From positions 1 through 37,118 of the IMG/VR virus record IMGVR_UViG_3300020416_000023: DNA of 37,118 nucleotides, one strand, 5' to 3'. The number at the start of each line of letters is the position of its first letter. Position 1 is the first letter of the stretch. The notes beneath the pieces were generated by a model, which had not been told where the DNA came from, made no database searches, and worked only from the letters and a program-made list of their open reading frames with translations. This document shows positions 1 to 37,118 of this stretch, one piece after another. The position numbers were made by a program, and so were the translations under genes. The DNA is from a virus.

Positions 1-121
1 TATAACATCTCTCAACTTAATAATGATTTTTTGTATATTTCTGCGTCCTCATCTACACCCATTGGGCTAGTGAGTATTGTTTTTGTCATGCCAGATTTTT
101 TTCTTTTAATCTTTTCTTCTG
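1..121. repeat. Left copy of the contig terminal repeat
   Basis: These 121 bases recur at 36998-37118 with a single mismatch (g at 45, a at 37042). This is what an assembler leaves when a circular or circularly permuted genome is closed. The mismatch is a synonymous Asp codon change in the gene at 12-272, so it looks like strain variation or an assembly ambiguity. It could instead be a physical terminal repeat as in T7, but the repeat ends inside a coding region with no visible processing signal, so closure is more likely. Confidence 0.9.
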
Positions 122-272
122 CTATTTCTTTTGCACTTGTCTCTACTTGTTCACCATCTTCATTAGTCCTGGTAAATTTTTCTTCTATAGAGGACGGTGG
201 AGCTTTTACACTCTTCGGTGGCTCTTTAGCAGCTTGTGGCATAACTATTGTTTTTGGTTTTAAAAATCCCAT
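12..272 (-). CDS. Small head/connector protein, T7 gp7.3-like C-terminal motif
   Basis: This 86-residue charged protein has a Pro/Ala/Lys-rich N-terminal half and a Glu/Lys-rich middle. It ends in KTILTSPMGV, a short acidic linker and KKSLLS. The same arrangement (K-x-L-V-A-T-S-x-x-G-V-L-G-D, linker, TLLG) ends the protein at 36180-36617, so the two are probably related. Short proteins with this tail sit near the portal in many podoviruses, and T7 gp7.3 (tail assembly) has a comparable Lys/Ser-rich C-terminus. The gene lies just downstream of the large terminase gene. Its stop overlaps the TTG start of the next gene (at 37012 in the right-hand copy). The role is inferred from position and motif; no enzymatic domain is visible. 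Confidence 0.65.
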   Translation of the reverse strand: MGFLKPKTIVMPQAAKEPPKSVKAPPSSIEEKFTRTNEDGEQVETSAKEIAEEKIKRKKSGMTKTILTSPMGVDEDAEIYKKSLLS

Positions 273-273
273 T

Positions 274-1557
274 TTAATCTCCTAATGGATTGTAGCGTAG
301 ACCACTAGCTTCTTTTTGCGGTGGTCGTAACTGATTTAAATCTAATTCTTGGTGTGCAACTGCTATGTATCTCCAGCAGTCTGCAAAATGACTAGACCAG
401 TCATGTACAGGCCTAGAAAATGTTTTATCCTTATCTATAAACTTTCTGTGATACCATTTCATGGCATCCAAAAAAGGTTTACATTTTTCTCTATCTACAA
501 AAGTTTTTGATAGCAGCATCTGTCCTGCGTGCAGTCCGTCTTCAATTGGCAGCTTTGGACATATCTTGATAGGACGCATCCCTAACTGGTAAGCGTACTC
601 TTGCCTAGAGTGTCCAGTTGACATCTCTCTGACAGCCACATCATGTGGAAAAATGTAATTCCTAATTAAATAATTACGTTCTTTTATTACTTGAGCATAA
701 TGATCAAGGCCATAATTGCTATTAGAATAACAGTCAATGACGAATAATCCTCTACCAATTGTTTGAGTGAATAAAAGACACGTTTGATCGGAGATGCCCA
801 AGTCGAAATATACGTCCACAGGGAATCCAGCATCATACGGATATAGTCCAATTCTTTTCTCCTTTTCAAGTTTTTCTATGTATTTACCATAAATTGCACC
901 TGATACATTAGCTGTCCAGCTGCACTCAAACTCTTGCATGTACTGATCTTCGGTCATCAGTTTTTTTGCAGAGTCAAGCTCTTCTTTCGGCAAAAGTTTT
1001 GTGTCACTTACCTTAAACAAGCATGTAAACCACTCTTTATTTGCCTTAGCATCCTCATACAGATGATAAAACGCATCCATACCATTAGGCGTACCTATAA
1101 AAATAACTTTGCCCTGACGGTCAGCTATGGCTGGTCTTTGCACCTCACTAAACATTCTGCTGTCCATTTGGGCATATTCATCATTAACAACTAGATCTAG
1201 GCGTAACCCCCTTGCAGCATCTATGTTTTCTGAACCAAACAATGTTATTCTTGAGCCGTTTGGAAAGTCGGCACGCAACTCAGTTTCGTTAAACTTCATG
1301 CCAGGTATCATTCTTGAAAATTCCTTGACATAATCCCAAGCCACTTGCTTTGCCTGGACTCTTGTGGGGCAGAAAAAAGCTCCACGGAAATCTTTATACT
1401 TTGTGATCAAAGCTTCTTTGATCAGATGATTTATCGAAAATATAGTTTTACCACCTCGTCTATGCATCACGCAGACGGCAAATCTGTATTTTTGCAAGGC
1501 ATCATGCAACAACTTTTGTTGTGGTCTAGGACTATAAGGTATTTTTATAACTTCCAT
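274..1557 (-). CDS. terL: Terminase large subunit (DNA packaging motor)
   Basis: This is the 427-residue packaging ATPase and headful/cleavage nuclease that docks on the portal. The N-terminal ATPase has a Walker A-like HRRGGKT at residues 32-38, a Walker B segment LDLVVNDE ending at D126/E127, and a GTPNG coupling motif at 155-159. The C-terminal RNase H-like nuclease has candidate metal-binding acids at D252 in VYFDLGISD, at H305/D306, and at D393 in FADCW. Length is slightly short but complete for podovirus enzymes. The ATG overlaps by one base the stop of the 58-residue gene upstream, and the small terminase gene lies further upstream, so the three form a packaging operon. Confidence 0.95.
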   Translation of the reverse strand: MEVIKIPYSPRPQQKLLHDALQKYRFAVCVMHRRGGKTIFSINHLIKEALITKYKDFRGAFFCPTRVQAKQVAWDYVKEFSRMIPGMKFNETELRADFPNGSRITLFGSENIDAARGLRLDLVVNDEYAQMDSRMFSEVQRPAIADRQGKVIFIGTPNGMDAFYHLYEDAKANKEWFTCLFKVSDTKLLPKEELDSAKKLMTEDQYMQEFECSWTANVSGAIYGKYIEKLEKEKRIGLYPYDAGFPVDVYFDLGISDQTCLLFTQTIGRGLFVIDCYSNSNYGLDHYAQVIKERNYLIRNYIFPHDVAVREMSTGHSRQEYAYQLGMRPIKICPKLPIEDGLHAGQMLLSKTFVDREKCKPFLDAMKWYHRKFIDKDKTFSRPVHDWSSHFADCWRYIAVAHQELDLNQLRPPQKEASGLRYNPLGD

Positions 1558-1733
1558 TAATGTATCGTAGCATCAAACGGCACACTGGTTTTGTGCAGGT
1601 CGAGTAAAGTAATAATAAAATCACAAGCTTCTTTAGCGTCTTCAGTATCATCAAAAGTGCCGATTTCAACAATCACCTTTTTCTGGATCTCGTCAAAATA
1701 GACCGCTGCTTTTACATCTGGTTTGTCTGTCAT
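1557..1733 (-). CDS. Small acidic protein between terminase subunits
   Basis: This 58-residue acidic protein begins MTDKPDVKAAVYFDEIQKK, continues with a beta-like stretch and ends in a helix rich in Asp and Leu. I do not recognise the family. It is supported as a gene by its tight packing: its TAA shares one base with the terL ATG (TAATG), and it fills an otherwise empty slot between terminase genes on the same strand. It lacks transmembrane segments, Cys pairs and DNA-binding motifs. Its position suggests an accessory packaging or head protein, but this is only inference. Confidence 0.6.
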   Translation of the reverse strand: MTDKPDVKAAVYFDEIQKKVIVEIGTFDDTEDAKEACDFIITLLDLHKTSVPFDATIH

Positions 1734-1866
1734 TGTCCGTTCTCAAGTCCTGTATATATATATAACAAAAGGTCAGCCCATTTTGGGTGGGGTCGAGCCA
1801 AAAAAAATCCAAAAAAAACAGGCAAAAAATGCCGTGTTTAGGTATAGATCCCACACACACACAAGG
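1734..1866. other. Low-complexity spacer between terS and the 58-residue gene
   Basis: This 133-base non-coding gap is notable in a genome otherwise packed tight. It contains a (TA)n run near 1753-1764, small hairpins CCCA-TTT-TGGG (1777-1787) and GGCA-AAAAA-TGCC (1821-1833), two A-runs, and a (CA)n run at 1852-1863 next to the terS stop. On the minus strand the TA run could serve as a -10 region for the 58-residue gene and terL, but I find no convincing -35. It may also be a packaging-site candidate, since pac/cos often lie near terS. Neither role is proven. Confidence 0.4.
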
Positions 1867-2334
1867 CTATGCCTCAAAAACTGCGTCTTTTTTCTCGGCT
1901 GGGTTGTCAAGTTTTTCCTGAACTCCATTTGCGTGTGCGAGAGCCTGCGTTTCGTGTGAAGAGCTGGGAATATCTGACTCCCACATAACTTTGATTGTGC
2001 TTTCTCCTGTCTGTTTTACCTCTGACTTGTCACCATAAACACTAATTAACTTACTAGCCAACCATCTGTAGTGGTGCATCTGCTCACGCAAGAACCCAAG
2101 CTGATTTGGTGGTATATCTTTTTGCTCTAATAGTTCTAAGCATCTATCCAACCAGGTTGCAGCTCCTGTCTTTCTTGCATCTTGTAAGTCTGCTGCAAAT
2201 TCTTTGTTTTCTCTAGCCCACTTATAAATGGTTGTCAGTCCTGGCATGTCCTTCTGTTTGGCAATCTTGGTCAGTGGTGTTCCCAACTGTAGCTGCTCCA
2301 GGATCTTGTCCGAGTATTTTTCTAAGTTCATCAT
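1867..2334 (-). CDS. terS: Terminase small subunit
   Basis: This 155-residue protein recognises phage DNA and recruits the large subunit to start packaging. The N-terminal 60 residues form the expected helix-turn-helix: YSDKILEQLQLGTPLTKIA is followed by MPGLTTIYKWARENKEF. A helical oligomerisation region comes next (AATWLDRCLELLEQK, then HHYRWLASKL), and the C-terminal tail is polar and disordered. This layout matches the family of small terminases that begin with a YS-x-x-I helix, as in Sf6-like phages. The first 113 bases overlap the upstream HGG-motif gene in another frame. The start is fixed by the HTH, which needs the residues encoded in the overlap. Confidence 0.85.
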   Translation of the reverse strand: MMNLEKYSDKILEQLQLGTPLTKIAKQKDMPGLTTIYKWARENKEFAADLQDARKTGAATWLDRCLELLEQKDIPPNQLGFLREQMHHYRWLASKLISVYGDKSEVKQTGESTIKVMWESDIPSSSHETQALAHANGVQEKLDNPAEKKDAVFEA

Positions 2335-2539
2335 CTGTTTTATGTTTCATTGATATTAAGTTTTTAAGTGATCTTAATTTGCCTTCAATAGTTCTTGCCC
2401 CTGTACTCATGCCCCCATGGTTTTTGCACCTGTAATATCCTGACTTCATCAAATAGCCTTTGGCTCTACATTGTACAGTGTAATTACTTGCTCTTGTCAT
2501 GCTCTGACAAAAAACTTTTTTACTTGGTCTTCCTGGCAT
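2222..2539 (-). CDS. HGG-motif small phage protein, first gene of the late unit
   Basis: This 105-residue basic protein has two Cys (CQSMTRASNYTVQCRAKG), then YRCKNHGGMSTGARTIEGK. The C-x(n)-C-x(n)-C-x2-HGG-x-STG pattern is common in short phage proteins encoded next to terminases, and the Cys/His residues could bind zinc. A helix follows, then a polar tail encoded within the overlap with terS. Biochemical function is unknown. Its place at the head of the leftward unit, right after a promoter-like region, suggests a regulatory or packaging accessory role. The final 35 or so residues have no obvious structure and may exist only because the frame stays open. Confidence 0.65.
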   Translation of the reverse strand: MPGRPSKKVFCQSMTRASNYTVQCRAKGYLMKSGYYRCKNHGGMSTGARTIEGKLRSLKNLISMKHKTDDELRKILGQDPGAATVGNTTDQDCQTEGHARTDNHL

Positions 2540-2565
2540 GTGTGGGATTGCAGATTGATTTGCTG

Positions 2566-2598
2566 ATTATATCTTATTTGTTAACTTATTTGGGTCAA
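2566..2598 (-). promoter_or_regulatory. Candidate promoter of the leftward terminase/late unit
   Basis: Reading the minus strand, TTGACC (2598-2593) is followed after 16 bases by TAAGAT (2576-2571). A perfect TATAAT (2571-2566) lies immediately downstream but is 21 bases from the same -35. Either hexamer would start transcription within about 30 bases of the ATG at 2539. This is the only sigma70-like candidate I find ahead of the late genes. It faces the rightward promoter at 2643, so the two diverge. The evidence is consensus matching by eye only. Confidence 0.4.
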
Positions 2599-2642
2599 AA
2601 TGTACAATAATAATTTTTTTTAAAAAAAGTTTGTGTGTGGGG

Positions 2643-2671
2643 TTGACAGTGACAAATAATGTCACTATCAT
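2643..2671 (+). promoter_or_regulatory. Rightward promoter with a repressor operator in its spacer
   Basis: A perfect TTGACA (2643-2648) is separated by 17 bases from TATCAT (2666-2671). A perfect inverted repeat, AGTGACA-AATAA-TGTCACT, occupies 2648-2666, exactly between and touching both hexamers. A dimer bound here would block polymerase. The same operator type, with the same 5-base spacing, lies in the integrase-operon promoter (10698-10716). The predicted transcription start is two or three bases before the ATG at 2681, so the first message would be leaderless. Confidence 0.8.
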
Positions 2672-2680
2672 CATAATTGT

Positions 2681-2974
2681 ATGCAAAACAATTTTCCATT
2701 TCACACTACAAACCGTGACGGTGTCAAAGTTTTTGCTGTCAATTCACGCAAAACTCACAGCTTTCATTTGACAGTTGTGCAAAGACCAAACTCTAACAAG
2801 TATGTAGTTATTGAATTAGATTATTGTGGTCGCATCTATCACAAGCTGCCAGGCAAGTTTAGCCCAGACGTTGGCTGTCCAAAAGTCAGGCGTACATCAT
2901 ACACTGATTTTGACCTTGCTCTGCAGCATTTCAATCAATCACAGGAGGTACTCAATGCTACTAGACTTATCTGA
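2681..2974 (+). CDS. Unknown 97-residue protein, first gene of the small rightward operon
   Basis: I do not recognise this family. The protein is basic, with beta-rich sequence (KVFAVNSRKTHSFHLTVVQ, then KYVVIELDYCGRIYHKLPG) and a short C-terminal helix. It has no membrane segment or nuclease motif. There is no Shine-Dalgarno sequence, and the predicted -10 ends nine bases before the ATG, so it may be translated from a leaderless transcript. Its C-terminus overlaps the ribosome-binding site and first codons of the 29-residue gene at 2955. Tight repression through the operator upstream suggests it is made only at a defined stage, for example on prophage induction. Confidence 0.65.
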   Translation: MQNNFPFHTTNRDGVKVFAVNSRKTHSFHLTVVQRPNSNKYVVIELDYCGRIYHKLPGKFSPDVGCPKVRRTSYTDFDLALQHFNQSQEVLNATRLI

Positions 2975-3044
2975 CAGAAATTATTTTCTGTTTGTTGCCT
3001 TTGGCGGCATCCTTGCAATTTTATTGGAGGTAAATGTAATATGA
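2955..3044 (+). CDS. 29-residue single-span membrane microprotein
   Basis: This short reading frame encodes MLLDLSDRNYF, then a hydrophobic stretch (LFVAFGGILAILLEV) long enough for one membrane span. It is preceded by a full AGGAGG Shine-Dalgarno sequence (2943-2948, six bases before the ATG). Its TGA overlaps the next ATG as ATGA (3041-3044), the usual sign of translational coupling. The strong ribosome-binding site is the best evidence that it is real, since it serves no other start codon. Function is unknown; it could act on the host membrane. Confidence 0.6.
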   Translation: MLLDLSDRNYFLFVAFGGILAILLEVNVI

Positions 3045-3388
3045 AATTACTCACTAAATCACTAGAGAAAAAACTAAGAGCAAATAATGCTGCCCAAGTT
3101 AAGGCAGCCAGTGACGGTAAAGAAATTGACCACAAGGCCGTAGTCAAGTTCTTTACTCCAGACGGCAATGGCAGATGGTATCTGTCAGAGCTGGATCATA
3201 ATGGTCTTGCTTTTGGTGTTTGTGACGTTGGCTTAGGTTTTCCTGAGTACGGTTATGTGACACTCAAAGAGTTGCAAGACTTGAGAGGTGTTTTAGGGTT
3301 GCCAATAGAGAGAGATCTTTATTTTGACGCTAACAAACACACACTAAAAGAATGTTTAAACAGAGCAAAAGGAGGTAACTACCTATGA
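3041..3388 (+). CDS. DUF2958 family protein
   Basis: This 115-residue protein matches the pattern I know for DUF2958: an opening KLLTKSLEKKLRAN, a central VVKFFTPDGNGRWYLSELD, a GLGFPEYGYVTLKEL segment and the near-invariant GLPIERDLYFD near the end. DUF2958 proteins occur on plasmids and phages, often near DNA-processing genes, and have no established biochemical role. The start is fixed by the ATGA overlap with the microprotein upstream, and its stop overlaps the next start in the same way (ATGA at 3385-3388). It contains no membrane segment or obvious catalytic motif. Confidence 0.85.
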   Translation: MKLLTKSLEKKLRANNAAQVKAASDGKEIDHKAVVKFFTPDGNGRWYLSELDHNGLAFGVCDVGLGFPEYGYVTLKELQDLRGVLGLPIERDLYFDANKHTLKECLNRAKGGNYL

Positions 3389-3816
3389 AAATTATCAAAA
3401 GAGAAAACAGTCAACAAGGCATGAATGCCTATGTTCAATTTGAGGGTAATCATGTTCATTACAAAATCAGATTATCCTGGCATAAGGGTCATGGCTGGTT
3501 TATGTCGGCCTATGACTGTGCATTTAGGAAAAATTTTGATTACACTGTAACAACTTATCAAAATATGATGAACTCAATACCAAGTTATATGCTCAAAAAA
3601 GCTGGTGACGGTGAGAGGTTCAGTAAGAAAAAACTTGCACACCTTGCTAGTGTTTATTTAGACACTGAGAACAAAACATTTCAATGGATTGTTGAAAAAG
3701 CTAAATTCAACTATGAGTGCGGTGACGGTATTTTCAAATATGATGAAAATGATGGTCTAACATTTCCAGAGTATAAAATTGATTACGCTTCACTAAGAGA
3801 GCAGAAAGGAGGCTAA
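3385..3816 (+). CDS. Unknown 143-residue protein, last gene of the small rightward operon
   Basis: I do not recognise this family. It is rich in aromatic and charged residues (HYKIRLSWHKGHGWFMSAYD, WIVEKAKFNYECGDGIF), predicted soluble, with alternating strand and helix character. It is translationally coupled to the DUF2958 gene through a 4-base overlap and ends 12 bases before a strong hairpin terminator, so the operon from 2681 to here forms a self-contained cassette under one operator. The cassette layout (repressed promoter, small unknown proteins, a membrane microprotein, own terminator) resembles a lysogenic-conversion or takeover module. That reading is inference. Confidence 0.65.
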   Translation: MKIIKRENSQQGMNAYVQFEGNHVHYKIRLSWHKGHGWFMSAYDCAFRKNFDYTVTTYQNMMNSIPSYMLKKAGDGERFSKKKLAHLASVYLDTENKTFQWIVEKAKFNYECGDGIFKYDENDGLTFPEYKIDYASLREQKGG

Positions 3817-3828
3817 ATAATTAACTAG

Positions 3829-3864
3829 AGCTGCCAGGGCTGTCACAGTCTTGGCAGCTTTTTT
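3829..3864 (+). terminator. Rho-independent terminator between converging operons
   Basis: AGCTGCCA (3829-3836) pairs perfectly with TGGCAGCT (3852-3859), and a run of T follows (3859-3864). It ends the rightward operon at 2681-3816. The leftward gene at 3843-4265 has its stop codon inside the hairpin loop side, so the same stem may also stop the leftward early operon, although that strand lacks a comparable T-run. Confidence 0.85.
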
Positions 3865-4265
3865 ATAAGCTCATCACTAATCAATATTCTCATTCTTAGC
3901 AATCTTATAATCTCCATATATCGTTTCTTTGCAGTGTGTCTGCTGCATTTTAAAATATGAGATCCAATGTAGTGCCATGGTATTTTGATTGACCTTGCCC
4001 AAACAAGCTTACGTTCTTTTACATCCAGCATAGGATTTAGATAGAACAATACAAATTCAAAGATGGCTATTTCATTTGCTGTTGCAGTCAGTCTTGGCTT
4101 TGCTTTTTTCCATGCAGCATGCTCAGTTTTTTCATTAACAACTTCAAACCGCATGGAGGACATCCCATTTTTTATGGCTGCAGGCAACTTTTTCTCTACT
4201 TCGTGAGCTGTTTCGAACATTTCTATAATTTGAACAGAGGTTACAGTCACAATTTTATATCCCAA
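3843..4265 (-). CDS. DUF6362-like HTH protein, last gene of the leftward early operon
   Basis: This 140-residue basic protein has the order I associate with DUF6362: an N-terminal 'I-x-E-M-F-E-x-A' helix ending in KKLP, a segment ending in AKPRLTATANEIAIFE, then VKERKLVWARS, WHYIGSHI and a recognition-helix-like CSRHTAKKRYMEIIRLL. The last part looks like a sigma-region-4-type helix-turn-helix, so a DNA-binding or transcription role is likely. It overlaps its upstream neighbour by 19 bases, and its stop falls inside the convergent terminator. It could regulate late genes, but nothing in the sequence shows its target. The family assignment is from memory and moderate. Confidence 0.6.
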   Translation of the reverse strand: MGYKIVTVTSVQIIEMFETAHEVEKKLPAAIKNGMSSMRFEVVNEKTEHAAWKKAKPRLTATANEIAIFEFVLFYLNPMLDVKERKLVWARSIKIPWHYIGSHILKCSRHTAKKRYMEIIRLLRMRILISDELIKKLPRL

Positions 4266-4798
4266 GGTAGCTTGACTTTACCTGCCATGTAGAGTTTCCA
4301 AAACTTTTCACGGTCATACTTGTCCATGGACTCTAGAAACTTAATTTTTTTATCGTGCTGGGCTTTAGTTGTTTTTGCAGGTGTGTTCGGTTCATTGACT
4401 TTCATTTTATACCCCCTGCTAATAGACTTTGCTAGCTTTGCCATGTCTGGCAACTTCTTAGTATTCTTAGTAGTATATTTAGTATTAGTACTATTTAGAC
4501 TATGTACTCTATTAATATGTGACGCTGGTGGCAACTCGTTGAGCATGTTCTCCCTTACATGATACAAACAGCTAGAGCGTAATCTTTTCCTGGTGATCCA
4601 CTCACACCGCTCCAGTTCATCCAGGCATCTTATAACAGTTCTCTTTGACCACTTGAGCTGCTTAGCAAAGGTATTTTGTCTGACATAGCAACGGCCATAT
4701 TTTGCATCATACTCACAAATAAATAGATATAATATCTTGGCCTTGGGGCTGGTATCAGATCTTAAAAAGTCTGCCCATTTTGCTTCGTTTTGAATCAT
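4247..4798 (-). CDS. Winged-helix DNA-binding protein (replication-initiator or regulator type)
   Basis: Residues 15-85 form a winged-helix domain: SPKAKILYLFICEYD, then VRQNTFAKQLKWSKRTVIRCLDELE (helix-turn-helix) and a wing WITRKRLRSSCLYHV. This is the HTH_36 style found at the N-terminus of phage replisome organisers and plasmid initiators. The remainder is a polar, Lys/Thr-rich linker and a C-terminal helix (YDREKFWKLYMAGK). No primase or helicase gene is present in the genome, so this is the best candidate for recruiting host replication enzymes to a phage origin. An alternative is a transcription regulator. The ATG shares one base with the stop of the 57-residue gene upstream. Confidence 0.65.
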   Translation of the reverse strand: MIQNEAKWADFLRSDTSPKAKILYLFICEYDAKYGRCYVRQNTFAKQLKWSKRTVIRCLDELERCEWITRKRLRSSCLYHVRENMLNELPPASHINRVHSLNSTNTKYTTKNTKKLPDMAKLAKSISRGYKMKVNEPNTPAKTTKAQHDKKIKFLESMDKYDREKFWKLYMAGKVKLPWDIKL

Positions 4799-4971
4799 TA
4801 ATCAGCAAGTCCTGGCAGACCAAGGTGCTGCAATATCGTAAACATACCATGTTTTACATATTCAACCTCAGCTGCACACCAGTTCGAGTCCAGGTGATTC
4901 ATGTAGACCAAAAAATTTGCAGACACCATGACCAGAATGAGGAGCAGCAATACAACAATTAATTTATTCAT
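4798..4971 (-). CDS. 57-residue exported or membrane-anchored protein
   Basis: The reading frame begins MNKLIVVLLLLILVMVSANF, a positively charged start followed by an uncleaved anchor or signal peptide, and continues with a short polar periplasmic-type part containing one Cys. It is flanked on both sides by overlaps: its ATG overlaps the upstream TGA as ATGA, and its TAA overlaps the downstream ATG as TAATG. This double coupling makes it a convincing gene despite its size. Function is unknown. Candidates are a superinfection-exclusion or envelope-modifying peptide, since it lies in the early operon rather than with the lysis genes. Confidence 0.65.
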   Translation of the reverse strand: MNKLIVVLLLLILVMVSANFLVYMNHLDSNWCAAEVEYVKHGMFTILQHLGLPGLAD

Positions 4972-5462
4972 AATAGATCCCTTGCTGGACTCAGTGCGTC
5001 TATAGGCACTTTATAAAACCACGGTCTTGTTCCTGATTGAGCTTTGTACTTGTCCTGCTTTGCTTCTGATCCGTGTATATATCCTGCTAGCTCGTAACGT
5101 GTGTGGCTGTGGCAAATAACCAGCATGTATTTTTGCAGGTCATTAAACTCAGGTCTGATTATTAAATAATTTTCATTCTTTGCTGGGTCTTGGCTGTAAT
5201 GCATTTGGCATTTAATTTCTAGTTCGTGCAGGTCTGCGTCCTTGAATGTATTCACACTAAAATTCCAATATCTGTTTAGTGCCTTAGCTGCTGCGATCTC
5301 TGAGGCCGCTGATATAACAGACCATCCAGCATCAAACACAGGTTTAGTTGACATTTCTGAGCCATATCGATCTTTGTGATCTTTTGCCAGGCTCATTGAT
5401 TTTCTTAGCATGCCGATTACGGCTGCTGCAAAATACTCAAACCAGGTGATTTTAATTTTCAT
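4968..5462 (-). CDS. Putative PD-(D/E)XK nuclease, early operon
   Basis: This 164-residue protein shows a nuclease-like core: an early helix SEIAAAKALN with E55, then DADLHELEIKCQ giving D77 and E82-x-K84, spaced as in restriction-endonuclease-fold enzymes. The C-terminal half (RPEFNDLQKYMLVICHSH, then a Gly-Tyr motif) fits phage members that act as resolvases or repair nucleases. The start at 5462 is preferred over the ATG at 5474 because GAGG lies six bases upstream. Its stop overlaps the 57-residue gene. Possible roles are junction resolution or host DNA degradation; the motif reading is by eye and substrate is unknown. Confidence 0.6.
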   Translation of the reverse strand: MKIKITWFEYFAAAVIGMLRKSMSLAKDHKDRYGSEMSTKPVFDAGWSVISAASEIAAAKALNRYWNFSVNTFKDADLHELEIKCQMHYSQDPAKNENYLIIRPEFNDLQKYMLVICHSHTRYELAGYIHGSEAKQDKYKAQSGTRPWFYKVPIDALSPARDLL

Positions 5463-5730
5463 TTGATACCTCAAATAGATTTGTTATTTTTGCACACCAA
5501 TCTTTTGGGATTGTAATAGCCCTGCCTGTAATACCGTCACTACAGAAATCAGAGGCCAATACAATATGCTTGCTTGTTTCCTTAACTAACCAGCCAAGAC
5601 TGGTAACAGGTTCAGTCTTTGAATTCTGAATTTTTTTTAAAGAGTGCCATCCAGTTTCGAAGTCCACTGCGTCCTGCCATTTGACGCAAACCATTTTATA
5701 TTTATCTAGATTAAATTTTTTCTGGGACAT
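5452..5730 (-). CDS. Small conserved phage protein of unknown function
   Basis: This 92-residue protein reads KMVCVKWQDAVDFETGWHSL, then TSLGWLVKETSKHIVLASDF and IPKDWCAKITNLFE. The order 'V-x-W-x-D ... GW ... S-x-GWLV ... I-V-x-A ... IPK-x-W' recurs in short early genes of many phages, but I know no function for it. It overlaps the upstream HTH gene by 20 bases and the downstream nuclease by 11. It is a soluble protein with beta-barrel-like alternation and no catalytic motif. Confidence 0.65.
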   Translation of the reverse strand: MSQKKFNLDKYKMVCVKWQDAVDFETGWHSLKKIQNSKTEPVTSLGWLVKETSKHIVLASDFCSDGITGRAITIPKDWCAKITNLFEVSNEN

Positions 5731-5932
5731 GACGTTTCTCCCATGCTTTTAGAAAGTCATCTGCCGTCACAGCACCGTTAGTAATTTTAATTATTTTAAT
5801 CAGTTCAGGTGGCTTGGGAAAGATTTCTGCTGAAGCCCACCTAAAGACATTTCGAGGACTAATACCACCCAGCTCCCTTGCAATTGTTTTTTTAGATTTG
5901 CCAGTTAAGTCACACCACTCATTTAAATTCAT
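5711..5932 (-). CDS. Cro/CI-like HTH repressor
   Basis: This 73-residue protein is almost entirely a helix-turn-helix: NEWCDLTGKSKKTIARELG, then a recognition helix region SPRNVFRWASAE, and the Cro-type ending PPELIKIIKITNGAVTADDF. The last segment, a helix followed by T-x-G-x-V-T-x-D-D, is characteristic of small Cro/CI-like regulators. It heads the leftward early operon opposite the rightward recombination operon, the position of a genetic switch. Its own promoter carries a GTAAAA-CTA-TTTTAC palindrome in the spacer, and its predicted transcript has only a few leader bases with no Shine-Dalgarno sequence. Autoregulation is therefore likely. Confidence 0.8.
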   Translation of the reverse strand: MNLNEWCDLTGKSKKTIARELGGISPRNVFRWASAEIFPKPPELIKIIKITNGAVTADDFLKAWEKRHVPEKI

Positions 5933-5944
5933 AATGGTGACAAT

Positions 5945-5973
5945 AAATTAGTAAAACTATTTTACCAACTCAA
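5945..5973 (-). promoter_or_regulatory. Promoter of the HTH repressor with palindromic operator in the spacer
   Basis: On the minus strand TTGAGT (5973-5968) and TAATTT (5950-5945) are 17 bases apart. The spacer contains the inverted repeat GTAAAA-CTA-TTTTAC (5951-5965), so any bound repressor would occlude both hexamers. The predicted start of transcription is about six bases before the ATG at 5932. The palindrome differs from the TGACA-type operator at 2648 and 10698, which suggests a second DNA-binding protein. Confidence 0.7.
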
Positions 5974-6039
5974 ACAAATGGCACACAAAATACGCAAGTT
6001 TATAAAACTGCTGCAGGTGTCTTTTGTTGTCATTTTAAT

Positions 6040-6080
6040 TGATACATTTTTTGTCATTATTCACATTGATATGTGAATAA
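6040..6080. promoter_or_regulatory. Divergent control region: weak operator and a 10-bp palindrome
   Basis: TTATTCACAT (6057-6066) pairs perfectly with ATGTGAATAA (6071-6080) across a TGAT loop. Beside it, 6040-6058 reads TGATACA-TTTTT-TGTCATT, a degenerate match (10 of 14 arm bases) to the TGACA-N5-TGTCA operator seen twice elsewhere. Both lie between the divergent early operons. They are candidate regulator sites or part of an origin; this AT-rich stretch has no gene. Confidence 0.5.
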
Positions 6081-6123
6081 AAAAGCAAGCTTACTACAGT
6101 ATTTTTTGTTTTTATCTACAGGA

Positions 6124-6151
6124 TTGAGACAATTTTTGTCTTTGTTACAAA
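6124..6151 (+). promoter_or_regulatory. Candidate rightward early promoter
   Basis: TTGAGA (6124-6129) is followed after 16 bases by TACAAA (6146-6151). An inverted repeat AGACAA-TTT-TTGTCT (6127-6141) overlaps the -35 and spacer and could be an operator. It would give a leader of about 55 bases ahead of the exonuclease gene. Hexamer matches are modest, and an alternative using TTGTCT (6136-6141) as -35 is also possible. Confidence 0.45.
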
Positions 6152-6213
6152 AAACTCATAAATAAAAATTGCAAAAACTTTTAAAATTTTTTAAATTTTT
6201 TTACGCAAGAAAT

Positions 6214-7140
6214 ATGAACGAAACGCTTACAGATATTCTCGAAAGTACACCGCCTGCATTTTTAGAAATTGGCATTGATCACTATTCCCCAACCCAGCTC
6301 AATTGCAGTATGGCAAACTGGGCATATAAATACGCAGTTCTAAACCAAGAATCAAGACGCAGCCTAAAGCACAATGTCAAAATGTATTTTGGCGTTGTAA
6401 TTGGTGAGCTGTGTCAGCTTTGTTTTTGTGATGAACTGTGGTCTTTTAAAAGCAAGGTTGCAAAGAACAAAGACAAATACAGTTTAGACCGTGCCTTGGA
6501 GTCATTAGATGCACACATGAAAAAATACGAGCCGTATGATGATGCAGATAAAGAACTTTATGAAGGCATCAAAGATACAGCACCAGACATGATGCGTAAT
6601 GCTTATAACGGATGGAAAACTTTAAATCTAAAATCACCTGTCGTTGGTGAACGTAACGTGAGATTAAAATTTACTTATGTAAACTGTTTAGGCCGCACAG
6701 ACGGTGATGATAAATTGATGCTGATAGAACAAAAATGCAAAATTCCACAACTTAACAGACCAAAGAAAGACGGCACTCGTTCTGTTAAACATATTGCACT
6801 ACCAGATGAAGAGCCTCAGCTTAGTCACGCAAGACAGACAGCGTTTTATCATTTTGCAACAGGTAAGAAACCGCACCTAATGTATGCTAATGCAAAAGAA
6901 TACAAGATCTTTGACCCTTCTAATTGCCAACTTTTAACCAAAGATGCTATGGAGGAGCATTTAGAACACTACAAACGCATGGCACGTCTTAGAGACAGAG
7001 CAATTATGAAGTGCAATGGGTCGGTTCGAGATCTTTTAAGAGATCTCGACCCTGACTGGGAACATAATTATGAATGGGACATAGGAGAAGAACACAAACT
7101 ACACGCACAAAAAACTTTTAGGGAGGCTCAAGCAGAATGA
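6214..7140 (+). CDS. RecB-family (PD-(D/E)XK) exonuclease
   Basis: This 308-residue enzyme probably resects double-stranded ends to make single strands for the annealing protein encoded next. The nuclease core is visible: GVVIGELCQ near residue 60 (E65), the catalytic GRTDGDD with D163, then LIEQKCK giving E172-x-K174, and the RecB-type Q-x3-Y motif at Q208-Y212 in HARQTAFY. A PD-(D/E)XK exonuclease followed by an annealing protein is the standard two-gene phage recombination module. I start at the ATG at 6214; the frame stays open to a TTG at 6169, but the added residues are a Phe/Lys-rich run from AT-rich leader sequence. The stop overlaps the next start (ATGA). Confidence 0.85.
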   Translation: MNETLTDILESTPPAFLEIGIDHYSPTQLNCSMANWAYKYAVLNQESRRSLKHNVKMYFGVVIGELCQLCFCDELWSFKSKVAKNKDKYSLDRALESLDAHMKKYEPYDDADKELYEGIKDTAPDMMRNAYNGWKTLNLKSPVVGERNVRLKFTYVNCLGRTDGDDKLMLIEQKCKIPQLNRPKKDGTRSVKHIALPDEEPQLSHARQTAFYHFATGKKPHLMYANAKEYKIFDPSNCQLLTKDAMEEHLEHYKRMARLRDRAIMKCNGSVRDLLRDLDPDWEHNYEWDIGEEHKLHAQKTFREAQAE

Positions 7141-7799
7141 AAAAACCAAAATATGTAGACCTGACATCTAGTCAACTATTGCGTGCAGCAATTGATGAAT
7201 TATTAGGCAAAGAAAATGATCTGACTGTAAATATTCATGGGAAAAAATATGTAACAGTTGCAAGCAGGATAGCCATAGCCAGGAAACATTTTGGAACACG
7301 CATAGCCTTACAAACAAATATCGAAGAGAACACAGAAAGAAGAGTCGTAATGAGAACGCAAGTATTTGTTGATGGAGAATTAGTATCAGTGGGTACTGCT
7401 GAAGAATTCAGGGGAACCTCAAACATCAACAGAACTTCTGCCCTGGAAAATTGTGAAACATCCAGCGTAGGTCGAGCTTTAGGGCTTTTAGGGTTGACCA
7501 ATGATGCTATTGCATCAGCAGAAGAAATGCAGCAGGTGCAAAATGTGGAGGACAATAGGTCTCAAAACATCTCCACAATCTCTGCATCTGCTGTCATCAA
7601 TATTGACGAGCTAAAAAAAAGATTTGACAACGCAAGTCATGTAGAAGGCCTAAAAGCTATTGTGAGTGAGCCAGACATCCGTGACTATCTAAATGATTTA
7701 AAGGGTAGAAACTTATCTGAATTTAAAATAATAACAAACTATTACAACAAACAACAAAAACAATTACTGAAAGGTAAAAACAATGGAGAAAAAAAATAA
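7137..7799 (+). CDS. ERF/Rad52-like single-strand annealing protein
   Basis: This 220-residue protein pairs complementary single strands during recombination and genome circularisation. The core resembles ERF-type annealing proteins: VASRIAIARKHFGTRIALQT, a strand VVMRTQVFVDGELVSVGTA, then the signature INRTSALENCETSSVGRALG, whose S-x-x-G-R-A-L-G ending is typical. The region after residue 135 is polar, with a short helical domain and a Lys/Gln-rich tail. It is translationally coupled to the exonuclease gene, which supports a functional pair. The subfamily (ERF versus other Rad52-like groups) cannot be settled by eye. Confidence 0.8.
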   Translation: MKKPKYVDLTSSQLLRAAIDELLGKENDLTVNIHGKKYVTVASRIAIARKHFGTRIALQTNIEENTERRVVMRTQVFVDGELVSVGTAEEFRGTSNINRTSALENCETSSVGRALGLLGLTNDAIASAEEMQQVQNVEDNRSQNISTISASAVINIDELKKRFDNASHVEGLKAIVSEPDIRDYLNDLKGRNLSEFKIITNYYNKQQKQLLKGKNNGEKK

Positions 7800-8013
7800 A
7801 GATTTTGTAAAAGCAGGTAACGGTGTTTTTTACAAAAACGACAAAAAAGAAAAAGACACACAGCCAGACTATACTGGCCCAATCACTATAATTAATAAAG
7901 ATGGCTCTGAAAGACAGCTTCGTATTTCTTTATGGGTTAAAGAAAATGAAAAATACTGGGGCAGTTTCCAAGTACAGGAAGAAGTAGAAAACACAGAAGA
8001 CATACCGTTCTAA
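7783..8013 (+). CDS. Small protein with an SSB-like acidic C-terminal tip
   Basis: This 76-residue protein has a short beta-rich body (KAGNGVFYKNDKK, PDYTGPITIINKDGSE, LRISLWVKENEKYWGSFQV). It ends in an acidic linker and EDIPF. That ending is nearly identical to the DDIPF tip by which bacterial SSB binds recombination and replication proteins. Similar short phage proteins with a 'PDYTG ... W-x-K' core are common and uncharacterised. Position directly after the exonuclease and annealing genes suggests a role on single-stranded DNA, or as a decoy recruiting SSB-interacting host enzymes. The start overlaps the annealing gene by 17 bases. Confidence 0.75.
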   Translation: MEKKNKDFVKAGNGVFYKNDKKEKDTQPDYTGPITIINKDGSERQLRISLWVKENEKYWGSFQVQEEVENTEDIPF

Positions 8014-8102
8014 TGAATTATATTTCTGAATTTGGCTACAAGGTTATTGCTTTTGTTGTGGTTGCTATTGTCTTATTGGTTGTGGTAACATGGTTGATTT
8101 GA
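8013..8102 (+). CDS. 29-residue single-span membrane microprotein
   Basis: The frame encodes MNYISEFGYK followed by a highly hydrophobic span (VIAFVVVAIVLLVVVTWLI) that runs to the stop. Its ATG shares one base with the previous TAA (TAATG), and its end overlaps the DUF3310 start by 13 bases. There is no strong ribosome-binding site, so expression would rely on coupling. It resembles in size and layout the microprotein at 2955-3044, although the sequences are not clearly homologous. Confidence 0.5.
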   Translation: MNYISEFGYKVIAFVVVAIVLLVVVTWLI

Positions 8103-8311
8103 TTAATAAACCGCCTCACTATACTAATAACAGAATTGAGGTTATTGATTTCATACAGGACAGCCTCAACCCAGTAGAATTTCAAGGGTATTGCAAAGGC
8201 AATGTTTTTAAATATCTCGGCAGAGCAGAACACAAAGAAGACCCAGAAGCTGATTACAAAAAAGCTATGTGGTATATGAATAGATTAGTTCAATCAATGA
8301 GAGATGCATGA
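8090..8311 (+). CDS. DUF3310 family protein
   Basis: This 73-residue protein matches DUF3310: an opening INKPPHYTNN, then IEVIDFIQD, a central FQGYCKGNVFKYLGRAEHKE and a final ADYKKAMWYMNRL. The KPPHY and G-N-x-F-K-Y-x-x-R motifs are the family hallmarks. DUF3310 occurs in many phages, alone or fused to nucleotide-metabolism enzymes, and is sometimes labelled a nucleotide kinase-like domain, but a biochemical role is not established. It overlaps both neighbours, so it is expressed with the recombination operon. Confidence 0.9.
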   Translation: MVDLINKPPHYTNNRIEVIDFIQDSLNPVEFQGYCKGNVFKYLGRAEHKEDPEADYKKAMWYMNRLVQSMRDA

Positions 8312-8511
8312 CGTACAAACAAAAAAAATTATTAGATTTTATTAAAAAGTTTATAAAACAAAACGGCTACAGCCCATCATACAGAGAGATGGCTCAGGCC
8401 TTAAATGTAAATACTTCTACAACTAGGTCACATATCATTGCATTGCAAAAAAGAGGTTTCATAAAATTTATACCTGGAACAGCTAGAAGTGTAGGCATTA
8501 CGCATCCATGA
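8308..8511 (+). CDS. LexA-type winged-helix DNA-binding protein without peptidase
   Basis: This 67-residue protein is essentially the LexA N-terminal domain alone: TYKQKKLLDFIKKFIKQNG, then the motif YSPSYREMAQALNV, the recognition helix STTRSHIIALQKRGFI and a short wing ending GTARSVGIT. In LexA this is followed by a self-cleaving S24 peptidase, which is absent here. It could bind LexA-like boxes and either mimic or compete with a host SOS repressor, or act as the phage repressor for the TGACA-N5-TGTCA operators. Both ideas are inference. Its start and stop overlap its neighbours by four bases. Confidence 0.8.
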   Translation: MTYKQKKLLDFIKKFIKQNGYSPSYREMAQALNVNTSTTRSHIIALQKRGFIKFIPGTARSVGITHP

Positions 8512-8969
8512 CAAAAGACAAAAACACACCATCATTTGGAAAGATGACAATTCCAGACAGAATGAAATGCATTAATTTTTCAATTAAAGTTGATAATAGA
8601 AAACTTACAGTGCTTGTTGATTACATAGAAAATAAAGACAAGAGTTATATTATTACAGCAGCTTGGTTGAAACTAAGACCACAAGACTCGTACCTGGATC
8701 GTGAGCTAAGAGCATCAGGAAAGATGATGTCAAGATGTTTTCAGCGTGGAGAAACAGTCAAGACTTTAGGTGATACCTTAAGTCAAGATAACATTGCAGG
8801 AGTCGTGGCTAATTATTTAAAAAAAAATATTGTTGAAATTCTAGCAGGTGTACAGCCTACACTGGAAGAGAAACAAAAAAATATTTCTACTGATCCTTAC
8901 AGGATTAAAGAAAAACCACCTGAGCCAATCAATATAGCAATTGAAACCGACAAAAAAAATGACTCTTAA
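8508..8969 (+). CDS. Unknown 153-residue protein, possible degenerate TSCPD-like domain
   Basis: The first 60 residues are strand-rich (MKCINFSIKVDNRKLTVLVDYIENK). They are followed by helix RELRASGKMMSRCFQRGETVK, then LGDTLSQDNIAGVVANYLKK. The order 'A-x-x-x-S-x-x-x-Q-x-G-x-x-x-x-x-L ... I-x-G' resembles the TSCPD-related phage proteins derived from the end of ribonucleotide reductase, though the Cys-Pro signature is missing. The tail after residue 115 is polar and Pro/Lys-rich. I give the TSCPD idea low weight. It is coupled to the genes on both sides. Confidence 0.6.
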   Translation: MTKDKNTPSFGKMTIPDRMKCINFSIKVDNRKLTVLVDYIENKDKSYIITAAWLKLRPQDSYLDRELRASGKMMSRCFQRGETVKTLGDTLSQDNIAGVVANYLKKNIVEILAGVQPTLEEKQKNISTDPYRIKEKPPEPINIAIETDKKNDS

Positions 8970-9114
8970 ATGCAGTGTTTGTAAGGTGAGATTTCATGTT
9001 TTAAATAGAAGGCATTTTACTTACGATTATGACACAAAAGGCAGGGAAGTTGTATTTTGCAGTGATAAATGCAAAAAAAGTCTTCCAAATTTGAGCAAAA
9101 TGACCATACATTGA
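8959..9114 (+). CDS. 51-residue zinc-ribbon microprotein
   Basis: This short protein, MTLKCSVCKVRFHV and onward, has C5-x2-C8 and C34-x3-C38 separated by a beta-like region (HFTYDYDTKGREVVFC), the arrangement of a treble-clef or TRASH/MYM-type zinc finger. The end is Lys-rich. It overlaps the previous gene by 11 bases and closes the rightward early operon; the convergent integrase gene ends 15 bases later. It could bind nucleic acid or a protein partner. No terminator hairpin is evident between the two converging operons. Confidence 0.7.
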   Translation: MTLKCSVCKVRFHVLNRRHFTYDYDTKGREVVFCSDKCKKSLPNLSKMTIH

Positions 9115-9128
9115 CATGCCCCAGTACC

Positions 9129-10301
9129 CTAGCACCCCCCTAAAATAGCATCAATCTTATCAATATCATTGACCCATTTTTCTTGGTCTTTTAAAAGTTT
9201 TGCATAAACTTTCATAGTAAAACCAGGATCTGTATGACCTATGTATTTTGATATTTCAACCAGGCTATGCACATTGGCATCTAATAAGAAGCTAGCAAAG
9301 TAATGCCTAAAGCTATGTACACCACCGTGATATTTTACGTTACTAATTTTTTTAAGCTTTTGAAAATTACGTCTAAATGTTTCATAAACAAGCCATTTGC
9401 CATCTTTACCAAACACATAAACATCATCACTTTCGTCACTGTTATGCCATTGACGCAGTTTTCTTTTAACATTGCCAAATAACGGTATTTCACGCTTTGC
9501 AGCTGCAGTCTTACCATGATCTTTGAGTACCTCTACACCAGCATCTGTACGGCAGATAAACTTATTAATGTGTATTGTATTGCTGTTCCAGCCTATGTCA
9601 GCCCAGGTCAATGCAGCCCAGTCTTGCCATCTGCATCCCATCCAAGGGACAGTGCAAACAATAGCGTTGTACACACCGCTGCTGTTTTTGGCTAGTGCAG
9701 CAAGATCTTTCTTTGATGGTATCTCTACAAGATCAACTTCTTTGATCATGCGTTTCTTTTTAAATTTAAATGCACGCAGTTTGTTACTGTTAATTATTTT
9801 ATTAACTACGCAGGTATCTATAATATTTTTTGCATCAAACAAACAACGCCTAATTTTATCCTGGCTGCAGCCTAGGTCACGCAACTGAGCAATCAGCTGG
9901 TTGCAATCAGTAGCAACTAAATCTTTTACAGGTTTGTTTGCAAACTTTGTTTTGGCTATAAGCTCAGTGCATTGGTATTTTATATTGTGATATTCTTTGT
10001 CAGATAAATCACCGTTGTTAAGGTCGTATTGTTTTTGCTGCAAGTACGGATCAATAGCATCTACTAGGGTTACTTCTGTAAAGAATTGATCGTGGCCTGT
10101 TACATTGACTTTTGCACAGTAGGCGTTGGCAGCATCTAATGCAGCTTTTCTTGGTTTTGCATGTGATGCAAAATGAGTTGATGGATTGAACTTGCGAACC
10201 TTAGATTTAAGTTTGTTGTTTTCCATGTATGGAGCAACAACTTTAAACGCCTGTTTACCATCACTGTTTTTGTATGTTTGAACTGTTGCTGTTAGGTTCA
10301 T
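9129..10301 (-). CDS. int: Tyrosine-type integrase
   Basis: This 390-residue site-specific recombinase joins phage attP to the bacterial attB. The catalytic residues are in place: R224 in WMGCRWQDWAALTW, H329-x-x-R332 in GGVHSFRHYFASF, H356 in YIGHTDPG and nucleophile Y366 in TMKVYAKLL. The N-terminal 70 residues form an arm-binding region (MNLTATVQTYKNSDGKQAFK), followed by a SAM-like core-binding domain up to about residue 185. The gene points away from a tRNA-derived core at 10844-10871 and from repeats that could be arm sites. It lies 11 bases downstream of the 109-residue gene, with which it shares the promoter at 10688-10715. Confidence 0.95.
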   Translation of the reverse strand: MNLTATVQTYKNSDGKQAFKVVAPYMENNKLKSKVRKFNPSTHFASHAKPRKAALDAANAYCAKVNVTGHDQFFTEVTLVDAIDPYLQQKQYDLNNGDLSDKEYHNIKYQCTELIAKTKFANKPVKDLVATDCNQLIAQLRDLGCSQDKIRRCLFDAKNIIDTCVVNKIINSNKLRAFKFKKKRMIKEVDLVEIPSKKDLAALAKNSSGVYNAIVCTVPWMGCRWQDWAALTWADIGWNSNTIHINKFICRTDAGVEVLKDHGKTAAAKREIPLFGNVKRKLRQWHNSDESDDVYVFGKDGKWLVYETFRRNFQKLKKISNVKYHGGVHSFRHYFASFLLDANVHSLVEISKYIGHTDPGFTMKVYAKLLKDQEKWVNDIDKIDAILGGC

Positions 10302-10312
10302 TTGTTTCCTCT

Positions 10313-10642
10313 CTATCTAAATTTAACTGACTTTGCTTTGTGAAATCTTTTATAATCGTCATATTCTTTTTGGAATTTTCTTGCCAAGTCATCATCTGTT
10401 TCAAGTAACTTAGCATCATCACCATGTCCCTCCCAGTATTTCCAAATTGGATTAAGTAAATCCACCTCTGATACTTCTAAATTTTTTGGTACTTCCCAAT
10501 GCCGAGCCTTGAGATTTCTCATTTCTAAAAACTCCTTACCAGCAGGTGTATGCCGTCTTATAATATTTATGACAAAGTATTGTAGAAAACTATTAAGTTT
10601 TCGTCTTTCGTCTCTATCTAATCTTTTTATATTTACAGTCAT
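10313..10642 (-). CDS. Unknown basic protein upstream of integrase (excisionase/regulator candidate)
   Basis: This 109-residue charged protein begins MTVNIKRLDRDERRKLNSFL, has a middle rich in Arg/Trp (NLKARHWEVPKNLEVSEVD) and a C-terminal Lys-rich helix. The start at 10642 is chosen because AGAGG lies eight bases upstream and because the frame's earlier ATG at 10705 falls upstream of the predicted -10 box (10693-10688), so it could not be translated from that promoter. It shares an operon with the integrase. Position fits an excisionase or integration regulator, but I see no clear helix-turn-helix, so function is left open. Confidence 0.65.
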   Translation of the reverse strand: MTVNIKRLDRDERRKLNSFLQYFVINIIRRHTPAGKEFLEMRNLKARHWEVPKNLEVSEVDLLNPIWKYWEGHGDDAKLLETDDDLARKFQKEYDDYKRFHKAKSVKFR

Positions 10643-10687
10643 TTTGTTTTCCTCTCTATTTTGTGTTAGGGTTTCTTTCATACCTAT

Positions 10688-10716
10688 AAAATAGTGCAGT
10701 GACATAAAATGTCAAC
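10688..10716 (-). promoter_or_regulatory. Integrase-operon promoter with the shared operator
   Basis: On the minus strand TTGACA (10715-10710) is 16 bases from TATTTT (10693-10688). The imperfect palindrome AGTGACA-TAAAA-TGTCAAC (plus strand 10698-10716) covers the -35 and most of the spacer. Its AGTGACA half-site and 5-base spacing are the same as in the operator at 2648-2666. A leader of about 39 bases precedes the ATG at 10642. Confidence 0.75.
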
Positions 10717-10726
10717 CATAAAAATA

Positions 10727-10773
10727 TCGGCTGGGTTGGGTTGAAGTTAATTAATTTTATAAAATTTTTGGGA
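10727..10773 (+). repeat. Left flanking direct repeat, candidate integrase arm site
   Basis: It begins TCGGCTGGGTTG and continues with a TTAATTA-containing AT-rich stretch ending TTTTTGGGA. The same order is found at 10912-10953 on the other side of the tRNA-like core. Lambda-type attP sites carry such arm-type repeats for the integrase N-terminal domain. Between this repeat and the core, GTATGATTTTT occurs twice in tandem (10795-10816). Confidence 0.6.
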
Positions 10774-10843
10774 GTATAGTTGTGTTTGAAGGGTGTATGA
10801 TTTTTGTATGATTTTTGATTTTTGGCTGATTTCCAATGATTGT

Positions 10844-10871
10844 GTGGGTTCGAATCCCACCCTCTCCGCCA
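10844..10871 (+). other. attP: attP core: 3' end of a tRNA gene (probably tRNA-Ser)
   Basis: GTGGG (10844-10848), TTCGAAT (10849-10855) and CCCAC (10856-10860) form a perfect T-arm. They are followed by CCTCTCC, discriminator G and CCA (10861-10871), the acceptor end of a tRNA. No 5' half is present: the upstream bases do not contain the matching GGAGAGG or an anticodon arm. A 3' tRNA fragment beside an integrase gene is the classic attP signature, because insertion rebuilds the host tRNA gene. The acceptor end with discriminator G suggests tRNA-Ser, which is inference. Confidence 0.85.
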
Positions 10872-10911
10872 TTATCTATAATAAAAACAAACACTTAACT
10901 TTTTAGGTAGG

Positions 10912-10953
10912 TCGGCTGGGTTGCAGTTGTTTAATTATTTTACTTTTGGGGGA
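10912..10953 (+). repeat. Right flanking direct repeat, candidate integrase arm site
   Basis: It starts with the same TCGGCTGGGTTG as 10727-10738 and continues with TTAATTATTTTA and TTTTGGGGGA, an imperfect copy of about 42 bases in the same orientation. It overlaps the end of the gene at 10940 by 14 bases. Together the copies bracket the attP core. Confidence 0.6.
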
Positions 10954-11140
10954 CACTTTTTGTCTCTTGATCTATGTTCCAGTGAACACTGAGACAGTCT
11001 GTTTTGGGGTTAGCAGTGTGGCAAATATATCTCTTGTAGATAACGTTTTCAGGTTCAACTATAAAGGGTGTACCGAAAGCATGTATCTCTTTATGGCATA
11101 CATGGCAGTGTCCTAAAAACCTATTTTTGGGTTTTCTCAT
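10940..11140 (-). CDS. Small Cys-rich protein, end of the late unit
   Basis: This 66-residue basic protein has a C12-x2-C15 pair in GHCHVCHKEIH and two later Cys residues (ICHTANPKTDC), so it may form a zinc ribbon. Otherwise I do not recognise it. It overlaps the gene at 11137 by four bases (ATGA type) and is the last leftward gene before the attP region. Genes in this position, between lysis functions and attP, are often lysogenic-conversion genes, but nothing here shows a specific role. Confidence 0.6.
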   Translation of the reverse strand: MRKPKNRFLGHCHVCHKEIHAFGTPFIVEPENVIYKRYICHTANPKTDCLSVHWNIDQETKSVPQK

Positions 11141-11361
11141 TCAATGATTTTGATGATTCTTTTACGATCTCCCATGTCGATCTCGACTTCGGCTTTGACT
11201 TGTTGGCATTGCATTGTGATGCCATCCTGATTCTCACCGATTTGCCTTGTGACAATGCGTTTCTGTTCCAGGCAGTCAGCCATGCCGCTAGTAGGTACAT
11301 ACTCTATGACAGCTCCATTCTGTATCATTAGGATAGCAAATACGACCTCAATCATGGCCAT
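11137..11361 (-). CDS. Small putative exported protein
   Basis: This 74-residue protein begins MAMIEVVFAILMIQNG, a short hydrophobic leader, followed by a polar domain with two Cys (MADCLEQKR and TMQCQQVK) and an Arg/Lys/Ile-rich end. The hydrophobic start plus a Cys pair fits a periplasmic or membrane-tethered peptide. It overlaps genes on both sides. The protein at 11704-11931 has similar size and layout. They could be a spanin-like pair or envelope factors, but no lipobox is visible in either. Confidence 0.6.
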   Translation of the reverse strand: MAMIEVVFAILMIQNGAVIEYVPTSGMADCLEQKRIVTRQIGENQDGITMQCQQVKAEVEIDMGDRKRIIKIIE

Positions 11362-11707
11362 TGCCTCTTAGTTTGTCTGTTAGTGTTTCCAGGTCTATTA
11401 CTCGTTCTTCTAAAAACTGAGAGTGCATATCTACCTTGTCAATCATAGGCAGCTTTTCTTCCACAGCAATTTTAAGTCTTTCATGTTCCTTGCCCATAAA
11501 TTCCAGTAAAATATATTGCTCCTGATCTATGGGTTTTTGTATGGCTGCTTTAAGTAAATCAGCGTTCATTAATTGAATTTCAGTCTCCACTATATTTAAT
11601 CTTTGCTCTATACCAAAATACGCCCATACACCTACAGCTACCGCACCTATTATGCTTAGCAGGTTTCTAACTGGCATAGATATAGAGGTGTTATCACTTA
11701 CTTTCAT
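11348..11707 (-). CDS. Single-span membrane protein with coiled-coil
   Basis: This 119-residue protein has an N-terminal polar stretch, one hydrophobic segment (VRNLLSIIGAVAVGVWAYFG, residues 13-32) and then a long charged helix with heptad spacing (QRLNIVETEIQLMNADLL, HERLKIAVEEKLPMIDK, SQFLEERVIDLETLTDKL). This is the shape of an inner-membrane spanin or a regulator of holin. It sits two genes after the holin. It overlaps its neighbours by 14 and 4 bases. A spanin role is the best guess but is not proven. Confidence 0.65.
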   Translation of the reverse strand: MKVSDNTSISMPVRNLLSIIGAVAVGVWAYFGIEQRLNIVETEIQLMNADLLKAAIQKPIDQEQYILLEFMGKEHERLKIAVEEKLPMIDKVDMHSQFLEERVIDLETLTDKLRGNGHD

Positions 11708-11931
11708 ACTTCTTCTAACTTTCTACCTTCACAAAAGAACGCCCAGGTTTTTAATTTTTTGCCTTCTCTCTCACTATGTACTTCTGCCAACTTATAAACT
11801 AGGTCTGCTTTGTTCCAAAAAACGTAGTCTAAACATTCTACTTTGCCATTGAACGTCTGTTCAGAATATGTGCTATAAGAAGGCTGATCTATATCGACAT
11901 GCCACAGCATGGCCGTGATAATCCAGATCAT
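11704..11931 (-). CDS. Small putative exported protein next to holin
   Basis: This 75-residue protein starts MIWIITAMLWHVDI, a short hydrophobic leader, and has two Cys (KVECLDYVFW and AFFCEGRK) that could pair in the periplasm. No family is recognised. It is joined to the holin gene by a 4-base overlap and to the coiled-coil gene by another. Its position suggests a lysis accessory role. Confidence 0.6.
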   Translation of the reverse strand: MIWIITAMLWHVDIDQPSYSTYSEQTFNGKVECLDYVFWNKADLVYKLAEVHSEREGKKLKTWAFFCEGRKLEEV

Positions 11932-12317
11932 TTCTTAAATAGCTTGACCGCTGATCCAGCTCCTTTGATCCCAAAAGATGCAGAGATCGCAATATATAAA
12001 AGGTTTTGATAATATGCAGGTAACTCTTGGAGTGCAATGAAACCACTTTTTACAAAATCCTGACAGCCAGGAATAAATACGAGTACGGCTGGGAGCAGCA
12101 GCACGACAAGACTCAGCTCGTCCTTCCAAGATCCATCCATTTGCTTGACTGCCTCTGTTTCCCACTGAGCTTCACCAGCTATGATCTTGTCCATGTGTAC
12201 AGCTTCAGCTTCTATCTTCTTTAATTTTACTTCAGCTTTTTTCTTTTTAGTTTCAACTATGCCTGTGACTACATCACCAGCTACGCCTAACAATGGTTTT
12301 ATAAGTAAATTTAACAT
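11928..12317 (-). CDS. Holin (3-TM, gene-transfer-release type)
   Basis: This 129-residue protein probably makes the membrane lesion that releases endolysin. The N-terminus carries an amphipathic/hydrophobic stretch (LLIKPLLGVAGDVVTGIV), followed by a Lys/Glu-rich linker. Two clear membrane spans come next: ELSLVVLLLPAVLVFIPG and, near the end, YYQNLLYIAISASFGIKGAG. The order 'E-x-x-W-E ... D-G-S-W-K-D-E-L' before the first strong span fits the 3TM holin family first named in gene transfer agents. It lies directly after the endolysin gene, two bases away. Confidence 0.75.
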   Translation of the reverse strand: MLNLLIKPLLGVAGDVVTGIVETKKKKAEVKLKKIEAEAVHMDKIIAGEAQWETEAVKQMDGSWKDELSLVVLLLPAVLVFIPGCQDFVKSGFIALQELPAYYQNLLYIAISASFGIKGAGSAVKLFKK

Positions 12318-12318
12318 A

Positions 12319-12702
12319 TTAATATTTCCAAACGGTTTTGTTTGTCCTTCTATCTAAATGTATGAATGACGGTGTGTTCACACCTATTCCGCCCCAACCT
12401 GTACTTGATGCTATCTTTATTATTGTCCAGGCATCTTCCCCACTTACAGCCACGTCTATCGCACCTCTTGAGTGGTAGCCAGGCTGAGGCTTCTTAGCTT
12501 CTATGGGATGATCAGGGCATCTGTACCCTGAAGTAATTTTCATTGGTTTACCGAAGTCATCCCTTAGCTTTTGTAAAGCTATTAGAAAATCTTCTTCGAG
12601 ATTTATTTTGCCACAGTGCTGACAAGCCATCTCTTTGTATGAAAAGCTAGGCCATTTGTTTTGACTAGCTTCGTATTCTGATTGTGCCGTTATCATAAAC
12701 AT
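12319..12702 (-). CDS. Endolysin, M15-family peptidase
   Basis: This 127-residue enzyme probably cuts peptidoglycan peptide bridges at the end of infection. It belongs to the Peptidase_M15_3 type: a C-x2-C-G start region (MACQHCGKINLEEDFLIAL), then ITSGYRCPDHP, and the zinc ligands H77 and D83 in YHSRGAIDV and H115 in SFIHLD. No signal peptide is seen, so it needs the adjacent holin. Its first 13 codons overlap the nuclease gene upstream. The length is normal for a single-domain phage M15 endolysin. Confidence 0.9.
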   Translation of the reverse strand: MFMITAQSEYEASQNKWPSFSYKEMACQHCGKINLEEDFLIALQKLRDDFGKPMKITSGYRCPDHPIEAKKPQPGYHSRGAIDVAVSGEDAWTIIKIASSTGWGGIGVNTPSFIHLDRRTNKTVWKY

Positions 12703-12985
12703 ATATTATTTCTATTTTTATTGGTTGTTTTAGTTTTGCTAATTTTTTTTGTTGTTTGTTTAATGATCTATTGATCATTGGGTTATGTGTTTTTTTTACA
12801 GTCTTTCTCATTGACGCATACTTCACGTCATAATATTTATGCTCACCTGTTTGTTTGCAAATTGTTATAATATCGATTGGCCCCAGATTGCCTGCAGGTA
12901 CAAATGTTAAAATGTTTGGATCTTCTGATAAGTGTGCTGCAGCTCTTAACTCAGCTACCATCCCCCTGGTATTTGATAAAGCCAT
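12665..12985 (-). CDS. Small PD-(D/E)XK nuclease (resolvase-like)
   Basis: This 106-residue protein shows the whole motif: E12 in GMVAELRAAAHL, D38 in LGPIDIITI and D53-x-K55 in YYDVKYASM, followed by a Lys-rich C-terminal helix. The pattern G-x2-A-E ... G-x-x-D-x-I ... D-V-K is that of Holliday-junction-resolvase-like and group-I PD-(D/E)XK enzymes. A late-expressed resolvase could trim branched DNA before packaging, the job done in T7 by gp3 endonuclease. Substrate is inferred. It overlaps the endolysin gene by 38 bases. Confidence 0.7.
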   Translation of the reverse strand: MALSNTRGMVAELRAAAHLSEDPNILTFVPAGNLGPIDIITICKQTGEHKYYDVKYASMRKTVKKTHNPMINRSLNKQQKKLAKLKQPIKIEIIYVYDNGTIRIRS

Positions 12986-12988
12986 GCA

Positions 12989-13198
12989 TTAAATAAAAAA
13001 AGCCTTGATCAATAATGTTATGACTCCAGAAAATAAAATAGTTGATACAGTTACAACAATTTTGATTAGTACAGAGACATCTCTGTTTAGGTGAAAAATA
13101 TGATTGCTAACTAAAGTATCTAGCTTTTGATTTATTAGTCGCAGCTCTCCCCTAATCTCGATTATATCCTCTTTATTTTTTTGTGCTTGATCTGTCAT
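12989..13198 (-). CDS. Small protein with C-terminal membrane anchor (XhlA/antiholin-like)
   Basis: This 69-residue protein has an N-terminal charged coiled-coil (KEDIIEIRGELRLINQKLD) and a C-terminal hydrophobic span (SVLIKIVVTVSTILFSGVI, then LLIKAFFI). This resembles haemolysin XhlA-type and other holin-associated proteins. It sits within the lysis region, three genes before the 3TM holin. A second holin or an antiholin is plausible, but the sequence does not decide. Confidence 0.6.
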   Translation of the reverse strand: MTDQAQKNKEDIIEIRGELRLINQKLDTLVSNHIFHLNRDVSVLIKIVVTVSTILFSGVITLLIKAFFI

Positions 13199-13199
13199 T

Positions 13200-13409
13200 T
13201 TAAAAATAAACTAAAACATTTAAGTAATCTAGTATTGGTGCGTACTTCCATCCAAAACCAAAGAAGAAGTTTGCAGCATAAATAAATCCATTGATGATTA
13301 ATATTTTTGTACCTAAAAATATAAAAATTAACCACAGTATGGTTTTTAGTAAACCGTGATTTTTATAAAAATTTATAATGATTCTAAGAAGAGGCCAGTT
13401 CCATTTCAT
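13200..13409 (-). CDS. Small hydrophobic membrane protein
   Basis: This 69-residue protein has at least one strong membrane span (LLKTILWLIFIFLGTKIL) followed by a second, aromatic-rich hydrophobic region (GFIYAANFFFGFGW). No family is recognised. It overlaps the end of the Coq4-like gene by four bases and is followed after one base by the XhlA-like gene. It could be a holin partner or could anchor the Coq4-like protein to the membrane, where ubiquinone enzymes work; both are inference. Confidence 0.6.
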   Translation of the reverse strand: MKWNWPLLRIIINFYKNHGLLKTILWLIFIFLGTKILIINGFIYAANFFFGFGWKYAPILDYLNVLVYF

Positions 13410-14263
13410 ATTGTGTCAATTTTATTTGACTTCTCCATATCTTTTTTTTCGTTTTCTTCCCATGGATTATAGTAATCAAATTTTTCAATGTGCAAACAAG
13501 CATATGGAGTAAAATGGTTATGATACCTTTTTTCAAACGCTTCATATACAGGCACTTCTCCAATGTTAAATTTTTTTCTGACCTCTTCTAAATCACTTTC
13601 TAAAAAATCTAATGGACTACGGTAGCCAATATCTTTTACACACTTGTTTAAATTAGCTTGGCACTCTTTATACACTTGCCAAACACCCCTGTAATCTCCT
13701 GTTCTTTTTGCAACAGACCAGAAAACAAAGAAGCCGATTATCTTTGATGGTTTGTAATCTAATAAATGTCCTGTTATTTGTTGTACCAATCCTTCACCTA
13801 ATGCGTGAGTATTGTATCCAAAAAGTGTATGTAATATATCGTGTGAAATTACAACGTGACGAGATAGGTTTGTTCTTACAACATCAAGACGAGATTTTAC
13901 TTCGGCATCTTTAAATCTTTGGTTATATAAACTTTCTAGACCGTGATTTTTTACAATCTTATAATAGGCAGCACCCACTGTGTTTTCTGGTAAAGATGAT
14001 AAATATTCAAGATTCATTAATTTAGGTAAAATTGTTCTTTCGACATATTCTTTATCATTGTGTTTACGACCCCATACAATGTCTTGACCTAAAGTTGTTT
14101 GAGTAGCTTTATTCATCATCAATAAACCAAATGGAAATTGCATTTCTCGGTAAAGAGTTGTAACAGGAATACCAAGTTTATCCTCCTCCATCTGCTCCTC
14201 ATTTTTACTGTATATATTAACAATGTCATTTAATGATTTTCCAATTTTATATAAGTTCCACAT
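13406..14263 (-). CDS. Coq4-like protein
   Basis: Residues 35-230 of this 285-residue protein follow the Coq4 pattern: LPENTVGAAYYKIVKNHGLE at 91-110 and then HDILHTLFGYNTHALGE at 141-157. That is the HD-x2-H-x11-E metal-binding motif, complete, with H141, D142, H145 and E157. Near the end, SPLDFLESDLEEVRKKFNI matches the usual Coq4 C-terminal P-L ... V-R-x-x-x-x-I. Coq4 acts in ubiquinone biosynthesis, linked to C1 decarboxylation/hydroxylation of the ring, at the membrane. The acidic C-terminal 35 residues look phage-specific. It lies between tail genes and lysis genes, so it would be expressed late. It may alter host respiration or have been reassigned to a structural role. Confidence 0.75.
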   Translation of the reverse strand: MWNLYKIGKSLNDIVNIYSKNEEQMEEDKLGIPVTTLYREMQFPFGLLMMNKATQTTLGQDIVWGRKHNDKEYVERTILPKLMNLEYLSSLPENTVGAAYYKIVKNHGLESLYNQRFKDAEVKSRLDVVRTNLSRHVVISHDILHTLFGYNTHALGEGLVQQITGHLLDYKPSKIIGFFVFWSVAKRTGDYRGVWQVYKECQANLNKCVKDIGYRSPLDFLESDLEEVRKKFNIGEVPVYEAFEKRYHNHFTPYACLHIEKFDYYNPWEENEKKDMEKSNKIDTI

Positions 14264-14265
14264 AA

Positions 14266-14973
14266 TTACCTCGATATTAAAAATATTCTTAAAACTTTAT
14301 CTGAAGTATTTTTAACTTCAATTGAAATACTTGTAAATTTTCTACAAGTGTATTGCTGTATTTGAGCTGCACCTACAGTACAGTTTTGACTAAAGAATAT
14401 ATATTTTAATGAGTTATCATTATAATCCTGGTTTATTGTTTTTGTTTCACTAACAGGAATATCAAGAACATCAATTTCGAAATTATTATCTTTTGATAAA
14501 ACACAAAATAATCTTGTATCATCTTCTAGAGCTTCTAGTTTTGTTCCTACTGCAAGTAAGTGTCTACTAGAGTTTGGACTCATAACATCATAGTCTGCAC
14601 CAAACTTATATGTATATAAATACTTTTTATTTTTTATTGCATCCTCTGTCGTACTTTCAGAAAAATCACCCTGTCTTACTTTGTCATTGTTGTTGAGAGT
14701 TTTCATTCTATCAATGTCAGCTGCTGTGATATTGTCATCATCATTCCAATAAGAGGTGTGTTCTACTTTACCCTGAACCAATGATATTCTGTTTGTTCTA
14801 CAAAAAACTTTATTGCTTTGACTATCATATGTAACAGTTTCTGGTTTCATAACATCATCCATTGAGTCTCGGTCAATGACTTTGCCTATATCACCAGATA
14901 CTATTGTTGTTTGAAATAGATTATCAATATTCATAGACCACGATGGATCTTTAGCATTAAACTCGTATTTCAC
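14266..14973 (-). CDS. Tail-region protein of unknown function
   Basis: This 235-residue protein is polar and beta-rich, with many Asp/Asn/Thr (VIDRDSMDDVMKPETVTYD, TINQDYNDNSLKYIFF) and no hydrophobic span. The end (FTSISIEVKNTSDKVLRIFLI) looks like the last strands of a beta-sandwich. Position after the fibre genes suggests a tail accessory, receptor-binding or virion-exposed protein. I do not recognise the family. Confidence 0.6.
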   Translation of the reverse strand: MKYEFNAKDPSWSMNIDNLFQTTIVSGDIGKVIDRDSMDDVMKPETVTYDSQSNKVFCRTNRISLVQGKVEHTSYWNDDDNITAADIDRMKTLNNNDKVRQGDFSESTTEDAIKNKKYLYTYKFGADYDVMSPNSSRHLLAVGTKLEALEDDTRLFCVLSKDNNFEIDVLDIPVSETKTINQDYNDNSLKYIFFSQNCTVGAAQIQQYTCRKFTSISIEVKNTSDKVLRIFLISR

Positions 14974-15330
14974 CTATATACTCTCACTTTCTGTTATTTC
15001 TTGTTCTTCATCAAAATTATTTAAATGATATTCAAATTTTAATTTTCTTTTATCTATGATTTCATAAGTGTTAAAATCCACATAATAATTTTCTGTGTCA
15101 TATCCAAGTTCTTCTAACCATTCTTGGTGTATTTTTATTTTAAAATCTGTATGCTTTTTATCCCAATCAATGTGACCATCTCTTAACAAAAAATTTTTAG
15201 GCTCTGCTGAAAAGTTTGTTGGGATATAATCAGTTCGTATTAAATCATCAAAACGTATAACACCATCAATAACATGCTCACAGACTTTTTCTGCATAAAC
15301 AGATTGTTTTTTTTCGTATTCTAAAATCAT
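14974..15330 (-). CDS. Tail-region protein of unknown function, XkdW/fibre-assembly-like size
   Basis: This 118-residue protein starts at the ATG at 15330, which forms a 4-base ATGA overlap with the upstream stop; the frame is open to 15396, but that stretch is the antisense-frame end of the neighbour gene. It reads MILEYEKKQSVYAEKV, then DGHIDWDKKHTDFKIKIHQEW, then an acidic tail (NNFDEEQEITESE). Small acidic proteins directly after fibre genes often act as fibre-assembly chaperones. That function is inference; the sequence shows no known domain. Confidence 0.6.
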   Translation of the reverse strand: MILEYEKKQSVYAEKVCEHVIDGVIRFDDLIRTDYIPTNFSAEPKNFLLRDGHIDWDKKHTDFKIKIHQEWLEELGYDTENYYVDFNTYEIIDKRKLKFEYHLNNFDEEQEITESESI

Positions 15331-15938
15331 GCGTTTATAACTATTGTTCCTGAAGTTTGATCTTTTAATGAAAAACTTTGACTTGCCCATTCCCAAGTTG
15401 TTTGACTACCACTTATGCTATGAGATGCATCAGTCCTAAGTAATGTTTTATTGCCTACTAGGTTTCCAAGATTTATAATACCTGACGGTATGAACCAGCT
15501 AGTCCAACCACTATTTGCAACGCTTGAATTAGCAATTAATCTAAGGTCAGTTATACTTGCTCCACCTTTACCGATACTTGTGAATGAACCAATAACCATC
15601 CAAGTTGGATTAAATCCACTAGCAAATGCAGTTGATTGAGGGTTGTTGGTTAAAGATCCAATATTTGTAGGAGATGAAAATCCTACTACACTTCCAAAAC
15701 CACCGTTTCCTAAAGTCAAAACATAACTATAGCTTGTCGGTGCAGGGCTTGTATTACTCTGTCCATGAAAGTTTGACAAACTTATTGTGCCTGATGTCGG
15801 CACATTTGCATTATTAGAGTGATTAGCAACTAAACCACCACCTTTATAATATTCTGACATGCTGTGAGGGGCAGAGCCACCGTACTCCCCAACGAGTGAA
15901 TTTATTGATATTGCGTTTCCAGACGCAGGTAAAGTCAT
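15327..15938 (-). CDS. Glycine/serine-rich putative tail-tip or receptor-binding protein
   Basis: This 203-residue protein starts MTLPASGNAISINSLVGEYG. A second motif, VPTSGTISLSNFHGQ (from about residue 46), follows, a repeated 'P-x-S-G-x-I-S-x-x-x-F/L' pattern common in marine phage tail proteins. The rest is Gly/Ser/Asn-rich and strand-like, without Cys, consistent with an extracellular beta-structured protein. It lies four bases after the long tail fibre, so it is probably part of the host-recognition apparatus. Confidence 0.7.
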   Translation of the reverse strand: MTLPASGNAISINSLVGEYGGSAPHSMSEYYKGGGLVANHSNNANVPTSGTISLSNFHGQSNTSPAPTSYSYVLTLGNGGFGSVVGFSSPTNIGSLTNNPQSTAFASGFNPTWMVIGSFTSIGKGGASITDLRLIANSSVANSGWTSWFIPSGIINLGNLVGNKTLLRTDASHSISGSQTTWEWASQSFSLKDQTSGTIVINA

Positions 15939-15942
15939 TGTC

Positions 15943-18900
15943 TTAACCTTTCTTTAATTCTTCTATTTCAGCTTTTAATTCTTTAATTGCCTCAATGAGA
16001 TAGCCAACAGTATTACCATAAGCTACAGACTTGTATTCTCCGTCTAGTACTAGCTCAGGTGCAACCTTTTCTAGCTCTTGTGCAATAATACCAGAACCTT
16101 GTTTGTCATCTTTAATAAATGTAACACCTCTCATTTGAGATACTTTGTCTAAAGCATTATCAATTGTTTTAATGTCTGACTTTAACCTTTCATCTGAGAA
16201 AGCTGTAACATTACCAGTTGCAGTTGCATTACCAGAAGTGTCTATTGTGAAATGGTCAGTATTACTATTGTTGCATCTAAAAAACAAACTGGCAGCTGAC
16301 TTTACATAAGTATGAGAATTTGCACCAAAAAATAATCTTTCTTTGCCGTCTCCTGTCTCATACCAAGCATCAGTTCCTAATGCCACCCCTGTTTCAAGTA
16401 TGCCATCAAATCTTGTTGCAGTTACATTTCCTGATGCTGTAAGTCCACCATTGGGTACTTCAACAAGACCACCAGAATGAACTTTTAAACTTTCTTGGTC
16501 TGAGCCAGATGTTTTGGTATGAATAGAAACATTTTCGTTATTTGCTAAATTCCTAATTGTAAATTTACCACTATTTTTTTCTACATCTCCACTCATTAGG
16601 AGACCGACACTTGAGGTTTCTAGTTTTTTTGTACCATTATGATATAACTCAGTTGCTCCACCATCTACACAATTTACATAACTTTTTGTAGCACCAGCAT
16701 TATTTAAAGCTAAGTTTGTAGCTCTTACTTCTAAAGCACCAGCACCAGACTCAGAAATTATAGATGCATTATCTGATGACTGATGAAATATTTCAAAATC
16801 ATTTCCAGTACCAAATCTAAGTTTAACGTCATCATTTAAGTCAGCACCAGTTCCACCACCAAAAGAACTTACTCCTGTAAGAGCCGAACCATCAATAGCT
16901 GGTAAAGCTCCAGTGAGCTGTGCAGAAGGTAGATTTGTTAGACTTGCTCCACTGCCTGAGAACGTAGTTGCTGTAACTGTTCCAGTAACATCAAAGTCTT
17001 TGTTTGCAGCCCACTTTGTTCCTGAATGATTATAGAGTAGAGTTGCACTTGCACCATCTATTGTAATACCAGAACCGTCAGCAGCTGCACTATCAGCAGC
17101 TCCACTTGCAAGAACAATGTTTTTATCATCTACAGTAAGTGTGGTTGAGTTGATTGTTGTAGTCGTACCATTAACAGTTAAGTCTCCTGACATAGTAACA
17201 CCACCAGTTATATTGATGTTACCAGTTCCTGTAATATCATTTGAATTTAAATCTAAGTTACCTCCAAGTTGAGGTGATCCATCTTGCACTATATCTGTAA
17301 GTGAACCAGCTACAATTTGATTCCATGAACCTCCATCATAGAATTTAAGAACATTGGCAGTTGTATTAAATGCTAAGTCTCCTGCATCAAGTGATGTAGT
17401 TGGGTCTGAAGAAGCTACTCTGTATCTTTCTCCAAAACTGTTTACACCAGATAAATTGCTAGCAACTGTATTGACGTTAGCAATACTGCCACCGACATTG
17501 TTTACATTAGTTATAGACCCAGCTGTGGTATTAACATTTGCAACTGATCCAGCTACAGTAGTTATGTTTGCGTTGTTACCTGCAACTGTGTTTATGTTAC
17601 TAGCATTTGCTACAGCGGAGTTTATGTTAGTTTGATCGGAGGTTGAAGGCGTTAATTGTCTCCAAACTGTATTACCAAGATCATAGACTTTCATAACATT
17701 ATTTGTCGTATCAAAATATAACGCACCATCAACTAAAGCATTGCCGTCATTGTCAACTGATGGATTTGAAGATTTGCTTCCTAAAAATCTGTCATCAAAA
17801 GTATCTAGAGCTGCTTCGGCAGCATTTTTAGCATTAGTTGCAGTAGTTGCAGCTGTGGAAGCAGTGCTTGCACTAGAGGCTGCATTTGTTTCAGATGTCC
17901 CTGCTGCCGTTGCGGAGTTACCAGCATTAGTTGCACTTGTAGCAGCTCCACTGGCAGAATTGGCTGCATTAGTCTCAGAAGTTGACGCAGCACTAGCAGA
18001 GTTAGCAGCTGCAGTAGCAGAATTTGATGAGTTTGTTGCCTGTGTAGTTGCAGTTGAAGCTCCTGTAGAAGCTGTGGTAGCACTGCTTGCAGCGTTGGTT
18101 TCGGAAGTTGCTGCATTAGTTGCACTTGTTGCAGCTGAAGTTGCTGAAGATGCAGCATTGGTTTTTGATGTGTTTGCGTTAGTTTCAGATGTTGCTGCGT
18201 TAGTCTCAGACGTTGCGGCAGCTGTAGCTGAGTTTGCAGCAGCCGTTGCTGAAGATGCAGCATTTGTTGCTTGTGTCGTTGCTGTGGTTGCCGCTGAGGT
18301 TGCAGTAGCTGAATCAACAATTAGGCTGTACTTAGCTGCATTTGCATTGCTTGTAAGTGGTTGTGAGCCAGATGATGTGTGTGACTCTACAACAAAAAAT
18401 ATATTATTGGTGCTTGTGTCCTTTACTATATCTCTTACCTTGTAATCTGTACTAGCACTCCAGTTACCTCTAAAAGTTCCAAGTTCCTGAGCTATAGATA
18501 GATCTCCTGCTGCATCAAAAGCAAAGACTTTGTTTGCTCTTGAAGTTGCATCATTAGTAAATTCACTAGAAGAAATTGTGTTTGTTCTAGATAATTTTAT
18601 AGATCGATCAACTTCTTCCTGTATTTCTTGCACCTGCATTGCAATTTTATCAAGTGCATCTTCATGTGTTTCTGCTGGAAAAGGATCATTTGCTACATAA
18701 TCAGTTTCTTGTGTAAGGTTTGTATCTCGTATTAATACTACTGTTTCACCAGATGCAGGTGTATTGCCACTTGTAAACGTAACTGTGCCGCCAGCAGCTC
18801 CTGCGTCAGCCACCGTGTAATGAGTTGTTATATTTTTTGTAGTCTCAGTTCCGTTTGCTGACCTAATAATTACAGTCAATTCTGTAATGCTGTTTATGCC

Positions 18901-18975
18901 AAATGTATAATTAAATGCAGTGGTTGATCCATTACCTGCATAGCTGTTTTTCACAGCGGTTGTGCTAAGAGTCAT
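15943..18975 (-). CDS. Tail fibre with C-terminal S74 self-cleaving chaperone
   Basis: This 1010-residue fibre probably binds the host surface. Residues 1-150 form a T7-type fibre attachment domain (TTAVKNSYAGNGSTTAFNYTF, later EDALDKIAMQVQEIQEEVD). Residues 222-388 are a long Ala/Ser/Thr/Asn repeat built on units such as A-A-T-S-E-T-N-A, likely a trimeric coil or fibre shaft. Residues 445-508 repeat 'N-x-N-T-V-A-G'. A beta-rich shaft follows, then an S74 intramolecular chaperone from S927 (SDERLKSDIK, with the Ser/Lys dyad S927/K931) to a coiled-coil end (IKELKAEIEELKKG). The chaperone would trimerise the fibre and then cut itself off. Confidence 0.9.
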   Translation of the reverse strand: MTLSTTAVKNSYAGNGSTTAFNYTFGINSITELTVIIRSANGTETTKNITTHYTVADAGAAGGTVTFTSGNTPASGETVVLIRDTNLTQETDYVANDPFPAETHEDALDKIAMQVQEIQEEVDRSIKLSRTNTISSSEFTNDATSRANKVFAFDAAGDLSIAQELGTFRGNWSASTDYKVRDIVKDTSTNNIFFVVESHTSSGSQPLTSNANAAKYSLIVDSATATSAATTATTQATNAASSATAAANSATAAATSETNAATSETNANTSKTNAASSATSAATSATNAATSETNAASSATTASTGASTATTQATNSSNSATAAANSASAASTSETNAANSASGAATSATNAGNSATAAGTSETNAASSASTASTAATTATNAKNAAEAALDTFDDRFLGSKSSNPSVDNDGNALVDGALYFDTTNNVMKVYDLGNTVWRQLTPSTSDQTNINSAVANASNINTVAGNNANITTVAGSVANVNTTAGSITNVNNVGGSIANVNTVASNLSGVNSFGERYRVASSDPTTSLDAGDLAFNTTANVLKFYDGGSWNQIVAGSLTDIVQDGSPQLGGNLDLNSNDITGTGNINITGGVTMSGDLTVNGTTTTINSTTLTVDDKNIVLASGAADSAAADGSGITIDGASATLLYNHSGTKWAANKDFDVTGTVTATTFSGSGASLTNLPSAQLTGALPAIDGSALTGVSSFGGGTGADLNDDVKLRFGTGNDFEIFHQSSDNASIISESGAGALEVRATNLALNNAGATKSYVNCVDGGATELYHNGTKKLETSSVGLLMSGDVEKNSGKFTIRNLANNENVSIHTKTSGSDQESLKVHSGGLVEVPNGGLTASGNVTATRFDGILETGVALGTDAWYETGDGKERLFFGANSHTYVKSAASLFFRCNNSNTDHFTIDTSGNATATGNVTAFSDERLKSDIKTIDNALDKVSQMRGVTFIKDDKQGSGIIAQELEKVAPELVLDGEYKSVAYGNTVGYLIEAIKELKAEIEELKKG

Positions 18976-19074
18976 AATTATCCTATTAATTTAGACGTAA
19001 AAACGTCATTGTTAAAAACAGACATATTTTTGGGAATTATAACTTTTTTTGTAAGTTATTCGGTCAAATATGTC
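18976..19074 (-). terminator. Intergenic hairpins between ejection-protein and fibre genes
   Basis: Two structures lie here. GACGT-AAAA-ACGTC occupies 18994-19007. A larger nested hairpin has outer arms GACATATTT (19021-19029) and AAATATGTC (19066-19074) and inner arms ATAACTT (19039-19045) and AAGTTAT (19053-19059). The outer arm includes the stop codon of the gene upstream. On the minus strand the inner loop is A-rich rather than followed by a T-run, so this may attenuate or process the message rather than act as a classic terminator. Confidence 0.5.
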
Positions 19075-21625
19075 AAAATTTATCTGCTAATCCTGGTGCA
19101 GATTGTGGCAGTTTTTCACCTGGTTGCCACCAGTAATCATTTCTATCTTCTTTTTTTGTTCTTTTTATCTTTCTTTTAACCTTTGATTTATGCTTGGGAT
19201 CAATCATTTCTGACAAATACTCAAACAAATATCTTTCTAAAACAAGTCTCATGTACCAAGCAGAAGCACCTGGACTATTTGCTCTCACAAATTTTGATAT
19301 ATCTCCACCCAAATTCATTTCTTTGTTAGGATCAGCTGCTTGATATACATTGCCGAAAACTAAATCTAGTGCCTGAAAAGTCAATCCAGCGGTTGGGCCA
19401 ATCACTTCTGCCGTTCTGCCAGCTACACCATCTATACTGTATCTACCACCGAATAACATATCACCAACAAAACCTAAACCTCCTCCATGCAGCATTGCAT
19501 TTAACCAGTATTTAGGATTATCGTAATTTTCTAAACTGCTTATGTTTTTGCCTTGTGTAACATTTTTAAGTTCGTGAGTTAATGCTCCAAATAGTGTGGT
19601 TGTAAATAAAAGTGGCAAGGCATAACCTAATTTGCCTTTAATGGTTTTTCTGTACACAGCTCTTGCCATGTGAGTGAACATAAATGTTAGTGGAAATTGT
19701 TTAAATTGTAGAATAGATCTCATTACTTCACCGACAACTGTACCTGGCCTTGTTCTACCACTTATGACTGTAGCACCTCTAGCGTTTGCAACTGGCACTG
19801 AATGATCGACCATATCCTGTACCATGTGCTGATATTTGTTAGCAAGATCTTGAGCTTGAGATGAAGATATATCATTGCGTGCAGCTATATCATCAGCCCT
19901 TAAATACAAAGCACCCTTCCAGTTTTTATCTTCGACACCTGCATCATACATTTTAGTTTTTCTTATAATATCCCACTCTCTATCTGTGATACCAAACTCA
20001 ACTAATAAATCTTTATTCTTTTTTGATAATCTTTTGTACGAGGTGTTAGAAATTCTTGCAAAATAAGCAAGTATTTCCATACCAGCACCCCATCTACCAG
20101 CTTGTGTAAACCAAGATAGCTGTGTCGTTCTTAAAACAATATCAGCCAATCTTCTGGAAAATTCATGTGACTCTATTGTATCAGCTGAATATCTTGACAT
20201 TGCAGAAGCCAGGGTTGTCCAATGCTCTGCCGCTAATCCAGAAGTTGCTGCAATTTTTAGCCTAGTATTTTTATCAACTCCTTTTAATGGTGATAAGAAC
20301 GTCTGTAAGTTGCTGTACATAGCTCTTGCAGCAGGTGTTCCAGAAAACCTTGCAGTTCCTCTTGTTAAATTAAAATCATTTAGAGCCATAAAAAAAGCAG
20401 AACCTAAATATGATGCAGTTGCTATTTGTCTTAGACTTGACATATTTTTTGCAGTTCGTGCATTTACAGGAATATTTAAATCACCTTTTAAGTAGTAATA
20501 CATGTTTTCAGTTGCTTCTATAGAAGTACGAGCTGAATTGATTGCTTTTTGTTGTTTGGATGCAGGTTGCAAGTTAGCCCACCTATTTACATCTTTACCT
20601 AAAGATCTAAGAAGAGAATCAGGATTTGGCCCCAGCACTTCCATCATAGCAATATCCCTAGACATTTTATCAATGTGCGTAACTGCAACGTTAAATAAAT
20701 CACCGTCACCAAACCTGTCAGTGTAAACTTTCCATGATTCAAAATCTTTGAAATGAATAAATCTATGATCTAGTTTTGAATTTGCTAACATTCTGCTTTG
20801 ACCAGTACCACCTAATTTAGTTACATAGCCGTTTGTAATTATATTGTTGTAAGCTTCTGATAAAGCTGTCTGTAATTCTGCATCATTAAAATTTTTACCA
20901 GTTTGATAGTTAATCATTTTTTCTCTATCAAGCATTGGTAAAACAAAATCTACCCATTCTTTAGCTGATATTGAGCCTACTTTTGTAGAATTGTGATACT
21001 GTGGAATATAATTAAAGTTAGCTTTTGGAATACTGCCTCCTGCCGCATTAAATCTAAGTCTTGCGTATTCAAAAGCTTCTTTTAGTGTAAGTGCAATTTC
21101 CTGTGCTGCTGTATTTTTTGTTGATCCAGGGCTATACATTTCTCTGCCAACCATTTCTAAATCGGCTTTATTTCTAGTTGAACCTATCAATGTATGTCTG
21201 TGATTTTTGATAAATTCAAACATGTGTTTTTGTATTGCACCTCTTACAACTCTCATTCTAATTTCAACGTTTTGATATTTTGAAGTACCCTCTGGTACTT
21301 CTAAAAATCCAACAATTCTTTTTAATGCTTCTGGTGGATCTATCTCACCTTTAAGATTTTTGTAATCTTCTAGTATATATTTTTTTGCTTTGTTATAGGC
21401 AATGCTTTGTTTAATCGTGTGTCTTTTTTTATTGATGTTTTTATATTGCATGCTTTCAAAGGTATCTTTACCTGCAAGCCTTGCAGCTTCAGTTTCTGTT
21501 TTACCTGCATCAATATGTTTTTTAATATTTGATAAATATAGTTCTTCTATACTTACTTGCTTTTTTTTATCAATTAAACCTTCTGCTGATAATTCCTGAA
21601 TACATTTAATAAAACTCATACGCAA
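19073..21625 (-). CDS. Internal virion/ejection protein (large core protein)
   Basis: This 850-residue protein occupies the place of T7 gp16 before the fibre gene and is probably packed in the head and ejected into the cell. It is mostly helical and basic. One hydrophobic stretch (ALPLLFTTTLFGALTH, near residues 665-685) could insert into the membrane. The C-terminus has features I recognise from podovirus ejection proteins: SPGASAWYMRLVLERYLFEYL, then a Lys/Arg-rich run and WWQPGEKLPQSAPG. No lytic transglycosylase domain is apparent, although T7 gp16 has one. The start overlaps the end of the polyvalent protein gene by 10 bases. Confidence 0.8.
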   Translation of the reverse strand: MRMSFIKCIQELSAEGLIDKKKQVSIEELYLSNIKKHIDAGKTETEAARLAGKDTFESMQYKNINKKRHTIKQSIAYNKAKKYILEDYKNLKGEIDPPEALKRIVGFLEVPEGTSKYQNVEIRMRVVRGAIQKHMFEFIKNHRHTLIGSTRNKADLEMVGREMYSPGSTKNTAAQEIALTLKEAFEYARLRFNAAGGSIPKANFNYIPQYHNSTKVGSISAKEWVDFVLPMLDREKMINYQTGKNFNDAELQTALSEAYNNIITNGYVTKLGGTGQSRMLANSKLDHRFIHFKDFESWKVYTDRFGDGDLFNVAVTHIDKMSRDIAMMEVLGPNPDSLLRSLGKDVNRWANLQPASKQQKAINSARTSIEATENMYYYLKGDLNIPVNARTAKNMSSLRQIATASYLGSAFFMALNDFNLTRGTARFSGTPAARAMYSNLQTFLSPLKGVDKNTRLKIAATSGLAAEHWTTLASAMSRYSADTIESHEFSRRLADIVLRTTQLSWFTQAGRWGAGMEILAYFARISNTSYKRLSKKNKDLLVEFGITDREWDIIRKTKMYDAGVEDKNWKGALYLRADDIAARNDISSSQAQDLANKYQHMVQDMVDHSVPVANARGATVISGRTRPGTVVGEVMRSILQFKQFPLTFMFTHMARAVYRKTIKGKLGYALPLLFTTTLFGALTHELKNVTQGKNISSLENYDNPKYWLNAMLHGGGLGFVGDMLFGGRYSIDGVAGRTAEVIGPTAGLTFQALDLVFGNVYQAADPNKEMNLGGDISKFVRANSPGASAWYMRLVLERYLFEYLSEMIDPKHKSKVKRKIKRTKKEDRNDYWWQPGEKLPQSAPGLADKF

Positions 21626-24600
21626 CTCCTTGTGACAAGCTCTCCTACAATAGCTTTGTCATTTTCAATATCGTCAACAAATTGTTTGTATGTCGTAGTT
21701 ATGTTTTCCATTTCATCACCTACAACTCTTTCACCTACTACAATTTCTAAATCATCTACATTATCCATAATACCTTCTCTTTCCTTGATAGCAGCATAAG
21801 TTGCATCAAAATCTTTTTTATCTTCTACCTCAAGTTTTGCTCTATCAAGTTCTTCCTCTTTTGTTAAAAAAAGTTTTTCTTTGTATTTTCTATAGGCACG
21901 ACCATTTTCAAAAGCCTTTAGCATATCTTTGTGGTGTATTTGTACTTCCATTGTAAATCCATCTTTTGCTACCATTTGTAAATGAATAGCCTTGTAACCA
22001 CTTGATCTATCTTTCAATGCAAAATAATTTTCTACATCCACTAATTTTACGTCCATTTCTTGTATTCTTTTGAAAACTTTCGTAACATCCTCCATACTTT
22101 CTACGGTAATTCTGCCACCTAAATAATCTGGAATTGTTGTTGCATCTCCTTGATCAGTACGTTCTTTTTTAGCAATTTTGTTCTTAACTTTGGCTAATTC
22201 TTTAGTCCTAACTTCTACCTTTACATTGTCTATATCTATCACTATATTATTAAGTGTAGCTTCTAAGTCAGGTTTATACTGATTTGCAAGTTGCATTAAT
22301 TCATTAACATCTTTTGTAGGTTGTACTATGACACGTTTAAAAACAGAGTTAAAATCACCGATTGAGATAGTATCGTCAATTCGTGATAATGGCGTTGTAT
22401 TGGCACTAGCAAAAACAGTTGATGATGGTTCAGCTCCAGTAGCCTGGAGTCCTATTAAGTCTTCCTGGATTAACGTTTCTGGTGATTTTACAGTAGGTGA
22501 AGTATTAATTGCACCACCATTAACTAATTCTGGGTTATTAGATGAAATTTCTAATTCATCCGAAAAAGCAGCTAATTCTTGATCAGCGTTTCTCTGATTT
22601 ACATTTAAATTATTAGGATCATCAAAATTTTCTAAGCTTTGTCTTTCGACAGTTGGGCTAGGTTCTTCAGATATTTTAGATGACGAGCCTTCAACAACTG
22701 CACTCCGTCTATCTCCGCTTGCACTAATCCCCTTAGTATCACCTCGTTCAATTGCTCCTCTGATAGCTTCGATAAAAGTTTCCGTTGCTTCTCGTTTGTT
22801 ACCATCTGCCCAAAGTTTTGCTGACCTTGTAAGAGCATCTGAGATGTCTCCTTTTCTGTTTGCAAGCGTTTCGATTTGGTAGATTGCGACTGCATTTTGT
22901 TCCTCCTGGGTTCTGTTATAACTTGTATCAAGTTTATTTTTTCCGTCTTCTATTATTCTTGCCTCATTTTGTATGAGGGTTGACATAACAGTTTTGTCTT
23001 TTTTTAACTTGTCAAGTGACGCTTTCATCACTTTGCCACGTTCTACAATTAAGCTTTCTTTTATAGTTGTCGTGCCAAACATGTCAATAGTTGTCACATC
23101 CCTACTGCCTGCTTGTAGAATACTGTCTATTTGTGTTCTCATCTCAATATCAGATGCAGGACGTGTTTTTTCTAATATTTTGATTACACTTAGATGCAAG
23201 GCTGGATCATCAACTAAATTACCTACAGCAGCTGCCAATCTTGCGTTCATGCCACTATTTAAATAATAACCCCATGCATCATCACTTAATTTATACAAAG
23301 CCGTTGAATACCTATACAATGATGAATTTGGTGCTACTTTGTTTGCCATCCTCGTTATGTAATTAGGATCAACTCGCAAAGCTCTTGCGACATCAACTGC
23401 ATCAGCTGTGCCTTGTTGCACGTTTCTAATCATGGCTTCACCCATAACTTCTTCTGCTGTAAATCCGTCTACTTCTCGTCTTACAGTAGCATTTATTGTT
23501 ATGTTAGCGTCTGGATCAGCTGCTTGCAGCCTTTTTGCAAGTCCTAATCTTTGGTGTCCGTCAGCTATAACGTATGTTCCGTCTTCTCTTTGAAACACCA
23601 TTAATGAACCTGCTGCATCTCTATCCCATTGTTTTACCTTTGCTAGCGTATCTTTTACGCCTCTAGCATCTCCTCCAGTCTTAAATTGAAATGTTTCTGC
23701 GTCAAATATAATATCTTTTGGATTAAGATAGACATCATACGCTACAGGTCTATTTTCTTTTACAACTACAGGAACAGATGATTGTTCAAGCATCCTTGGT
23801 TGTTCATTGTTTATTAACGCATCAGATGCAGCTTCCATTCTCCTAATATGCTCTAATGTGCCGTCAGCACCAGCCTCAAAAGGTTTTTCTAAATTATCGT
23901 CAATAGAATTTTTTATATCTTCTATTGCCATTTTAACTTTTGATTTATTCAAAGCAGTAGGATTTATTTGTTCAATAAACATAACCAACTCAGTGGGTTC
24001 TAGTTGGTTCATTTGTTTTCCAATAAATTCTAAAAGAGCCTCATCACTTAAATTTTCATCAACAAAAAATTTTGCTTTTAAATCTGGTGATAAAGATGAA
24101 ATAGCTTTTTTGGCTTGCGTTGCTGCTGCTGAGTAACCAGCTTTTAATGCAACTCCAGTACCAGCAAAGACTGACGGTATAGATGCACCTAATAACGTAG
24201 ATAGCAAAACAACTTTTGCAGCGTCCTCTACTGTATATTCTATACCAACGCTTTCTTTAAATGGCAGAACAGATGCTTCAATAGCTGTAGTAGCTCCAAA
24301 TGCTATAACTGCCTCTGCAGCTGTTACTCTTAATAAATTTGTTGTAAAAGAAAAACCAGACCCATAAGCAAAACCAAATGGTATAGTTGATAATATTAAA
24401 GGATCAGTAAATCCTGCACCCATGCCACCAACTAAAGTACCAGCAATTCTATCAAAACCATTTTCTGCATACTGATTTACTAAGGATAAATTTGCTGCAC
24501 TTTGTCTGGCTTTTTCAGCTTCTTTTTCAAAAAAGAAATTAAATCCATTATATTTTTCTCTTTCTTGTGGCGGTATCTTTGATAAATATTTTTGTATTTT

Positions 24601-24948
24601 ATTTTGTACAAATTTCTTTTTTTCAAAATGAGTTATGTCTGCGTTCAAAATAGCTTCTTCTGGGCTTGAGCTATAACTCATAGATTTTATTTCCATTTCT
24701 CTACGTTCAAACTCAGTAAGTGGTAAATCTGGTCTGTAAACATCTACTTGGGGTATGTCAGCGTCTGGAAATTTTTCATTAAAATCATTTATCATTGCAG
24801 AAGTTGCTGCTATGTCAGTTTCCATAGCAGACATAGAGTTGTGATATTGTGCAAAATCATAAAAGGCTACTGACATATTGTCTTGAAACCCTTGTGGATC
24901 TATTTGCATGGCTTGTGTATTGCTTTTAAGTTTTTCTTTTTTAAACAT
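21616..24948 (-). CDS. Polyvalent internal virion protein with ParB-like and RelA/SpoT-like domains
   Basis: This 1110-residue protein lies among the internal core genes and is probably co-injected with DNA. Two hydrophobic regions (about 168-230 and 243-275) may cross membranes. Residues 400-530 resemble a ParB/DdrB-type domain: RPVAYDVYLNPKDI, VIADGHQRLGLAKRL (D463-G-H-Q-R467) and AMIRNVQQGTADAVDVARAL. Residues 914-1020 look like a RelA/SpoT synthetase: R914-x-K916 ... K924, D941-x4-R946 in PDYLGGRIT, SGYKAIHL (Y985, H989), MEVQIHHKDM (E1001, Q1003) and GRAYRKYKE. All positions known to bind metal or nucleotide are present; only the Ser of R-x-K-x3-S is Lys. It could make (p)ppGpp-like alarmones or pyrophosphorylate another target. 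Activity is inferred. Confidence 0.75.
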   Translation of the reverse strand: MFKKEKLKSNTQAMQIDPQGFQDNMSVAFYDFAQYHNSMSAMETDIAATSAMINDFNEKFPDADIPQVDVYRPDLPLTEFERREMEIKSMSYSSSPEEAILNADITHFEKKKFVQNKIQKYLSKIPPQEREKYNGFNFFFEKEAEKARQSAANLSLVNQYAENGFDRIAGTLVGGMGAGFTDPLILSTIPFGFAYGSGFSFTTNLLRVTAAEAVIAFGATTAIEASVLPFKESVGIEYTVEDAAKVVLLSTLLGASIPSVFAGTGVALKAGYSAAATQAKKAISSLSPDLKAKFFVDENLSDEALLEFIGKQMNQLEPTELVMFIEQINPTALNKSKVKMAIEDIKNSIDDNLEKPFEAGADGTLEHIRRMEAASDALINNEQPRMLEQSSVPVVVKENRPVAYDVYLNPKDIIFDAETFQFKTGGDARGVKDTLAKVKQWDRDAAGSLMVFQREDGTYVIADGHQRLGLAKRLQAADPDANITINATVRREVDGFTAEEVMGEAMIRNVQQGTADAVDVARALRVDPNYITRMANKVAPNSSLYRYSTALYKLSDDAWGYYLNSGMNARLAAAVGNLVDDPALHLSVIKILEKTRPASDIEMRTQIDSILQAGSRDVTTIDMFGTTTIKESLIVERGKVMKASLDKLKKDKTVMSTLIQNEARIIEDGKNKLDTSYNRTQEEQNAVAIYQIETLANRKGDISDALTRSAKLWADGNKREATETFIEAIRGAIERGDTKGISASGDRRSAVVEGSSSKISEEPSPTVERQSLENFDDPNNLNVNQRNADQELAAFSDELEISSNNPELVNGGAINTSPTVKSPETLIQEDLIGLQATGAEPSSTVFASANTTPLSRIDDTISIGDFNSVFKRVIVQPTKDVNELMQLANQYKPDLEATLNNIVIDIDNVKVEVRTKELAKVKNKIAKKERTDQGDATTIPDYLGGRITVESMEDVTKVFKRIQEMDVKLVDVENYFALKDRSSGYKAIHLQMVAKDGFTMEVQIHHKDMLKAFENGRAYRKYKEKLFLTKEEELDRAKLEVEDKKDFDATYAAIKEREGIMDNVDDLEIVVGERVVGDEMENITTTYKQFVDDIENDKAIVGELVTRSCV

Positions 24949-27177
24949 TTAATTTGCTATGCTGCTGTAGATTTTTTTTATATCAAATATGACAGTGTTT
25001 CCTTCTATATCTTTTACGACAATATCTGAAGTTTGTGGATTATCACCAAACACAAAAATGTATTCTCCGTTTCCATAAGGTAATAAATGAACCCTGCTTT
25101 GATCAAATAGGTCTTCTGCTTTTGCTTCTCTTGCTCCTCCAGTAGTAAGTTCATTTGGAAAATATGGCATTGAGCTTACTGCTGCTTTTAACAAAGAATC
25201 AGTCATATTATTATCTAGCATTTCTTCTAATGTATCTTTACCATCACCAAATTCTGCATTTTGATGATACGTTCTATTATAAATAACGCCTGGAACAATG
25301 ATTCCGTGTCCATTGTACATTTCTATACCACCATAGCCATTAGACATGCCAGCCGCTATATTTACTGCTTCAATCATTTTATCAGAAAAATCTGGATCTA
25401 CATATTCGTAACCTATTGCTGCATCTGGATCGTTTAAAATAAGACCTTTAAAAATTAAATCAGCTGCATTGCTTATAGCTCGAAAATTTTTTTTGTTATC
25501 TAATACAGGACTCATTTGAAAAGTTTTGAGCATGTCTTGTTTTATATGAATATATTCTGGTCTTGATACTTTTGCTTGGTTCAAAAGATTTTTAGTTTGC
25601 TCATCATCTTTCAAAGTATATGCTTTGATTGCAGCTTGTAATTCTTTTGTCTCGCCAGTTAAATTTAATAAAGTGCCTATGTGAGCTATACCTTCTGCAT
25701 TTTTAATACTTCCAATTTCACTAAATGCATTTGCACCTAGCTCTTGGGACATAAGGCTTACAGTCGATATTAGTTTTGTAACAGCTTCTTCAGATCCACT
25801 ATTTAATATTCTTTCTACTTGCTGTAATTCAACAGGCATAAAAAATTGTGGTTCTACATTATACAAAAGACCAGCAGATAAGGCGTTGTTATATCTCTGA
25901 CCTATCATGTTCATTGATTCTTGACTTTGTAGATCTATTTGTTCGAAATCTATAACCTGTACATTGTGACCTGCACTATTATAAACACCTAATATATTTG
26001 TTTTTTCATTCTTTTTTCTAAAATCAATATACTCTTCTAATTTTTTCTTTTTTGAAAGATTAATGGAATCAAAATTTTCTGTTCCTGAAGTGTTAGCTAA
26101 CACAGTATTAATATTATTTAGTTCTGCCATTACCGCTTGCATAGTCATGTTTTTTATAGGCATGATAAATTCATAAACATCCATAGCATGATTTAAATCT
26201 TGTAATTCTTCAGTTATAGGATCTTTGCCAACGCTTACAAGTTGTTGGTTTAAATTTATTGCTCTAGCAACTGCATCCTGAATTTTTATCACGTCTGGTG
26301 CGTAATCTTGTTCTATGACATTCGTGATATGTTTTATTTCTTCTTTCAGTGAACTTTTTGATTCTTCTAATTGTGCAATAGCAATGTTTTGCAATTTTGC
26401 ATTTTCAGCATCCGCATTTTTTTTCAAACCATTTTTTGTTTCTGGCTCTAAACCATCATAAGCTCCTCCGTCATGCAATTCGTAAAATTTTTGTAGATCA
26501 GTTCTTATCAATTGGTTTGCGTGTAAAACAGACAACTCGTCTTCTAGGTTTTTATTAAATTGTGCTTTACTTAAATTAGGCTTCATGTTTGCTCTTTCTA
26601 ATCTGTCATACATACCTATTACTGTGTCACTACCAAAAATATTCTCCTCCTGCATTTGTTGTACTATTCTGTTATTTTCTGCATTTGCTGAAAGCCAGGT
26701 GTTAAAAAATAAATTTTTTGAATCATTTATATCTTCAACCACAGCTTCTCTATTGTTTGTAAATATAGAATTTTCAATAGATGGATAATTACCTCTAATT
26801 AAGCTGTTTGATTTATTAAAAAACCACTCTGCTGCTGACGGATTATCTACCTTTGTTCTTTCATATATAACGTTTGCAGCTGCTTGAGCTTCTTCAAAAT
26901 AGTTTGTTGCACCGTTTTCAACGTCTTTACTTGTTTTATATTTATTGAAAATGTCATTGTGTGTTATGGTAAACTCATTCAAATTTTCAGTGTTTAACCT
27001 GTCATCTTTTATACGCTTATTTTTTTCATAAACGGTCATAGCAACGTCTGCTACTTTATCTGCAAATCTGGAAACTGCGTTTCCAACTTCTTCAGCCCCA
27101 GTAGATATACCTGGTCTATTTTGTGTAGATGGTAATTTAGGCTGTGTTTGTGATTGATATGTTGGTATTTTAACCAT
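24949..27177 (-). CDS. Internal virion protein, gp15-like
   Basis: This 742-residue protein is long, acidic and almost entirely helical, with a Pro/Gln/Thr-rich start (TYQSQTQPKLPSTQNRPGIS) and a Gly-containing early helix (EEVGNAVSRFADKVADVAM). No membrane span or enzymatic motif is visible. In T7-like phages the gene between the gp14-like and gp16-like genes encodes the tube protein of the ejection apparatus (gp15), which has the same size range and helical character. The assignment is by position and composition. The C-terminal part (VHLLPYGNGEYIFVFGDN) is strand-like. Confidence 0.7.
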   Translation of the reverse strand: MVKIPTYQSQTQPKLPSTQNRPGISTGAEEVGNAVSRFADKVADVAMTVYEKNKRIKDDRLNTENLNEFTITHNDIFNKYKTSKDVENGATNYFEEAQAAANVIYERTKVDNPSAAEWFFNKSNSLIRGNYPSIENSIFTNNREAVVEDINDSKNLFFNTWLSANAENNRIVQQMQEENIFGSDTVIGMYDRLERANMKPNLSKAQFNKNLEDELSVLHANQLIRTDLQKFYELHDGGAYDGLEPETKNGLKKNADAENAKLQNIAIAQLEESKSSLKEEIKHITNVIEQDYAPDVIKIQDAVARAINLNQQLVSVGKDPITEELQDLNHAMDVYEFIMPIKNMTMQAVMAELNNINTVLANTSGTENFDSINLSKKKKLEEYIDFRKKNEKTNILGVYNSAGHNVQVIDFEQIDLQSQESMNMIGQRYNNALSAGLLYNVEPQFFMPVELQQVERILNSGSEEAVTKLISTVSLMSQELGANAFSEIGSIKNAEGIAHIGTLLNLTGETKELQAAIKAYTLKDDEQTKNLLNQAKVSRPEYIHIKQDMLKTFQMSPVLDNKKNFRAISNAADLIFKGLILNDPDAAIGYEYVDPDFSDKMIEAVNIAAGMSNGYGGIEMYNGHGIIVPGVIYNRTYHQNAEFGDGKDTLEEMLDNNMTDSLLKAAVSSMPYFPNELTTGGAREAKAEDLFDQSRVHLLPYGNGEYIFVFGDNPQTSDIVVKDIEGNTVIFDIKKIYSSIAN

Positions 27178-27187
27178 GTTCTAACCT

Positions 27188-27679
27188 CTATCCTATTTCA
27201 CTAATTGTAGCACCACCAGACAGGAGTGTCTCTCCTGCACCTAAATATGCTGCTTTTTTTCTATTTTTGCCTCTTGCCAATGCCGCTGCACCTTGCATAC
27301 GTTGAATGACACCAGTTTCTATTCTATCTGCTGAGTCGACTTTTGCATTGTACATAATTACTTCTTTTTCTATTTCAGCTTCAGCATACATTTCTTGCAA
27401 TACCTCTAATGGCGTTCCTTCAAGACGAACACCAGATTTAAATATAGACATCTGACTTTCTGAAACTAATTTATCAAAATCTTTTTGAAATATAGCAACG
27501 TTTCTCTTGCCAAGATCTAAAGCTTGTTGTGCATCTAAATCTGCTTTTTGTGCGTTACGTTCAGCAATAGCTTGATTAGCTTTGCCCTCTGATTCTGCCG
27601 CTTTACCTGCTGCTATTTGTCCACCAGCACTGACAGCGGTTGCTCCTGCTACTAGAGCTATTGTTACTGGATCACCCAT
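27188..27679 (-). CDS. Internal virion protein, gp14-like
   Basis: This 163-residue protein begins with a small-residue hydrophobic segment (PVTIALVAGATAVSAGGQIAAG) followed by a long charged helix (AAESEGKANQAIAERNAQKA) and an Ala/Gly-rich end (KKAAYLGAGETLLSGGATIS). T7 gp14 and its relatives have the same design and form the outer-membrane pore of the ejection machine. The ATG shares its first base with the stop of the GNAT-like gene upstream. The gp14 assignment relies on layout and order rather than sequence identity. Confidence 0.75.
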   Translation of the reverse strand: MGDPVTIALVAGATAVSAGGQIAAGKAAESEGKANQAIAERNAQKADLDAQQALDLGKRNVAIFQKDFDKLVSESQMSIFKSGVRLEGTPLEVLQEMYAEAEIEKEVIMYNAKVDSADRIETGVIQRMQGAAALARGKNRKKAAYLGAGETLLSGGATISEIG

Positions 27680-28116
27680 TAAAAAACCCTCGCATATAAA
27701 TTATAATCCTCTTTGTCCATATATTGTTTCATTACACCTTCTGATTTTAATCCAAGCCATTGTGCAAACTTATGTCCTATTTCAAAATCAGATCTAACTG
27801 TCGTTTGTAATCTTTCAACTTTGTTATCTATCATAACTCTGTCAAAAATTTTTTTTATTATTCTAGCCGTCTGAATAGGATAGTCATGTATATCAATTGT
27901 TGCCATAACCCATCCTTCGTAAACATTACCCCACATATTAACCATACCTCCTGCTGCAATAATTTTATTTTCAATTAATCCAGTCCAGCTCATACCAGGT
28001 TTTTCTAATTGATCTAGCATGTCTGTATATTCAGGTTTGACTTTCAATAGGTCGTTATTGAGTCTTCTTGTTGCTATAAATTTACCGTGTTCTGCTGTAA
28101 AAGGTATAATTTTCAT
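27679..28116 (-). CDS. GNAT-like protein in the gp13 position
   Basis: This 145-residue protein resembles a degenerate GNAT acetyltransferase: an opening KIIPFTAEHGKFIATR, a central strand pair (MSWTGLIENKIIAAGGMVN, then EGWVMATID), a helix TARIIKKIFDRVM, and a final KFAQWLGLKSEGVMKQY that fits the last GNAT motif. The acetyl-CoA loop (R/Q-x-x-G-x-G/A) is not evident, so it may be structural. T7 gp13 in the same position is needed for internal core assembly. It overlaps the nozzle gene upstream by one base. Confidence 0.7.
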   Translation of the reverse strand: MKIIPFTAEHGKFIATRRLNNDLLKVKPEYTDMLDQLEKPGMSWTGLIENKIIAAGGMVNMWGNVYEGWVMATIDIHDYPIQTARIIKKIFDRVMIDNKVERLQTTVRSDFEIGHKFAQWLGLKSEGVMKQYMDKEDYNLYARVF

Positions 28117-30641
28117 TAACCCTCGTACACAGTGACTTCAGGATAAATCGATAAAACCGTCAACGGCAATGGTTGTGTTTGTCTTACGAATACATGTCCG
28201 TCTGTTCCATAGTCATCTCTAAGCTCAATTTTTTTATCGCCAGAAAATAAAGCAACTGGTGAACCCATAAGTGCAGCTGATGACCTGAATGGTATATTTT
28301 CCATGTTATCTAGATCTCCACCTACTTCTACACCTAATGTTCTGTGCAGCCTTACTGTAATTTCATTTATACGTTTTATTTTTCCTTGAGCTACTCCTTG
28401 GGCTGCTCCTGCTTCTATTCTTAGAGTTTGCAAGATTGAATCATAGTTCAGGCCTACATGTACTTTTTGTGCAGATCTATCAAGTGTTATACCTCCACCT
28501 GTTACAGTTTTATTTGCGTGTGATGATCCGTCAGCAAGAATTTGTACTGTCTCTCCTTCTAAGTGATCTAATCCAGTAATAGTTGAAGTTAGATCTCCAT
28601 CATAAGTTAAACCACTATCTACAAAAAATGCATTGTCTTGTGTTTCACCAAACTCAAAACCTTTTAAAAATTCAACGTATCTGCGAGTTGAACCGTTTAT
28701 ATATCTGTTAGTAATCATATAGAGTTGATACTCATCCTGGTCTGATGGTATAACACCTATAGATTCTACTTTAGCATCTAATAATATTTTATCAGTTTGA
28801 ACGCCACTTGATGAAGTATCATATTGCAAATTTACAAAAGTTTTTACTTGTCTGTCAGATGCAATTTTAAATTGGTTTGCATCTATTCTTTTAACAAAAT
28901 ATTTTGCTCGATCAGTAATATTTGATAGTGCTGACCCTGTTATATCATAATAAAAATGATCACCAGTTGATAAACCGTGATTTGCAGAGTAGACAACATC
29001 AGTTGCAAGATTTACGCCCTCAAATATAAACTGCGTTGTGTCTGTACCAGGTGCTGTCGTTAAACTTACCTCAGTTCCTGCGGTTGCGTTTGCAGGCGTT
29101 GTAGCAAGTTTAATAGTATTGCTATTAACTGATATGATAAAATAAAGTAGATCTGTCGTAATACCGCCTATAGCATTACTTTCGGTAAAATAATAAACAG
29201 GATCTCCTGTACTAAATCCATGAGATGAAATTGTAATCTGGTTATTAGTTGTGTTCACATTAGTGCTATTAGCAGTAAAACTTTTAAAACTGTGAGATAT
29301 TGTTTTGCCGCTGTCGCTGTAGCCTCCAAGAATGTGTCTATGCCAGCCAATAACTTTTTCATTTCTTTGATAAGTCAATCCTAATAATGTGCCGTCATCT
29401 CTTGTAGCCCATAGAATACTGTCTGGCTCTTGCTGGTAAGCAAATGATGTTATTCCACCCTCAGTTATATGCTCAGCTAAGATTGTCATGTCTGGAGCAA
29501 TATATCCATCAACCTCATAGTTATATACTATTTCTCTAACTTTTCTTTTTGCACGCTGTAAAAACATTGTTACGTTTGCAATTTGTATTGCGTCAACGTT
29601 TGCAGCACCATAGTTGGTTTGTCTCGTTATCTGAATGTTAGTTGGTGTTATAGGCTCACTATTGCTTCCTGAAGTTGCTATAAACTCACCTCCAGTTGTT
29701 CCTATTAAAAGTTGTGTTTGAGCAGATAAAAACCTGATTGCATTTACTTGGTTTGATGCAATTGTATAAATCATTGCGTCTGTAGCGTTTGTTCCAGTAG
29801 CAAAGTTTTCATAAGATCCAGCCACACTAAAAAATATAGATTGAGGATTATTATTTGTTCCTGCAAACACAAGCCGCTGTTCATAAAAAGTTACTGAGCT
29901 TGGAAAATTATCTGTCGTAGACAGACCTGGACTGGGGTTGCCAGTGATATTACAAGCACTAATACTCCATGAGGTATGACCTGTTCTCGTAAGTTTTTGT
30001 ATTGCTACACTTGGATGCACTAAATACATAACGTCAGCTGATTGTGCGTATTTAATTTCAAATAATTGTGCTGTCGTATAAGGTGATGCAATTTGATAAA
30101 TACGAAAAGCTGTTCCACCTGATGTATAAGTTGTAAGTGAAGATGTATTAAAATTATTGCCGTCCATGTCTTGCAAAGCAAAAGTATTTGTTGTTACGCT
30201 GCTAACTTTAAATTGCCTGCCATTCAATTCTGTCATGCCAACAATTCCGCTTAATATTACATAATCACCGTTAGAATATCCGTGACTGCTGGCTGTTACA
30301 ACTCCAGGATTAGCTTTTGTTATTGCAGAAATGCTTTTACCTGTCTCTGTAATAATACCATTATCTTTGTGAAACCTTATATATTGGTTGCCGAACTCCA
30401 TCATGTAAGTTTGCGTAGTAGAAAACTCAAATGGTATTAGTCTTGTTTTGTTTGCACTAGATTTAACTTCACTAACAAAATTTGTTCCAGGTCTTCTTGA
30501 TGCACCACCGTGTGGATGAATAACCATGTTTTCTAATGTTTTGCATCCGTTAAAATATTTTTCTAAATCTGTTCTACCATCTAATCTAGGTGATAACTCA
30601 CCTGCTGTAAAATTAGTAAAACCAAATGTAGTTTTTGCCAT
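28116..30641 (-). CDS. Tail tubular protein B (nozzle), gp12-like
   Basis: This 841-residue protein is the tail nozzle. It opens with the family signature FTNFTAGELSPRLDGRTDLE, KYFNGCKTLENMVIHPHGG and ASRRPGTNFV, which is very conserved in podovirus nozzle proteins. The rest is beta-propeller-like, with repeated 'ITISSHGFSTGDPVYY', 'VVYSANHGLSTGDHFYY' and similar units, which recur four times and probably form inserted beta-domains. It lies next to the adaptor gene, as in T7. No enzymatic motif was seen. Confidence 0.9.
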   Translation of the reverse strand: MAKTTFGFTNFTAGELSPRLDGRTDLEKYFNGCKTLENMVIHPHGGASRRPGTNFVSEVKSSANKTRLIPFEFSTTQTYMMEFGNQYIRFHKDNGIITETGKSISAITKANPGVVTASSHGYSNGDYVILSGIVGMTELNGRQFKVSSVTTNTFALQDMDGNNFNTSSLTTYTSGGTAFRIYQIASPYTTAQLFEIKYAQSADVMYLVHPSVAIQKLTRTGHTSWSISACNITGNPSPGLSTTDNFPSSVTFYEQRLVFAGTNNNPQSIFFSVAGSYENFATGTNATDAMIYTIASNQVNAIRFLSAQTQLLIGTTGGEFIATSGSNSEPITPTNIQITRQTNYGAANVDAIQIANVTMFLQRAKRKVREIVYNYEVDGYIAPDMTILAEHITEGGITSFAYQQEPDSILWATRDDGTLLGLTYQRNEKVIGWHRHILGGYSDSGKTISHSFKSFTANSTNVNTTNNQITISSHGFSTGDPVYYFTESNAIGGITTDLLYFIISVNSNTIKLATTPANATAGTEVSLTTAPGTDTTQFIFEGVNLATDVVYSANHGLSTGDHFYYDITGSALSNITDRAKYFVKRIDANQFKIASDRQVKTFVNLQYDTSSSGVQTDKILLDAKVESIGVIPSDQDEYQLYMITNRYINGSTRRYVEFLKGFEFGETQDNAFFVDSGLTYDGDLTSTITGLDHLEGETVQILADGSSHANKTVTGGGITLDRSAQKVHVGLNYDSILQTLRIEAGAAQGVAQGKIKRINEITVRLHRTLGVEVGGDLDNMENIPFRSSAALMGSPVALFSGDKKIELRDDYGTDGHVFVRQTQPLPLTVLSIYPEVTVYEG

Positions 30642-31228
30642 TAGAACCTCGCATTAATAAATGTGCTTGCGTCAATGTCATAAGGTGTGCCTTCAGATGC
30701 ATCTACAAACCTTGCCTCTTTCAGCTTATCTAAATATACAGCATTTAGCTGAGCGGCTAAAGTGTTCGACTGTGTAATGGCATAGCATAATTCAGCAGCA
30801 AGTCTTGCAGCTATCGTTTCGACTAGCAAAGTGTCATACACAGAAGGATCTGTAATTTTTGCTAAATATGTTAAAAATATTTCTTCTTCGTTTGTTACAA
30901 TTTTTCTACCCTCTACCTTATAAACCTGTCCACTATCTAACATTGATGACGAGCCGTTATGAAATCCACCTACCTGTATTATTCTTATGCAGTCTGTCGG
31001 CAGTGTATATTGTTTATCAAATTCATAAGCTGGTGCTGTCGCATCAGCAGCAAGCTCAACTCTTTTTATCAAACAATTCCAATAGTGAGTTCTAAATATT
31101 GCATCTCGTAATGGAACGTATCTTTGATTACATAATCTTGCATTTCTTGAGTCTTCTGTAAGAGCAGTAATGTTTGCAGCACCCAGCATGTTCAATGCTG
31201 AATTGCAAATTTCTACAACTGATGTCAT
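30641..31228 (-). CDS. Tail tubular protein A (adaptor), gp11-like
   Basis: This 195-residue protein joins portal to tail nozzle. It begins MTSVVEICNSALNMLGAANI, followed by DSRNARLCNQRYVPLRDAIF and a Trp-rich HYWNCLIKRV, the usual opening of gp11-type adaptors, and continues with the mid-domain YEFDKQYTLPTDCIRIIQV. The start is preceded by a Shine-Dalgarno-like TAGGT that lies in the last codons of the previous gene. It shares one base with the nozzle gene at its stop. Confidence 0.9.
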   Translation of the reverse strand: MTSVVEICNSALNMLGAANITALTEDSRNARLCNQRYVPLRDAIFRTHYWNCLIKRVELAADATAPAYEFDKQYTLPTDCIRIIQVGGFHNGSSSMLDSGQVYKVEGRKIVTNEEEIFLTYLAKITDPSVYDTLLVETIAARLAAELCYAITQSNTLAAQLNAVYLDKLKEARFVDASEGTPYDIDASTFINARF

Positions 31229-31229
31229 T

Positions 31230-31496
31230 TTAACCTACTAACGTTTTTGATTTTTTATTATTTGCAGCAAATTTAGCTGCTGCTTCTTTGCTCGCAAAAC
31301 CCCATTTTTTAAGTGCAAGCTTTAGCCTTGTCGGTTTTCCGTCCTTTTCCAAAGCTCCCTTCATTCCAGAAAATCTGGCAGCAAAGCTTACCCTTCGAGG
31401 GTTTGTGCCTGAACTAACAGGTGCTTTTACACCGTAAAATTTTCTGCCAGCTTCATTTAATCCACCTGATGGATTTTGATGTTCTTTTTTGGCCAT
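31230..31496 (-). CDS. Small basic DUF6321-like protein with shared TLVG tail
   Basis: This 88-residue, strongly basic protein contains NPSGGLNEAGRKFYG, then APVSSGTNPRRVSFAARFSG, MKGALEKDGKPTRLKLALKKWG, the pattern I know as DUF6321 in phage genomes. It may bind DNA or an acidic portal surface. It then carries an extra Ala/Lys helix and ends KKSKTLVG, the tail also found on the two proteins upstream. Those last codons (GTAGGT) provide the ribosome-binding site of the adaptor gene. Its ATG shares one base with the stop upstream. Confidence 0.7.
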   Translation of the reverse strand: MAKKEHQNPSGGLNEAGRKFYGVKAPVSSGTNPRRVSFAARFSGMKGALEKDGKPTRLKLALKKWGFASKEAAAKFAANNKKSKTLVG

Positions 31497-31642
31497 TATC
31501 CTACTAGGGTTTTACTTTTTTTCTTTTCTTTGTTTTTTGTAACGGCAGCAATAATATCACCTCTTGTTACTTTGTTTTTGTCACCGTACATAGAAGCAAG
31601 TTTTTTATTTTTTGCTGACATGTGTGTCTTTGTATGTGGCAT
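31496..31642 (-). CDS. 48-residue basic protein with KTLVG tail
   Basis: This protein reads MPHTKTHMSAKNKKLASMYG and ends KKKSKTLVG; nearly a third of its residues are Lys. It is coupled to the gene downstream through TAATG, and its start has AGGAGA upstream (spacing six). Its short length hid it, but the ribosome-binding site, spacing and shared C-terminal motif support it strongly. It probably belongs to the capsid or connector. No domain is recognised. Confidence 0.75.
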   Translation of the reverse strand: MPHTKTHMSAKNKKLASMYGDKNKVTRGDIIAAVTKNKEKKKSKTLVG

Positions 31643-31651
31643 AGTTATCTC

Positions 31652-31816
31652 CTAACCTATTAAAGTTTTTCTTTTTTTTGCTGTCTTTGCAGAATCAATA
31701 AAGTCCTGTTTTGAAGGTGAACCTGGTGATCCTGGTTTTCTCATTTTTTCACCTGATCCTTTTTTGATTCTCTCTCGTTTCGCATGAATGTTTGCGTATA
31801 ATCCTGGTCTTGCCAT
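31652..31816 (-). CDS. 54-residue basic protein with KTLIG tail
   Basis: It reads MARPGLYANIHAKRERIKKG, continues with a Pro/Gly/Ser linker (KPGSPGSPSKQDF), and ends AKTAKKRKTLIG. The opening 'ARPGLYANI-x-A-K-R-x-R-I-x-x-G-S-G-E-K-M-R' is common in short marine phage structural-region proteins. It is preceded by GGAG seven bases before the ATG. It begins after a strong hairpin that separates it from the capsid genes. Function unknown, perhaps DNA or scaffold contact. Confidence 0.75.
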   Translation of the reverse strand: MARPGLYANIHAKRERIKKGSGEKMRKPGSPGSPSKQDFIDSAKTAKKRKTLIG

Positions 31817-31832
31817 AAGTTTCTCCAATTAG

Positions 31833-31854
31833 AGGGCAGCCCTAGGGCTGCCCT
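31833..31854 (-). terminator. Perfect 11-bp palindrome after the capsid genes
   Basis: AGGGCAGCCCT is followed directly by its reverse complement AGGGCTGCCCT. In RNA this gives a stem of about nine GC-rich pairs. No strong T-run follows on the minus strand (CTAATT), so it may be a partial terminator or an mRNA-stabilising hairpin that raises capsid expression relative to downstream genes, as in other phages. Confidence 0.7.
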
Positions 31855-31861
31855 TAGTTAA

Positions 31862-32326
31862 TTAATCAACAACGTAAAACATTGTTAATGCTATTGATCC
31901 AGTACCAGCAGCACCGCCCATAGTTACAGTTACATTGTAACCGTCACCATCAGCGTCAACTTCGATTCCTGATCCAAGAGCAAGCGTGTTTGCTACATCA
32001 ACTTTTTGAGCTGAAGTAGAAGCAGCTGCTGCATAGAACTCATCTACGTCTTTTGCTACATCACTACCGTCTGAGCTTTTGTATGCTCCATGACCGACAC
32101 TTAGTGTCGTGGAGCTGCCCATAGCGTCATGTGCTAGGTAGCCGTGCAATATTCTTGCACCGTCTGGTAAGATAAACATTTCAATGTCATCACCAGATGC
32201 TAGAGAAGATGCCTCGTATTCTGCGAAAGCAACTCTCATTCTACCACCAAGCTCATTAGCTTTGACTTTTTCAGAAGGTACGTTCTGGTCGTATTTAGTC
32301 TTTTGAGCTGAATAAACTGTTCCCAT
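31862..32326 (-). CDS. Accessory capsid or head-decoration protein
   Basis: This 154-residue protein lies 12 bases downstream of the major capsid gene. It is Ala/Gly/Asp-rich and beta-like: GGRMRVAFAEYEASSLASGD, then FILPDGARILHGYLAHDAMG, and a Gly-rich end (ADGDGYNVTVTMGGAAGTGS). Proteins of this type beside podovirus capsid genes serve as decoration or head-stabilising proteins. The ATG is preceded by AGGAGG. Assignment is by position and composition. Confidence 0.65.
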   Translation of the reverse strand: MGTVYSAQKTKYDQNVPSEKVKANELGGRMRVAFAEYEASSLASGDDIEMFILPDGARILHGYLAHDAMGSSTTLSVGHGAYKSSDGSDVAKDVDEFYAAAASTSAQKVDVANTLALGSGIEVDADGDGYNVTVTMGGAAGTGSIALTMFYVVD

Positions 32327-32338
32327 AATGTCCTCCTA

Positions 32339-33211
32339 CTATTCGTTGCACGGAATTTGGAATACTTTGACTTCTTCCATTCTAGTCGCACCAACTGACA
32401 TACAATAGTAAACTTGAGTTGAGTAGTTTTTGTCGTTTCTCTCGTCAATTTTAGCCATAATGTCCTTGCCAATAGCAAGTTTTACTGCGTCTTGAGTGAA
32501 GGCAAAGCATAGCCTGTCATCCGTGTTAGTTGCATCAAGGTTTAGTCTGTTAGAAGTGATAAATTTAAATCCTAAGAAAGAATCTATATCACCCTGAGCT
32601 AAAGCCTTAACGGTGTTAAAATCACTAGATTTTACTTCTGTAGTTGCCAACAAATCAGAAATTTGGTTTGGCCCACAGACAATATATCTAGGGATTGATG
32701 GATCAACGCTTTGTAAGTCAAAACGCTTTTTAGCAGCTAGTAACTTAGCAATAGTTAGTCCATCTGATTGGTTTGATGTCGAAAATTTACTTGCAGCAGG
32801 TAGAGCAACGCTTGTGCCACCAGATACGCCAGTAAAAGCTGAACCGCCCAAAGCACTAATGATAACGTCATCAATAGCTCTATTCATTGCAGCTGCTGCT
32901 GCTTTGGCATAAGAGCTTGTTGGGTCAATTAACATTCTTACTTTGTCAACATCATCTATAAGATCAGCCCACACATAGTCCTCAGTGCTTACTCGTCTTC
33001 TAGCATGTGGAGTGTCGAGTTGTGGAGTATCTGAGTGTCTTGACGTTTTCTTTACAGCAGCTACTGAGCCGATTTGTTCAAAAAACGCATTTTTTCCAGT
33101 AATACTCTCAACATCCACCGCAGCCCTGAGTTGCGAACCCATCTGTTGTGACAGCATTTGTACGTTAGCAGAATACTGCTCGACAAATGCAGTTGTAATT
33201 TGTGAACTCAT
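32339..33211 (-). CDS. Major capsid protein
   Basis: This 290-residue HK97-fold coat protein follows the scaffold gene. Visible landmarks include VEQYSANVQMLSQQMGSQLR at the start, VSTEDYVWADLIDDVDKVR, a long backbone helix region YAKAAAAAMNRAIDDVIISAL, and a C-terminal P-domain strand (FAFTQDAVKLAIGKDIMAKI). These fit the Phage_capsid_2/P22-like family found in many marine podoviruses. AAGGAGG upstream of the ATG gives very strong translation, as expected for the most abundant virion protein. Confidence 0.9.
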   Translation of the reverse strand: MSSQITTAFVEQYSANVQMLSQQMGSQLRAAVDVESITGKNAFFEQIGSVAAVKKTSRHSDTPQLDTPHARRRVSTEDYVWADLIDDVDKVRMLIDPTSSYAKAAAAAMNRAIDDVIISALGGSAFTGVSGGTSVALPAASKFSTSNQSDGLTIAKLLAAKKRFDLQSVDPSIPRYIVCGPNQISDLLATTEVKSSDFNTVKALAQGDIDSFLGFKFITSNRLNLDATNTDDRLCFAFTQDAVKLAIGKDIMAKIDERNDKNYSTQVYYCMSVGATRMEEVKVFQIPCNE

Positions 33212-33340
33212 GGAGTCCTCCTTTTTTACAATGTTAAGTTAAAAAAAATCAGAAAATTGTCCTAACAGGGTTTTCTTACATTTTACGTTTGCTCAACGGC
33301 TGAACTGTACTCAGCTGTCAAACGGAGTCTACTAAGTAGA
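33212..33340 (-). promoter_or_regulatory. Leader of the major capsid gene
   Basis: This 129-base gap is long for this genome. It holds AAGGAGG ahead of the capsid ATG, a palindrome TCTACT-A-AGTAGA next to the scaffold stop, and a small hairpin around CTGA-ACTGTAC-TCAG. TTGACA occurs on the minus strand, but no -10 lies at proper spacing. It is best described as a structured leader that sets high capsid translation; a promoter is possible but unsupported. Confidence 0.5.
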
Positions 33341-34177
33341 TTATTCCGTTGAATCTGGATAAGCCATTTTATAAAGATTAGCAACATCTTCTACAGCTTG
33401 CTGGTGATTAGGATTTAGTTTATCCCAATACGCAGTGCCAGGCATTTGTAGTTTTGCAATCTCTGATTTGGCTTCTTGTGGAGTCATAGCACCTGATGAA
33501 GTTTGATCAGCTGTAATAGAGTCCTCAGAAAAATTAGATGCTAGATTGTTCAATGCTCTAATGAACTGAGGATTGTTACCCAGTAATGATCCATCTTCAA
33601 GAGGTATTTCCGCCATATCACTCCCAAAAAATTTTTTAAATACACCGTTAGCTTGAGCAAGCTTTTCATCATAAGCTAAACCCCAGTCTTGTCTCAGGTC
33701 TTGTTCTGATGACGTTCTGTGTATTTCTGTTTGTGCCGAGGCTGTTTCTAATGCAGCACTTTCAAGTCCATTGTACCAAGATAAAAGCTGCTGAGCTTGA
33801 TCAGTATTTAGACCTGCCTGATATGCTGCTTCCTGAAAGCCTGGCAAGTTTGTTGCTTCGTAGCCCTCTGATGGTGGTGTGTATTGTAATTCATAACCAT
33901 CAGGTGAGTCTGGTCTGCCTAATCTTGAGTAAAACTGTGACCAGTCATCCTCTGTGGCATGTTTATTAGGTAGTGGTATCTTATCAGCCCCTACCATTCT
34001 TTGTGCGTGGACATAACTTTTTGCTAGTTGATCCACGTTTTGTATATTTTGTAATGAAGGTTCATTTCGAATATCTTCTGATATGCTATCAATAAACCTT
34101 GACGTTTCAGTTGCTGTTTCAGATTGCGTGGGAGTTTGCTGCTCCTCCGCTACAGTTGTCTGTACTTCTTCTGACAT
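33341..34177 (-). CDS. Head scaffolding/assembly protein
   Basis: This 278-residue acidic protein matches podovirus scaffolds (T7 gp9-like): a disordered Gln/Thr/Glu-rich start (TTVAEEQQTPTQSETATET), then FIDSISEDIRNEPSLQNIQ and a helix VDQLAKSYVHAQRMVGADKI leading to PLPNKHATEDDWSQFYSRLG, which is the common scaffold signature. The C-terminal helix (AKSEIAKLQMPGTAYWDK) would contact coat protein. It is placed between portal and capsid genes as usual. Confidence 0.85.
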   Translation of the reverse strand: MSEEVQTTVAEEQQTPTQSETATETSRFIDSISEDIRNEPSLQNIQNVDQLAKSYVHAQRMVGADKIPLPNKHATEDDWSQFYSRLGRPDSPDGYELQYTPPSEGYEATNLPGFQEAAYQAGLNTDQAQQLLSWYNGLESAALETASAQTEIHRTSSEQDLRQDWGLAYDEKLAQANGVFKKFFGSDMAEIPLEDGSLLGNNPQFIRALNNLASNFSEDSITADQTSSGAMTPQEAKSEIAKLQMPGTAYWDKLNPNHQQAVEDVANLYKMAYPDSTE

Positions 34178-34408
34178 TTAGTCTTCCTTTCGTGACAGGA
34201 CATTAATAATAAATAGAACCGCACTTCTCTGTCCTTCAAGAAATGCACTTTCGTGTGAGTCACCTTTGACGTTTGTTGTTGTCGCAAAATGACATCTTCG
34301 TTTTAGATCAGATAAAACTCTTTCTCCTGCTTCTGATCCAAAGACAAATTTATAATCAGCTGTAAGCTGTTTAATTATTTTTTCTTTTTCTTTTTCTTGT
34401 ACATCCAT
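34178..34408 (-). CDS. Small Bbp19-like head protein
   Basis: This 76-residue protein reads TADYKFVFGSEAGERVLSDL, then RRCHFATTTNVKGDSHESAF and LEGQRSAVLFIINVL. The pattern 'Y-x-x-V-F-x-S-x-x-G-x-x-V-L-x-D-L ... F-x-E/L-G-x-R' is that of the small Bbp19 family that often sits between portal and scaffold genes. Its role is unproven. It fits exactly between its neighbours with no spare base, which points to coordinated translation. Confidence 0.75.
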   Translation of the reverse strand: MDVQEKEKEKIIKQLTADYKFVFGSEAGERVLSDLKRRCHFATTTNVKGDSHESAFLEGQRSAVLFIINVLSRKED

Positions 34409-35995
34409 TTACCCTCCTGTTAATTTATCAACCATTGGTGCAGCTTGACCAGCCGCTTGTGCTGTCTGCATCAATTGTTGTTGTTCTTGTGCAGCTGCCT
34501 CTTGTTCTGCTCTTTGCTGCCTAATTGCATCTATTTCTTGGTCAGATCGCAATACTTTTCTTGGAACTCCTAAAACATCAGTAACATGTTTTACAAGCAT
34601 GTCTGGATCAATATGATCCATCACTGGTAATCTGTCACTTAACGGAGCTATCATTTCCATAGTTCTTAGAATAGCTTGCACATCACCTTGTCTCTGTGAT
34701 CTAGCAAGCGGTGAAACATACTCAATATCTATTGTTTCTCCTTGCAGCTGCTCAGGTGGCACTGGCAGTTTATTACTTCTAAGTAAAATATTAAAAACTC
34801 TATCAATTAATGGACGCAGCATTTCCGCTTGCAATCTACCAAGTACAGGTGCAAGTAATCTCATTTTCTCTTCGTTACGTTGCATAACTTCCGTTGCGGT
34901 CATACGCTGACTTTGTTCAGATATAAGCTGATCAATCATATAGACTTGCTGTATAGCTTTGCGTCTTTGTTCTTCTAAATTTATTCCTACAGGAGTATTA
35001 GCACCAATATTTAGAGGCTCTATTCTATCTCTAGATCCTGATCTATAAAAATTTAACCCTCCTGGTTGTGTTCTTACAGGTAAAATAAAACTATCATCTG
35101 GAACTAAAAGCGGTGGATCTACCATTTTTTGTGCTGCTTTTATGGTTGTTTCTGCCATTTTATTCAGCATTTTAATATCAGGCAGGGCTGTCATAGATGG
35201 TGATCTACCATAAACTTCACTGCTTGATTTTAAATATCTTGGAACTATGTAAGGAAACTCATTGTAACCACCAATAGATATTATGTGGTTTTCTTCTTTG
35301 TGATAATAAATAGACGAATAAGCCATTGACTTATTGTCAAGCTTGTAGGGGTTTAGGTTGTCGTTAGGTTTTACGCAATGATGCAAGACAACTTCTTCAT
35401 AAGGATGATCTTTTACTTTTTTCAATACAACTTTTGGTAATGCATCTCCAAATTTTCTAAATGCCGCTTCAGCCGTCATTTTAAATTCACGGTGTACCGT
35501 GTCGACAATGCCTTTGTGATTTTCAGCAGCATAGACTTCGTTTATGTGCCTTGTATTAAAACGTAATATGTTTTGTTCATCAGGTTCTATAAGCATGCAG
35601 GCAGTACCAAACGCCACAAGGTCTGTATATATTTCGTGAACTTCTTGTTGAAAATTTGATCTTGCAAATGCCTGGTACATAATTCTTGTACTAGACTCTA
35701 ACCATTCTAGGGCTTGCTCATCTGATCTAAAAGACTCATCTTTAAATCTCATGTCAAACCAAGGAGTGGCCGAGTTTGTAAGCATGCTGTGTAAAGATGA
35801 TGATAATAATTCTAAGGCGTGTAAAGCCGTGCCATCAAATATATGTTCTGTCCTTTTGTCACCTCTGCTTCGTGATTTAGTCACGTCAGCTCTTCTTGGT
35901 AAACAAAAATCAGCTACTTCTTGCCAGTGTGACTCCCAGTTTGCTCTTGCCGATTTTAATTTATCAAATTGTTTTGTAAGTTCAGTTGCTTTCAT
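34409..35995 (-). CDS. Portal (head-to-tail connector) protein, T7 gp8-like
   Basis: This 528-residue protein forms the dodecameric DNA channel at one head vertex. Recognisable parts are the start (KSARANWESHWQEVADFCLP), a conserved HIFDGTALHALELLSSSLHS, the crown/wing region VYGRSPSMTALPDIKMLN and the clip/stem helix region EQRRKAIQQVYMIDQL. The C-terminus is Gln/Ala-rich (EQEAAAQEQQQLMQTAQAAG). Length and signature fit the podovirus head-tail connector family. The stop codons follow GGAGGG, which acts as ribosome-binding site for the next gene. Confidence 0.93.
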   Translation of the reverse strand: MKATELTKQFDKLKSARANWESHWQEVADFCLPRRADVTKSRSRGDKRTEHIFDGTALHALELLSSSLHSMLTNSATPWFDMRFKDESFRSDEQALEWLESSTRIMYQAFARSNFQQEVHEIYTDLVAFGTACMLIEPDEQNILRFNTRHINEVYAAENHKGIVDTVHREFKMTAEAAFRKFGDALPKVVLKKVKDHPYEEVVLHHCVKPNDNLNPYKLDNKSMAYSSIYYHKEENHIISIGGYNEFPYIVPRYLKSSSEVYGRSPSMTALPDIKMLNKMAETTIKAAQKMVDPPLLVPDDSFILPVRTQPGGLNFYRSGSRDRIEPLNIGANTPVGINLEEQRRKAIQQVYMIDQLISEQSQRMTATEVMQRNEEKMRLLAPVLGRLQAEMLRPLIDRVFNILLRSNKLPVPPEQLQGETIDIEYVSPLARSQRQGDVQAILRTMEMIAPLSDRLPVMDHIDPDMLVKHVTDVLGVPRKVLRSDQEIDAIRQQRAEQEAAAQEQQQLMQTAQAAGQAAPMVDKLTGG

Positions 35996-35997
35996 AA

Positions 35998-36180
35998 CTA
36001 ATATCCTATTAAAGTTTTTTTGCCCTGCTTCATGCTGTTTAATCCCAGGGTGTTATTAAACTGTGTAAAAAGCTTGCCTTGTCTTTTTTTTGGCTTCAGT
36101 GATTTTGTCATGTCAGTTGCAGCATCTATTCTAATATTAGAACTAAATGGTGCTGACAGCATATTATTAGATCGATACAT
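35998..36180 (-). CDS. 60-residue basic protein with KKTLIG tail, upstream of portal
   Basis: This basic protein has an Asn/Ser-rich start (RSNNMLSAPFSSNIRIDAA), a Lys/Arg-rich centre (KSLKPKKRQGKLF) and ends MKQGKKTLIGY. The final codons (ATAGGA) lie at ribosome-binding distance from the portal ATG two bases after the stop. It shares the tail motif with the genes at 31230-31816. The start shares one base with the stop of the upstream gene. Function unknown; a small head/connector component is likely. Confidence 0.65.
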   Translation of the reverse strand: MYRSNNMLSAPFSSNIRIDAATDMTKSLKPKKRQGKLFTQFNNTLGLNSMKQGKKTLIGY

Positions 36181-36617
36181 TATCCTAATAATGTAGGTCT
36201 AAATATTAAAGGATCACCTAAAACACCCTTGCTGGAAGTTGCCACTAATGGCTTTCTACCTTTAGATGCTTTTTTGCCCATGCCTGCTGATCTATATACG
36301 CCCAACTCAGAACTTGCTCCAGCGGCTTTGTCTGCGGCTTCTGCTTCTGCTTTTTTAGCAGCGGCCATCTCAGCGGCTTTTTTAGCAGCTGCGGCTTCTG
36401 CTGCCTTTTTTGCAGCCGCTTCTTCTGCGGCTTTTCTCTGTGCTGCCTCCTCTGCTGCTTTTTTAGCAGCTATCTCCGCAGCCGTTGGCTTTGCAGGTGC
36501 TGGTGGTGCAGCAGGTTGTGGTGCTGGCTGTGGTGCAGCTGGCGGTGGTACTATGTCAGGTTTTACGTCAATAACCTTATCTACTAGATTTATCAGTCTT
36601 CTTGAGATTGATCCCAT
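36180..36617 (-). CDS. Ala/Lys/Pro-rich protein with TLLG tail (gp7.3-like candidate)
   Basis: This 145-residue protein has three parts: a short N-terminal helix (SISRRLINLVDKVIDVKP), a Pro/Ala linker and a TolA-like repeat of E-A-A-x-K-K-A-A units (residues about 46-98), and a C-terminal segment KGRKPLVATSSKGVLGD leading to FRPTLLG. The last segment is the phage tail-assembly motif seen also at 12-272; T7 gp7.3 has an analogous Lys/Arg/Ser-rich end. I start at 36617 because GGAG lies six bases upstream, although the ATG at 36629 is in frame. The helix repeat could act as a ruler or tether in the connector. Confidence 0.7.
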   Translation of the reverse strand: MGSISRRLINLVDKVIDVKPDIVPPPAAPQPAPQPAAPPAPAKPTAAEIAAKKAAEEAAQRKAAEEAAAKKAAEAAAAKKAAEMAAAKKAEAEAADKAAGASSELGVYRSAGMGKKASKGRKPLVATSSKGVLGDPLIFRPTLLG

Positions 36618-37012
36618 TTTTTGCTCCATTTGTATGGCAAGTATAGTCTGGACTCATTGTGCTTGTACTGTTTCCATCCTATGCGTTTGTATAGATTTAT
36701 AAGTTTTTTTGGTATAGGACTTGCCACTAAAGTTTTTGCCCCCATACCATACGCAAAATCATAAAACTTATTTAGTGTTTTGCGTGTTAATGTTTTGCCT
36801 TTGTACTCGTCAGCTATAGCAAGGTGCGTGTGGTACATTCCATCCTGGATGTCGTATAGCCACACAAATCCAGCCGTATCCTGATTGTGTACAAATTTAA
36901 ATATTTTTGCATAATAAATAATCTCGTTGTGTGTATATAAGTTTGGAAAATTATTCACGGTTAAAAAATTATACAATTCTTCGTGTCCGTAAACTCTTAT
37001 AACATCTCTCAA
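36593..37012 (-). CDS. GNAT-like protein, TTG start
   Basis: This 139-residue protein resembles a GNAT acetyltransferase fold: strands DTAGFVWLYDIQDGMYHTH followed by LAIADEYKGKTLTRKTLNKF (motif A-like, helix after a G-K-T loop) and a C-terminal GAKTLVASPIPKKLINLYKR then IGWKQYKHNESR, the usual final strand-helix of the family. The start is TTG at 37012, which overlaps the stop of the preceding gene (TTGA, left copy 12-14); no in-frame ATG lies upstream of the core. Many T7-like phages carry a similar small protein near the portal genes. Substrate unknown. Confidence 0.7.
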   Translation of the reverse strand: MRDVIRVYGHEELYNFLTVNNFPNLYTHNEIIYYAKIFKFVHNQDTAGFVWLYDIQDGMYHTHLAIADEYKGKTLTRKTLNKFYDFAYGMGAKTLVASPIPKKLINLYKRIGWKQYKHNESRLYLPYKWSKKWDQSQED

Positions 37013-37118
37013 CTTAATAATGATTTTTTGTATATTTCTGCATCCTCATCTACACCCATTGGGCTAGTGAGTATTGTTTTTGTCATGCCAGATTTTTTTC
37101 TTTTAATCTTTTCTTCTG
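36998..37118. repeat. Right copy of the contig terminal repeat
   Basis: Same 121 bases as 1-121 with one mismatch (a at 37042). It contains the end of the 86-residue gene in a second, partial copy and the start of the GNAT-like gene. It should be counted only once in gene lists. Confidence 0.9.

Follow-up and report, generated by a model that had tools for sequence, protein, structure and literature searches.

A RelA/SpoT-type synthetase domain in the gp16-slot protein of an epsilon15-like marine podovirus

Do phages carry RelA/SpoT-type synthetases in the proteins that they may eject into their hosts, and if so, what could such an enzyme do in the infected cell? The question is raised by a stretch of viral DNA of 37,118 nucleotides (IMG/VR record IMGVR_UViG_3300020416_000023; hereafter, the window), in which a first-pass annotation had placed a RelA/SpoT synthetase near residues 914-1020 of a 1110-residue protein. 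Our analysis confirms that this is a genuine RelA/SpoT-type synthetase domain. Specifically, a search with PF04607 (RelA_SpoT) matched residues 914-1024 of the protein (E=1.2e-12, 48.5 bits versus a gathering score of 27). The annotated reading frame held in its coordinates and length, but it lies on the minus strand (Table 1). The closest sequence relatives of the domain are RelQ/RelP and Rel enzymes, and a three-member family profile matches solved small alarmone synthetases at 2e-6 to 5e-6. Furthermore, the fold comparison with RelQ and RelP that had been proposed as a check gave a match. An AF2 model of the domain made from a 25-sequence alignment (pLDDT 92.9, pTM 0.87), used instead of a run with three sequences only (pLDDT 47), matched RelP/RelQ in Foldseek (E 5.9e-9, probability 1.0), and in VIA it matched RelQ of Bacillus subtilis in complex with pppGpp (Z 15.6, rmsd 2.3 over 155 aa). 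A chance match or misread motif is ruled out by the HMM, the fold, and independent relatives. Likewise, an assembly artefact is ruled out for the domain by three other contigs with the same arrangement, two of which (L088 and L089) carry one protein and the third (L092) another, so that two distinct full-length relatives keep the order of conserved core, RelA/SpoT domain, and conserved C-terminal tail.

The main catalytic residues of a synthetase are in place. R914, K916, K924, D941, R946, Y985, H989, E1001, and Q1003 all occur where they had been annotated, and the catalytic positions align with those of solved enzymes: D941 and E1001 are metal or catalytic positions, Y985 and H989 belong to the acceptor site, and R914-x-K916...K924 and R946 belong to the ATP site. 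From the fold match and the sequence alignment, we infer that these residues cluster in space. In an alignment of phage domains, K916, D941, Y985, H989, E1001, and Q1003 are identical in 25 of 25, K924 and R946 are kept in 24, and R914 in 21; the G-Y, S/A, H, E, and Q positions were partly fixed by the DNA search pattern that collected this set, and R914, K916, K924, D941, and R946 were free of it. Two deviations had been missed in the first pass. K920 stands in place of the usual ATP-site serine after R-x-K, and the RxKD motif reads D-V-E-N, which is acidic and ExDD-like but not identical to ExDD; this position is D/E followed by D/N in nearly all 25 domains. The active RelA of Escherichia coli carries a similarly acidic motif, ExDD, so the acidity is not disqualifying. 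The domain thus shares its fold (Z 15.6-15.2) and main catalytic residues with RelQ/RelP. It differs in these two motifs and in its setting: RelQ and RelP are stand-alone cellular enzymes, and stand-alone small alarmone synthetases have a single domain and about 200-250 aa, whereas here the domain is fused within a phage protein of 1110 aa.

Table 1. Features of the window and of its gp16-slot protein.
Feature	Position	Strand	Basis or remark
Large terminase (PF03237)	274..1557	-	Pfam
Small terminase	1867-2334
Tyrosine integrase (PF00589)	9129..10301	-	Pfam
gp17-type virion protein (phrog_684; phiV10 p20-like)	19073..21625	-	overlaps end of gp16-slot gene
gp16-slot ejection-type protein with RelA/SpoT domain	21616..24948	-	ORF 24948-21616, ATG, 1110 aa; phiV10 p14-p20 synteny
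C-terminal tail with conserved C1109, residues 1066-1110	21619..21753	-	common to gp16-slot family
RelA/SpoT-type synthetase domain, residues 870-1050 (modelled region)	21799..22341	-	HMM, AF2, and fold match
PF04607 match, residues 914-1024	21877-22209	-	Pfam HMM
Conserved core, ParB-like by motif ADGHQRLGLAKR, residues 399-735	22744..23754	-	phrog_10691, E 7e-40
Hydrophobic segments, residues 168-271, N-terminal region	24136..24447	-	hydropathy scan
gp15-slot protein	24949..27177	-	position; without family match
gp14-like internal virion protein (phrog_418)	27188..27679	-	E 1e-13
Tail protein (phrog_376, gp12-like)	28116..30641	-	phrog match
Major capsid protein (PF19821)	32339..33211	-	Pfam
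Head-tail connector/portal (PF12236)	34409..35995	-	Pfam

The gene neighborhood bears on where the protein would act. The surrounding genes had been called T7-like, a placement that we dropped since the gp17-type protein and the gene order fit phiV10/epsilon15. Judged by that order (tail, phrog_418, gp15 slot, 1110-aa protein, gp17 type), which is the same as in phiV10, the window phage is an epsilon15/phiV10-like marine podovirus, and the 1110-aa protein, lying between gp15- and gp17-type genes, occupies the gp16 slot. The two terminase genes suggest that the genome is near-complete and permuted, and the tyrosine integrase indicates that the phage is probably temperate. In the literature, the core and injection device of epsilon15 are assigned to gp17 and gp15/gp16 (PMC5850374, PMC12391199). 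Synteny with these phages suggests that the 1110-aa protein is probably packed in the phage head and ejected into the bacterium. The claim that a RelA/SpoT domain resides in an ejection-cluster protein is supported by the HMM, the fold, synteny, and independent relatives. The protein shares its gene position and C-terminal tail with the gp16 proteins of epsilon15 and phiV10, although that of phiV10 has 600 aa and is without ParB-like core or RelA cargo.

Relatives in the same slot share a layout: the N-terminal region is usually followed by a ParB-like core, and then come a cargo that varies and a C-terminal tail in which one cysteine is conserved. N-terminal similarity to the 1110-aa protein extends across many gp16-slot proteins, and its hydrophobic segments could be a membrane or ejectosome part. 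The core, the slowest-evolving part of the protein, is common to Dunaliella virus SI2, Ruegeria phage 45A6, and most marine relatives; it belongs to a family of unknown function and is ParB-like by motif only, and Pfam yielded no ParB hit at E values up to 1. C1109 is the only invariant column in the tails of 44 gp16-slot proteins, and from this conservation we propose that the tail serves docking or packaging. The cargos are canonical RelA/SpoT domains, diverged RelA-fold domains, Zeta toxins (for example, L015, E 5e-19), and rarely others. They were clustered after trimming of the flanks, since shared flanks had merged Zeta with RelA cargos; cluster 0 holds about 22 rather than 25 diverged RelA-fold domains, with L019, L031, and L032 read as GNAT-like. 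No close relatives of the synthetase domain were found in sequenced phages (INPHARED), where matches were weak and remote, and no cellular source emerged from one genome-contig scan with narrow patterns from a three-sequence alignment, a result that does not imply absence.

Some contig pairs are 94-98% identical in flanking DNA and differ mainly in the cargo block, which shows that cargo is exchanged as a cassette between near-identical contigs, with Zeta toxin or a diverged RelA-fold domain taking the place of the RelA/SpoT domain in relatives. At roughly even odds, the gp16 ejection protein would be a general delivery chassis in epsilon15-like marine podoviruses. In such a chassis, the N-terminal region, core, and tail would be constant, while growth-arresting enzymes (alarmone or tRNA pyrophosphokinases, Zeta kinases, and others) would replace one another as cassettes when near-identical phages recombine, which would amount to a "polymorphic ejected toxin" system separate from MuF.

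What, then, might the synthetase do? With a probability of about 0.6, we favor a virion-ejected pyrophosphokinase effector, for which a guanosine nucleotide is the likeliest acceptor, in a gp16-type ejection protein of a probably temperate podovirus. The N-terminal part and the tail would place the protein beside the portal core inside the head and let it leave together with the DNA. Once it reached the host cytoplasm, the domain would use ATP as the pyrophosphate donor for a 3'-OH acceptor. This acceptor would most likely be GDP/GTP, to yield (p)ppGpp, because the domain's syn3 (A-I-H, of the form A-x-H) and syn2 (GGR, with R946) are of guanosine type. Host growth and translation may be briefly slowed, or host transcription shifted, in the first minutes of infection, to the benefit of takeover, lysogeny, or exclusion of rivals. 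The Zeta toxin in the same slot and the swapping of cassettes strengthen the idea of a preloaded effector that the first-pass annotation had put forward. Counting against our favored reading are K920, the acidic RxKD motif, and the loss of R914 in some gp16-slot relatives. In addition, a strongly toxic domain would be difficult to reconcile with late synthesis: the overlapping gp17-type gene leaves an immunity gene no space next to the gp16-slot gene, no iapK/aph1-like neighbor of that gene was found, and no HD_4 hydrolase was found in the 14 records searched.

Alternatively, the domain could act like toxSAS/CapRel, as a pyrophosphokinase of the tRNA 3'-CCA end that halts translation upon entry without making an alarmone. 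We consider this unlikely, even as the best placed of the alternatives. Scores in VIA for the AF2 domain model do not separate RelQ/RelP (Z 15.6-15.2) from CapRel (Z 14.9), which falls less than one unit below RelQ. The PADLOC candidate PDC-S33 matches the domains of L089 (6e-9) and L092 (3e-8), the N-terminal part of the synthetase domain is rich in lysine, and tRNA is a known target of toxSAS-like toxins (PMC11559606). However, FaRel2 scored far lower (Z 8.8), and the nearest sequences are those of RelQ/RelP and Rel enzymes noted above.

It is doubtful that the domain is catalytically dead, or that it serves the ejection protein only as a nucleotide- or RNA-binding or structural module. Many relatives have a strongly diverged RelA-fold domain without equivalents of R946 and H989, and R914 is gone in 4 of 25 domains, so that nonenzymatic use is possible in the family. 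Yet the window, L089, and L092 keep all named residues despite about 50% domain divergence, with around half of the other domain positions changed, and pN is lower than pS in the synthetase domain across the three. Nor would a structural role readily explain interchange with kinase-type Zeta toxins. We give still less credence to a protein that acts in the producing cell, through host shut-off or superinfection exclusion, rather than being delivered by the virion. The gene lies within the structural cluster and is thus presumably expressed late, but it sits specifically inside the ejection-protein cluster, and the N-terminal region and tail are also found in phages without any cargo. Least probable is a (p)ppApp producer that depletes ATP like MuF-linked Apk2, a phage case tested experimentally (PMC12226406), or the type VI effector Tas1: carrier (a phage head-associated protein) and toxic-domain position are similar and Tas1 matches in fold (Z 12.7), but the Apk signature (syn3 GxN, syn2 RYT; PMC12226406) is not the guanosine-type one found here, and the iapK and aph1 (HD hydrolase) genes adjacent to Apk2 have no counterpart beside the gp16-slot gene.

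The general idea of such effectors has been published, and the earlier statement that none was known in a virion overstates the novelty (PMC5512222, PMC5576092, PMC12226406). Iyer et al. 2017 (PMC5512222) described RelA/SpoT domains in phage polyvalent proteins that are predicted to be injected, treating them as effectors along with GNAT, PBECR, ART, Zeta-like, and peptidase domains; their RelA/SpoT cases come from MuF fusions and from (pro)phages of Spirochaetes and epsilonproteobacteria, and neither epsilon15 nor ejection proteins are mentioned in the text. Jamet et al. 2017 (PMC5576092) listed RelA-like MuF toxins and hypothesized head loading, and Paulet et al. 2025 (PMC12226406) reported (p)ppApp synthesis by Apk2 domains linked to MuF. 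As in phage-type polyvalent proteins, several unrelated domains (here, core and RelA/SpoT) are combined in a gene among tail and internal virion genes. Such polyvalent proteins have a DdrB-like ParB domain, whereas the resemblance of our core is confined to a motif; they also differ from the present protein in its gp16 slot of epsilon15-like marine podoviruses and its family-wide C-terminal tail. The MuF/Apk2 system likewise joins a RelA/SpoT-family pyrophosphokinase to a head-associated carrier, with head loading or injection hypothesized, but the carrier here is a gp16-type ejection protein, and its cargo lies between core and tail rather than at the extreme C-terminus. A RelA/SpoT domain in the gp16-slot arrangement seems not to have been published.

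If our favored reading or its tRNA counterpart is true, an alarmone or tRNA pyrophosphokinase arrives with the DNA and could be one of the earliest enzymes at work in a marine bacterium upon infection. It would then be possible to test directly how and why phages intervene in the stringent response at time zero. More generally, a swap-in slot combined with a constant tail would be a natural experiment on the effectors that phages choose, and the constant tail may indicate a signal for loading proteins into podovirus heads, one that is testable in laboratory phages.

Our analysis demonstrates the fold, catalytic positions, and gene context of a RelA/SpoT-type domain within a 1110-aa protein of this phage. 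The first-pass annotation had aligned a synthetase active site by eye; every residue it quoted lies where it was placed, and residues 914-1024 match PF04607 at 48.5 bits (gathering cut-off 27; E 1.2e-12). With a profile built from three relatives, solved small alarmone synthetases were matched at 2e-6 to 5e-6. A likeness to RelQ and RelP also emerged in structural overlays of a predicted model of residues 870-1050, for which AlphaFold2 gave a pLDDT of 92.9 (pTM 0.87) with 25 phage sequences, versus 47 with only three. RelP and RelQ were the top Foldseek matches of the model (E 5.9e-9), which superimposed best on RelQ with pppGpp (VIA Z 15.6, rmsd 2.3 over 155 residues), followed by RelP (15.2), CapRel (14.9), Tas1 (12.7), and FaRel2 (8.8).

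Across 25 aligned phage domains, K916, D941, Y985, A987, H989, E1001, and Q1003 are identical, while K924 and R946 are kept in 24 and R914 in 21. Because G-Y, S/A, H, E, and Q were built into the DNA search pattern that gathered most of these domains, those identities arise partly by construction; conservation of R914, K916, K924, D941, and R946 is free of this constraint. Four residues after K916, K920 stands where serine is expected. The RxKD position reads D-V-E-N and is acidic in nearly all 25 domains, as it is in E. coli RelA (ExDD), which is active. In comparisons among the window and the full-length relatives L089 and L092 (L-numbers denote other phage records), pN in the domain (0.16-0.36) was below pS (0.61-0.76), with synonymous sites near saturation.

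The window has a large and a small terminase at its left end, genes for connector, capsid, tail, and internal virion proteins, and an integrase; this gene set points to a permuted, near-complete genome of a probably temperate phage. Since gene order matches that of phiV10 p14-p20, the protein occupies the gp16 slot, between gp15- and gp17-type genes. The 850-aa neighbor is 28-29% identical over its length to phiV10/SPN1S-type virion proteins, with a 30% match in Dunaliella viridis virus SI2. In epsilon15, gp17 and gp15/gp16 have been assigned to the core and injection device (PMC5850374; PMC12391199), and internal proteins are ejected (PMC8954989). By synteny, we infer that the 1110-aa protein is present in virions.

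Coordinates of features in the window and in compared phage records
Record	Feature	Position	Strand	Remarks
Window	gp16-slot ORF	24948-21616	minus	1110 aa, ATG start
Window	Coq4 (ubiquinone biosynthesis) match	13406-14263	minus	285 aa; PF05019, E 2.8e-7, above cut-off; unusual in phage
Window	Peptidase M15 protein	12319-12702	minus	probable endolysin
L109	gp16-slot ORF	5794-9879	minus	RelA/SpoT region precedes ParB-like core
Bordetella phage PHB04 (L004, MF663786)	RelA/SpoT-type protein, 69-aa ORF, and HD_4 hydrolase	4167-6432		First protein 493 aa, right after portal gene; PF04607 E 4e-7

A gp16-slot ORF (mostly 386-1482 aa) lies directly upstream in nearly all of 80 IMG/VR loci that encode a gp17-type protein. 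The C-terminal tail is common to the whole family, as far as phiV10 and Shamal, and C1109 is the sole invariant column across 44 proteins. Between the ParB-like core and the tail, domains vary, being Zeta toxin (L015, E 5e-19; L017, L040, L067) or RelA/SpoT; cell-wall hydrolase domains (SLT, L071; GH108, L006) and a below-cut-off PBECR1 (L053) lie elsewhere in the protein. When 52 cargo regions were clustered, 25 fell into one group, 17 were Zeta, 6 were canonical RelA, and 4 remained singletons. The 25-member group matched the RelA profile (hhalign 99.1%, E 2e-18), versus 0.3% for Zeta cargo as a negative control. Because three members (L019, L031, L032) look GNAT-like, about 22 are diverged RelA-fold domains. 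Most of these retain the D, E, and Q equivalents, but the diverged domains have lost those of R946 and H989. By eye, the singletons resemble a HELAH metallopeptidase (L065) and ART-like (L071), PBECR-like (L077), and GNAT-like (L073) domains.

Cargo has been exchanged between gp16-slot proteins. The DNA of L015 and L020 is 93.6% identical across the 6.1 kb that ends at residue 714 and 98.3% identical across the 2.6 kb that starts at residue 1028, yet the segment between these flanks encodes Zeta in L015 and a diverged RelA-fold domain in L020. L026 shows the same pattern against L025/L029 (98% upstream, 99.4-99.7% downstream), although these pairs also differ by an insertion or less similar stretch in the part before and within the core. 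A single chimeric assembly is unlikely, since cargo of the L020 type is also present in L027 and L028, and that of the L025 type in L029.

Among 50 records checked, PF04607 matched only in RelA relatives L089 (63% identity overall, 54% in the domain) and L088, whose protein is an identical copy. A DNA pattern scan added further gp16-slot carriers (L093/L126/L132/L146, L113/L115/L122/L129/L136, L133, L137, and the permuted L109). In a quick gp17 tree (LG+G4; long branches), eight carriers formed one well-supported group, with L109 apart.

RelA/SpoT-type domains also occur in other phage settings. In PHB04, a 69-aa ORF and then a gene for a 192-aa HD_4 hydrolase come after the protein, which is the layout of apk2-iapK-aph1 toxin-immunity operons. 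Large proteins lacking a gp17-type neighbor, several of 1250-2850 aa, carry the domain away from the C terminus (L094, L096, L097, L100, L119, L120, L127, L130, L142, L143) and are further polyvalent-protein contexts. Five records (L099, L116, L134, L141, L148) encode a 410-470 aa protein of RelA/SpoT type with an insertion ahead of the GYRAVH motif (DKFGHPANKDGYRAVH). The effector-domain idea is already published: RelA/SpoT, Zeta-like, and other domains were described in phage or conjugative polyvalent proteins (Iyer et al. 2017, PMC5512222), and Jamet et al. 2017 (PMC5576092) reported RelA-like MuF toxins. In the literature searched, mostly open-access journal papers, no description was found of an epsilon15-type gp16 that carries RelA/SpoT or Zeta cargo.

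The annotation had proposed either an alarmone or a modified host RNA as product. Compared with Apk-type signatures (PMC12226406, which reports Apk2 activity; Paulet et al. 2025), syn2 (GGR) and syn3 (A-I-H) are of the guanosine type, not the Apk type, which favors (p)ppGpp as the predicted product; syn4 (I-H) is mixed. Pyrophosphorylation of tRNA is a less likely alternative. No immunity gene adjoins the window locus, and HD_4 hydrolases were not found in 14 RelA-bearing records, several being fragments, which suggests that activity is modest, conditional, or masked before ejection. The protein would be loaded into the head and ejected, and its domain would then act on a target in the cell.
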